Assembly: GCA_011033025.1 (NCBI GenBank)
Contig: WFMF01000040.1
Coordinates: 434,001-498,000, forward strand
From: Beroe forskalii
Taxonomy: Eukaryota > Ctenophora > Nuda > Beroida > Beroidae
Length of the DNA stretch: 64,000 bases
Reading direction: 5' to 3'
The position numbers were made by a program, and so were the translations under genes. Below are positions 1 to 64,000 of this stretch, one piece after another (the stretch's first letter is position 1; every line of letters begins with the position of its first letter). The notes under the pieces are model-generated. The model made no database searches. It was given only the letters and a program-made list of their open reading frames with translations, and was not told where the DNA came from.

Positions 1-1240
1 AATAAATTTCGTCGTTCTACGACATCTTCAGGTCTCAATTTTGATTGTATAAAGTAGTTTTGTAAAGTTTAAAGCAGACTGGTAGAGAAAAATCCACGGC
101 AGCAACTTAAGTTCAGTGCTAGGCAGGGGTCTGAGGGCGGCAGTCCCGAAAGGCCAGCTGCCAGACGTTTAGATTAGATCAAATTGGTTCCTCAATAGGA
201 TTTTACTTCAATTCTTGCCGATTTTCGACGAGACTGGTCGGTCGGTCGGAGAAAAATCACGGCAGCAACTAAAGTACGGTACTATGCAGGGATTTGGGGG
301 CGGCAGCCCCCAGAAGCCAGACGTTTAGATCAGATTAAATTGGTGCCTCAAAAGGATTTCACTCCAATTCTTGCCTATTTTCGACGAGACTGATCGAGGA
401 AAATTCACAGCAGCAACTTAATAACAATACTAGGTGAGGGTCTGGAGGCGGCAGCCCCCAGAACCAGACGTTTAGATTATGGATTAGATTAGATTGGTGC
501 CTTAATAGGATTTCACTTCAATTCTTGCCTATTATCGACGAGACTGGTCGAAAAAAATCACGGCAGCCACTTATTAAGACGTGCAGTGCTAGTGAATTAA
601 ATTGAAGTACCTTGAATAGGATTTTATCAATATTTTACAATACCTGCCTAAACATAATGTTAAATGCTTAGGAGGGGTCTGGGGCGGCAGCCAAACGTTC
701 GGGGGAGTTCATTTTTTGCATATTTTTAAGTATTTTCCTGATGACAATAGCCGCACTAAAATCAAGGCAGTTTTTGAGAAATCTGAATAACTGCTTAATA
801 AGCATGGGTATTGGGCGGCAGACGTTTGGATAAGACCAAATTCAATCATCAGATTATAGACTAAATTTCTTCCTACCCATCCTACGTCAAATAAAAGGAC
901 GTCAGTTTTTTGACTTATATGATGGCCACAGTTCATCAAATGCTTCAAGATCTTCCAAATAAATCATACTAGTTATTTTTGGCCCTTTTTCAATTAAAAT
1001 TCAGGTTTTTCCTGTTATCTAATATGGATATTTTCCTTCAAAATCCTCGGTAAAATCCTCGGCAAATTTATAAAAACTCGGCCGAGGCCGAGGAAAGTTG
1101 GGATTTAAAATGACCGAGGCCGAGGAATTCCGAGGATTGGCAATTCTGACCGAGGCCGAGGCCGAGGCCTCGGTGAAACCCCAATCCTCGGTAAAAACCG
1201 AGGCCGAGCCGAGGCCTCGGTCGATCCTTGCTTTAGAATA
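1..1240. repeat. Composite repeat: 155-bp tandem units plus GAGGCC palindrome module
   Basis: About four degenerate units, 153-156 bp apart, share TTTTCGACGAGACTGGTCG, ACGGCAGCAACTTAAGT and GGCGGCAGCCCC (1-600). A module of CCGAGGCCGAGG words and inverse complements follows at 1,080-1,225. No gene. Confidence 0.75.
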
Positions 1241-1562
1241 CCAGTCAGTTTCAGACAAAAACACGGTCTACTGTCTGCAATTGAATAATTTGAAGTTTCC
1301 GAAGATTAACCTATCCAAAATCACCAGAAAGTTCTATGAGTAGCACTGGACAGCAAGGTAGAACAGGAGCACTATAGTCTATACGTACAAGGAATGATGT
1401 CCCTGAATCTGTTCTTGCTGTGGTTCTCATCTAACTTAGCAGCTACCATGGTAACACCAGGAGTTTGTCTGTACAGGTTGTTAAACTTGTTACTGAGAGT
1501 CCCGTCTTGTAGACTCTGCGGGGAGGAGCAATGGGTTTTATAAAATAGTTGATGCCAAATTA

Positions 1563-2182
1563 GGGAGCCGTCACATATTACGTCATCACTCGACAGGGGG
1601 GAGGGGTTTTTTAAGTGCTGACAGATGATGACAGCGGGAGGGAGGGGGTTTGAGGTGTGTTGACGTCAGCAAAAATTTTGAATTTTTCAAATCCTTAGGA
1701 TACGGTTTTCAAACTTTTTCTTTCACAATATTTTGTATTGGAGTAGCCATTTCATTTCTGCAATATGATAACTATATTTCTAAACTAACTGGGCACGTGG
1801 CAGGCTTTTTAATATGTCAGCTCTATGCAAAGGTAAGGGTCCGGGCTAGGGTTAGGATTAGGGTTTGGGTCAGGGTAATGGTTTGGGCAAGGCTTATGGT
1901 TAGAGTCAGGACAGGGAGATGAAGTGTCCTGAGATGAAATGTTGTGAGATGAGATGTCACCCACCCCAATAATCGAACCAAATTTTGTTTATTTTTGTTG
2001 ATATTTCATGCCTGTTGTTTCGATCCGAAATAGTCGAAATTTGTTTTGAAAAAGGAGGGGGTTTGGCCAATGCTGACGTCAGCATGGGGGAGGGGGTCAG
2101 CCAATGATGACAAATAAAGACAGACGGGGAGAGGGGGTTGAAAATGGGCAAAAAAGTGATGACGTAAGATGTGACGGCTCCC
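1563..2182. mobile_element. PIF/Harbinger-like MITE with TTA target duplication (copy A only)
   Basis: Starts GGGAGCCGTCACATATTACG and ends with its inverted complement (imperfect, about 28 bp). Flanked by TTA at 1560-1562 and 2183-2185. The main copy has the empty site GCCAAATTATGAATTTT near 18,778. TWA target duplications and G-rich termini fit PIF/Harbinger. No transposase. Holds a TTAGGG-like degenerate tract near 1,830-1,915. Confidence 0.85.
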
Positions 2183-3074
2183 TTATAGATTTTAAACAAA
2201 GATTAATTCTACCATCGAAACAATGTCAGACAATATAAAGTGCTCGCAAAGATTTCAAATTTCCTTATGAAAACAGTTGGTCACCGAGATTAACCAGCAC
2301 TATCATGACAAGTTCACACCTTTTTGAGAATAGTCATGGATCTGTCCAGGAGGTTAGCAGTTTCAGGGTTGAACTTAGGTAACTCCGGGAGTTCGTAGTG
2401 GGAGTCTCGGGAGTTTTCCAACTCCTCCCCCTTCTCCTTACCGTCAACTGGGAAAGAGAGGGTGTGTCAAACACAGGGTGCCACAATGTCAAGTTACCAC
2501 TTTAAGTATCAGTGATGAAAACAGGGAGTTTTTGGGTAACCCTTATATTATCATTTTTTCAATAATATAGAAGTGAACTTAGTAATGAGATATTAAAGAT
2601 TTCAGATTTTATCAACGAGAAACCCCGTTGGGGTTTCTCTTCAATTGGACGTATTGTCAAGTGGACGTACAGTCAATTGGACGAACTATGAAATCGAATT
2701 TCTGAAACACTGAAAATTTTATCAATTTATGATACTCATGGTTATCTGATGTTAGACGTAGTAGAAAGACGCGATTTTTGCAGTGTGGTAGTAAGGTACT
2801 GTGTGTTGGTATTCAGTCTGCGTTTGAAATCATTTAAAAAAGGATCACTATCAAGTCACGTATAGATTATGGGCTAGATTATCAAATGTTTATAAGTGGT
2901 AGAATTGCTTCGGAAAAAGTAAATTTACTTTTGATTTTTGAGATTTATAAATAACCTCACATTAGTTTAGAAAGATCAAACCAAAATTATCTATAAGTCG
3001 ATGGTTGTGCACATTCAACGACAAATTCTAATGCGTTATGAGTGTAGCCTACGCCGCGCACGGTGTATCTCAAA

Positions 3075-5809
3075 AGGGGTTATTCATAAGAATGAGTCTG
3101 AGACTTAAGCCAGAGACTCAAATCCGAGACTCACAAAAGTAAGTCAAAAATTTTGTATTCATAAACACGATCCAAGCCGTGAGTCTCTGGCTCATGGCTT
3201 GGATTTCAGCGAGTCTCGGATCATTGGCTCATTATAATGGCTCATTGGCTCAGTCCTTTGGATCACCGACTTAAGTACCGGATTACTGGATTATGATTCT
3301 CGTCTTGCCGCGCATTGAGTCTTGGCTTGCCGCGCATTGAGTTTCGGATTACGGGAATTTGAGTCTTGACTCCGTGGATTACACATTTTGGCTCCTTTTT
3401 TAAGTCTGGGAAGCTGGGGACTCAATTTTTTGGATCATTTGCGGTACGGCTCAGTGCCGGCTCACTAAAAGTAACAATAAACTAATAAGCCTGTTAGATA
3501 ACTGCATGATCGAAACGAGTAATTCCGTAAAAGCTAAAATACTAAAATGTGACATCATCATCGTGTAAAGGTCAATCCAACAAATAAATTCAGAAGTAAG
3601 ATGATCAAATGTGAAAGTTGAGGTCTAAATAGTACGGATGGAGCAAACATAGATCACTTCAACGGGTATGCAGGACTCAAATATCTATGAAAGTTTGATA
3701 CTGTCGAAAACAAAAACGAAGCACGCTACTACCAAGCATTTGATAAACAACTGACACAAAAGTTCAAATTATATATTATGAAAACTGCCATGTACTATGC
3801 AAGGGACTCTTTCAGGGTATGCAATGCATAGTCTGCATAACCTCTGGCCGCTACGTCACTGACGGAAATCTAAGCGAGAATTATGGTGCCGCAAGATTTC
3901 GGTAATATGCTTCTATGCACTATCTTAATCCCGATCTTAATTCTTAAATTAGAACTACCGAAAAGTTGCAAAAGAAATGAAACAATATTTCGATCGCTAA
4001 TAAACCATGAGAAATAAACCATGACACAAAGTAAACATGGTAACACGGATGGAGTAATCAACCGCGTCTGAGTGGCACCACTTATATACCATAGTGTTCC
4101 TTATCTCTATTTTACCTTGTGTAACCGTATATACCGTTTATATACCGTATATAAAAACTGCGAAAACAATCGTGATTGAAACGAACGTGATGGAAAGTGG
4201 AAACGAAGATAAACTACGGTTACTTGTTTGAATTATCTCCTTCTCTGCTATTGGTTCAGCGCAGTCACGTGACGCGCACACGTGACCACTGACCTACTAT
4301 GTAAATTCGTTGAGGCACACAAGTCTATGATCGAATACATACGGTGGAGTTAAGAAACAGAGATAAGGAATTTATATACGGTTGGGTGTTTCATTGCGCT
4401 GTCACCATGTTTCACTATGCGTTTTGATTTTACTTCCAGACCTTTTATAGTGTGTTTAACTGTTTGAGCGTTTGAAGCGTTGTCGTTAGGACAATGATAT
4501 ACCTTATTGTAGGAAATTAAGCACTCAGAAAATTAAGCACCAATGCCTCTAAAAGGGCCTAATTTCATGGTGCTTAATGACGTGCTGGCTTAATTTTTGA
4601 ATACCTCAATTTTCAATTAATTTTGGGATTCAAAATGGCATAAAATGTTCGATATTTTGCTACATTTTCAGTGATAATGTAAAGCAATGATCAAAGTACA
4701 GAATCGAAATAATAATGGAACAAATCAAATATTTTCGTCTTCAGCCACCATCTCATCATCTACAGCATCCAAAAGAATTGGTTCTGCATCCTCCAATTCA
4801 TCGTCATCTGCATCTTGCTCCCGTCCTTGATGCTATCAATGATCCTCTCCAGTATAGCTTTCGAATCATCCGTGTCAGATCTTTCGAAGCTGAAGTTATC
4901 ATTGACGTAAGCACGGAGCACCAAAAACTTAGCCTTTTCTACAAGTGACCATTCAGCTTTGACCTGTCTCTTGATTTCCAGCCTCCATGTGTGATCGGAG
5001 ACCAGAACTGTTCTACAGAGAACTTACAGGTGTAATTCATCGCATAGAAAATGTAGAAAAAATTGTGTGTAATTTGAATACATTATGAAAACATTGCATT
5101 AAGCTTCATGAAATGAAGCCTACATTTAATTACGCCAACATGTAATTAAGCACCAGACCTCTCAAAAGGGCCTAATTTCATGGTGCTTAATGACATGTAG
5201 GCTTAATTTTTTGAGTGCTTAATTTCCTACAATAAGGTAGATGAAATGTGCATAAATTGTGTAATTATGTCTTTGTGAAATACGAATTTCAACTGTTTAA
5301 TGAATAGAGTTTTCTACCTGTTCTACCTGAGCGCTAAATTTACCATTTCAGCAATTATCTTACGGTAATTGTGATTCATGAAACCTTTTTTCTGCTATTT
5401 TTACGTTAATTTGTATCGGTAATCCATAAGTAATCCAAAAAATCCTGGCACTACCCGTCGGCTCAGAATTTTGAGAATATGCTCACTTTATGAATAACTC
5501 CGTTTTGAGTCTGAGCCGCTCATAATCCAGTGTTATCCGATGATCCGAGACTCATAAGTCAGAAATCCGAGACTCAGATCCAGTGATCCAAAGATTTGAG
5601 CCGGTGATCCATGATTTTAAGCCAGTAATCCAGATCTGTGAGCCACTGATCCGAAAAATGAAGCCAAAATTGATCGTAAGTCAAAACTCACGAGTCAAGA
5701 CTCACGGCCGTCTCAGACTTACGGATTACCTGTTTTATGAATAAGAAAACCGGATTTTGGCTTAGAAATTGAGTATATACTCACCGGATTACTTTTATGA
5801 ATAACCCCT
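3075..5809. mobile_element. 2.7-kb inverted-repeat element with GAGTCTCGGAT-type subrepeats
   Basis: Termini AGGGGTTATTCATAA and TTATGAATAACCCCT are exact inverse complements. Both ends (3,090-3,460 and 5,430-5,800) are filled with degenerate repeats of the words GAGTCTCGGATTACTGG / GGATCACTGGCTCA in opposite orientation. The target duplication is ambiguous (A-rich). No transposase; carries the 4502-5237 element. Confidence 0.7.
4502..5237. mobile_element. TA-flanked MITE with transposase-like remnant
   Basis: Begins CCTTATTGTAGGAAATTAAG and ends with its inverse complement (TIR about 38 bp with one mismatch), flanked by TA at 4500-4501 and 5238-5239. The TA target suggests a Tc1/mariner-superfamily origin. 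On the minus strand 4,970-4,725 reads EWSLVEKAKFLVLRAYVNDN ... ILERIIDSIKDG, then, one frame off, an acidic tail DADDDELEDAEPILLDAVDD; possibly the end of an ancestral transposase. Confidence 0.75.
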
Positions 5810-6882
5810 AAAAATCTTCATGATTACTGAGTTTGAAAATTTAAGAAATATTTATTTGTGGAAGCACGTACTGTTAGCGCGCTCGTACGCGCGCAAATAA
5901 CTCTTCATAAATCACGTACGTACTGCAAATTTTCGTTTTGCAATCTACCTTGGTATGACATGAAATTTAGTTTCGTCACATTTATCATTTTTATTTTTCG
6001 TAACGAAAAATTTCCGCTGTGCTCAGTTTTGAATTGAATCGTAAAATTTCACAACAAAATCATGAAAAATGGTCATACCTTTAATTTTCTTTACATTTTT
6101 TGTAAGTTGCCATGAAAGTTCAATCCTTTGTCAACTATTTCCCCCGAAATAAATTTACAGTTCATTTTAAGTTTTAACAGTTGAAACGTTTCAAAAAGAG
6201 CAAGCAAAGAAATGACAATGGCTTCGTAATAGTGGTGCGCGCGTGCAAGCAACGCACACAGCTTATGAATTAAACGCAATTCTCATCCTTGTTTTTCCCA
6301 ACTTTGAACTTCAATTACGAAAAACGTAGAGCATCAATAAGAATTTTGGATGACTACAGCCAGAGGAATCCATTTTTCTATCACCCTGCAAAAAATTGCG
6401 GTGTTGCAACTCCATTTGGTTCAGTTATTTAGGTACAACCGAGGGTAATGAGCAATTCCCCCTCTTTCCTTTAAAGATGTGTTATATATGTGCTGTGCTC
6501 TGAATAAGTACTGTTACAACTTCAGCGTAACTCTAATATCTGTCATCTGTGTAATTATGTCCGATGTGGACTGTTCAGAGTCCCAAGGTTCATGGTCAGG
6601 CTGTTTGGCTACAAGTACAATCTTTTTAATTGACAATTGAACCTTTTTTAAATGAATAACGTCAGAATTAGAAGGGGATTTCAAAGTATCTTGAGTCGAT
6701 TGGGTGCTATAAGTTTGAAAATTAAACCAAATTCATCAGATTTAAAGCAAATGCAGGTTTACAATTCAACATGTGGATATTATCATAGTACTCAAGTATC
6801 ATAATTCATGCAGCACCATGTCCCAAACTGCCAGTGTGTCACTAGCTAGTGACACTAGCTGTTGTGTCACTACTTGGTGTCA

Positions 6883-8516
6883 CTAGTGGCCGGCCGTATC
6901 TGAGCAGAAGTGCTTGTGTTTGCAACAGTTGCAGTCACTGCAGAAGACCATCCCTCCCGCTGTGTTGCACTTCTCCTCCTCCTCCTCACAAGGGACCTTC
7001 TTTTCCACCCATCTCTTCCCAGAGGTCCTTCCATCAGTCACGTAGTAACATATGTGGTTCTTCCTCTGCACTTCCACATAGACACAGTCCTTCGCTGCTA
7101 CGTTTTCCTTGCACGTGTTCCAAGCATCTTCCCAGGATTTCATACACCCACTGAGGTACGCTTTCTCTTTGCATTTCCCTGGTCTTGTTTCACTATCGCA
7201 GTGTTTCTGAGAAACAATCCAGTTTTTATAGTTATAGCCGTAATGTCCCGTTTCTTCTGAGCTGGTCCAGCATTTTCTCCCCACCTTTGATATGTGACAA
7301 TTGGCATTGTTTGCATCACATGAGCTACGAGCCTCATCACGATTTTTCATGCAAGTAGTCATGAGAGATACCTCGGAGCAAGAATCGGAATAATCATACT
7401 CTTTCTCCTGTTCTTCCTCCTCCTCCTCCTCCTCTTCTTTATTTTCCTCCTCCTCATCAGAGCTATCTCCCTCGTCCGGGTTTGGAGCTACACACCCAGC
7501 AGTACTCCTACACTCTAACTCCGGGTAGGCAGGGTGGCTGGAGATCTGGCACATGTTCTCCTTCTCCCTGTCCATGAGGATGTGTCCTCCCTCCCCCCAG
7601 GCCGCCCCCAACTGTTCCTCACTCTCCAGTACTTCCTCCCACTCGCGCTGTCCACTCCATACCCCACCAGAGCCACGGCGTGGTTCAGTCCGTCCTGACA
7701 GGTGTCGTCCACGTAGATACCCTGGGAGTAGCCCTGGAAGTAGGTGTTAGCGTAGACTGCCACCGTCAGGACATGGCTAGCAGCAGCAGCCAGCAGGTTG
7801 TCGTCTCCGGACGCCGCACTGTACGATGTAACCCTCACGTTGTTGTCCAGGAGAGCGTTAGGGGTGGTGGCGGTCACGTGACAGCTCATCCTGTCCCGTC
7901 CTAAGTAGGGGTACCCACTCGTGGGGGCTATCCTGTCCTTCTCCTTGGAGTAGTCCAGGCAGTCCTGGGGCCAGCCACCCTGACACCCGTCATAATTCAC
8001 GACACATTCCAAATACTCCTGCTCGGAGAGGCTCACCCCCTTGGTTCCTGTGGTGAAGTAGATCTCTCCTTCAAGGGTCGCAGTAGCGCCGTAGGTCCAG
8101 CAAGAACCGCAGGTTCCCTGATCCTTGACAGGAGGTAGAATTCCGCTGAAATCTCTGCTCTCTGGGAGATCAGTTCGTTTCTGGAGGACCCTGTAACTGG
8201 CATCCCTCTTCAGGCGGTCAGGTGCCACTCCACTGATATTAAGACCCAGGTGCATCTGCCTCTCTTCCTCCGTCAGAATAGACAGGAAGTTGTCAGTGGC
8301 TGTGTAGGGCCGGGAAGCGTCGCTGTTCACCTCCTCCACCTTGGCGTTAAACTCGACGAAGGAGTTGAACCGCTTCTCAATTACTTCGGGGGGCTCGGAT
8401 CGGAGGAGTCCGTCCTTGGCTCCGAACTTTGACATCGTTTCCCGGAAGAGATCCCGAACATCTTGTGACTGGGTCAGGGTTAGGATCGCAGCCACCAGCG
8501 TGAGGAACTTCATCAT
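6883..8516 (-). pseudogene. Copy A cysteine protease, one-base frameshift after NSWG
   Basis: Near-identical to the protease at 20449-22086 (signal peptide, propeptide, QGTCGSCW, LNHAVALVGYG, NSWG all present) and nested in the matching intron of copy A. A run of five C at 7605-7609 replaces six C at 21174-21179, shifting the frame directly after the NSWG motif. The read-through ends at 333 aa; the remainder, from GAAWGEGG through the acidic linker and Cys-rich tail, is open in the other frame (6883-7611). With only one lesion, in a homopolymer, this may be a sequencing error and the gene may be functional. If real, the product loses the end of the catalytic domain and the whole tail. Confidence 0.8.
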
Positions 8517-8616
8517 CGTGAGAGACTGTCTGTACTCGAGTTGTCTGCACTCGAGTTGTCAGTTGGTTTGGTACACTTGGGAATGGTTTGCCGTCTACCT
8601 GCCCCATGTTATATAC

Positions 8617-9424
8617 TTACTAGCAGGCCCGTTGAGCCTGCATATACGTATATACACAGATCACACAGCTACGCAGCAACTCGTTCGCAAATTTTAAAAC
8701 TACCATTCAAATTGATTGGATAGTTCTTACCGCATCAAAAATTCCAATTGGATCGAATGTTAGTCGTAACGAAATCAATTAAATCATTATCAAATTTTAT
8801 GAAGGAGCAGAGTGGAAAATAGAACGGCGTCGGTTAGTGTTAGTTATGCTTAACCATGTGAGTTTTGTTCCAGCGTTCCGTTTTGATTGCAAGAAGTCTA
8901 TGATAATTCTCATACTGATACTGACATTGGACCATTTTGTTTTGTTTTTATTAATCCAGGAACTGTCTTCGTAATCTGCTACTGCACCTATATTCGACTC
9001 GATTGAATTGTACACTTTTGTAAACTAAACGGCTAATTTCGAAACTATAGTTACTATTGTTATCACCGACTCAGCATTGATTATCTGCCAAACACTGCCA
9101 CAGAAAACAATTCATCTGAAATATCCTCCGTTGTTCAAGTTTTGTCAATTCTCCATCTTGAGATCTTGAATTTGATGTAAAACAACGTCAAATTTTCAAA
9201 AACTATGTCAGCACAGCATTTAACATTAGTAGCGTAATAGAAAGTACTCGCATAGAACTGATCATAATCTGCACGTGCACCAAAATCGGTTTCCATAGCA
9301 ACGGCGCCTCATTTCTCCCTTTTGCATTCGTTTCTCTTGATATTTTCTTGGCAAGCTCAAATTTAATTGTGGACGGCGGCACATACAAACATTATTCACG
9401 TGTGACTTTACTTTATATATACTT
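8617..9424. mobile_element. About 0.8-kb insertion at the copy A protease promoter
   Basis: The main copy reads GTTATATAGTCTACC; copy A splits this after GTTATATA and resumes at TAGTCTACC near 9,425. Edges are ambiguous because both are TATA-rich. No terminal inverted repeat or gene seen inside. Confidence 0.6.
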
Positions 9425-9520
9425 ATAGTCTACCGTCAATCAGACCAGATGTTTGATTGTGTCAGGTGAAATTCGTCAAATATAGCTTACTTCGCAATAT
9501 ACTTGGAAATTAACTAAATC

Positions 9521-9644
9521 AGACAATGACCTCTTCGAAATCCATTGTCTTATGAAACTTATAGGTGTCAGTTAATTAACTGAGACAATGACCTCTTCGA
9601 AATCCATTGTCTTATGAAACTTATAGGTGTCAGTTAATTAACTG
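9521..9644. repeat. 62-bp tandem duplication (copy A only)
   Basis: Two units, AGACAATGACCTCTTCGAAA... at 9,521 and 9,583. The main copy has one unit at about 22,278. Confidence 0.9.
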
Positions 9645-12600
9645 AGAATATTTAAAATTTCAATACAAAAATTTGATGGTTTAGATGTGGTAGACAATAT
9701 TGTTCCAGATGTTAATCATTTTTATAGATGTCGTAAATTATACGTTTCAAATGTGTTAAACTACTGTTCTAGATGTGTAGAAATTTATGACGGAGGTGAG
9801 TTCTATATGAAATTATAACTAAAAGTTTCCCAAATTTCAACGTGAAATAATATGGTCACTGGCTAATCCACCATAAGAGCTACACAAACTCTTAACGGAC
9901 TCACCGGAGGCTCGTCTACCTCTAGGAATGACAATGGAACAAAATGTTCAACTCTTACCTTTTCTCCTACAATAGTGAAAAGAGTTGATATTCTTCTGTC
10001 GTAAACTTTTAACCGAACTCGAAAATTCCATTGAGAGCGTAAATTATGACTTTAAACAGTTGAAACGTTTCCAAAGATTACAGTAACGAAATGGCAGATT
10101 CTTCGTTAAAATGTACGTGCAGTTTTTGCGCGCAATCACCAATAACCATAGCAACGCGCGCAACTGGTGAATCAAACCTATATCTTGGTCTTGTTTTTCG
10201 CGATTCTTTTTCCAACTTTGAGCATTAATTACGGAAACTCTAAAGCCTACATTCAAATAAAAATAATACTTTCCCAGACGGAATTTATTTTTCTACTACT
10301 CTGCAATAAATTGCGGGATTTCAACTCCACTTGGTTCAGTTATTTGGGGACAGCGGAGGGTAATGAGCAATTCTCCCTACATAAACTACACTCCAAGTCT
10401 CTCCCCCTGACAGTGACACTGCTAAACTCACCGTCCACGGAGTTCTTCTTGACGACCAGCTGCAGTTTCCCATACTGAGTGGAGGATGACTGGATCATGG
10501 CCACTATCTCGTTGTGTGCCAGGGTGTCTACCGAGGTGCTGTTGATGCTGAGCACGTGATCTCCCACCTCTAGTCGGGGGACTGCTGCTCCAGCCTGGAC
10601 GGGGAGATGAGGAGATGACTTTAGGGTATTCTGGAATATCATAAGATCTTTTAATATGGCAGTATAAACGGAGGCCGGAGGGTGCCTTAAACAAAGCAGA
10701 AATCGGAATTCAGCGATCGTAGCATTCAGGAATTATAAGATAGCATGAACATAGTTTGAATTAATTTCATCCAAAAACAGGAAACTCATTTTACCGGGGA
10801 TCCTCTGCCGACTTTGGACACCAACACAGGCATCTTCTGGTCAATTCCACCACGGACATTGAACCCAAACTTTCCGGAGGCATCAGGCAGTATCGTTATC
10901 TCAACTCCGTCACTCATTCGTTCCTCGTTTTCTAACAAATTAACCATCACGTAAGACATAAGTTCAATTCTGGTGCAATTCACCTCAGCGTTTTTATGGT
11001 CTTATAACGTAATTTTTTATGAAAATAAAATTGCGACAAACTATAATCTGCTCCTCTACCTGACGGGTTGGTCGTGTTCATGGCAGTGCTGATAGTTGAG
11101 TCCAGGTTCATTGCTACCTCTCCCGTCTTGGTGTCGTAGTCGAAGCGGGCATTCTCAGGAGCCGTGTCGTTGAGGTGTTGTGAGATGTCAGATGTCGTGC
11201 TGGCGTGGTGGGGAACTGCTGCCGACGATCTGAGGTGGTGGGATATTAGTAAGAATATGAGTTTAGAAGAAATAAGTTTTTCAGGGCTTGGATTGAAGGC
11301 AAATGTTACAGCGGTAGATTTTTTTCCGCTCATAAAATCTCCATGGACTGACAGTGAAACCGCGATATGTTATGGTTTTATCCAGAAGAAAGGTTTGAAT
11401 TAAGGTGGCGTAAGAGGATCTGAAGGGACTAAATTCAAACAAAGAGCCCTGGGCCAGAACTCAGTTTACTCACTGCAATGTTGTATCAGCTTTGCTCTGA
11501 CTCCTCAAATCTTTGCTTGAGGAATTCTTGTTAAGGTAAAAGTCTGCAGGATCACTATGATTGTTGATGGCATTATGATTATTGTTGCTATTATTCGCAT
11601 TGCTGCTGTTATTATTGTTTTTTGGTGATGTCAGCTTTCTCCGGGACATCCTCTTGCTGGGAGTCCTCTCGAAGTTGCTGTTAGTCCTCACCAGGTTGTT
11701 ATAGTCCTCTATTGCCTGGTGGAGAGTCCGACCCTTGTAGTGGTGCTTACTGCCTATCCTCATGAGTCCTTTGGAGGGAGAATCCCGGGGAGTGTTTAAC
11801 CTGAGGGGGAAGGAGGAGGGTTGCAAGTTTACAGGAGGCGCAGAGTCTACAGAAGTAGCAGAAGATTAACCGGGGGAATCAAACAGAATTACCAATATAA
11901 GTGTTCCTGCAATACCGGATGAGGTATGAAGAGTAGCGAACTCCTCATAGAAAGAAAAAAATCCAGGCAACTTATGGACAGCAAGTCAGTAAAATATACA
12001 GCCAAGTTTATGTTATTCATATATAATTCAAACAACGGTTTGAGAAACATATACCTAAAGAAAGAGTGGTATTCAACGCATCTTTTCCACACATTTTTAC
12101 AAGCTCTGTAAGGTACGATCTTGAAACCGATAATCTTAGACTGGTACTTTTGATCATTTTCTGATCTAATGTGTATGTAAAACTTCTTCTTTTTGAATGA
12201 TATCTTGATAATCTTCGCCCTGACGAGAAAAATTAATTTGTTTATGAAGTCTTATTATCATTGAAATAAGAAGCTCATTTGTATAGTTTATTATTTGTAT
12301 AGTTTATTTGTATAGCTTATTTGTATTCAAGAAAAACCTCTCATGACGTATATCTTTCCACTCACCATGAGAAAGAGTTGATTTTGTTGTCCTTCAGATA
12401 AACCACAATGCCGCTAGCCATGACTCCCAGCTGCAGCTGAATATTCTCCTCGTCAATGGCAGGGTGGAAGTCTACACCGTACATAGGCAGTCGCTTAGCC
12501 ATCTGAAATATAGGAAATATACCTGGCTTAAAATTGGAAATATCTTCAATTAGCATCGCTCCGTAAAACTCACTAACTTAGCTGGACATTTATTTTCTCA

Positions 12601-12911
12601 TGAACAAATTGAATTTAGTAAGAAGCTATATAGAATATGATACACGATATAACAGTTAAAGCTGTCGGCATAAGGAAGCCACAGGACTTTATGTGTCCAA
12701 GGTTGTGGAGCTTCGCAATTCCTGTGCATACGGTAAACAACAACAAACGTTATAGCATGGTGCGTATTGCGTTATGGTCAAAACATAGAACCAGAAAGTA
12801 TGGCTGATTGTTAGTAATAGTAATAGTAATAATGGATTTTGACAAAAAGTCAACTCAATTCATATATCCCCTGATCGACCTAAACTCTATTAAAGTTTTC
12901 CACAATATAAA

Positions 12912-14085
12912 CAAGAATTGCGCCTGCCGGAGCATTTCTTGTGCGTTGTTGATTGTTCCCGTATGCAGGCGCTTAATTTCCTGTTCCCTGGGGCTGGTAT
13001 TACTATTAGAACACGCTGTCATTTGACCATTGTCCGTCTTATTTACTGACATAGTGAGTTGACGATAAAGCATAAAAGTGACCTCACAAATCAAGACCTC
13101 ACAAATCGCGGGCGTACACCTACGGGAAGTGTGACACCTACGGGAAGTGTGACATCGCAATACTAACATCATTGAATCAATTTTATAAATATTCCTCGTT
13201 ATGCGGGCGCTATATACATTTCTATCGCCTACAAGTTTGATATAGCGCGCGCGGATCCAAATATCACGTGGGCGATTTCGTTTCACGTGTCAAATGTTTG
13301 CGCGCGCGTTCCCGCCATTTCATAGAACTCTTTGAAGATTCGTTGCGCGCCGTTCAGAGTTTCATAACTATGATCACCATTTTGGTTACGCGTTAAATTT
13401 TCTTTTGTGTTGCGTTGCAGATATCGAACCATTGCAATGTTCGCTTATATTGTACCCCGCCTTGATATTTTCAAAATTGAGATACACAATATAGGTATTA
13501 ATTACTGACCAAGATTAAAGATTCAGATATATTATCATTGTTATCAATCATGAACCGAGACAAACTCTCATGTTTTACTTTCCTCTAGTCAATTCTTTAG
13601 ATCATTCATAACTGATGGCACTAATACTGCCCATTGTAAATTGGCCGAATTGCCCGCTACTTAAAAAAGTCCAAATGGCTGTGTGATTGAAATCCAATCT
13701 GATTGATTCAGTGAAAATTGATTAAGTTTTGATTTTATGATTGAAGAATTGTTAAATTTTTGATAAAGAACATCAGCATGAACAGAGCATTGAACTCAAA
13801 TACCTACATAGTAGCCCAGTTAGCTAGCTGCAGCCCATAATGCGAAGGATGCCACTACACCAAGCTACTCTGACGCGAGTGATATTATAAAGGGAGCAGT
13901 TGATCGAAAAGTGACATGCATACACACATACACATTACATACCAAATTTCGTCGCACCACCTATTTCAGATTTAACAGTACGCGTAAAGGTAGTATACAC
14001 ACAACCCCCACAAAACACGATCTCTGCTAACCTATTCTCAATGCCTTTTTGTAAAACAAAAACGCGATTGGGAACAGGAAAAAAT
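12912..14085. other. 1.17-kb segment present in copy A, absent from the main copy
   Basis: The main copy joins CCACAATATAAA directly to AAATTATTCATTTAAAC (about 25,640); copy A has extra DNA here. It contains a short duplication (CACCTACGGGAAGTGTGACA, 13,106-13,150) and CpG-rich patches, but no clear termini and no gene. Confidence 0.6.
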
Positions 14086-15434
14086 TATTCATTTAAACAT
14101 GCAAAATTAAAGGATGATTAACAAGGATTGCTAACATCCGCTATTAGACAGTTACTTCTGAATACTATAGTTTATGTTAATTGTTACATTGACTGAAGAA
14201 CTCGAAATTCTTCATTTATTAAACAATGTGGTGTAAGTACTGCGAGTATTGACATTTGAAGTGGATAATTAAAAAGGTCTCACCTCCAAGAACTTGTATT
14301 CGGCATCCTCACACTTGAGCCCTGTAATCTTCCCAGTGCTGTATCGTTATTTCTTCTTCCTCATACGAGGTCTGAAGTGAGAGGAATATTCAGGATTTAT
14401 TAAATATATATTTCATGGCGAAGTTCTTATCTACGATTTACATAGTTACAAGTTACTCCAAAAGGCAATGTAGATATTGCTGCCATGAAAACGATGACTT
14501 CACTACTTCAGTAGAATATCAGAGAAATTGTTAAAAGTTACCTGATTGGGTACAAGTCTCAACCTGAAATGTACCCGCCGTGTGAACCCTTAGGGTCGTA
14601 GTCCCTAACTCTGCCTGGAACCATAGGCTGCAAGTTGTGTGGCAGAAACCAGCGTACAACTCAACCTGAGAGAGTTAGAATTATCATTCGTGTTTAAAAC
14701 AGGGATAAAACATCAAAACATCGGTCCGACAATCTATTTCAATAATATACAAATCGAAATAGTTCCGCCCAATATTTACATTCTTTTTCGGCGTATGTAA
14801 GGTGATGGATCATTCAATCACAGAGGGTACCGCCAAAGAAATTTTCTTTTTGTGTATAAACTGTGCCGCCAAAATGAGTACCAGATGGAATAGGAATGTA
14901 TCATTCACATTCATGTCTGTTCAGTAAATCAATGGATGTTCATACGCCAGATGGCACTAACTTCACTTCAACTTCACAGGATTGATTAGATTTTCGATGG
15001 AAAGGGTGTGTCAGATAGATTATAATTTCATCATGTAGTAACTTGATCCATGGGGCGCGGTACACACAGAAACGCGACCAAATACTCATTAAAAAGTTTA
15101 AATTCAACTGATAATACACACTCACTTGCCAGATAGGAGGTCTTGTCGAGATTGCAGGTAGAACAGGTACCTGAAAGTCACATACCAGTTATCTGAATTT
15201 TAAAAAGTCTTTGACGTCTTTTTAAAATCTGTTAATTTAAATTTAGCTCCAATTAAGTTGACGCGCACTGTGCGCGCGTGGGAACGCGCAGCAAAGCAGG
15301 AGTAAGGATAGTAACCCGCGTTACAACAATGTCCTCGCGCCGTACCGACTTTAATCAAATATTTTGCTATTCCAGTAGGACTTTCTTCAAAATTGTATCA
15401 CTTTTTCTGGCTAGAATCGCGTGTTACCGGCAAA

Positions 15435-16610
15435 GAGTCAAGTAAATCAAAAACTAAACCTTGGAATTTGTCCAAAACTGAAACCTTGGAATGAATCGTT
15501 TGTGTAGTTTCCATTTAAAACACAAGGAAATCTCTAATACCAAGAAAAGTGGTACAAAATCGGCTTTTAAAGTCGATTTAATCAAAAACTAAACCCAGAA
15601 TTTGTCAAAACTTGGTTTATATATGTTGTGTCCCCTGAACACAACAGTTAAGTATGAAACGAATCGTATGTGTAGTTTCCATTTTAAAAACACAAAAATC
15701 TCCCAAAAAAGTCAAAATCCTAAAATCGTTTTAAACAAAAAAACACAAATTTTTTGAAAATTGGTTTATATGGTCAAGTATGTCCTGAACAAACTGTAAA
15801 AAAAAACAAACATGGGCCAGAAACAAGGGAAACTTCATCAAGAAAATAAAAAATCGGCTTTTAAATGTTTGGGTAAAAAAAACCCCCTTGAATTTGTTAA
15901 ACTTTTTATATGTTTTGTAACCCTGACACAACTGAAAGTATGAAAGAATCATTTTAGTTTCATTTTTTAACAAAGGAAATTTAATAAAGTGGTACAAAAA
16001 CGGGGTTTAAAATCGTTTAATCAAAAAACCCTTGAATTTGTTTTAACTTGGTTTAACATTAGTCCCAACACAACTGAAAAAAATGAAATTTGTAGTTTCC
16101 ATTTCCCCAAGGGAAATCCTTATCCAAAAAAAGGGGGACAAAACGGGTTTTAAGTCATTTTTAATTTTCCTTTTAAAAATTTTTTAAACGGTTTATTTCA
16201 AATTTTTCCCCTTAACAAATGTAAAATATAACGAAACTTTTTTTTGGGGTTTCCCTTTCAAAACACAAAAAAATTTCATACCAAAAAAAGTGGCAAACGG
16301 CTTTAAAGGGTTTGTCACACCAATTTTTTAAACAAAAAGTTCAATTTGTGGAAACAACTGTAGTAAAACAAATCGTATTTTAGATTTCCCTTTTTTAAAA
16401 AGAAATCTTAACCCAAGAAAAGTGGGGGAAAATCGGTTTAAAATGATTTGGTCAAAATTGGAATTTTTTGAAACTTGTTTTATGTTTATTGATGTCCCTC
16501 ACAATTTTAATCAAAGAAAAATGTGGCCCTTTTAAAAAAAAAGAAAATCTTATTCCAAAAAAATGGACAAAAAACGTTTTTTTGGGGATTTTCCCAAAAA
16601 TAAACCACTT
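15435..16610. repeat. Degraded satellite, unit about 140-165 bp, about 8 copies
   Basis: Repeats of the words GTGTAGTTTCCATTT, AAAAGTGGTACAAAATCGG and AATTTGTCAAAACTTGG. Copies towards 16.6 kb show extra and missing bases in homopolymers, as in uncorrected long reads. Separates copy A from the phosphatase 3' end. Confidence 0.75.
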
Positions 16611-16662
16611 TGACTTCAGCTTTATGAATTATATATAGACACTGAGGGATATATAATATACT

Positions 16663-16761
16663 CTAGAACAAGTCCTGTAAATCAATCAAGTCCTCTTCTA
16701 GGTCACGAACATTCGAGAAAGAGTCCTCTAACAGACGCATACTCCAGATCATGTTCTCCAT
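16663..16761 (-). other. Small acidic ORF downstream of the phosphatase stop
   Basis: 32 codons from ATG: MENMIWSMRLL, then LEDSFSNVRDLEEDLIDLQD and a TAG. It lies about 50 bases after the exon 20 stop in what should be 3' UTR. Composition looks coding-like (acidic, Leu-rich). It could be an alternative last exon, but I see no convincing acceptor. Confidence 0.3.
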
Positions 16762-16813
16762 GTTACATGCACATTGTAGATAACTTCAAGTGATTGATCA
16801 CTTGACCAGGTGA

Positions 16814-17049
16814 TCATGATGTGATGAGGCTGCTGTCGTTAGGACTGTCTGAGATATCGTTGAGAATGTTGAGCTCGTCCACGTCCTTTATCTCTCCTCC
16901 CGGGGTAGTGTCCTTATCTTCCTCCCCTTCTTCCTCCTCTTCCTTACTTGTCTCTTCGCCTGGGACACGGGGGGAATCAGACGAGGCATATTCAGTAAAT
17001 CTTAAGTATTGCTTCATTATGGTCACAGTATCACTGATACCATTTCTGA
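16814..17049 (-). CDS. FERM-PDZ-PTP exon 20 (acidic C-terminus and stop)
   Basis: 236 nt starting IRNGISDTVTIMKQYLRFTE, then a Ser/Glu-rich acidic tail (KEEEEEGEEDKD) ending NDSSLITS and TGA. Acceptor GGGACTGAGACAG; the alternative AG four bases on gives an early stop. No AATAAA is evident in the next 200 bases. Confidence 0.72.
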
Positions 17050-20000
17050 CTGTCTCAGTCCCCTTTCCTATATAACCAGTCAGCAGTAGGCAGTAAAGCC
17101 AATAATGTCAATAACACGGTCACACAATGATGCCAAATACCTTATCTCTCTGTTACTTACTTTAAAGTAAACCCTCTGTTACTTACTGTACAAGTAGATG
17201 ATAGACTCGCAGGCGAAGTTGAAGAGCGGGAAGTTCTGAATGAGTTTGGGACGCTGGTCCCGTAGAGCTGTCACCAGATCCAGCGGGTAGACCCCGCTCT
17301 TACTGCGTATTAACTTCAGGGCGGTTTCTAGGAGAGCTACCACTCCTGTCCTTCCTATTCCTTCACTGGGGGAAGGGAAGGGGTTAGTGACTGTGACTTA
17401 AGACTGAAAGAGACAAAGAGGGTCAAAGAGCCAATGTCAACCATAAGAATAGAATCGTTCAGACCCCTTGACCATCACTTTTCCTCTGTCCACCCACTAT
17501 CAAACATTGACCAAAAATCACAGTTTAAATTAATCCAAGTTCCCCTCTCCACATACCTGCAGTGGACTAGAACAGGTGTCTCCACCAGTTTCCTCTTCTC
17601 ACTGATAAGACGGATAAAGTTAGAGAACTGAGCGGGATCCTCAGGAGTGCCATGATGAGGCCAGGCTGTGTACTGGAGGTGACACACCTGTCTTATCATG
17701 CCTGTCTGTGTCACCTCGAATTGACGCTCTATCCCGCCTTCCTGAGGGATAGAAGGTGTCAAAAACAGTTGGGTGTTGAAATCGTCTTCTTATGGACGAG
17801 AATCTGCTTTCTTCATTCAATGATACATTTTAATATGAGCAGCTTATGGAACTCTGAAGTACACAAGCTGTTACATTGAACAATGTACATTAAACAGAAG
17901 TTATAAATTGTGTAATGGCTACTTTCCTGACCGTTCAGAAAATTCTAGAAGTGTAGAAACATTCTGGATAGTGGATATTACTTACAAATGGGGTTTGGGA
18001 GATGCAGGTCACTTCGACACACCCATAGGACGAGGTCTGGGTGGGTTCAGGCCAGTACTGGGTACACTTTATGCTCTTCTTTTCAATACACTCCACCACC
18101 ATAATTATCAGTTCAACCTGCGAAAGTAGGATTGTAAAATGTAGAGGAGAAGGAAGACAAGTACGTTATAGCTCACTCAAGTTTAGTTTTGTTTTAATTG
18201 ATGTCAAAATCTAACTCTAATCTGTAAAGGGTACTGGGTTGTGGAATTACTATTTCCATCCTGGAATCCTTACCTCTTGCTCAAATATCATTTGCCAGTG
18301 ATCGTTGATGGTGCTGGACATGGGGCCCTGAGAGGCGATGTAGCTGAGCTGTTCAGTGCCCACGGGCACGTCTACATAGCTTGCGTTAATGTAGTCGTTA
18401 CCATCCAGCAACCTAACTCTCGTGGTGTCATCTGAGTGGGGGATGGGGTCATTGACGTTGACAATACCACTATAAGTTTCAGAAAAAAACAGCCTAGGTA
18501 CTGTCTGAAATGGGAAAATTTTTGCGTTTCCGAACATTATCCTATCCATTATAGCCCAAACTTTTAATCAATGGAACCGGAAATTAAGTTAGAAAAGTAG
18601 CACTATACTTACAAGGAATGATGTCCCTGAATCTGTTCTTGCTGTGGTTCTCATCTAACTTAGCAGCTACCATGGTAACACCAGGAGTTTGTCTGTACAG
18701 GTTGTTAAACTTGTTACTGAGAGTCCCGTCTTGTAGACTCTGCGGGGAGGAGCAATGGGTTTATAAAATAGTGGATGCCAAATTATGAATTTTAAACAAA
18801 TATTTTGTTGTGATTCGTATTTTGATATATTTGAAAAGAAAGGGCAATGATGGACTGATAAATTTGATTATTTATTTATATTAATAATTAGCACCATCAT
18901 GACAGTTCAAACCTTTTTGAGAATAGTCATGGATCTGTCCAGGAGGTTAGCAGTTTCAGGGTTGAACTTGGGTAACTCCGGGAGTTCGTAGTGGGAGTCT
19001 CGGGAGTTTTCCAACTCCTCCCCCTTCTCCTTACCGTCAACTGGGAGAGAGGGTGTGTCAAACACAGGGTGCCACAATGTCAAGTTATCATTTTAAGTAT
19101 CAGTGATGAAAACAGGGAGTTTTTGGGTAAGGGGCCATCCATAAAGGACGTCCGCAAAATTTCTGCTATTATAGACCCCTCCCCCCCCCCCTTGTCCGCA
19201 AACTGAAATACCCCCTCCCCTCCGGACGTCCGCATTTTCATTCAAAATCATTTGCGTCATCATTGTTATGCCCGTTTTCTCAAATATGGTGACAAAATCA
19301 ACTTTATTACTTGACGCGATGTCGAAAATCTAAGTCAAAATTCTAATAAATCGACTATTTTCTAGTGAAAGACCAGCCAAATCGACCAAAATTTTCATTA
19401 ATGCGGACGTCCACATTTGGTCAACAACCCCACTCCCCCTCACAATCACCCTTATCTCACTACCTTTTAACTGCCACTTTAACTGCCATAAATAACACTT
19501 TCATCATAATTATACGGCATCGTGATAAAAATGAGTAATTAGTTATCTATATATCGATCCTGAGAGATCATCAAACTCAAGCTCTTATCACTCCCTAACG
19601 ATGACTATGTCTTTAACTAACTGCTACCTTAAGTCCACACCACTCTTTTCCCCAATATCAATGACTATGCACAAACTCAACCAGCTGGAAGATGACTCTC
19701 TAACCTAGTGTTCTGTGGACACGCCACTAGTGGCGTGTCCACAGAACACTAGGTTAGAGAGTCATCTTCCTCTCAATCTTACCACAGGGATCAAGGTAGT
19801 CAATCTTCAGAGGGGCGCCCCCGACCATTTGTTACTCCTAGAGTAACACCACCCGGTACCAGGTAAGAGGTTACTAGCCTGCTAGTAGTGCAACCAGGTG
19901 GGTCCCAGTAGAACTCTCTGCTGTTGAGAGTTGCCACCCACTCCGCAAGGTGATGTGGTGGTCCGTGGATTTTGCACCAAAAAAACCCCCACTCCCCCTA

Positions 20001-23000
20001 TGTCCGCAAACGTCCGCATTGGCCAGACTCCCCCCTCTTTGCGGACGTCCTTTATGGATGGCCCCTAACCCTTATATTATTATTTTTTCAATAATATAGA
20101 ATTGAACTTAGTAATGAGATATTAAAGATTTCACATTTTATTAACGAGAAACCCCGTTATGTCCGATAAGGACTGTTCAGAGTACAATCTTTTTAATTGA
20201 CAATTGAACCTTTTTTAAATGAATAACCTCAGAATTAGAAGGCGATTTCAAGTATCTTGAGTCGATTGGGTGCTATAAGTTAGAAAATTAAACCAAATTC
20301 ATCGGATTTAAAGCAAATGCAGGTTTACAATTCAACAAATGGATATTATCATAGTACTCAAGTATCATAATTCAAGCAGCACCATGTCCCAAACTGCCAG
20401 TGTGACACTAGCTAGTGACACTAGCTGTTGTGTCACTACTTGATGTCACTAGTGGCCGGCCGTATCAGAGCAGAAGTGCTTGTGTTTGCAGCAGTTGCAG
20501 TCACTGCAGAAGACCATCCCTCCCGCTGTGTTGCACTGCTCCTCCTCCTCCTCCTCACAGGGGACCTTCTTTTCCACCCATCTCTTCCCAGAGGTCCTTC
20601 CATCAGTCACGTAGTAACATATGTGGTTCTTCCTCTGCACTTCCACATAGACACAGTCCTTCGCTGCTACGTTTTCCTTGCACGTGTTCCAAGCATCTTC
20701 CCAGGTTTTCATACACCCACTGAGGTACGCTTTCTCTTTGCATTTCCCTGGTCTTGTTTCACTATCGCAGTGTTTCTGAGAAACAATCCAGTTTTTATAG
20801 TTATAGCCGTATTGTCCCGTTTCTTCTGAGCTGGTCCAGCATTTTCTCCCCACCTTTGATATGTGACAATTGGCATCGTTTGCATCACATGAGCTACGAG
20901 CCTCTTCACGATTTTTCATGCAAGTAGTCATGAGAGATACCTCGGAGCAGGAATCGGAATAATCATACTCTTCCTCCTGTTCCTCCTCCTCCTCCTCCTC
21001 TTCTTCATTATTTTCCTCCTCCTCATCAGAGCTATCCCCCTCATCTGGGTTTGGAGCTACACACCCAGCAGTACTCCTACACTCTAACTCCGGGTAGGCA
21101 GGGTGGCTGGAGATCTGACACATGTTCTCCTTCTCCCTGTCCATGAGGATGTGTCCTCCCTCCCCCCAGGCCGCCCCCCAACTGTTCCTCACTCTCCAGT
21201 ACTTCCTCCCACTCCCACTGTCCATTCCATACCCCACCAGAGCCACGGCGTGGTTCAGTCCGTCCTGACAGGTGTCGTCCACATAGATACCCTGGGAGTA
21301 TCCTTGGAAGTAGGTGTTAGCGTAGACTGCCACCGTCAGGACATGGCTAGCAGCAGCAGCCAGCAGGTTGTCGTCTCCGGACGCCGCACTGTACGATGCA
21401 ACCCTCACGTTGTTGTCCAGGAGAGCGTTAGGGGTGGTGGCGGTGACATGGCAACTCATCCTGTCCCGTCCTAAGTAGGGGTACCCACTCGTTGGGGCTA
21501 TCCTGTCATTCTCCTTGGAGTAGTCCAGGCAGTCCTGGGGCCAACCACCTTGACACCCGTCATAATTCACGACACATTCCAAATACTCCTGCTCGGAGAG
21601 GCTCACCCCCTTAGTTCCTGTGGCGAAGTAGATCTCTCCTTCAAGGGTCGCAGTAGCGCCGTAGGTCCAGCAAGAACCGCAGGTTCCCTGATCCTTGACA
21701 GGGGGTAGAATCCCGCTGAAATCCCTGCTCTCTGGAATATCAGCTCGTTTCTGGAGCACCCTGTAGCTGGCATCCCTCTTCAGGCGGTCAGGAGCCACTC
21801 CACTGATATTAAGACCCAGGTGCATCTGCCTCTCCTCCTCCGTCAGAATAGACAGGAAGTTGTCAGTGGCTGTGTAGGGCCGGGAAGCGTCGCTGTTTAC
21901 TTCCTCCACCTTGGCGTTAAACTCGACGAAGGAGTTGAACCGCTTCACAATTACTTCAGGGGGTTCGGATCGGAGGAGTCCGTCTTTGGCTCCGAACTTT
22001 GACATGGTTTCCCGGAAGAGATCCCGGACATCTTGTGACTGGGTCAGGGTCAGGATCGCAGCCACCAGCGTGAGGAACTTCATCATCGTGAGAGACGGTC
22101 TGTACTCGAGTTGTCTGTACTTGAGTTGTCAGTTGGTTTGGTACACTTGGGAATGGTTTGCCGTCTACCTGCCCTATGTTATATAGTCTACCGTCAATCA
22201 GACCAGATGTTTGATTGTGCCAGGTGAAATTCGTCAAATATAGCTTACTTCGCAATATACTGGGAAATTAGCTAAATCAGACAATGACCTCTTCGAAATC
22301 CATTGTCTTATGAAACTTATAGGTGTCAGTTAATTAACTATCATTTGAGAATTTAAAATTTTAATACAAAAATTTGATGGTTTAGATGTGGTAGACAATA
22401 TATTGTTCCAGATGTTTTCAACAACTTCTATAGATGTCGTAAATTATACGTTTCAAATGTGTTAAATTATTGTTCTAGATGTGTAGAAATTTATGGAGGA
22501 GGTGAGTTCTATATGAAATTCTAACGAAAAGTTTTCCAAAATTCAACCATAAGAGTTACACAAACTCTTAACGGACTCACCTCTGGTGCTCGAGCCTTCA
22601 GCCCTTACACCGGAGGCTCGTCTACCTATATGACAATGGAACAAAATGTTCAACTCTTACCTTTTCTCTTACAATAGTGATAAGAGTTGATAATCTTCTG
22701 TCGTAAACTTTTAACCAAACTCGAAAATTCCATTGAGAGCGTAAATTATGACTTTAAACAGTTAAAACGTTTCCAAAGTACACAGCAACGAAATGGCAGA
22801 TTCTTCGTTAAAATGTACGTGCAGTTTTTGCGCGCAATCACCAATAACCATAGCAACGCGCGCAACTGGTGTATCAAACCTATATCTTGGTCTTGTTTTT
22901 CGTGATTCTTTTTCCAACTTTGAGCATTAATTACGGAAACTCTAAAGCTTAAATTCAAATAAAAATAATGCTTTCCCAGACGGAATTTATTTTTCTACTA

Positions 23001-26000
23001 CCCCGCAATAAATTGCGGGATTTCAACTCCGTTTTTAGCTGGCGTATAGGCCCAACTAAACACGGGTGCTTCAACTGCCTTAATCCTTTATAATAATGAC
23101 GGATATCATAAACTACACTCCAATTCCCTCCCCCTGACAGTGACACTGCTAAACTCAACGTCCACTGAGTTCTTCTTGACGACCAGCTGCAGTTTCCCAT
23201 ACTGGGTGGAGGAGGACTGGATCATGGCCACTATCTCGTTGTGTGCCAGTGTGTCTACCGAGGTGCTGTTGATGCTGAGCACGTGATCTCCCACCTCCAG
23301 TCGGGGAACTGCTGCTCCAGCCGGGAGGGAGATCTTAAGTATTTTCTGGATCCTAAAATCTTTATATAAGACAGGTTAACCGAAGGTTGCATTAAACAAA
23401 GCAGAAGTTGACATTCAGCAATCTTAGCTTGTGGAGATCAAGAGAAGAACGTAGTTCTTAACATCGTTTGGATTAATTTGATCCAAAACAAAAACTCATC
23501 TCACCGGGGATCCTCTGCCGACTTTGGACACCAACACAGGCATCTTCTGGTCAATTCCACCACGGACATTAAACCCGAACTTTCCGGAGGCATCAGGCAG
23601 TATCGTTATCTCAACTCCGTCACTTATTCGTTCCTCGTTTTCTGAAGAATTAATCATCACATAAGACATGTTAGTTCATTTCTGGTGCAATTCACCTCAG
23701 CGTTTTTTTATTCACGAAAATAATTTTGCGGCGAACTAGAATTTGCTCCTCTACCTGACGGGTTGGTGGTGTTCATGGCAGTGCTGATAGTGGAGTCCAG
23801 GTTCATTGCTACCTCTCCCGTCTTGGTGTCGTAGTCGAAGCGGGCGTTCTCCGGAGCCGTGTCGTTGAGGTGCTGTGAGATGTCAGATGTCGTGCTGGCG
23901 TGGTGGGGCACTACTGCCGAAGATCTGGAGTGGTGGGATTTTGGTTAGAATATGTGTTTAGAAGAGATAAGATTCTCAGGACTTGGAATTTGAATTAGAA
24001 GCAAATGGAGTGAGAGTGAAACCGCGATGTTTCATGGTTTATACAGAAAAACGGTTTACCGTCGAATTAAGGTGACATAAGAAGATGTGAAAGGACTTTT
24101 AATTCAAGCAAAGAAGAGCTATAATTCTAGTTACTCACTGTAGTGTAGTATCGGCTTTGCTCTGACTCCTCAAATCTTTGCTTGAGGAATTCTTGTTAAG
24201 GTAAAACTCTGCAGGATCACTGTGATTGTTGATGGCATTATGATTATTGTTGCTGTTATTCGCATTGCTGCTGTTGTTATTGTTTTTTGGTGACGTCAGC
24301 TTTCTCCTGGACATCCTCTTGCTGGGGGTCCTTTCGAAGTTGCTGTTAGTCCTCACCAGGTTGTTGTAGTCCTCTATGGCTTGGTGCAGAGTCCGACCCT
24401 TGTAGTTGTGCTTACTGCCTATCCTCATTAGGCCTTTGGAGGGGGAATCCCGGGGAGTGTTCAACCTGAAGAAGGGAAGGAGGAGGGTTACAAGGTTACA
24501 TGAGGCGCAGCTTACTGCTTATCCTCATTAGGCCTTTGGAGGGAGAATCCCGGGGAGTGTTTAACCTGAGGTAGGGAAGGAGGAGGGTTACGAGTTTACA
24601 GGAGGTGCAGAGTCTACAAAAATAGCGCAAGATTAACCGGGGGAATCAAACAGAATTAACAAGATCAGTGTTCCTGCAATACCGGATGAGGTATGAAGTG
24701 TAGCGAACTCCTCATAGAAAGAAACAAATCCAGGCAACTTATGGACAGCAAGTCAGTAAAATATACAGCCAAGTTTATGTTATTCATATAATTCAAAAAA
24801 CGGTTTGATAAACATTTACCTGAAGAAGGAGTGGTATTCGACGCATCTTTTCCACACGTTTTTACAAGCTCTGTAAGGTACGATCTTGAAACCGATAATC
24901 TTAGACTGGTACTTTTGATCGTTTTCTGATCTTATGTGTATGTAAAACTTCTTCTTTTTGAATGATATCTTGATAATCTTTGCCCTGACGAGATTAATTT
25001 GTTTGTTTATGATTTCTTACAATTAGAAGAACTTATTTGCGTAGTTAATATCATTCAAGTAAAACCTCTTATGACATATCTTTCCACTCACCATGAGAAA
25101 GAGTTGATTTTGTTGTCCTTCAGATAAACCACAATGCCGCTAGCCATGACTCCCAGCTGCAGCTGAATATTCTCCTCGTCAATGGCTGGGTGGAAGTCTA
25201 CACCGTACATAGGCAGTCGCTTAGCCATCTGAAATATAGGAAATATACCTGGCTAAATATTGGAAATATCTCCAATTAGCATCGCTCCGTAAAACTCACT
25301 AACTTAGCTGGACATTTATTTTCTCATGAACAAATTGAATTTAGTAAGAAGCTATATAGAATGTGATACACGATATAACAGTTAAAGCTGTCGGCATAAG
25401 GAAGCCACAGGACTTAATGTGTCCAAGGTTGTGGAGCTTCGCAATTCCTGTGCATACGGTAAACAACAACAAACGTTATAGCATGGTGCGTATTGCGTTA
25501 TGGTCAAAACATAGAACCAGAAAGTATGGCTGATTGTTAGTAATAGTAATAGTAATAATGGATTTTGACAACAAGTCAACTCAATTCATATATCCCCTGA
25601 TCGACCTAAACTCTATTAAAGTTTTCCACAATATAAAAAATTATTCATTTAAACATGCAAAATTAAAGGATGATTAACAAGGATTGCTAACATCCGCTAT
25701 TAGACAGTTACTTCTGAATACTATAGTTTATGTTAATTGTTACATTGACTGAAGAACTCGAAATTCTTCATTAATTAAACAATGTAGTGTAAGTACTGCG
25801 AGTATTGACATTTGAAGTGGATAATTAAAAAGGTCTCACCTCCAAGAACTTGTATTCGGCATCCTCACACTTGAGCCCTGTAATCTTCCTGTGCTGTATC
25901 GCTATTTCTTCTTCCTCATACGAGGTCTGAAGTGAGGGGAATATTCAGGATTTATTGCAATATATATTTCATGGCGAAGTTCTTATCTACGATTTACATA

Positions 26001-29000
26001 GTTACAAGTTACTCCAAAAGGCAAATGTAGATATTGCTGCCATGAAAACGATGACTTCACTACTTCAGTAGAATATCAGAGAAATTGACTAAAAGTTACC
26101 TGATTGGGTACAAGTCTCAACTCTGAAATGTACCCTGCCGTGTGAACCTTAGGGTCATAGTCCCCTAACTCAGCCTGAACCACATAGGCTGCAAGTTGCG
26201 TGGCAGACACCAGCGTACAACTCAACTTGCCAGAGTTAGAATTATCATTCGTGTTTAAAACAGGGATAAAACATCAAAACATCGGTCCGACAATCTATTT
26301 CAATAATATACAAATCGAAATAGTTCCGCCCAATATTTACATTCTTTTTTCATATGTGTATGTAAGGTGATGGATCATTCAATCACAGAGGGTACCGCCA
26401 AAAGAAATTTTCTTTTTGTGTATAAATCGCACTGTGCCGCCAAATGAGGACCAGATGGAATAGGAATGTATCAGACTGTACATTCACATGCGTCTGTTCA
26501 GTAAATCAATATGGATGTTCATACGCCAGATGGCACTAACTTCACTTCAACTTCACAGGATTGATTAGACTTTGGATAGAAAGGGGGTGTCAGATAGATT
26601 ATAATTTCATCATGTAGTAACTTGATCCATGGGGCGCGGTACACACAGAAACGCGACCAAATACTCATTAAAAAGTTAAAATTCAACTGATAACACAACT
26701 CAACTTGCCAGATAGGAGGTCTTGTCGAGATTGCAGGTAGAACAGGTACCTGAAAGTCACATACCAGTTATCTGAATTTTTAAAAAGTCTTTGACGTCTT
26801 TTTAAAATCTGTTAATTTAAATAAATTTAGCTCCAATTAAGTTGACGCGCACTGTGCGCGCGTGGGAACGCGCAGCAAAGCAGGAGTAAGGATAGTAACC
26901 CGCGTTACAACAATGTCCTCGCGCCGTACCGACTTTAATCAAATATTTTGCTATTCTTGCAATTCCTGTGGATTAACAAGGCCAAAATAGTCTCGTCAGG
27001 TACTATAACCATCAGAATTCAGTCTTCTTCAAACATACAGCGCACACATAGAACAACTTCAACCTGCTGCAACAATTTTCCAGGAATTTCTATGATAAAG
27101 AGTGCCAAAAAAGCAAAATCACTTTTCTTTCTTTCAGTGATGAAATCATACGGTTAAGCTTTTATTATACAGTGTATTCGATTCGAAGCGACGAAGAGTT
27201 CTCCATTGTTAGAATCATAGGTAAGTTAAAGAACATGAATTGTTGAACCATGAAGCATGTGGCAACATGGTATGCAATCTAGCGTATTGTGTCAGTTGCT
27301 TCTTTATAAGGGGCTGGTCATATCAATGTTAACACTTCCACACCACGCTTTCAATGATAACCAGCCCCTCCTACTACTACCACTAACCAGGCATTCATTG
27401 ATGAGTGATACCCAGCCCCTTCTACTCCTATTACGCCTTCCTTGACGAGCGATTACCAGCCCCTTCTACTCTAACCACGCCTTCATTGACGAGTGATGAC
27501 CAGCCCCTTCTACTCTAACCACGTCTTCATTGATGAGTGATGCCCAACTCATCTTACTCCTGCCACGCCTTCCTTGACGAGCAATGAGCAGCCCCTCCTA
27601 CTCCAACCACGCCATCCTTTACGAGTGATAACCAAACCCTCCTACTCCTACCACCCCTTCCTTGACGAGTGATGATCAGCCCCTCCTACTCCTACCACGC
27701 CTTCCTTCACGAGCGATGAGCAGCCCCTTCTACTCCTACCACGCCTTCCTTGACGAGCGATTACCAGCCCCTTCTACTCTAACCATGCCTTCATTGACGA
27801 GTGATGACCAGCCTCACCTACTCCTACCGCGCCTTCCTTGACGCGTGATGAGCAGCCCCTTCTACTCCTACCGCGCTTTCCGTGACGAGTGATGACCAAC
27901 CCCTCCTACTCCTACCACGCCTTCCTTGACGAGTGATGACCAGCCCATCCTACCCCTACTATGCTTCCTTGACGACAGGAGAATGATAACTAGCCCCGGC
28001 CCCTTCCATGACAAATGACAAATGAGGACCAGCCCCTCCTACTACTACCTCAAATTCCTCGGCGAGTGATGACCTGCTCCTAATACACCTTCATTGACGA
28101 ATGACGAGTGATGACCAACCCTTCCTAATCTCTGATTGGAATTTTCAATCGACCCCGTCTTTTCAAAAAAGTTTGAAAAGTGTTTATTGATTTATTGTGA
28201 ATGTGACTGATCAATAACGGCAAAAACTGAAACTTCAAACTTCAAGCTTGGTATTAGACTAAGCACCGCTATGCTTAACATTCCTATTCCACCACTACGA
28301 CAGGATATTAAAGGCTACGTTTATCTGGAACTTCTAAGTCAGAGCATTTATCCCTGTCACTATCAGAGCACATTGGAGAATACCTGTTCATATTAAGTCT
28401 TAAATACTTGGGCCCCATAGTCTAGACTTGTATGCGATGTTTAATAGGAGATTAAACGTTTTCGAAGTCATCTCTGAATATGGGCACCATGTAGTACATG
28501 TTTATGCAGCGTCATTACATATGTATATAATGAATATATTCAATCAGTGTACACCACATAACATAGCGGCCATCAGCAGCCCTGCCACAATCATGGGCAT
28601 TAACCCTGCTTTTGGATATAATTATACACCAGAACTTTCTAAATATAGCAGGTTTTTTTAATTATTCGAAACATTTTCTTGGCATTTTCTCCGCACACAA
28701 TTGACGTATGACTATGAGTTTTGACATGGCTTAATAATACAGTGCAGTGGATGTGAATTTCAATTTCCTTTACAGCATATTACAGCATATATACTGACGG
28801 ATTCTATGTAAATTCAACACACATTATCAGCATCATCAGTTCTATAATTTCAAACATGCAACCCGTCATCTGTGAATTGATGTCAAAATTATCATCGTTT
28901 ATCAGCGATTACCATGAGAAATTATACTAGAAATACAAAGTATACACTGGGGCAATTCCCAAGAGGGTAATATACATCCTATAGGGAGACACTTTCTATG

Positions 29001-32000
29001 TTTTCTACACCTAACATGTTAATTAGAGTTTAAAGTTTCAACAACTTTAGAATGTGCATAACACCAAGGTCTGAAACAAGAGAGCTTATATAGAGCTATT
29101 GTTATTAAACTTAGTTATATCACATATCATATTATTGGATAAGTTAAACATAGGTCCCCTCTGTGACAGGTCCTTGTGTACAACGTATTATATCGCCCCA
29201 GTGTCTCACTGTGTAAGATTTCCTAAGCCACCTCTCGACCGTTCATCAAGCAATCAGATACACTGACCATACATCACAATGCAGACACTCAGGACACACT
29301 AATTATTACACGATAGGTATATTATGTAGTAAGCCCCATCATATAAACTCACCCAATACTCTCAACACACAGCCGGGTATTCAGATTAGCTCTCAAATAA
29401 ACAGCGCTTAAGGACGCGCCCTAGTAATCACTGTTTGTAAATGTAATGCTAAATTGATGACATGTCCAAATCACATCGCAGTGTGCAGTAGTTCAAAATT
29501 TGATTGCTCTATTAATCCACGACACAGTCTGAGTCCCGGCTGTAATCGGCAATCGCAAAACTTACATAACATATTTACGTGGAACGAAATTTGGAGACAC
29601 TTATCACGAAAAACTCCTCATATTTTCGCACATAAAATTTCAATATGATGTCATCATTATAGGTTAACATGGGTAGTCTTGAAAAATCCCCATATTTTTG
29701 AACCTTTAAATTTCGATCCGCGGAATTATTGCCTCACATAAATATGTCAGGTATGTCGCAATAGCAATAGCCTGAGCAAGCGCCTCGGGTGCCCGTAATG
29801 ACTTTCAGTTTTCAAGTAATACAATACTATTCAAATCAGGAGACTTTCTGGAAGCTTCTCAAAACTTTAAAAGTACCTAGAAAATCCTTTGAAGAACAGC
29901 GGGAAAGTTCTCCCATAGGAGGAGGGAGGGTAATTGGTTGCGTGTACACACCGTGTACTAGTGTGTATGTGTATTACGTAACAAATACCCCAGAACAGAG
30001 ACTCACAAGAAGTACTCTGAGAACAGAGACACACACTAGTACGGTCAGGAGCTTTTAAAGTGTATGATGTACAGTTAAACACACTTAACACACAGAAAAG
30101 CAGGTAACAACCACATACAAACAGAGATAAACCAAAATTTTACGCGCATATCATATGAATATACGGGCAATTTTTGTTAACGAACTTCAGTGAGGACAAA
30201 CAGAGACAAACGAACACAAACACATACCTACAAAACAATACACACCTTTATTTCAGGAATTATTTCGCTAACAATAAATTCAAATGAATTAGTAGCTCGA
30301 CAAGTCGGTTTCTTTGGAGCAAGGGGTCAGGGGTGCTCAAAGTACTTCCCGGCCCCTCATTTAATGAAATATGTATAAAAAGTGCGCTTCACTTGTTTAC
30401 ATATTATACAAACACCCCATATTAAATTACGTTACACATACACCCCATATAACTTACGAAAACAGGTACCTCGTGTATTCCTCGTAGAGTTTGCCTGGTT
30501 CCGTGACGTAGAATTTGACGCAGAACTTAAACTTGAGTATGTGTTCGCCTGCAAGAACACAGACAGTGATTAGCAGGGGTCAATTACATAAATAGCATTG
30601 AAACAACTTTAATAAATTCACAGAACTTAAACTTGAGTATGTGTTCGCCTGCAGAAATACAGACAGTGATTAGTGATTGTTAATTAGATAAATAGCATTG
30701 CTTAACATCTCAATGTGTGACATAACATTTGGGAATTTCATTAAAATATAACAACTAACACTAAACTAAGAAAGTTCTTACTTAACTCTGAATGATCACT
30801 AAGTCACAATTTGACAAAATTTAATGCACTTTTTGATCGGGTGTTCTACACTTCTATAGTTCTACAGTGAGTAGAATGACCTATACTAATAAGTTATTAC
30901 AAAGAATGTTGTAAGAACATACGATTCATTATATACCCTGATAAGAAACAAAATAAATACTTTACCCTTGTTTTGCTTTCTGATTTTCTTATGCGGTTCC
31001 AACCAGCACTGAAAATAATAACATTATTACATGACGTAAAAATGACCGAATAAGCGTGATTTTAAAACCAGTTCTCACAGCATGTTATATGGGAGACCGC
31101 GTCTTCAGACAGACTATAGTGCCTCCAGTGATATATAAATGTAACATGTATTGAACTCAAACTTGATGATTTGACTGAACTCCAATAGTTAACAAGTCGA
31201 TATGCTATAAAATGTAGTGAATGATTATAATAATGATACGTATCTGCGTCAATAAGACGTCTCAGAACGTGCATATTCGCATGTTCCGCAGGAAATCTAC
31301 CAAAACACACACATACTAGATAAAACACATGTGTTACAATTCAAAGACTCGAACAGTGATATAAACGACTCAAGGGGCAGGTGATAAATCATGTGGTAAG
31401 TCACGTGGTATGTCACGTGGTATGTCACGTGGTATGTCACGTGGTATGTGTCAGACACAACACGGTAAATTGATTGCTGATAATATAATATGATTATCAT
31501 AGAGCGCTTGTCTGAACTCAACTCTAAAATAGACCGACGATTTGTGTGTTAGCTTGAGATAATCATGTGCCGAGAGTTGAGAAATAGGCGGTTTAATGTC
31601 ATCAACTCACTACTTTAAACCATCATGGTGAAGTCATCATCAACCAATATTTGTATACTGCTTGTAGGGCACAGAATGTCATATGCCAATAATCAAGTTA
31701 GTAGCGGGGGCGTCAACCGTGTACAGATGCCCTGGAAGCTAATGCTCAAAATAGCTTGTATTATTGTAGCTATTTATATCTATTGTTTAATGCTTAATAA
31801 TATTGGGAATATTTAATGTTCAAGGGAATATAAGAAAACAAATAAACATTATCATCAGAGCTGCTGCCATTAGGACAAGTTAAATATGATAAAAACGCAT
31901 ATCTATGGCGTTTGAAAATTAGTAGGTCTATTATTGTTTCCTGTCTGAATCAAATAAGACCGACTGTCACATAGTTGCCAAATTTTGAAAAAACCGTCGC

Positions 32001-35000
32001 AGGGCAAGATTTTTGACGAAAAGAAGGGCAAAAAGAAGGGCAATAGGTACCTTTTTGCGGAGCAAAATTGGTCATTTTAGCAGGCAAATCACCTGATGAA
32101 CGCATGCTACCATAGGCTTTTAGGTACCTTTTTGAACACCAGCTACACCAACCAATTATGGGTACCTTTGTGAACCACCAGGTACACCAGCCAATTATGG
32201 GTACCTTTTCGAACAAACAGTTACACCAACCATTAATGTGTATCTTTCTGAACCACCAGTTACACTAAAAAATTATGGGTACCTTTCTGAGCCACCAGTT
32301 TCGCCAACCTATTATGGGTACCTTTTCTAACATTCAGTTACACCAATCAATTATGGGTACCTTTCTGAACCACCAGTTACACCAACTAATTATGGGTACC
32401 TTTCTGAACCACCAGTTACACTAACCAATTATGGGTACCTTTCTGAACCACCAGTTACACTCACCAATTATGGGTACCTTTCTGAACCACCAGTTACACT
32501 AACAAATTATGGGTACCCTTTTTGAACCACCAGTTACACTAAACAATTATGGGTACCTTTCTTAACCACTAGTTACACCAACCAATTATGGGTACATTTC
32601 TGAACCACCAGTTACACCAACCAATTCTGGGTACCTTTCTGAACCACCAGTTACACCAACCAATTATGGGTACCTTTCTGAACCACCAGTTACACCAATC
32701 AATTATGGGTACCTTTCTAAAGTCTGAACCACCAGTTACACTAACCAATTATGGTTACCTTTCTGAACCACCAGTTACACTAACAAATTATGGGTACCCT
32801 TTTGAACCACCAGTTACACTAAACAATTATGGGTACCTTTCTGAACCACTAGTTACACCAACCAATTTTGGGTACATTTCTGAACCACCAGTTACACCAA
32901 CCAATTATGGGTACCTTTCTAAAGTCTGAACCACCAGTAACACTAACCAATTATGGGTACCTTTGTAAACCACTATTTACACCAACCAATTATGGGTACA
33001 TTTCTAACCACCAGTTACACTAAGCAATTATGGGTACCTTTCAATAACCAGTTGCACCAGTTACCAATTATGGGTACTTTTCTGAACCACCAGTTACACC
33101 AACCACTTATGGGTACCTTTTTGAACCACCAGTTACACCAACCAATTATGGGTACCTTTTTGAACCACCAGTTACACCAACCAATTATGGGTACCTTTCA
33201 ATAACCAGTTACTCCAGTTACAATTATGGGTACCTTTCTGAACCACCAGTTACGCCGAACCAATTATGGGTACCTTTTCGAACAACCAGTTACACCAACC
33301 AATTATGGGCACCTTTCTGAGCCAACAATTACACCAACCAATTATGGGTACCTTTCTAAACCACCAGTTACACTAACCAATTATGGGTACCTTCCTGAAG
33401 CAACAGTTACAACATCAATTATGGGTACTTTTCTGAACCACCAGTTACACTAAACAATTATGGACACCTTTCCGAACCACCAGTTACACTTACCAATTAT
33501 GGGTACCTTTCTGAACCACCAGTTACGCCAACCAATTATGGGTACCTTTTCGAACAACCGGTTACACCAACCAATTATGGGTACCTTTTCGTACAACCAG
33601 TTTCACCAACCAATTATGGGTACCTTTCTGAACCACCAGTTACACAAACCAATTATGGGTACCTTTCTGAACCACTAGTTACATCAACCAATTATGGTTA
33701 CCTTTCTCAACCACCAGTTACACTAAACAATTATGGGTACCTTTCTGAATCACCAGTTACACTGAGCAATTATGGGTACCTTTTCGAATAACCAGGTAAC
33801 TTTGGGTATTGGGTATTTTTGACGCTTATGCTCATCTTTTTTTTTTCTTTTTTTTTAATGCTCATCCTGCTAAGTATACTTTTTTAAACTGCACTAACGT
33901 CCATACCAATATAAGCACTTTTAAAAATTGAAATAGTGCCGATACCATCTTCAGCATTTCTGTGTTCCACAAAATACACAACTTTGCAGAAATTCGATAA
34001 ACCCATCGATGAATATGCTTGTAATCCAAATGATGATTGATGAATCACTGATTCAGGCTACAGGTATACTAATCAATGAGTGTATTTATTTTTCCAAATC
34101 ACCGATTTTAAATCTTATTCCTATCTTCCTATGATACAGGAAAATACAGGTACCTTTCGGACTGATTTGCCCTCCTAAAGCAGGGCTCGGTTTGCAAAGC
34201 AGGGCAAAAAGAAGGGCAAAGCAGGGCACCCTGCGAAAGAAGGGCAAATTGGCAGCTATGGACTGTCATTCTTTCATCAAGTTCCACTTCGTGGCAAGGG
34301 TTATGTGCATATACTATTAACTGATTATTAATGCACAGGATTGCGAGATATAGCAAAGACCAAAGTATTGCGAGATATTGCAGACTGCTGAGGTTAATAG
34401 GCAATGCTCAGTGCCAGATTTTCATATCATAGTTGCACGCTTGTGATAAAGTAGTAACAATAAATGAAGAGATAATCGTTCACTGGAACATTACGCTGAG
34501 AATTATGCAAAAATGAATGCTTGTGACTACTGGTAGGGTACAGTATTAAATTTGAGCTGAGGAAAATTTGCCATAAATGGCCTCGAAACCAATTTCTGGT
34601 GTGTTATACATCATACTTCAGACTAAGCAATTGATTATACAATTAACTAACTCATGGATCGTGTGTTATCGACAATTATTGTGAACTCAGGCACAACCTT
34701 ATGGGACTATTGTCGATAGCACACTCCCATTCATTAGTTAATCACCCATTATCTATCATGAGAAGATCCCAGCAGTGTTGAATTATATATATATTTCTGA
34801 TAGTGGTAGATAAATCCTTTCGGCCCACAAAACCACATTAAACACCACGTAGCATTATATAATGGTACGTAATGTAGCGAACTTTGGAACTTGTAGAGCT
34901 AACTTCGTGTATCGAATCAATGCACTAATACCAGTGGGCAATGAGTAACGTTGGTTCATCTCCTCATCACTTACTCTGCAACTCATTATCATCTCACTAA

Positions 35001-38000
35001 TTTGCACTCAGAATAAATAGGCGGTCGAAATGACGTCATTTAGATTGTGCGCGCTGCCAAGTTGTTGAAAATAACCGCCTTTTTTCGTGCGTGGGGTATA
35101 AGGGAGGGGTGAATAGAGACTGAAGCGAGGGTACACACAAAGACACACATTACACAAAGACAGTGTAACAGTTCAGAGCCACAACTATGTAACACTTGTA
35201 TATAACAATGTTTAAAATGTACATTATATTAACAGACTGTAATTGCTTCAGAATACCAGTGTACTGGAATACTGTAGGCATATGACAAACATCATAATAC
35301 TGGAATTCAGAAATTTATTATGTTAATCTTTAATCCGCAGTACTATCAAGAGGCAGGGGCGTAGCCAGGTGGAGGCTACACAGGTAACCGCCTCACCTTT
35401 TTGGAAATTGTGAAACTTTTGTAATGAGTAGAGCTCGGATCCAAGCCAAATACGACATTCAACTGGTTTTGAATGTAATTCGCCGACCCCTTTCTGAAAA
35501 CCTGGCTACGCCCCTGTCAAGAGGTGCATTGATATCTGTCATGTCTCATGACAAAATTAAAACTTGGGGATGAGGAACTGTTATCAAAAGTAAAGAGGGA
35601 AGCTCACCGTAAGTCCTGATTCGCTGTCAGTATACAGCAGACCGAAGTAGTCCTTCTCCACTAGGTCCAGCCTCTTGTAAGTCTCATCGAGCAGTGCAGA
35701 CCCGACACTTTGACGCTGAGGGTATGGGAATGTTAGTCTCATCGAGCAGACCCAACACTCTGGCGCTGAGGGAATGGGAATGTGAGTCTAATCGAGCAAA
35801 GTACCAATACTCTGACGTTGAGGGAATGGGAGCCCGGGTCAAAATTTGTGTGATGGGTTAATGAGTGTTACTGACTAAAATAGGTAAGGAGAATGGGGGA
35901 CTAGGGGCGGAATAATACAGGGGAAATAAAGCTAAGAAGAGGGGAATTGCGAAACAATCACCATACACGCCCTCTCATAACCTGCCCATGCTGCACAGGT
36001 TGCAAGAGATAAATTCATGGTTACAGTGTGCAACGTGTTCAACTTTCAGAGTGACGTTTTCAACGTGGTCAACGTTTACCATTTACAAATTAAACAGGAG
36101 TTTACACGAACTCTTAGCTTCACTTAATTGAGTGTCTAAGATAGTAAAACACATTTACGACACACAGCTATCTATCAGATACAATAAACTGTAATAACAC
36201 TGGGGTAATATTCATTATATTCCGACACTGCAATCATTTCATGCTCATTGCTGAGCGTAGACAGGGGAGACAGTGGTAAGACTTCAACCAAATACAATGC
36301 AGGTATCATTAAAGCATTAAGCCTTATACAGCTGCGAACTGAACAGTGAACGGATATATATTAGTCACTGGTCGCGTTAAAACTTTAAAAGGCAGAAGAA
36401 TTTCAACGTAGGTTGAACGTCAATCACTCTATTATGTAGAGGCTTCATAAGGATTAAATCCCGAGAAAAAATTGCTGTTGTTCAAGCATGACAAATTTTA
36501 AAAATCTAATCTCTTTAGATTTATATCTACAAGAGAAGCAATATATCCTGCTTTTATTGTTCAGGGAATAATGCAGTGGAACTTGAGATTCACAATGTAA
36601 TGTATCTTAGATCCGACTACCTGTAACTGTCACATATAGTACTTAATCTGCACTACCCGTTAAAAGATCAGAAGTAGAAGTCTTACACTTTCAAAGGGGC
36701 AGTGTAGTAGGGATATTAACACAGCCGCTGATTCACCGGATTAGTTTGGATCAGAAGATTCCTAAATCATGAGATTACCATTGTCTGACATAATTTGGTT
36801 GTGTATTCCTGTACTCCAGTGTATATAATAGTAGGTAGTGATAGAAATGATTATAAGAGCAGGGAAGCTGCCTTGTTCGGTGTACTCAGCAATATTAAAC
36901 GATAATTGTACAGGTAATTGAACAGGTAATTGAACAGTTAACTGAACAGGTAACTGATAATAGACTAGGTATTTAGAGAGAAGTTGTTGTAATTACAAAT
37001 ATGAACCACTACTATGATGGTGCAATTACAATGTAGTACATGGTGAATTGTGTGTATATGGGTTCGTTGAGGATGATAAATAATATTAAGTGTACCGATA
37101 ATCAGCGAAGTAACGACCGAAGACAAACAATACATACGTAACTTGTAGTATATGCACAACGTATCCGGTATCATAGGATGGTAGATGAAAATTTGTAGAA
37201 ATTCCTTACTAGATAATTTGGTGCTCTGTGATCTTCCCAATTCTCATTTCTCAAAGCTTTACCAAACGTAGCGTTTTTATATTTTCCTTTCGTTTCTCTT
37301 GCATAACATATAATTGATGAAATATTGTTATTTATAAAACAATCCTTTGCATTATTACATCATTAGATTAAATGAAATTATATGCAATCACATGTTTTGT
37401 ATGACGGTCATTAATCATTATTCATTATGTTCACTGCACACAGTACATGGTATAGTGTAATACACAAAACACAATACATTGTGCACTGAACACCATGGCC
37501 CATCATATTGGACTTCTTTCACTTCATACATAATTCACAATTTCATACACTATGAACTTGGATAGTATATTCACTCTTTAGTCCTAACAAATATTTGATA
37601 TTCTGTAAAAAATTGAATACCTTCAACGAGCGTGCAGGTTAATTTCAGCAAGCATAGCATGTGTGTTTATTATTCTGAGAATGCTCTTGCTTCTGCTATA
37701 GTTCAAGTGATTTAATAGATAAATGTATGCTCTGGCCTCTGATATTAAAATCTTCAACTGATTTGATAGATAATTGATGTCACTCAAAGTTCAAATTACT
37801 GCCATTATGAAACTTTAGTCAGTTGCCTTTGTGATTTTCATGAAATTACTCAATTTAGCTATTGCATCATACCTTTTAATTTTCCGCTTTCGTAATATTT
37901 AAGTGTCAAGTCTTTAGTGTATGTGCTTTCTCATATTTTATCATAAGTCATAATTAAATCAAAATTGGCCCAGAAGTTGCACTTATGCTGTATGCAACAT

Positions 38001-41000
38001 ATATCATTCATCAGGATTATGAGGTGATTCACAGAGAAAATAGCGGAAACCAACCCAAGGAGCCATTAATTGCATCTAATGAGCCATTATATTTGAATAA
38101 GAATAAACATGTTAGGCTGTGCCTTGTCAGCCATCATGAGATCTGTCTATGAGTGAGGGATAAATTAGTAATGATTTTATAAAACAGGGTAATATAGGAC
38201 ACTCCTATTTTCCAGTAACAATGAAATGATATCATAGAAAGAGCATGTTTAGTGGTATTATGTTTCTGAGATTATATATACCTACTTTTTATATACAACA
38301 GATTGTGACCTGGGACCTGCGTCCTTACAGTAATTGGATACTGAAAATATTGTATAACTTAGGCCAATGCAGTCAGATTCCCTTTGTACCACTATATCCC
38401 CAGATTCAAAGAATGATAATTGTCTCAGAACAATAAATTTATGGTAATCCGTAGGCCAAAATAAAGTTAACACTCATTTAAAATAATATTTAACTATCAG
38501 CCATTAAATGTTTATGATCTTTATGGCCTTTATCTGTTCATTTATCATTTACTCCTTGCCCCCTCTGCAACGATCTGAGTACTCAGACTGCAGCTGGTAA
38601 CCCGTTCATCAACCGTGGGACCAACAACCTGCATCTCAACTTCTTCTCTGCTTCTGTTGGGACCAGGATTTCCACATGGATTGCATCTCATGAATAATCG
38701 TGTTGTATGCGTGCACAATCGTATCAATAGTTTGATGAAATCGGAAAAGTTATTTTCAAGAATCAGAAGGGGGTTTATGATGGAGTTGGCAGGTAGAATG
38801 ACGATACTGAACAGCGAATACCAACTGGAAGTGCTAAGGAGCTCAAAAATGTGAATCTGCCAAACCATGAAAAACGAAACCCACGTAAGAACATCTGTTG
38901 CTATAAGAATGCTTATTTTCCGCTGGATCGTCTTATTTCTTGCCAACACAGATTTGTTATTTCGGCCAGCAATTCTTGAACTTTTGGCCGTCAACAAGTT
39001 GAGGAAAATGTAGCAAATCGTTATGCTGCACACACAAACAATGTTACTTATGATGACAGCCGCAGACACCCAGATTTGAGGGTTTTTAGTGTCAACAAAG
39101 TAATTAAACAAGCAGAATCCATTGCTTCCATAGAAACTTATTTTTGTACCCACAACCCTTTCATTCACAAACATATCTTCTACTAGGTGACCTATAGAAT
39201 GCCATGAAAGTTCTTGATTAGACAATCTCCCATAGTAAGACTCAATTATCATGAGATGACTCTCTTTATTCAAACTTCCAATAAGCAGTGGGTTGTTATC
39301 GTATTTCAGTGCTTGAATGAAATACGACTCAAGAAAATGGGAAATTGGTGCAAAGGCAACCAAAGCAGCTAAAAGGTAAATTCCAAATATACTTGTGGAT
39401 AATAATATTATTTGCCTCTTTGATAGACATGCTTTTGCTCTTCTCAGAGATCGTGTTGAAGTGGCTCGGAATGCACTCAGTATGGTCATCGAATAGAGTG
39501 AAACAAGGGATCCCATTGTTGATAAGACTCCCAAGGCTATGCACAGGCCACTGGTGACCCACTCAAACTGGGTTTTGCATGAACTGTTGTTGAAAAATTC
39601 ATCAAAAACAGCAACCAACAACAGAAAGATACCTTGTAAGAGGTCTCCAGACGATACAACGAACACAAAAGCTTCATTGATTTTTGCTTTAGCTGTTTTC
39701 AGGAAGGGGAATTTGGTCAAACCTCTGAGTATGACCCACGTGTTAAGAACTGTTGCCAGCAACCCGAAGATGCATGCCAAGTGAAACACAGACTTGTTTC
39801 TGAATATCTTGACCTGGTTGTCACAGAAGCTATTGCACTCGTCAGTGTAGTCTAAACAGTCGAATTCACCATCACACTTCTTACCTACAGCAATATACTC
39901 CCCTGAGTCAAGACACTTGAAGTTATTGAAACAACTGTCTTCATCTGAGGAATCACCACAATCGTCATTCAAGTTACAAACTTCGTCGTAGCCTATACAT
40001 ACCCCATTTTCACACTCAAAAGTGTCTTGTTTGAACGATCCATCACTCAGTTTGAAGGCAACAGTAAGCTCTCTTTTTTCTGTTAAGGTGAGAACCTTGG
40101 ATTGGCTGAAAAAACAGGAGCTTCTGTTTAATGTTTTGAGTGGGCACAGAACAGATTGGCTGCACAGACCTGTACAAGCTAGGTGCAAATAAAGCTCTCC
40201 AAAAATGCTGTGACAATTCACTTGCCTTGCGTAATTAGGGCTCAAAATTACAAATGAAGCGTCAACGCCATATATTGCCGACGTTTTGTTAATTTGTGTA
40301 GGTACACATGATCCGATTTGGTTTTCAAGGCTTCCAAGTCCAGAATAGCAGAAGAATGCTCGTTTAAGGTTATTGGATATTCCTATTTGGTTCGAAGTTT
40401 CATAATCCCACCTTGATTTCGTGCATAAAAATTTGTCACAGTTTGAAAAATCTGTGCAGAGACTATTGATAGCCATATAGTTTTCTGATGTTGGGCACTT
40501 CAGCAGGGGTAGTTTGGTGCAGGAGACGTCTTTCTTGAAGGAGTAAAACACTTTGTCTCCAGTGCCACAGACCCTGAACCAGCTGTTGGAATCCTCATCT
40601 AGTTTGTTCATACAGTCTGCCATGCCATCCATCACCCATGAAGCTGGGATGGAAACATTGTCTCTTTTGTATGAAAATCTCCGCACACAAGAGGCCTCTG
40701 ATTTGGTGCATATCGATGCTTTCTCATCAGCCACATCTGGACAGTCCTTGACTCCGTCGCACATTTGGTGCTTGTGAATAACACAAACCTTGCTGACAGT
40801 TTCACAGATCCCATCACTGTTGTCATCACACAGATGGAAGTCCTTACAGATAACATGCTCTGAGAGGGTGGTGAGATAGCCATCCACTTCGCAGATGAGA
40901 GGACTTATCGTAGAGTTTGTGCAGTTCATCTGATCCCGATAATCGAGACACACCTTTAGCCTTAACATACTTGCCTTCCAGTGAGGGGTGGAGCATTTGC

Positions 41001-44000
41001 TAAGAGGGTGCAGCATTCTAGGGTATAAGATCCCACTGTTATTAGTTCCATTTAGGGGCATGTTTTTGTAGTAAAGGGGGTAGGCAGCTTCACACAAATC
41101 GTTTGAATCACACCCAGTTTCATCCATACCATTGCTACAATGAGCTTGACCATCACAGATGTATCTAGGTTGCAGATAATCTATTGCACTATTTTGACAA
41201 GTTCTCCCAGGGAAAAATCTACTCCTATTGATTACACAAATAATTCCAGGACCTTTGAAAATTCCACCCTCATTACATTTGGCTTCATCAAAGCAGTTAA
41301 AACAATCGCAAACCTTATTGCACAGGAAAGCCTTCGGGATCTTGAAATGAGATTTAAGTAATTTTCCAGAGCAAGGCCCGCAATGAAACAACGTGTTATC
41401 ATTAGCCTCACACTGGTTCTCATCGACTGCAGAACCGTTGAGAAAATTGATACAATCGTTTTCACCGTTACATCTCATATGGCTGAATGCGGGGTTGTTC
41501 AACACAGTGAAATTCATGATCGGATTTAAAACTGCCTGATAAAGGGGTATTTCTTGAGTGAGTGCTGCGGAGCAAAGGATCTCCCCACAAACACCCTCTC
41601 CTGGGTTAATTATGGGGTTATCATTTGGACACAAGGGATGACCACAGGACTGGTAAAAGGACGGATCGTCAGGGCATATGTAGGAAAACTCCTGCTTACC
41701 ACACTGCTGCAAAGTTATCATGTAGAATTGCTCAGAGAAAGGGCATTTGAAGTACCAATGGTCGTCAGCCAGGAGACAGCGCTCCTTGATGTAACCCCTC
41801 ACTGCAATGAAGGTGCAATGCTTCACGCTCAGACCTTCCAGTGACTTGATATCCTTGTGAAACACTTGTTTTGTCTGGTAGCTGACAGTTGGGTATTTGT
41901 TGGGGAATGCAGAGGCAATGCAGGAAATACCGACGATAAAGAAGATCTTCATAACCATGGGTCGCAGCATCAGTACAAACTGCAAGCTAAGAACTTAGGA
42001 GGTAGCGATTAACATCAGAAAAAAGGCTCTTTATAAAACCTTGCACAGTGCCTTTTATTGTAGAGCAAAGTTTTGATTTTGAGAATCATCGGAAGAATCC
42101 TTAAGCTACATATTTATTAAATACCTACCAAATTTGGCGGATTATGAAAAATCTGCCGCTTCAAGGTTCGGCCACAATCAAGTCTGATGCACTGAACAGC
42201 TTATGGATGCGAGTTGTAACTTGTAGCGTGCGAGTTGTAACTTGTAGCTATGTTTTTGTGTTATATGCTGCTATGAGATCCATGAATACCAATTCTGTAC
42301 TCAGAAAAATTCACCGGATAATTAAGTTTCGCCACAGTTAAGTACGTAATAAGAGGTCCATAAATATGCAACCAAGGGAAAATAACCAAGGCAAGCGTAA
42401 AAACATAAAGGTTACAAGAGTAAAGCACAGTAACAAAACTTTAAAAGAGTCAAAGTTACCTTATACAAATAGTATCACTAACTAAATCTAACAATTAAAA
42501 AAATCAAAGAAAATAAGAGAGGAAATGAATAGGCTCGAAACAAAAGGACATGTTCATGAGAAAGGGCATAGTTTTGTGCCACATCAAAAAAGGGCAATTT
42601 TGAATTATAAGTAGTTAAAAATTACGGGCAATGTGATCCTGGATTAGGTAACATTTTTGACTTTCAGAAGCTGACATATGGCCAAAAAATAAGTTTTTAA
42701 GTTGATACTTTTGGGCTGGAAAACTTTTGGTGCAAAATTGTATCGTACATATATAATCTATGACATTCAAAATTTCATCCATAAAATATTATCACAACCA
42801 AAGTTGTAACGTTTATTTTGACGCACCCATTGAAATCAATTTATCATGAAACGCCCCCTCCCCTTTCAAAAACAACCGTGAGTATGAATGAACGAAAATA
42901 CGCATGGTGCAGCCCATCAACATTCTAATATTTTCTTAGATTTTACATAGGATCAGGAGGAAGAAAACTGAAAAGCAAACATTACGAAATCACAGTCAGA
43001 CGAAGACTTAGCTTGTGACAATAGAGCTTTACAAAAAAACTAACATCACGAAAAATTAACATCACAAAGACTTAAAAACTCGTGGCTAGCGAACTCAAGT
43101 TACTCCTTTGCTTTCACCAAAACCATTGCATGCGCTGAGACGAAATTAAATGAACAATGGAGTTTTTTCTGATGTCCATAACACTGAAAAATATTATCAA
43201 GCATAGTGATGACCCACAAATTATTATAAGCATATAACGTGATATAAGGTCTTAAAATTCATTTTACATACGTAGGTTTGCATATTCATATCTTCTGAGA
43301 TTAACATAAGTTACCTCGAGAATTTCGAATTCAATTGAGCTATAATAATACAATTCGGAGTCACGAGAAATAGTTCACAAGCCTTCAGAACACTCATAAA
43401 CCACCCATGCATATGGGGATTGCGAATTTCATCAAAATGAAATCCAAGAATTCAATTTGCATAAAACTTCTGGTTCCTGGCGGCCTATGAATGGTTTCCA
43501 TTCGGTACTTGGGTACAGTTATAATCACTGATTCACTGACACCACTTTGGCGTATTACACAGTAACTGATACCAGTGCCATGTATCAGTGTATACTTGTA
43601 TACTGTATCAGATAGTGTTTTCTGGCACTAGTGTGACGTACTACATACCTTATCGGACTGCGGACATAATTATCACGGAATTTAGTTTCACGGACCTAAA
43701 ACTTTAAACTATACGGACATTAATATTCACGCTCGATCCGCCACTGCAAATTTCAACAAAAAATTCAAATTTATCTGCTCCGTTTTCCCATTTTCTTTGA
43801 ATTGAAGATTTTTTCAATATTTTTCGTACCTTAATAATATGAATAAATTTTTTCATATTACAGGTACTAAGCATGAAAAAGAAATATAATTTCCCTAAAT
43901 TTTTTATTATTTGTGCGTTTAAAGAGATGAAGTCACGAATTTTGCGTCTGTGCCCTAGAGGAAATACCGGACATAATTTTCATGGACCTGAAAATCACGG

Positions 44001-47000
44001 ACATTAGTATCACGGACAAAAATTTAATGAACATTTATATTCACGCTGAGGTGCTTAGAGTGACTGTAATATCCGTGAATTATTGTAAGGACAAACCCAC
44101 TAAATACATTGATTCACCACTTCATACCTCATCACAGGTTACACAAACACTGAGTGGAAACACTCAAAGCAAGAATCAGTCACTACCACATGGAGGTCGG
44201 TATGCCCCCACCACTCATTGTCACCTCAAGTCTCCCGTACACAGGGGGAAGTTGTCTTCCTGCCACCTCGACCCCTGTTGTTTTGGAGATGAAGCGAAGT
44301 GGTGGAAAGGCAACAGAGCTGATAACAGACTGAAGTGGCCTTGATAGGGCTGGTGGCATCACAGGCTTTCACACGGTGGGTGACAATTCTTGCAGTGCCC
44401 TGACTCCTAACCATTGAGTGAGTGCTGCGGAGCAAAGGATCTCCCCACAAACACCCTCTCCTGGGTTAATTATGGGGTTATCATTTGGACACAAGGGATG
44501 ACCACAGGACTGGTAAAAGGACGGATCGTCAGGGCATATGTAGGAAAACTCCTGCTTACCACACTGCTGCAAAGTTATCATGTAGAATTGCTCAGAGAAA
44601 GGGCATTTGAAGTACCAATGGTCGTCAGCCAGAGACAGCGCTCCTGATGTAACCCCTCACTGCAATGAAGGTGCAATGCTTCACGCTCAGACCTTCCAGT
44701 GACTTGATATCCTTGTGAAACACTTTGTTTTGTCTGGTAGCTGACAGTTGGGTATTTGTTGGGGAATGCAGAGGCAATGCAGGAAATACCGACGATAAAG
44801 AAGATCTTCATAACCATGGGTCGCAGCATCAGTACAAACTGCAAGCTAAGAACTTAGGAGGTAGCGATTAACATCAGAAAAAGGCTCTTTATAAAACCTT
44901 GCACAGTGCCTTTTATTGTAGAGCAAAGTTTTGATTTTGAGAATCATCGGAAGAATCCTTAAGCTACATATTTATTAAATACCTACCAAATTTGGCGGAT
45001 TATGAAAATCTGCCGCTTCAAGGTTCGGCCACAATCAAGTCTGATGCACTGAACAGCTTATGGATGCGAGTTGTAACTTGTAGCGTGCGAGTTGTAACTT
45101 GTAGCTATGTTTTTGTGTTATATGCTGCTATGAGATCCATGAATACCAATTCTGTACTCAGAAAAATTCACCGGATAATTAAGTTTCGCCACAGTTAAGT
45201 ACGTAATAAGAGGTCCATAAATATGCAACCAAGGGAAAATAACCAAGGCAAGCGTAAAAACATAAAGGTTACAAGAGTAAAGCACAGTAACAAAACTTTA
45301 AAAGAGTCAAAGTTACCTTATACAAATAGTATCACTAACTAAATCTAACAATTAAAAAAATCAAAGAAAATAAGAGAGGAAATGAATAGGCTCGAAACAA
45401 AAGGACATGTTCATGAGAAAGGGCATAGTTTTGTGCCACATCAAAAAGGGCAATTTTGAATTATAAGTAGTTAAAAATTACGGGCAATGTGATCCTGGAT
45501 TAGGTAACATTTTGACTTTCAGAAGCTGAGCATATGGCCAAAAAAAATAAAGTTTTTTAAGTTGATACTTTTGGGCTGGAAAAACTTTTGGTAAAATTGT
45601 ATCGTACATATATAATCTATGACATTCAAAATTTCATCCATAAAATATTATCACAACCAAAGTTGTAACGTTTATTTTGACGCACCCATTGAAATCAATT
45701 TATCATGAAACGCCCCCTCCCCTTTCAAAAACAACCGTGAGTATGAATGAACGAAAATACGCATGGTGCAGCCCATCAACATTCTAATATTTTCTTAGAT
45801 TTTACATAGGATCAGGAGGAAGAAAACTGAAAAGCAAACATTACGAAATCACAGTCAGACGAAGACTTAACTTGTGACAATAGAGCTTACAAAAAACTAA
45901 CATCACGAAAAATTAACATCACAAAGACTTAAAAACTCGTGGCTAGCGAACTCAAGTTACTCCTTTTGCTTTCACCAAAACCATTGCATGCGCTGAGACG
46001 AAATTAAATGAACAATGGAGTTTTTTCTGATGTCCATAACACTGAAAAAATATTATCAAGCATAGTGATGACCCACAAATTATTATAAGCATATAACGTG
46101 ATATAAGGTCTTAAAATTCATTTTACATACGTAGGTTTGCATATTCATATCTTCTGAGATTAACATAAGTTACCTCGAGAATTTCGAATTCAATTGAGCT
46201 ATAATAATACAATTCGGAGTCACGAGAAATAGTTCACAAGCCTTCAGAACACTCATAAACCACCCATGCATATGGGGATTGCGAATTTTCATCAAAAATG
46301 AAATCCAAGAATTCAATTTGCATAAAACTTCTGGTTCCTGGCGGCCTATGAATGGTTTCCATTCGGTACTTGGGTACAGTTATAATAATCACTGATTCAC
46401 TGACACCACTTTGGCGTATTACACAGTAACTGATACCAGTGCCATGTATCAGTGTATACTTGTATACTGTATCAGATAGTGTTTTCTGGCACTAGTGTGA
46501 CGTACTACATACCTTATCGGACTGCGGACATAATTATCACGGAATTTAGTTTCACGGACCTAAAACTTTAAACTATACGGACATTAATATTCACGCTCGA
46601 TCCCGCCACTGCAAATTTCAACAAAAATTCAAATTTATCTGCTCCGTTTTTCCCATTTTCTTGAATTGAAGATTTTTTCAATATTTTTTCGTACCTTAAT
46701 AATATGAATAAATTTTTCATATTACAGGTACTAAGCATGAAAAAGAAATATAATTTCCCTAAATTTTTTATTATTTGTGCGTTTAAAGAGATGAAGTCAC
46801 GAATTTTGCGTCTGTGCCCTAGAGGAAATACCGGACATAATTTTCATGGACCTGAAAATCACGGACATTAGTATCACGGACAAAAATTTAATGAACATTT
46901 ATATTCACGCTGAGGTGCTTAGAGTGACTGTAATATCCGTGAATTATTGTAAGGACAAACCCACTAAATACATTGATTCACCACTTCATACCTCATCACA

Positions 47001-50000
47001 GGTTACACAAACACTGAGTGGAAACACTCAAAGCAAGAATCAGTCACTACCACATGGAGGTCGGTATGCCCCCACCCACTCATTGTCACCTCAAGTCTCC
47101 CGTACACAGGGAAGTTGTCTTCCTGCCACCTCGACCCCTGTTGTTTTGGAGATGAAGCGAAGTGGTGGAAAGGCAACAGAGCTGATAACAGACTGAAGTG
47201 GCCTTGATAGGGCTGGTGGCATCACAGGCTTTCACACGGTGGGTGACAATTCTTGCAGTGCCCTGACTCCTAACCATTGATGGTTCTAAATATGCGCCGC
47301 CAGAAATGGCGAGGAAGTATTGGGAGTAGGGTGCGGTGTGTAGGTCATGACAACACTTAACACACTTTTGATATTTATTATTATGTCCTCTCAGGCTCAT
47401 TAGCAACAGTCCAGCAGAAACTCAGACAGAAAGAGATACGAAGCTAATTTTCGCTCAAGAAAATGATCACCATAGGAAGCCTCAAGAAGTCAATTTTGAT
47501 TCGGCTCTTCGATGCTCTTATACTCCCTGTAGCAAGCTATGGGTGTCAAGTTTGGCTACCAGAAACACTCTTCGCAAAATGCATGACACGCCAAGCTCCC
47601 TCAAGAGGCTATATCCTCCAAACTATAGCTAAGGATCCAATAGAAAGGCTTCATCTATCATGCCTGAAATGGATCATGGGGGTCAACAAGACAACATCCA
47701 ATGCAGCTGTTCGGGGAGATAGTGGGCATTACCCCTAGCAATCACATTGTCTGAGGTTGTCTTCTCATACATGGAAAGGCTTGCTAAGCTAGAGGAAGAA
47801 AATTCTACAGCATTAGTGTGGCATGCCTTCCAAGACTCAAGAGCAGCGCTCCTTGGGTCTACCATGGTATGAAAAGTTGAGTACCTCCGCCAGCTAGCCA
47901 CCACAAGAGCAGCAGGATACCCTAGCAGTATGCAGCGTGAACTCCAAAGACTGTTCACTCAGGCATGGGACACAGAGCAGATGGAAAATCACAAATTATC
48001 AGCACAAATGCTGCGAGCTAATATGGGAGCTAATGAGGTGCTCCCATGCAGCTCCCACACAGCTCCCACACAGCTCCGTAATTTAGTTTCTGCAGAGGTC
48101 ATTCTAGATTCCTCTAGCTCCTAACATCAGCTCCTAACCTTCAACAACCAATGCTGGACCTCATGGTTACACTAACTATTAGAAGCTGCATGGAGGCTTT
48201 GACCTTGCTTCCTATTTGACAATGTTAAGCAAGGTTCCTGGATTGGCAGCCCTTTGTAGTTTGGGGACGTTTGGATTAAATTATATTGGATCACAAAAAC
48301 AAAATCATGGCAGCAATGTGTTTGTAGGGTCTGGGCAGCCCACAGTCAGACATTGAGATAAGATTGAATTGGTGCATCAATAGCATTGCACTTTCAATTC
48401 GTAAAGCCTATTTTTAATCTGTGGACTTGTCAAAGAAAATCACGCGGCAGCAAGTATAGTGCTTATAAGGGTCTGGGGCAGTAGCCCCAGAAGCCAGGCT
48501 AAGATAAGATTGAATTGGTGCATCAATAGAATTTCACTAATTTTGCCTTCAATTTGACGAGACTGGTCGAAGAAAAACACGGCAGCAACTTTGGGCACAG
48601 GTTAAGAGGTTTCGGGGGGCCCGCCCCGAAACCAATGTTTGATTGGAAATTTAAAAAGGGGCCCAAACCCCGTGGAATAATTTTTTAAAAAAAGGTGGGA
48701 AAAGATTTTTGGGAAAACGCTTTTTTTCAGGGCGTTTTTCTAAGGGCTACTTAAAAAATGATTTCATTTTTTGATACATTGAATTTGTCTTCATTTTGGG
48801 AACATGAGACGGGAAAGTTTTGAAAAAAGATAAAATTTTTAAAAATGTGAAAACACTTTCTTTCACCATGCCGCATTAAAGGGGATCGGGAAAAAAGGGA
48901 AATTCCCGTGGGGGTTACTTTTAAAACCCAAAACAAAAAAAAAATTTACCAATTTAGGGGTGTTTTGGCCGCCCCGGCCCGAAAACTACCAACCTTAAAT
49001 TGCTTTGGAACTAAACGAATAACGCAAAAAAGCTGACGTTCAATTTTAAATTTTTACTTTTCAAGGGAAAAAAAAGAGCAAAAAAGCCTTTTTTGCCATA
49101 AGATTTACTATCCCAAACAGGGGACCTTGAAGTCAACATTGCTAAATACATTATTTCGAAACATATTGAGCTATATGGTTGATAAGGTTCCCACATTCAA
49201 TGAATCACAAAAACACTGCTTCACGACAAAAAAGTTGTTGATATAATGAGTTCCTCGATGTATAAACAAGCAATGGAATCCTTGCAGCGGATTTTAGGAG
49301 TCCCTGGCTACTTTTGGAGTCTGGCAGCTAGTTTGGGAATATTTTGGCTAGATTAGGATCCTGGTAGCTTTTTTTTTAGGAATGTCGAATGACGACGTTT
49401 TGGTGCGCACACTGGATTCTGACGCAGTTTGGAAATTGCCTTTATCAAAACTAGCGAAGTTGAGACCATGATAATAATTGCGCGGCGTAAAATAGCCAAA
49501 TATTAATATCAAGTTTCTGTCAACCTAAATGGGCTTTTTTGCTTCAATTTGGACAAATTTTGGCTGGGATTGTCGCTCCAACATTCCTCATATTATTCCA
49601 CTGGGCCTCAATAGGATTTCACTTCATTTCTTGCCTATTTTCAACAAGACTGCAGGAAGAAAAATCACAGCAGCCACTTAAGTCTTTAAGTGCAGTGCTA
49701 GGCAGTGCTAGGCAGGGGTCAGCAGCCCCCAGAAGTCAGTTGAGGCCAACGAAAATTGGGATTCAATTTGACCGTGGCCAAGGCATTCCAAGGATTGGAA
49801 ATTCTGGCCGAGGCCTCCATTGATCCTTGTACACAGTAACTGACACCAGTCTTATGTATCAGTGTATCAGATCCTGAAGAATATATTTTTATGATCCAAA
49901 CTTGTTTCAATAAACAGCTGTGCCATGAGAAACATTATTCATTGTCAGTAACAAAGCTAAGGTTTGATACCAGGGTATGCAAAATATTTCCAGTGTTTAT

Positions 50001-50617
50001 AAAATTTCACATTTGGCATATATTTAATCAATATTTGAGACTATGCAAAGGACTCTATCAGGATATGCAATGTATAGCTGCAAACTAAATGTGTATGAAG
50101 TTTATTATATACAATTGGTTTGCAGCTACGCAATTATATCTTAAAATTAAAAAAAAGGAATTTTGCCAATTGGGTAACACAATTCAGCACATAACATTCT
50201 TCAAAACACTTAATCATTTGATTATGGACCTTGACATGGTACTCAGAATTAACTTATTCGATGAACTGTCATCATTGAAATTATAGTGTACAGGGCAATA
50301 CATACAATGCTATCATCATCAGCTTCGATAATGATAAGAACATTTGAATAATTTAATTAAAACAGGGTGAGCTATTAATCCAAACATGCATATCTTCGAT
50401 ACATGCTATAAAAACGCTGTCATATTATTATAAGAAATGACAATGAAAGCATTGATGTAACTTGTTTAAGGTTTACCTCTATCTCAATATTCATTGTGTT
50501 GTCATCAAGGAGATCTACAAAGCAAGTCATCATCTTCTTTTTGCTTGATGTGTTTACCACATGCTCATTATCCTCCTGAACTTTGTAAGTTCCTCTTCTA
50601 CGTCGGAAACTAGCCAT
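16814..50617 (-). CDS. FERM-PDZ-protein tyrosine phosphatase, PTPN3/PTPN4 (Ptpmeg) type, 20 coding exons
   Basis: Membrane-cortex scaffold/phosphatase family. Exons, 5' to 3': 50477-50617, 35608-35715, 30966-31008, 30470-30548, 26705-26749, 26100-26226, 25840-25926, 25092-25228, 24820-24984, 24139-24465, 23755-23924, 23505-23641, 23159-23321, 18913-19040, 18613-18739, 18274-18431, 17986-18117, 17557-17741, 17187-17365, 16814-17049. Their sum is 2,874 nt, i.e. 957 aa, close to the human PTPN3/4 length. FERM is about residues 30-310, a Ser/Asn-rich linker 311-476, PDZ about 480-575, PTP about 620-880, then an acidic tail. Seen in the PTP domain: KNRFRDIIPYD, DYINASYV, KCTQYWP, HCSEGIGRTG with Cys819 and Arg825. 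The WPD loop reads WPHHG (His787) and the Q-loop Gln is Leu867. Introns 1 and 13 hold other genes. Several exon edges of this copy lack GT or AG as written. Family identity is strong; catalytic loss is inferred. Confidence 0.9.
17187..17365 (-). CDS. FERM-PDZ-PTP exon 19 (PTP P-loop and Q-loop)
   Basis: 179 nt beginning EGIGRTGVV after the shared Ser codon, so the full signature is HCSEGIGRTG (Glu where Ala is usual). The Q-loop reads RPKLIQNFPLFNF: the position of the catalytic Gln of PTP1B (Gln262) is Leu. Confidence 0.88.
17557..17741 (-). CDS. FERM-PDZ-PTP exon 18 (PTP, altered WPD loop)
   Basis: 185 nt encoding CHLQYTAWPHHGTPEDPAQF and ending PVLVHC plus two bases of the next Ser codon. 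The WPD-loop general acid is His (codon CAT), not Asp. The exon ends CACTGCAG before GTATGT. Confidence 0.88.
17986..18117 (-). CDS. FERM-PDZ-PTP exon 17 (PTP, KCxxYWP)
   Basis: 44 codons, phase 0 both ends: VELIIMVVECIEKKSIKCTQ and YWPEP. The K-C-x-x-Y-W-P motif is typical of PTPs. Donor GTAAGT. Confidence 0.88.
18274..18431 (-). CDS. FERM-PDZ-PTP exon 16 (PTP, DYINAS motif)
   Basis: 158 nt encoding DTTRVRLL..NDYINASYVD then IASQGP and HWQMIFEQE. I chose the acceptor CCCCCACTCAG over an earlier TTATAG because only it keeps the PYDTTRV frame. This and the later exons are absent from copy A. Confidence 0.88.
18613..18739 (-). CDS. FERM-PDZ-PTP exon 15 (PTP domain start)
   Basis: 127 nt encoding SLQDGTLSNKFNNLYRQTPG ... 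KNRFRDIIP, the N-terminal helix and pTyr-loop of PTPs. The usual Tyr of KNRYxD is Phe here. Donor GTAAGT; the copy A donor is GTACGT. Confidence 0.88.
18913..19040 (-). CDS. FERM-PDZ-PTP exon 14 (PDZ-PTP linker)
   Basis: 128 nt between a CTCTCTCCCAG acceptor and a GTTTGA donor, encoding DGKEKGEELENSRDSHYELP and a following amphipathic segment to SMTILKK. Same-length counterpart at 2320-2447. The intron upstream contains the protease gene. Confidence 0.78.
19131..20065. mobile_element. PIF/Harbinger-like element with TAA target duplication (main copy only)
   Basis: Starts GGGGCCATCCATAAAGGACG and ends with the inverted complement; TIR about 28 bp, flanked by TAA at 19128-19130 and 20066-20068. 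Copy A keeps the empty site TTGGGTAACCCTTAT at about 2,535. 935 bp, no transposase seen; includes an 84-bp perfect palindrome. Confidence 0.85.
19687..19770. repeat. 84-bp perfect palindrome
   Basis: Left arm 19,687-19,728 (GGAAGATGACTCTCTAACCT...) and right arm 19,729-19,770 are exact inverse complements with no spacer; centre CCACTAGTGG. Lies inside the Harbinger-like element. Confidence 0.95.
20449..22086 (-). CDS. Papain-family (C1A) cysteine protease with acidic linker and Cys-rich tail
   Basis: 545 aa, no introns. Signal peptide at residues 1-17 (MMKFLTLVAAILTLTQS). The propeptide, about 20-110, has an I29/ERFNIN-like helix (EVIVKRFNSFVEFNAKVEEVN begins at residue 44). The mature domain starts near IPESRDFS, with QGTCGSCW (oxyanion Gln133, catalytic Cys139), GCQGGWPQDCLDY, LNHAVALVGYG (His279) and NSWG (Asn301), so the catalytic set is complete. 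After the usual C1A end comes an acidic run at 348-376 and about 165 residues with some 20 Cys that I do not recognise. Likely a secreted or lysosomal endopeptidase. It lies wholly inside intron 13 of the phosphatase gene, same strand, with its own TATA-like box, so it is an independent nested gene, perhaps a retrocopy. A frameshifted twin lies at 6883-8516. Confidence 0.9.
   Translation of the reverse strand: MMKFLTLVAAILTLTQSQDVRDLFRETMSKFGAKDGLLRSEPPEVIVKRFNSFVEFNAKVEEVNSDASRPYTATDNFLSILTEEERQMHLGLNISGVAPDRLKRDASYRVLQKRADIPESRDFSGILPPVKDQGTCGSCWTYGATATLEGEIYFATGTKGVSLSEQEYLECVVNYDGCQGGWPQDCLDYSKENDRIAPTSGYPYLGRDRMSCHVTATTPNALLDNNVRVASYSAASGDDNLLAAAASHVLTVAVYANTYFQGYSQGIYVDDTCQDGLNHAVALVGYGMDSGSGRKYWRVRNSWGAAWGEGGHILMDREKENMCQISSHPAYPELECRSTAGCVAPNPDEGDSSDEEEENNEEEEEEEEEQEEEYDYSDSCSEVSLMTTCMKNREEARSSCDANDANCHISKVGRKCWTSSEETGQYGYNYKNWIVSQKHCDSETRPGKCKEKAYLSGCMKTWEDAWNTCKENVAAKDCVYVEVQRKNHICYYVTDGRTSGKRWVEKKVPCEEEEEEQCNTAGGMVFCSDCNCCKHKHFCSDTAGH
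22179..22186 (-). promoter_or_regulatory. TATA-like box of the nested protease
   Basis: CTATATAA on the minus strand, 93 bases before the protease ATG at 22,086. Conserved in copy A at 8609-8616 (GTATATAA), where the sequence just upstream is replaced by an insertion of about 800 bp. Supports an own promoter; start site not visible. Confidence 0.4.
23159..23321 (-). CDS. FERM-PDZ-PTP exon 13 (PDZ, second half)
   Basis: 163 nt encoding AGAAVPRLEVGDHVLSINST and the helix HNEIVAMIQSS, ending LVVKKNSVD. L-x-x-G-D-x-V/I-L-x-I-N is the PDZ signature. Both edges are non-canonical as written: the acceptor is CCCG where copy A has CCAG, and the donor is TTGAG where copy A has GTGAG. Each change matches the neighbouring exon. 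Confidence 0.85.
23505..23641 (-). CDS. FERM-PDZ-PTP exon 12 (PDZ, first half)
   Basis: 137 nt encoding VEITILPDASGKFGFNVRGG and PVLVSKVGRGSP. K-F-G-F-N-V is the carboxylate-binding loop (GLGF equivalent) and first ligand-binding strand of PDZ. Confidence 0.88.
23755..23924 (-). CDS. FERM-PDZ-PTP exon 11 (linker before PDZ)
   Basis: 170 nt encoding a linker with SSAVVPHHASTTSDISQHLN and NARFDYDTKTGEVAMNLD. No domain recognised. Phases match exons 10 and 12; copy A has the same exon length. Confidence 0.78.
24139..24465 (-). CDS. FERM-PDZ-PTP exon 10 (FERM-adjacent, Asn/Ser-rich linker)
   Basis: 327 nt. It begins LNTPRDSPSKGLMRIGSK, contains a basic Ser/Thr cluster (RTPSKRMSRRK, plausible phosphosites), and then an Asn-rich run. 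Exon start plus acceptor is duplicated 100 bp upstream (24,511-24,610); that duplicate reads into a stop but has a GTAAGC that could act as a donor. Confidence 0.82.
24820..24984 (-). CDS. FERM-PDZ-PTP exon 9 (F3 lobe, second half)
   Basis: 165 nt encoding AKIIKISFKKKKFYIHIR and the terminal helix RACKNVWKRCVEYHSFF, the conserved C-K-x-L/V-W-K-x-C-V-E-x-H-x-F-F end of FERM F3. Confidence 0.88.
25092..25228 (-). CDS. FERM-PDZ-PTP exon 8 (F3 lobe, first half)
   Basis: 137 nt encoding MAKRLPMYGVDFHPAIDEEN and the following beta strands to INSFSW. The L-x-M/L-Y-G-V-D/E motif opens the PTB-like F3 lobe of FERM. Acceptor TTTCAG, donor GTGAGT; copy A is intact at this exon. Confidence 0.88.
25840..25926 (-). 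CDS. FERM-PDZ-PTP exon 7 (F2-F3 junction)
   Basis: 29 codons, phase 0 both ends, with the charged helix YEEEEIAIQHRKITGLKCED followed by AEYKFLE. Canonical acceptor and GTGAGA donor. Confidence 0.85.
26100..26226 (-). CDS. FERM-PDZ-PTP exons 6 (F2 lobe)
   Basis: 127 nt encoding LSCTLVSATQLAAYVVQAEL then GDYDPKVH, the A-A-L/Y-x-V-Q-x-E-x-G-D-Y segment of FERM F2. The acceptor reads GGCAAG instead of the CTCTCAG seen in copy A, so it matches the end of exon 5. Donor GTAAC is normal. Confidence 0.85.
26705..26749 (-). CDS. FERM-PDZ-PTP exon 5 (F2 lobe)
   Basis: 45 nt encoding YLFYLQSRQDLLSG, the conserved Y-L-F-x-L-Q-x-K/R-x-D-I/L-L motif at the start of FERM F2. Good TTTCAG acceptor. The donor side reads GTTGAGTTGT, identical to the start of exon 6; in copy A the same position is a canonical GTGAGT. 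Confidence 0.8.
27350..28120. repeat. 44-bp minisatellite, about 17 copies
   Basis: Consensus words GACCAGCCCCTTCTACTC, CTACCACGCCTTCC and TTGACGAGTGAT recur every 44 bp with substitutions. In intron 4 of the phosphatase gene. Confidence 0.9.
28130..30469. other. Intron 4 remainder, nothing recognised
   Basis: AT-rich intronic DNA between the 44-bp minisatellite and exon 4. No exon, RNA gene or clear transposon seen on either strand. Confidence 0.5.
30470..30548 (-). CDS. FERM-PDZ-PTP exon 4 (F1-F2 junction)
   Basis: 79 nt encoding EHILKFKFCVKFYVTEPGK then LYEEYTR, matching the F/Y-V-x-x-P...L-x-E-E-x-T-R segment of FERM. The intron after it begins GTACCTGTT, which repeats the first nine bases of exon 5; a GTAAGTT lies eight bases further on. 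About 60 bp of exon start and acceptor are repeated 100 bp upstream. Confidence 0.8.
30521..30705. repeat. 100-bp tandem duplication covering the exon 4 acceptor
   Basis: CAGAACTTAAACTTGAGTAT... at 30,521 recurs at 30,621. Each unit has the first 28 bases of exon 4, an acceptor and flanking intron to AAATAGCATTG. The outer acceptor (TTTCTGCAG) looks stronger than the inner one (TTCTTGCAG). Confidence 0.9.
30966..31008 (-). CDS. FERM-PDZ-PTP exon 3 (F1 lobe microexon)
   Basis: 43 nt between a TTTTCAG acceptor and a GTAAAG donor, encoding CWLEPHKKIRKQNK, the conserved W-L-D/E-P-x-K segment of FERM F1. Phase 0 in, phase 1 out. Too short for ORF finding; accepted because it is in phase with both neighbours and matches the family. 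Confidence 0.8.
31389..31447. repeat. 12-bp tandem repeat with CACGTG cores
   Basis: About five copies of TGTCACGTGGTA, each with an E-box-like CACGTG. In intron 2. Confidence 0.9.
31961..34270. mobile_element. Inverted-repeat element carrying a 39-bp minisatellite
   Basis: Ends GACTGTCACATAGTTGCCAA and the near inverse complement TTGGCAGCTATGGACTGTC; inside each end are AGAAGGGCAAA/AGCAGGGC words. The core (32,120-33,810) holds about 43 copies of a 39-bp unit containing ATTATGGGTACCTTTCTGAA and CCACCAGTTACACCAA. No transposase. In intron 2 of the phosphatase gene. Confidence 0.75.
32120..33810. repeat. 39-bp minisatellite
   Basis: Most units are exactly 39 bp, so long open frames encoding a 13-residue repeat (MGTFLNHQLHQPI) appear by periodicity alone. 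Nearly every unit has a GGTACC. A few units have a CTAAAGT insertion. Confidence 0.95.
34641..34742. repeat. Hairpin-forming inverted repeat
   Basis: AATTAACTAACTCATGGATC...ATCGACAATTA pairs imperfectly with TAGTGTCGATAGC...ATTAGTTAAT-type sequence about 30 bases on (arms about 37 nt). Small MITE or structured site. Confidence 0.5.
35354..35516. mobile_element. hAT-like MITE with 8-bp target duplication
   Basis: 163 bp beginning CAGGGGCGTAGCCAGGT and ending ACCTGGCTACGCCCCTG-type inverse complement; flanked by TCAAGAGG at 35346-35353 and 35517-35524. The 8-bp duplication and CAGGGGCG termini are hAT hallmarks. Lies 91 bases downstream of exon 2. Confidence 0.92.
35608..35715 (-). CDS. FERM-PDZ-PTP exon 2 (F1 lobe)
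   Basis: 36 codons, phase 0 at both ends, encoding the F1 helix and the LDLVEKDYFGL signature typical of FERM proteins. Acceptor CCCTCAG, donor GTGAGC. The 5' end of the exon plus its acceptor is repeated twice more just upstream (to about 35,830). Confidence 0.85.
35681..35830. repeat. 50-55-bp triplication covering the exon 2 acceptor
   Basis: GTCTCATCGAGCAG...GACGCTGAGGG occurs at 35,681, 35,736 and 35,786, giving three successive acceptor-like CTCAG sites before exon 2. Confidence 0.85.
35831..38544. other. Intron 1, part between exon 2 and the receptor
   Basis: AT-rich DNA with no recognisable exon, RNA gene or transposon. It includes the presumed 3' UTR of the receptor (below 38,545), in which I see no standard AATAAA near the stop. 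Confidence 0.5.
38545..41985 (-). CDS. LDLa-repeat class A-like seven-helix receptor (orphan GPCR)
   Basis: 1,146 aa, no introns. N-terminal hydrophobic signal (about 10-26, VMKIFFIVGISCIASA; ATGs at residues 1, 10 and 12 are all possible). The Cys-rich ectodomain is about 700 residues with LDL-receptor class A modules recognisable near 171-192, 275-292, 401-421, 657-685 and 690-717 (e.g. CNLNDDCGDSSDEDSC) and many N-glycosylation sites. Seven hydrophobic helices are estimated at 733-755, 771-795, 808-833, 858-881, 971-997, 1023-1049 and 1057-1076, with an unusually long second extracellular loop (about 90 residues). TM7 ends NSIINPLLILEN, an NPxxY variant without Tyr; the DRY position reads SAFR. 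No leucine-rich repeats were seen, which separates it from relaxin-receptor/GRL101 types. It lies inside intron 1 of the phosphatase gene on the same strand. Ligand unknown. Confidence 0.87.
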   Translation of the reverse strand: MQFVLMLRPMVMKIFFIVGISCIASAFPNKYPTVSYQTKQVFHKDIKSLEGLSVKHCTFIAVRGYIKERCLLADDHWYFKCPFSEQFYMITLQQCGKQEFSYICPDDPSFYQSCGHPLCPNDNPIINPGEGVCGEILCSAALTQEIPLYQAVLNPIMNFTVLNNPAFSHMRCNGENDCINFLNGSAVDENQCEANDNTLFHCGPCSGKLLKSHFKIPKAFLCNKVCDCFNCFDEAKCNEGGIFKGPGIICVINRSRFFPGRTCQNSAIDYLQPRYICDGQAHCSNGMDETGCDSNDLCEAAYPLYYKNMPLNGTNNSGILYPRMLHPLSKCSTPHWKASMLRLKVCLDYRDQMNCTNSTISPLICEVDGYLTTLSEHVICKDFHLCDDNSDGICETVSKVCVIHKHQMCDGVKDCPDVADEKASICTKSEASCVRRFSYKRDNVSIPASWVMDGMADCMNKLDEDSNSWFRVCGTGDKVFYSFKKDVSCTKLPLLKCPTSENYMAINSLCTDFSNCDKFLCTKSRWDYETSNQIGISNNLKRAFFCYSGLGSLENQIGSCVPTQINKTSAIYGVDASFVILSPNYARQVNCHSIFGELYLHLACTGLCSQSVLCPLKTLNRSSCFFSQSKVLTLTEKRELTVAFKLSDGSFKQDTFECENGVCIGYDEVCNLNDDCGDSSDEDSCFNNFKCLDSGEYIAVGKKCDGEFDCLDYTDECNSFCDNQVKIFRNKSVFHLACIFGLLATVLNTWVILRGLTKFPFLKTAKAKINEAFVFVVSSGDLLQGIFLLLVAVFDEFFNNSSCKTQFEWVTSGLCIALGVLSTMGSLVSLYSMTILSAFRATSTRSLRRAKACLSKRQIILLSTSIFGIYLLAALVAFAPISHFLESYFIQALKYDNNPLLIGSLNKESHLMIIESYYGRLSNQELSWHSIGHLVEDMFVNERVVGTKISFYGSNGFCLFNYFVDTKNPQIWVSAAVIISNIVCVCSITICYIFLNLLTAKSSRIAGRNNKSVLARNKTIQRKISILIATDVLTWVSFFMVWQIHIFELLSTSSWYSLFSIVILPANSIINPLLILENNFSDFIKLLIRLCTHTTRLFMRCNPCGNPGPNRSREEVEMQVVGPTVDERVTSCSLSTQIVAEGARSK
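42030..42038 (-). promoter_or_regulatory. TATA-like box of the receptor gene
   Basis: TTTTATAAA on the minus strand about 45 bases before the first ATG (41,985), a spacing that allows a short 5' UTR. Present again in the duplicated copy at 44888-44896. Confidence 0.45.
44414..44844 (-). pseudogene. Duplicated 5' end of the LDLa receptor gene
   Basis: Repeats the first 144 or so codons and promoter of the receptor at 41,554-41,985. Single-base indels (an extra T near 44,724, a missing T and G near 44,632-44,644) break the frame after PTVSYQTKQ, and the copy stops at the junction of the 2.86-kb tandem duplication. No ectodomain beyond the first Cys-rich part and no membrane helices. Remnant or assembly duplicate. 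Confidence 0.85.
47400..48170 (+). mobile_element. 3' end of a non-LTR retrotransposon (LINE)
   Basis: The ORF from 47,463 reads SLKKSILIRLFDALILPVAS, YGCQVW and LHLSCLKWIMGVNKTTSNAA, the conserved region after the palm domain of LINE reverse transcriptases. The frame breaks near 47,735 and continues as SEVVFSYMERLAKLEEENS in another frame. Only the C-terminal part remains; the catalytic motif is absent. Lies in intron 1 of the phosphatase gene. Confidence 0.75.
48230..49840. repeat. Second composite repeat copy with degraded middle
   Basis: The 155-bp family reappears at 48,230-48,610 and 49,610-49,740, followed by the GAGGCC module in decayed form (49,735-49,835). The stretch 48,600-49,060 between has long G and A runs typical of poor consensus. 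Nothing coding recognised. Confidence 0.65.
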
Positions 50618-51520
50618 ACTTTCACTCAAGTTAGCAAAGCCACATACATACTCAAATGCAGGAAAATGATTATAATGATTATAATGTTACCCTATTAATA
50701 TTATAATGATATATGTATATTTGCTTTTATGTTGTATATATAGTTCTTATTTTCATACCTAGTTAGGTACTAACCTATTTATAATTCATCACATTCATAT
50801 GTTACCTAATTTTCATTGATGATGTTTGGTTGAAATGGTGTAAAATATAACATTTTATTGTTTTATTAAAAACATTCTATTGTTTATTAATACAAATGAA
50901 GCATATGAATCATAGATCAGCAGACTGGAAGATTATTGATTTTGGAAAAATGGAAACAGAAGGTGAAGTAATATTTCTGTCTTATATCCCAACCTTAGCT
51001 TTAATTATCATAGCTAAACCTTATCATAACCATAAACAGTTAATTTCAGGATTGGGATTAGGAATAGTGCTTCCATTGTGACGATGATAATCACAAGATT
51101 TTCGAAAGATTCTGATACAATTCTTTCATATAAGTTATAACATTTAAACTCCAATCTCTTGAGTGCTTCCACTTCTGTTTACACTTTTGAAAATCTCAAA
51201 ATCGGTGTTCTTCTAGTTTGCCCATAGATCTGCATAACAGACATGAATTGACTCATAGGAATAAACAAATGAATAAATAGACGAATTTTGCCAATTGGGC
51301 AACACAATTCAATGCATATCATTCTTCAAAACACTTAATCATTTGATTATGTTCCTTGACATAGTACTCAGAATTAACAAATTCGATCAACTGTCATCAT
51401 TGAAAATATAGTCTACAGGGTAATACATAACATGCTATCACCATCAGCTTGGATAACAATAAAACATTTGAGTAATTTGAATGAAACGAGGTGAGCTATC
51501 AACCCATACATGCATCACAA
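50157..51520. repeat. Direct repeats of about 240 bp flanking exon 1
   Basis: The block starting GAATTTTGCCAATTGGG at about 50,157 recurs at about 51,283 with substitutions (to the word CATGCAT near 50,390 and 51,510). The phosphatase first coding exon and its upstream region lie between them. A TATATATA at about 50,737 is a possible promoter element, low confidence. Confidence 0.75.
50477..50617 (-). CDS. FERM-PDZ-PTP exon 1 (start codon, first FERM strand)
   Basis: 47 codons starting MASFRRRRG, the first ATG after an in-frame stop near 50,68x. The exon ends NTMNIEIE before a GTAAAC donor. The strand reading CFVDLLDDNTMNIEIE is the start of the FERM F1 lobe and joins in frame to exon 2 (RQSVGSALLDETYKRLDL). 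An Arg/Lys-rich N-terminus precedes it. Separated from exon 2 by a 14.8-kb intron that contains the receptor gene. Confidence 0.8.
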
Positions 51521-51879
51521 TTCATTGCAATGTTCACTACCAATGGCTTCACTACCATGCCTTATCTGACTACACCTTCTTAAACATTCAAATAACAGCC
51601 AATTGTAGTTTGTACATATTATGTGGTTCTATTTCAATGCATATATGGCAACACCTGACTTGTAAATTTCAGAATACCACTCGTTGCTCTAACATTCAAC
51701 AAAAAAATAAATTATTATTATTATTTTTGATATAACATCAACAAATGTCACACAACTGCATCTATGATTCACTAGTGTCAACACTTGTGTCGGAATGCTG
51801 ATATCCAAACATTCTTGAGAAAATTTAGAAAAGATGTGGAGAGCTGTGTCACAGTGAAGCAATAATATTATTATTTATT

Positions 51880-52235
51880 TGTCTGACGTTGATAGACGTT
51901 GACAGACCCTTCGCGGTTGGCTTGTCTGGCGTTGACAGACCCTCTCGAGAATCAGCGCCGCGGCGCTGACGCCAGCCGCTTCGCGGCTGGTGTCAGCGGG
52001 TCATACATCATACGACAAGCAAGCGCGTAATTGCGTCTGGTTAGATGAAGTTGAACATTAATTGAACGCGGTGCCTTGCCTTGTCGTTTTGCGATGACCC
52101 TGGTTAAAAACGTTGTCAGCTTAGTTGCCTGACCCCTCGGCCCCTCGCGCGCGCCCCATTAAAATAATGGGTCTGACGACGTCAGACAAGGGAAACGAGG
52201 GTCTGCATCTGTGATCAGGTGATCTGCATCTGTCA
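51880..52235. repeat. GC-rich palindrome cluster
   Basis: Hairpin words GCGCCGCGGCGC and CAGCCGCTTCGCGGCTG, plus repeats of GTCTGACGTTGACAGACC; related words return at 53,380-53,560 beyond the LINE fragment. May be the ends of one element. Confidence 0.55.
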
Positions 52236-52261
52236 ACGGGGCTTTTCGTGCAAATCACAAA

Positions 52262-52816
52262 TTGAACTTTTATTCCGTTGTCAAAAAAAAGGCAATGCGT
52301 GCCATTATGCCTGGATACGTAAATTATTACTATAAAGATGGTAAACTCCCAGCGCACACAAAGGCGAGCTTTTTTGAATACAAAATTCTGACTGTTCACG
52401 GAATTATCGCGAATAATGCCTTATTACTCATGCATAGGATTAGGTATTTTTCTCAATCTCTTCCCAGGTCTATCAAAAATCTTTTACCGGAGAACGCTCC
52501 CACTTCCTACTCTACTGAAGACAGCAACAAAATATGGCTTAACTATTTTGGTACCGCGAATTACAAAAAATCATTTTTCTATAAAGGTCCCTTACTGGCA
52601 ATAAGCCAACTAAATATTGACACGACATCTCCGAGCAGTTTGCTCTCCTTAACTGTCTACAAGAATAACCTCAAACGTACACTTACAGCGATACGCGAGC
52701 AGAGTAAAGGCGAACCCGAATCATGGCCTGATTTCATTCTTCACAACACACCAGGCATCAGAATAAGTAGTAGGAAACGTAATCAAACTCAGTTTTATCA
52801 AGCTGGACAAAATTAA
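52262..52816 (+). mobile_element. LINE reverse transcriptase C-terminal fragment
   Basis: 184-codon open frame with FEYKILTVHGIIANNALLLM, HRIRYF, LPENAPTSYS and an aromatic-rich middle. It resembles the tail that follows the reverse transcriptase in invertebrate LINE-like elements, but I recognise it by pattern only. No palm motif. A different family from the fragment at 47.4 kb. Preceded by GC-rich palindromes and followed by about 400 bases of AT-rich tail. Confidence 0.5.
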
Positions 52817-53704
52817 TGACTGAGCAGTAATCTAGCAACACTATACATTCATATCTCCAGCCACTTATCAACTTAATCGCAGAATCACAGCAGCGCACAC
52901 GTACAAACAACTTTTGACTGCCACCACATAAGTGAAAATCATTTCATTTCAATACGCAACGTACAACCATGCACCATTACCATTTACATATAAGGCGCTT
53001 TATAACTCTATTAAATAAATACATGTAGCTCAACCAATTGATCTTCTGATTTTGCATTTTTACATATGAATAATTTTTCGGAAAATATGGAAATAATTAA
53101 GTGACAAGATGACGTATTGCGTGCAGGTATTGATGTGAACGTTTTGTGTGATGAAAGTGCATAATATACTGTTTTTGATATAATTGTAATAAAGTTCAAA
53201 AGCCCTTAGTGGTGCCCCTCGGGGTTTTCAATCAATCACATATTCTACAGCGCGTTATACTTATTTTGATGCAGCTCAGTGTCTTCACCAGACCTTTGCG
53301 AACTGCAGTTTTGAGTGCACGGTGTACAATGCAACTACAAGTTTGCGTGGCTTGTAGAGTATAGTTATACTTATAGTAAATGGCGAGGGGGGCCGCCGGC
53401 CGAGGTCAGCCGGTCAGACAATGTAAATGTAATTCAATTACAACTGCAGTTCGAACTTACATCGTTATCAAGTACATTCTTGTCTGTGTCAGACGTTGTA
53501 TTTGTCTGATCCATTCGCCTTCGCAGGGTCAGACCACGTCTGGCAAGTACATTCTAATTAAAACAAGGAAGATACAAGATTGGCAATAAAGAAATTTAAA
53601 GTGGAGGGATATTCATGGTTATGCATTTTCAAATCCATTTAAATGCAACGTGGGAAATATTGCAATATGAATATGTTATTGTTATACTTATATCGGGGGC
53701 GTGT

Positions 53705-54610
53705 CGAACTAACGTGTGCGCGGCGTTCTTGTGCGCTGCGTATTCGTGCGCGGCTTCCAGGTTGCGCCTGACAGGTAGTACAAATGTTTTCGCGCGTTAC
53801 GCAAAAACATCTGTACTCCGCTGGAGCAGTAGGACATAAATCGAAAGTGTACCAAGAATACTGCTGAAAGTAAGGTGTTTTGGTACAACAATTTTGCGAA
53901 AACTACTCGTCAGATTTTAAAGAAACTTTTCAGTTGAGTCAAGCTTGACCCAAGAATATGAAACGTCAAAAATTGTGGGTCTATGTGCTAACTTTCGAGA
54001 TATAATCCAACACATGGAAATGTTATTTTAGCGATTTTTACGGCATTTTGGTACATCGATTACTCGAATACCGGTCGTCACATTTTCATGAGAAATTCCA
54101 ATTAGGTCGACTATGGCCCAACTAACATAAAAACGTCAAAAAATTGAGTGGTTTATTAGCTAACTTCCGAGCTATAACAAAACAAAAGAAAAGTGGTATT
54201 TCCTTGTGTTCGGATATATCTCGAAATTTAGCATATAGACCCCTTTATTTTTTGACAGTTTTATGTTCTTCTAGTCATGCTCGCCCTAACTGGAAAGTTT
54301 TATTAAAATGTGACGACCAGTTTTCAAGCAATCGTTGTACCAAAACACTGAGAAAATCGCTAAAATTATATTTTCTTGTGTTTGAATATAGCTCGTAAAG
54401 TTAGCATATAGACCCCCAATTTTTGACGGTTCTATGTTCTTTGGGTCATGCTCGAGCCAACTGGAAAGTTTCATCAAAATGTGACGACTAATTTTCGAGT
54501 TATATACACTTGTACCAAATCCCATAATTTGGTACACTTGGTACACTTAGGTCCCTCTCCGCTGGAGTCGGCACGATATGCCCTACACAAGAACGCCGCG
54601 AACGTGAAGT
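53705..54610. mobile_element. Foldback-type element with inverted 170-bp units
   Basis: Termini AACGTGTGCGCGGCGTTCTTG and the inverse complement near 54,582-54,606. Inside, two units of about 170 bp read forward (53,885-54,175) and two in reverse (54,190-54,540), sharing ACGTCAAAAATTGTGGGTCT and its complement. No coding capacity. Confidence 0.65.
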
Positions 54611-54954
54611 TTGCACTGTCACCACGATTGTACTTGCTTTGATAGCAAGTTTCAAGCATCATCCTCACCACAGTTTTATTTGAATTAAACGTCTGTCTTA
54701 GTTAATATTCATTGTGACTTTAAAGAGGAAGCGTGATCAAGAGAAAAATGAAAGAATGAGTAATTGTAATCTAATGGAATATTTGAATTTTCAGAAAACA
54801 ATCAGATCGTTTCATTGTAAATTAAATCTCTAACTTCTTCCAAAATTCTTTGCCCACTACACTCCTGTCAAGAAAATACGCCAGTTTGATGTGTATTTCA
54901 AGTATACATACGACATAGCGAATTATTCTATTAAGTCCGACAGGTCTACAGTGG

Positions 54955-55045
54955 GCCTACCAGTGAGTTGAACTTCGTCACGATAACCAACCGACTGCAG
55001 GGAACACTTTCTCCCCCAAGATAGGACAACGTCCATTATACAGTA
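54955..55045 (-). other. Candidate short exon, unassigned
   Basis: Minus-strand open segment with a CCTGTACAG acceptor and a GTAGGC donor, reading VVLSWGRKCSLQSVGYRDEV then QLT. No family recognised. It may belong to the laminin-EGF gene or be chance. Confidence 0.2.
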
Positions 55046-55254
55046 CACTGTACAGGTGAGCGATATCAGCCTTCTCATTGTCTCAGAATACAGCGCAGCC
55101 TGAAATATCCCTAATTCATTCCATCGTGAAATCGTACGGAATTTGTGTTCAATGATTGACATAGACATGCACCTGTCGGTTCCATTTTGGGATACTTCCG
55201 AGGCGCAGCCTTAGGGATGTATTCGGTTTTGACCCGAAGGGCGAGGGTCATAAC

Positions 55255-58200
55255 CAATATGGAGAGAGTACATCAAAATTCAGAAAATACTCTGACACAA
55301 TTGGACTTAGGGATAACTCTGTGTATAAATATCATTATTTGGTTCTGTACACTCTCTGAAGGCAGTCACATGAAAAAAAGGTTTTCAGCCTTATTTTTGG
55401 TCCTTTGGACAATTATAGACAAAAGTTCATTTAGGCAAAATTGGGTTTTCAAGAGGCTGTAAATCATGAAAATGGCCGAAATTCAAAATTCTGAAAGCAG
55501 CATTTTCTTAGTTGGATCAAACTGTACTGACCTGCAAAATTTCATGAGTTAACTAGTAAGTTTAATAGGACGACCCCCAGATACTGATACTTATCAAAAT
55601 TCAGAAATACTCTGACACAATTGGACTTGGGGAAACTCTGTCAATGCATCATTATTTGGTTCTTGTACACTCTCTGGAAGGCAGTCACATGGAAAAAAGC
55701 AGTTTCAGCCTTATTTTTGGTTTGTGGACAATTATAGAAAAAAAGTCCATTTTAGGCAAAAAATTGGGTTTTCAAGAGGCTGTAAATCGTGAAAATGGCC
55801 GAAATTCAAAATTCTGAAAGCAGCATTTTCTTAGTTGGATCAAACTGTACTGACCTGCAAAATTTCATGAGTTAACTAGTAAGTTTAATAGGACGACCCC
55901 CAGATACTGAAGTACTTATCAAAATTCAGAAAATACTCTGCCCAAATTGGACGGGGATAACTCTGTGTAAAAATCCATCATTATTTTGGTTCTTCCTTTC
56001 TCGGGAAAGGAGTCACATGGAAAAAGCAGTTTTCAGCCCTATTTTTGGTTTTTGTGTGGACAATTATAGACAAAAAGTCCATTTTAGGCAAAAATTGGGT
56101 TTTCAAGAGGCTGTAAATCGTGAAAATGGCGGGAAATTCAAAATTCTAAAAGCATTTTCTTAGTTGGATCAAACTGTACTGACCTGCAAAATTTCATGAG
56201 TTAACTAGTAAGTTTAATAGGACTGACCCCCCTCCCAGATACAGTACTTAAAATTCAGAAAATATAAACACAATTGGACTTGAGGAAACTCTGTGTATAA
56301 ATGCCCATTATTTGGTTTTCTTGTACACTCTCTGGAAAGGCAGTCACATGGAAAAAAAAAGCAGTTTTCAGCCCTATTTTTGGTCTTGTGGACAATTATA
56401 GACAAAAGTCCATTTTAGGCAAAAAATTGGGTTTCAAGAGGCTGTAAATCGTGAAAATGGCCGAAATTCAAATTCTGAAAGCAGCATTTTCTTAGTTGGA
56501 TCAAACTGTACTGACCTGCAAATTTCATGAGTTAACTAGTGGTTAAATAGGACGACCCCCCAGATACTGAGAGTACTTATCAAAATTCAGAAAATACTTT
56601 CGAAGCACAATTGGACTTGAAGCTCTGTGTATCAATGCATCATTATTTGGTTCTTGTACACTCTCTGGAAGGCAGTCACATGGAAAAAAGCAGTTTTCAG
56701 CCTTATTTTTGGTCCTTGTTGACAATTATAGACAACAACAAAAAAGTCCATTTCAGGCAAAAAATTGGGTTTTCAAGAGGCTGTAAATCGTGAAAATGGC
56801 CGAAATTCAAAATTCTGAAAGCAGCATTTTCTTAGTTGGATCAAACTGTACTGACCTGCAAAATTTCATGAGTTAACTAGTAAGTTTAATAGGACGACCC
56901 CCCCCCAGATACTGAAGTACTTATCAAAATTCAGAAAATACTCTGACACAATTGGACTTGGGGATAACTCTGTGTGTAAATGCATCATTATTTGGTTCTT
57001 GTACACTCTCTGGAAGGCAGTCACATGGAAAAAAAGCAGTTTTCAGCCCTATTTTTGGTTTTTGTGGACAATTATAGACAAAAAAGTCCATTTTAGGCAA
57101 AAAATTGGGTTTTCAAGAGGCTGTAAATCGTGAAAATGGCGGAAATTCAAAATTCTGAAAGCAGCATTTTCTTAGTTGGATCAAACTGTACTGACCTGCA
57201 AAATTTCATGAGTTAACTAGTAAGTTTAATAGGACGACCCCCCCTCCCAGATACTGAAGTACTTATCAAAATTCAGAAAATACTCTGACACAATTGGACT
57301 TGAGGAAAACTCTGTGTATAAATGCACCATTATTTGGTTCTTGTACACTCTCTGGAAGGCAGTCACATGGAAAAAAGCAGTTTTCAGCCTTATTTTTGGT
57401 CCTTGTGGACAATTATAGACAAAAAAGTCCATTTTAGGCAAAAAATTGGGTTTTCAAGAGGCTGTAAATCGTGAAAATGGCCGAAATTCAAAATTCTGAA
57501 AGCAGCATTTTCTTAGTTGGATCAAACTGTACTGACCTGCAAAATTTCATGAGTTAACTAGTAAGTTTAATAGGACGACCCCCCCCAGATACTGAAGTAC
57601 TTATCAAAATTCAGAAAATACTATGACACAATTGGACTTGGGGAAAGCTCTGTGTATCAATGCATCATTATTTGGTTCTTGTACACTCTCTGGAAGGCAG
57701 TCACATGGAAAAAAGCAGTTTTCAGCCTTATTTTTGGTCCTTGTTGACAATTATAGACAACAAAAAAATCCATTTCAGGCAAAAAATTGGGTTTTCAAGA
57801 GGCTGTAAATCGTGAAAATGGCCGAAATTCAAAATTCTGAAAGCAGCATTTTCTTAGTTGGATCAAACTGTACTGACCTGCAAAATTTCATGAGTTAGCT
57901 AGTAAGTTTAATAGGACGGCCCCCCAGATACTGAAGTACTTATCAAAATTCAGAAAATACTCTGACACAATTGGACTTCGGGAAAGCTCTGTGTATCAAT
58001 GCATCATTATTTGGTTCTTGTACACTCTCTGGAAGGCAGTCGCATGGAAAAAAGCAGTTTTCAGCCTTATTTTTGGTCCTTGTGGACAATACTAGAAAAA
58101 AAAGTCCATTTTAGGCAAAAAAATGGGTTTTCAAGAGGCTGTAATTCGTGAAAATGGCCGAAATTCAAAATTCTGAAAGCAGCATTTTCTCAGTTGGATC

Positions 58201-59955
58201 AAACTGTACTGACCTGCAAAATTTCATGAGTTAACTAGTAAGTTTAGTAGGACGACCCCCCCCCAGATACTGATGTACTTATCAAAATTCAGAAAATACT
58301 CTGACACAATTGGACTGGGGGAAAACTCTGTGTATAAATGCATCATTATTTGGTTCTAGTACACTCTCTGGAAGGCAGTCACATGGAAAAAGCAGTTTTC
58401 TGCATTATTTTGGTCTTCGTGGACAATTATAAACAAAAAATCCATTTAGGGCCAAAATTGGGTTTTCAAGAGGCTGTAAATCGTGAAAATGGCTGAAATT
58501 CAAAATTCTGAAAGCAGCATTTTCTTACTTGGATCAAACTGTACTGACCTGAAAAATTTCATGAGCTAACTAGTAAGTTTAATAGGACGACCCCCCAGAT
58601 ACTGAAGTACTTTTTAAAATTCAGAAAATACTATGACACAATTGGACTTGGGGAAAGCTCTGTGTATCAATGCATCATTATTTGGTTCTTGTACACTCTC
58701 TGGAAGGCAGTCACATAAAAAAAAGCAGTTTTCAGCCTTATTTTTGTCCTTGTGACAATTATAGACAAAAAGTCCATTTTAGGCAAAAATTGGGTTTTCA
58801 AGAGGCTGTAATTCGTGAAAATGGCCGAAATTCAAAATTCTGAAAGCAGCATTTTCTCAGTTGGATCAAACTGTACTGACCTGCAAAATTTCATGAGTTA
58901 ACTAGTAAGTTTAGTAGGACGACCCCCCCCCCCAGATACTGATGTACTTATCAAAATTCAGAAAATACTCTGACACAATTGGACTTGGGGAAAACTCTGT
59001 GTATAAATGCATCATTATTTGGTTCTAGTACACTCTCTGCAAGGCAGTCACAATGGAAAAAGCAGTTTTCTGCATTATTTTTGGTCTTCGTGGACAATTA
59101 TAAACAAAAAATCCATTTTAGGCCAAAAATAGGATTTTCAAGAGGCTGTAAATCGTGAAAATGGCCGAAATTCAAAATTCTGAAAGCAGCATTTTCTTAG
59201 TTGGATCAAACTGTACTGACCTGAAAAATTTCATGAGCTAACTAGTAAGTTTAATAGGACGACCCCCCCCCCCCAGATACTGAAGTACTTTTTAAAATTC
59301 AGAAAATACTATGACACAATTGGACTTGGGGAAAGCTCTGTGTATCAATGCATCATTATTTGGTTCTTGTACACTCTCTGGAAGGCAGTCACATGGAAAA
59401 AAGCAGTTTTCAGCCTTATTTTTGGTCCTTGTGGACAATTATAGACAAAAAACTCCATTTTAGGCAAAAAATTGGGTTTTCAAGAGGCTGTAAATTGTGA
59501 AAATGGCCGAAATTCAAAATTCTTAAAGCAGCATTTTCTTAGTTGGATCAAACTGTACTGACCTGCAAAATTTCATGAGTTAACTAGTAAGTTTAGTAGG
59601 ACGACCCCCCCAGATACTGAAGTACTTATCAAAATTCAGAAAATACTCTGACACAATTGGACTTGGGGAAAACTCTGTGTATAAATGCATCATTATTTGG
59701 TTCTAGTACACTCTCTGCAAGGCAGTCACAAGGGAAAAAGCAGTTCTCTGCCTTATTTTTGGTCTTTGTGGACAATTATAAACAAAAAATCCATTTAAGG
59801 CCAAAAATAGGGTTTTCAAGAGGCTGTAAATCGTGAAAATGGCCGAAATTCAAAATTCTGAAAGCAGCATTTTCTTAGTTGGATCAAACTGTACTGACCT
59901 GCAAAATTTCATGAGTTAACTAATAAGTTTATTTGGACGACCCCCCCAAGATACT
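55255..59955. repeat. 340-bp satellite, about 14 units
   Basis: The GGACGACCCCCC mark recurs at 55,568, 55,899, 56,222, 56,552, 56,897, 57,236, 57,578, 57,918, 58,254, 58,590, 58,921, 59,260, 59,602 and 59,939. Unit words: GACACAATTGGACTTGGGG, GGTTTTCAAGAGGCTGTAAA, CAAAATTTCATGAGTTAACT. Units from about 58.2 kb alternate in type. Confidence 0.95.
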
Positions 59956-60220
59956 GACCGAATTAGGTTTCAATTGACACAGGAAAATTTCGACTTACTC
60001 TCGCAATTCTTCCCGGGGATCGGAGACCAAAAGTCGTCGGAACACTTTTCACAAAACGACCCAGTAGTTCCTTCGGAACAGCTGAGAGTTTGGAGTTAAT
60101 CCGAATCTAAACATGATAATATGTACAGTTGAATAATATATACAGTTGAATAAGTATGACCACATGATAATATGGAACCCTACAAGAGTGGCAAAATGAG
60201 TGGGTAAAATTAGCATTTGA

Positions 60221-60632
60221 TATAATGGCCCGTATGCAGAAATGAGGGATCCCCTTAAAATAGGGAAATGCTTAAAAATAAGGGAAATGCTTATAAATAA
60301 GGGAAATGCTCCAAAAGTAAAGGGTTTCCCTTTCAATTATAAGGGATTCCCTCATTTTTAAAGCAATACACTACGTTTTAGTGAAGCTCTTCTTCACGCT
60401 CTACTTTGGTACTGCATGCATATTTCCGAACTCGAGATGGCTTGTTCACACCAGCATGGGTGCCCTGGTGCCGGAAAACCATAATTTCGAGTTCAAACGC
60501 CCTAAATTCTCCAAGATTTGCCACTGGTTTCAAGGGAAAAGATCATTTTTTGAAGGAAACCCTTAAATTTAAGGCTTTTCATTAAAGATAAGGGAAATCA
60601 TTAACTTCTGCATTCGGGCCATTATAATTAAA
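60221..60632. mobile_element. MITE, about 410 bp
   Basis: Termini ATAATGGCCCGTATGCAGAA and TTCTGCATTCGGGCCATTAT are inverse complements with one mismatch; the interior has several AAATAAGGGAAATGCT copies. Flanking TA could be the target duplication. No transposase. Confidence 0.75.
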
Positions 60633-60637
60633 GATTT

Positions 60638-60815
60638 AATGATTGATCTGCAAGGACACAAAGTAGAAAGTAATTGGGTGGGAGAGATTTGGAACATTAA
60701 ATATCTATTGATTGATCTGCAAGGATACAAAGTAGAAAGTAATTAGGTGGGAGAGATTTGGAACATTAAATATCTAATGATTGATCTGCAAGGATACAAA
60801 GTATGAAGTAATTGG
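60638..60815. repeat. Three 67-70-bp tandem repeats
   Basis: ATTGATCTGCAAGGATACAA begins units near 60,642, 60,710 and 60,779; the last unit runs into the laminin-EGF exon donor. Confidence 0.85.
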
Positions 60816-60823
60816 GTTCTTAC

Positions 60824-60940
60824 TGCAGACACTCCCCGGTCGTTTGGTTGCAGGGTGTGGCTAGTGACCAGTCCAAGTTACCATGGCACCTGCACTTCTT
60901 GCACCCCAGAGCCGGGGTCCCATAGTAACCCTTCATACAC
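60824..60940 (-). CDS. Single exon encoding a laminin-type EGF module (partial gene)
   Basis: 117 nt between a CTGACAG acceptor and a GTAAGA donor, phase 1 in and phase 0-offset 2 out. Reads CMKGYYGTPALGCKKCRCHG then NLDWSLATPCNQTTGECL. The G-Y-Y-G-x-P, C-x-x-C-x-C-x-G-N and C-N-x-x-T-G-E-C-L pattern is that of laminin EGF-like domains in laminins and related matrix or receptor proteins. The exon belongs to a larger minus-strand gene; I could not find a convincing neighbour exon, although a splice-bounded open segment at about 54,955-55,045 (VVLSWGRKCSLQSVGYRDEV) is a weak candidate. Confidence 0.7.
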
Positions 60941-61585
60941 CTGTCAGAGTGGGGTCGAGCTTTTGAAAAGGAAGAAAAACGAAGCTGTACCTACCCATCT
61001 ACCTCTGATACCTATCTACCTCTGTTAGAATATCTATTACATAATTTCGTCACCGTATCGATTAAATGTTGTATCGGCTAACATACAGAGGCACCAGAAA
61101 ATGACGTTGTAAATCATTAATAATCATTCATGTGATTGGCTGGCGGACAACTTAGCACATCCGCGCTCAATAATTGACTGGGTAGCGTGGAGAGTAGCCC
61201 AGTAAGGTGGGTGCGACTGCGGTACGCGGTTTTTGGGGGTTTATTAGTCAATGACTATCCTTATCACTTTATCAATTAATTGAAACGGCACAGCTCCTGC
61301 ACTCAACGAATCTCTGATGAACGTGGGGGTCTTTCAATTAACTTCCAATTATTCGTTAATTAGATATGGATATTTAATGGATTGTTTTGAGAAAAGAGGA
61401 GTCATAAAGAGTTTATTTTGCAGAGATTTCATTGATCAACAATTTAATAGTGTGTTCTCTTAGCGACCAGGACTTTTCTTCCAACCTTGTTTCAGTGTTA
61501 CAGTGCTTCCGTTTTGTCGAAGTTTTGGATGGTGGAATCTTCTTGTTTCTATTGAATTAAACCTATTTACAATCACGTTAAATTG
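60941..61585. other. No gene recognised upstream of the laminin-EGF exon
   Basis: Probably intron of the laminin-EGF gene. No second Cys-rich exon with matching phase was found here. Confidence 0.4.
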
Positions 61586-62515
61586 TTAAAAGAAATACTT
61601 CCCGATAGGAACGAATGAACGCTGCTTACTCAGCGAATTGGACTGTTGCTGCCGCCGGACTACCTCCTGACTAATCTCCTGTGTGATTGGACTTTCTGCA
61701 GTGTGAAGATCGTGTGTACGGAGACCTTCTTGCAGTGATGGAGGAACATCAAGTGTAAGGGAGGCAACAAGAGGACGGAGACGTACCACGAGACGCGGCA
61801 GGATACTGGTGCCATTGTGCAACCTCCCTGGACCAGTGATACTGACTGAATCAGCCCAGGAGCAGGTAACGGGGCTGGTTGTAGAACTGCTGCGAGACAT
61901 TAATGGAGTTGAGATTGAAAGCTAGGGTACAGTGGACGACCTCGGCAAGTTGTGGAAAATGGTCATGAACGTTGGGAAGAGGCAATTGGCTCAAGGTGGT
62001 ACGTGGACGACAGTTCTGATGTGAACCCGGGGTAAATTGAGTTGATATGAAAATTTGAGGGTTGACATCGGTGAACAGGCAAGGCAAGTGAAAACGGTCA
62101 AAGTTCATTGTTGTGAAAGCTAGTCCACTTTGGATCAGATAGTCGGTGAAGACCAGTGTGCCAACCCCATGCACTGGTATCTCTGTCGCTACAGACTGGG
62201 TAGGATCACACTTTGCTATAAAACCCTTGTGTTCTTCAAGGTTGCGTGTCCTGCTCAAATTACAGTCGGGCCTACATAAGCTAAAAGCGACTTGGTCAGT
62301 AGCACCAAACTGTGAGTAAGCGAGTGGAGCTATTGCGATCGAATGAATTGAAAATTGAACTTCGGGAATCAATAGGCAGTACTGCCTACTGTGGAAATGG
62401 GGTCGGCTCAGATTGCACCCGCCTTAGGGATTTAGGAACTTTAGGAATAAAGGCAGGCGGAGGAACGAAGACCAGAAGTGACTTCTATCCCACTAGCTCA
62501 ATAATCACGCACTAG
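61586..62515 (+). other. Degenerate coding-like region, family not recognised
   Basis: The plus strand has an open segment ending QEQVTGLVVELLRDINGVEI at 61,920, after an Arg-rich stretch and NLPGPVILTESA; past the TAG, coding-like words continue in shifted frames. Minus-strand open frames over the same bases look like shadows. It ends in the makorin-like fragment. Could be a decayed transposon or gene. Confidence 0.25.
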
Positions 62516-62722
62516 CACTTAGAGTACTGTTCCGAATTCCTTACGAAGGCAGCAGAAATAAATGCAGACCACATTTGCATTATATGCAAAGACGAAGTTT
62601 TTAAGACACACAAGAAATTTGGTATCTTACCGTACTGTGATCACGTGTATTGCTACGTAGCTACTAAGGCAGGCGGGAGATCGAAGACCAGAAGTGGCAA
62701 AGAATTATTTTCATTCATGTAG
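62516..62722 (+). pseudogene. Makorin-like RING-finger fragment
   Basis: Open segment reading HLEYCSEFLTKAAEINADHI then CIICKDEVFKTHKKFGILPY and CDHVYC. C-x2-C, K/R-F-G-I-L-x-x-C and C-x-H-x2-C match the RING of makorin-type E3 ligases. The sixth metal ligand (two residues after VYC) is missing: the sequence continues YVATKAGG and then stops, so the RING is incomplete. The following AGGRSKTRSG segment has a partial copy 200 bases upstream (KAGGGTKTRSDF at about 62,451). No start, introns or CCCH fingers found. Gene fragment or retrocopy remnant. Confidence 0.5.
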
Positions 62723-62899
62723 ACTACATGGTCCTCGTGATACTAATGTGAGCGAGACTCAGAGGTACAACGCGAAGGCCTTGACTGGTACTGCATTGGA
62801 TGTCATCCGAGATCTGCAGCCGGAATGCTTTGGATTCAGGGTGTCACACAAGATCGAAAAACTGAATCTGATATTCGAGACCAGGGGGGTGGCCGACAT

Positions 62900-62962
62900 A
62901 TTTTTTTGTTTTTTTTGTTTTTTTTGTTTTTTGTTTTTTTCAAAAAATCACATTTACCTTAA

Positions 62963-62997
<35 letters not shown>

Positions 62998-63180
62998 AAA
63001 AAAAAAAAAAAAAAAAAAACAAAAAAACCAAAAAAATAAAAAAAAAAAAAACAAAAAAACATAAAAACAAAAAATACAAAAATAAAAATAACAAAACAAA
63101 AACATGAAATACAAAAATACAAAATTACAAAATAGATTAAAAACAAATAAAAGAGTAAATATAATACTATTGATACATCA
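62900..63180. repeat. T-rich then A-rich low-complexity tract
   Basis: T runs with G (62,900-62,940), then A runs interrupted by single C or T to about 63,130. The same composition in inverse orientation ends the window (63,890-64,000). Open frames here are artefacts. Could be sequencing noise over a homopolymer. Confidence 0.85.
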
Positions 63181-63890
63181 AGTTAATAAGGTTGGCGTAG
63201 TAACCTTCTGCTGAATTGAGTGTGGAAAATCCATTTTCACATTCATTTTGTCAGTTCGAGCCCACATAACCAAAACCTTATTCTAACTCGGAACAAACAA
63301 CATTGGTCACGTATTTCTTATCAATTCCTTCAACTCATCGACGTGAACTCAACGGCTGAAATACAGAAACTGACATCAAGTTTACGTGTTTCTATCGCAT
63401 CTGAACTTGTTTCAAGGTAATCAAGTCGAATGACCTATGCAAATATAAATTTCTTGAAATCCCCTAATTTCTAGAAAACATCCACGTGAACTTACGTGCT
63501 TCACAATTTCATCGTAGATTTCTCATTCCTATTTATTGAGGCATTGAGAAACCATTATCACTTCGTCATTGTATCACCGAATAGGGCTACATTCTAAAGT
63601 TTCGGTCTTAAACGTAATTTCAAGCATTTGGCAGTTACATTTTTAGAAGCCTCCTGCGACAAAAATTTTCGACCGATCGCCTTAAATTGAGAACTCCTCT
63701 ATTGCTAAATCTCTAGGTCTAAAAGCAATGTGTATCGAAGTAAAACACAATCTGGCGAAAACTCTCTGAGTTACAGATGTTCAGAGTAGGGAAAATAGCG
63801 TTCTATCGCAAAATACTTTAATAGAGTGGTTTCACTTGATTTTGAAGACGACACCACAGCAGCAAAATGGGCACAAACCAAATTCCCTTT
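63181..63890. other. No gene recognised
   Basis: Ordinary-looking DNA between two low-complexity tracts. A 66-codon plus-strand frame (63,220-63,420) has no recognisable features. Confidence 0.4.
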
Positions 63891-64000
63891 CATATCTTTT
63901 TGTATTTTTTGGTTTTCATGTTTTTTGGTTTTTTATGTTTTTGTTTTTTGTATTTTTTTGTTTTTATTGTAGTTTTTGTTTTTATTGTTTTTTTGTTTTT

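Follow-up and report, generated by a model that had tools for sequence, protein, structure and literature searches.

The locus analyzed here raises the question of whether a FERM-PDZ-PTP protein of the ctenophore Beroe forskalii, whose PTP domain deviates from its family at catalytic positions, is still an enzyme. The window, i.e., the whole stretch of 64,000 nucleotides that was analyzed, corresponds to C470:434001-498000 of a 216-Mb assembly, C470 being the name of the contig in our analysis. We refer to the focal gene in the window as copy B and to a tandem copy, the PTP part of which is located just left of the window, as copy A.

Gene structure and domain architecture

The span 17187-17741, described as one feature in the initial annotation of this DNA, comprises two minus-strand exons, 17557-17741 and 17187-17365. 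They belong to a set of six exons within 17187-19040 whose acceptors (AG), donors (GT), and phases all fit and which when joined encode 302 residues representing much of the PDZ-PTP linker and the PTP domain. The coding stretches of copy B and the exons of copy A located in the window are as follows.

17187-17365, minus: PTP exon with the remainder of the P-loop (SEGIGRTG) and the Q-loop (LIQNFPLF); AG acceptor, GTAAGT donor, fitting phase; same residues in copy A
17557-17741, minus: PTP exon with WPHHG and the HC of the P-loop; splice sites; DNA identical in copy A (C470:430643-430827)
17986-18117, minus: PTP exon (VELIIMVVECIEKKSIKCTQYWPEP); splice sites and phase
18274-18431, minus: PTP exon (DTTRVRLLDGNDYINASYVD to FEQE); splice sites and phase
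18613-18739, minus: exon with KNRFRDIIP, the pTyr recognition loop; splice sites and phase
18913-19040, minus: PDZ-PTP linker exon; splice sites; aligns to the PTPN3 linker
23160-23318, minus: second half of PDZ, coding stretch, splice sites not fixed; Pfam PF00595
23505-23603, minus: first half of PDZ (KFGFNVRGGIDQKMP), coding stretch, splice sites not fixed; Pfam
24138-24467, minus: probable linker, coding stretch separating FERM from PDZ; open reading frame
24819-24983, minus: FERM_C coding stretch; PF09380 match
25091-25228, minus: FERM_M/FERM_C coding stretch (MAKRLPMYGVDFHP); Pfam
25837-25929, minus: FERM_M coding stretch; Pfam
26100-26231, minus: FERM_M coding stretch; Pfam
26704-26754, minus: start of FERM_M (FRYLFYLQSRQDLLSGK); Pfam
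35620-35718, minus: part of FERM_N (LDLVEKDYFGL), weak match; PF09379, C470:469620-469718, E 3.4e-4
1389-1515, minus: copy A, exon with the pTyr recognition loop (PTP exons following it are outside the window, to its left); splice sites
2320-2447, minus: copy A, PDZ-PTP linker exon; splice sites
10442-10591, minus: copy A, second half of PDZ

We infer from position and strand that the FERM_N part at 35620-35718 belongs to the copy B gene. The C-terminal tail is likely encoded at 16.8-17.1 kb, where the splice sites are unsure. An exon at 18.4 kb beginning with IVNVNDPIPHSD was considered and rejected; the acceptor is at 18431, and the exon join reads IIPYDTTRV.

With the joined FERM, PDZ, and PTP pieces as query, full-length human PTPN3 (PTPH1; 6t36) gave a colinear match of 486.7 bits in all, divided into two stretches, one covering FERM (161.7 bits) and the other covering PDZ, linker, and PTP (323.2 bits). 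This ordered match and the fitting splice sites and phases of the six exons rule out a chance resemblance or a wrong reading frame. When the PTP domain alone was compared with solved PTPs, it was closest to PTPN3/4, with PTPN4 (MEG1) giving the best single-domain score among the best 60 of 244 entries (254.4 bits, compared to 241.2 bits for PTPN3 and 172.1 bits for PTPN13). Six of these 60 entries scored above PTPN4, all of them receptor chains with two matches each, whose single matches did not exceed 157.2 bits in the three alignments shown.

The Pfam families FERM_M, FERM_C, PDZ, and Y_phosphatase were all found above their cut-offs in copy B, and the order of FERM, PDZ, and one PTP domain is that of the PTPN3/PTPN4 class, FERM_N being found in part. 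PTPN3 and copy B have in common the PDZ motif FGFNxxGGxDQKMP, the KNR(Y/F)(K/R)D loop, and HCSxGIGRTG. The colinear match to PTPN3 and the top single-domain score of PTPN4 support the PTPN3/4-type assignment made in the initial annotation. Its statement that FERM and PDZ look intact holds for the coding stretches of copy B that were read, all of which are open, with FERM_N found only in part; in copy A, the FERM region is broken as assembled.

In both copies, the PDZ exons are separated from the PTP exons by a further gene on the same strand (20449-22128 and 6883-8558, minus), which from its motifs we take to encode a papain-like cysteine protease with a Glu-rich and Cys-rich tail. As assembled, it consists of one 559-residue stop-to-stop frame in one copy and of two overlapping frames in the other.

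Active-site residues of the PTP domain

The exons 17557-17741 and 17187-17365 read TAWPHHGTPED, VLVHCSEGIGRTG, and DQRPKLIQNFPLFNF. In the WPD loop (TAWPHHG), the Asp, which is the general acid, is replaced by His (codon CAT, 17655-17657). The P-loop (HCSEGIGRTG) retains the Cys (TGC, 17559-17561) and the Arg (AGG, 17350-17352), and the Ala at position Cys+2 is replaced by Glu (GAA, 17362-17364). In the Q-loop (LIQNFPLFNF), the first Gln is kept (CAG, 17236-17238) and the second one is replaced by Leu (CTC, 17224-17226), so that QTxxQ reads QNFPL. The altered WPD loop, the retention of Cys and Arg, and the exchange of the second Gln had been noted before and can all be read off the codons. Additional changes are the exchange of the Q-loop Thr for Asn and of the Tyr after the second Gln for Phe, and KNRF (KNRFRD) instead of KNRY in the pTyr loop, which we grade as mild. 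The Lys of the KCxxYWP motif (KCTQYWP) is kept. In PTP1B numbering, these positions correspond to Tyr46→Phe, Asp181→His, Cys215, Arg221, and Gln262 (all kept), Ala217→Glu, Thr263→Asn, and Gln266→Leu.

At the same places PTPN3 has WPD, HCSAGIGRTG, and VQTSSQY, whereas copy B has WPH, Glu at Cys+2, and QNFPLF. As the canonical catalytic residues WPD, CSAG, and QTxxQ are not found in copy B, its membership in the PTPN3/PTPN4 class would be one of descent and architecture and not of catalytic residues or activity. A PTP-fold pseudophosphatase is marked by changes in residues needed for catalysis, which were found, and by a lack of measurable phosphatase activity, which is predicted for copy B. Loss of the Asp would leave the domain with no efficient general acid, Glu at Cys+2 would disturb both the nucleophile and the binding of phosphate, and a single remaining Gln would hold the hydrolytic water poorly; in combination, the three changes suggest that turnover is very low or nil. 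Judged from its sequence, the PTP domain of this PTPN3/PTPN4-type FERM-PDZ-PTP protein has in our view likely become a pseudophosphatase.

The crippled turnover proposed in the initial annotation is backed, by analogy, by effects published for the same positions in other PTPs. The exchange D181E was reported to lower the activity of PTP1B by three orders (PMC2638020), and D1057E caused an ~115-fold loss in PTPRK (PMC7320164). At Cys+2, HD-PTP has Ser and both IA-2 and IA-2beta have Asp in place of the Ala; all three were reported to be inactive, and the change back to Ala was described as sufficient to restore activity in HD-PTP (PMC2661844). The Ala-to-Glu change, treated as an addition to the case in the initial annotation, may be as decisive as the loss of the Asp. 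The function ascribed to the second Gln, positioning of the water, was right in part, as Gln262 and Gln266 of PTP1B are both reported to hold the catalytic water in closed structures (PMC2638020) and only the second Gln is lost here. The assumption that substrate binding is still allowed is doubtful in view of the Glu in the phosphate loop, since even the Ser of HD-PTP was argued to repel phosphate (PMC2661844). pTyr binding should likewise suffer from a carboxylate in the phosphate pocket, which makes a substrate trap less likely than a protein-binding scaffold; the idea of a substrate trap is thus weaker than the claim of inactivity.

Alternatively, the domain might still be an enzyme, either a slow one or one acting on another substrate such as a phosphoinositide, with His or Glu replacing the lost acid. 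Cys, Arg, and the first Gln are kept, and the retention of this Gln, of the KCxxYWP Lys, and of the KNR loop would suit a ligand-binding or weakly active pocket and counts against inactivity, as does the fact that a His in the WPD loop might in principle donate a proton. There are also published precedents: PTPN21 with WPE, once called dead, was described as weakly active (PMC10901363), PTPRQ with Glu in its motif as selective for phosphoinositides (PMC7320164), and PTPRN2 was reported to act on inositol lipids. However, three catalytic loops are changed together in copy B, and HD-PTP with changes at Cys+2 and in WPD was reported to have neither tyrosine nor lipid phosphatase activity (PMC2661844). 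By analogy, ordinary turnover is unlikely with three loops altered together, and we regard the reading as an enzyme of any kind as rather doubtful. Quite improbable is a rewired site, in which Glu would place the acid in the phosphate loop and His a base on the WPD loop, so that the two might pair on closure and give either a latched, constitutively closed binding module or a PTP with swapped acid and base and another substrate. If it were true, the animal would have traded the enzyme for that function, as this is the only clear PTPN3/4-type locus found in the assembly.

Comparison of the tandem copies

The PTP part of copy A is located at C470:430263-431536, left of the window, and further exons lie in the window at 1389-1515, 2320-2447, and 10442-10591. 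All three changes are also present in copy A (C470:430263-430827), which makes a local base error unlikely; the exon parts with His and Glu are identical between the copies, so that copy A is not independent evidence for these two residues. Across the six exons, 13 of 909 nucleotides but none of 302 residues distinguish copy A from copy B, all differences being silent. Twelve of the 13 differences are concentrated in the final 80 nt of the last PTP exon, the stretch encoding the altered Q-loop; a path-averaged count assigned 11 of them as synonymous and 1 as non-synonymous, the proteins nonetheless being identical. The Leu codon in place of the second Gln lies in this diverged stretch, yet it is kept in both copies. 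Elsewhere, the numbers of synonymous and other differences were 8 and 0 in the two PDZ stretches, 19 and 2 in the linker, 7 and 0 in FERM_C, and 1 and 0 in one FERM_M/C stretch. These counts speak for protein-level constraint on both copies, the altered domain included; because the 701 nt that start with the exon ending at 18739, include the His and Glu codons, and stop 99 nt into the exon ending at 17365 show no A/B difference, the constraint is evident only in PDZ, linker, FERM_C, and the final 80 nt of the PTP part.

The same comparison bears on the possibility that the gene decays and that the active-site changes are neutral steps toward a pseudogene. As assembled, 3 bases are missing from one FERM_M exon of copy A, in which 19 of 132 positions are mismatched, and another FERM_M exon has 1 extra base and 2 amino acid changes with no silent change. 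In contrast, copy B is open throughout the coding stretches read, and the absence of residue changes at 13 nucleotide differences and the counts for PDZ, linker, and FERM_C argue against decay, which we consider very improbable. A recent pseudogene is ruled out for copy B by the silent-only differences in the PTP part and the synonymous excess. Copy A, without an intact FERM region as assembled, may represent a PDZ-PTP part only or may be poorly assembled there.

In the four introns between the invariant exons, 92 of 742 aligned positions differ; one of these introns has 3852 nt in copy A and 181 nt in copy B, and the alignment bridges a large insertion. Exons that are alike across unlike introns suggest exon-wise homogenization (cDNA conversion) or polishing with RNA reads, and the two copies look partly homogenized. 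The pattern observed between C470:430263-436447 and 17187-19040 of the window resembles cDNA-type gene conversion or an RNA-polished assembly.

An assembly fault, consisting either of wrong bases or of two haplotypes placed head to tail, could be suspected from the degraded repeats at 15400-16600 between the copies, from the exons being far more alike than the introns, which RNA-read polishing could also yield, and from the broken FERM region of copy A. Against it, the changed motifs are in frame and in both copies, within an otherwise clean domain of 262 residues, and a haplotype fault would change the copy number but not the motifs. We hold such a fault to be highly unlikely as the origin of the changes.

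The stretch 15400-16600 contains degraded repeats (a pair of 212 columns, 69.8% alike) and long homopolymers and has an unpolished look. Self-comparison of the window revealed tandem duplications and arrays at 41554-47280, 55264-59957, and 32118-33798, with a 2.9-kb pair 98.8% alike, one period near 330 bases, and another near 78 bases. The 5′ part of the gene at 34.3-38.9 kb is found again, 86-99% alike, at C247:1990000-1999900 (L060). A blastn search of the window against L060 gave no match to the PTP, PDZ, or FERM_M stretches, and L060 is perhaps a haplotype piece or a segmental duplication.

Other PTP loci in the assembly

A search of the assembly with the PTP family profile gave at least 80 matches, and 19 stretches from other PTP loci, some of them near-copies (L003, L006), served as a control. 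In the 18 stretches extending over the WPD column, Asp was found in 13 (WPD in 10, WKD in 2, and WND in 1), Glu in 2, and another residue in 2 (WIM in an IA-2-like gene and WRG), and 1 (L044) was not alignable by eye; a clear His was present in none of the 18. A P-loop motif scan of 53 loci, which can miss loops split by introns, revealed SAG in nine and SEG in the copy A/B gene only; the IA-2-like gene has SDG, and one further locus has CRDG. The control tally and the scan make the change look like a property of the gene and not of the organism or the sequencing.

A canonical PTPN3/4 gene was not found elsewhere in the assembly among 28 matches from 55 scored candidates, all matches with at least 70% identity being located on C470. 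The motifs WPDHG, HCSAGVGR, and VQTEEQ are retained in a gene on C446 that is somewhat closer to PTPN14/21 (119.7 bits, compared to 112.5 bits for PTPN3, with a joined-fragment query); given this small margin, there is a residual chance that it is an active relative.

Three further loci were altered in PTP motifs. The PTP at C224:282942-283622 (L001) is receptor-like, matched without an intron, and keeps WPD, and its P-loop Arg is read as Trp (HCSAGAGWTG); it is possibly another inactive PTP. The IA-2-like gene at C238:13600-14600 (L041) has WIM and SDGIGRTG, and a PTP at C669:118900-123600 (L042) has WRG and an apparent Ser at the place of the Cys, near the frame end.

Comparison with other altered PTPs

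IA-2 and IA-2beta are receptor-type proteins with no FERM or PDZ. In our alignment, human 2i1y, which we take to be IA-2 (the structure table says only receptor-type PTP), has WPA and SDG, and PTPRN2 has WYD and SDG. IA-2 (PTPRN) and IA-2beta (PTPRN2) thus resemble copy B in having an acidic residue at Cys+2, and IA-2 also lacks the WPD Asp; unlike copy B, IA-2 has Ala and not His in this loop, and the genome contains a separate IA-2-like gene. Neither 2i1y nor 2qep was among the best 60 of 244 solved PTPs, and FERM and PDZ are present in copy B. On sequence grounds, the copy B gene is not a relative of IA-2, though it is changed at the same two positions (WPD Asp and Cys+2 Ala).

HD-PTP (PTPN23) has another architecture, and PTPN21 (PTPD1) has no PDZ domain. 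HD-PTP is described as silenced by its change at Cys+2, and its WPD is changed, too, but the residues are Ser and Glu, compared to Glu and His in copy B. PTPN21 is likewise a FERM-PTP with an altered WPD, but it has WPE and keeps both Q-loop Gln residues and the Ala at Cys+2 (PMC10901363). According to the PTPN21 paper, all other FERM-PTPs have WPD (PMC10901363), and the copy B gene would be a further exception. PTPRU shares with copy B changes in several active-site loops and a retained Cys and was proposed to be a substrate competitor, but it is a receptor with WPE, GSRQ in place of KNRY, and Thr in the PTP loop (PMC7320164). A mosquito PTPMEG orthologue has been catalogued as having an active domain (PMC4138107), so that the loss would not be general to invertebrates. 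Human PTPN4 was reported to be regulated by its PDZ domain via the linker, and the linker here, when loosely compared by eye, has SHYELP close to the position of the conserved FQYI patch described for PTPN4 (PMC5554198). In titles and abstract openings of the open-access literature, we found no description of a PTPN3/4-type protein that lacks the WPD Asp.

As a pseudophosphatase, the protein would function via FERM at the membrane and via PDZ with a C-terminal peptide, the PTP fold serving as a protein-binding module that may compete or dimerize with active phosphatases, in line with a proposal for PTPRU and a report on PTPRN. It would then probably have an adaptor role in place of an enzyme role, as is known to have happened elsewhere in the phosphatase family. 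If true, a member of the PTPN3/PTPN4 group would have lost its enzyme function, with changes at the two positions that are also altered in IA-2. The finding would indicate that a FERM-PDZ scaffold role can persist without catalysis, and it would provide a natural test of how far PTPN3/4 function depends on phosphatase activity. Its main interest would lie in the occurrence of a loss of the IA-2 kind in a FERM-PDZ phosphatase, if this loss is shared by relatives.
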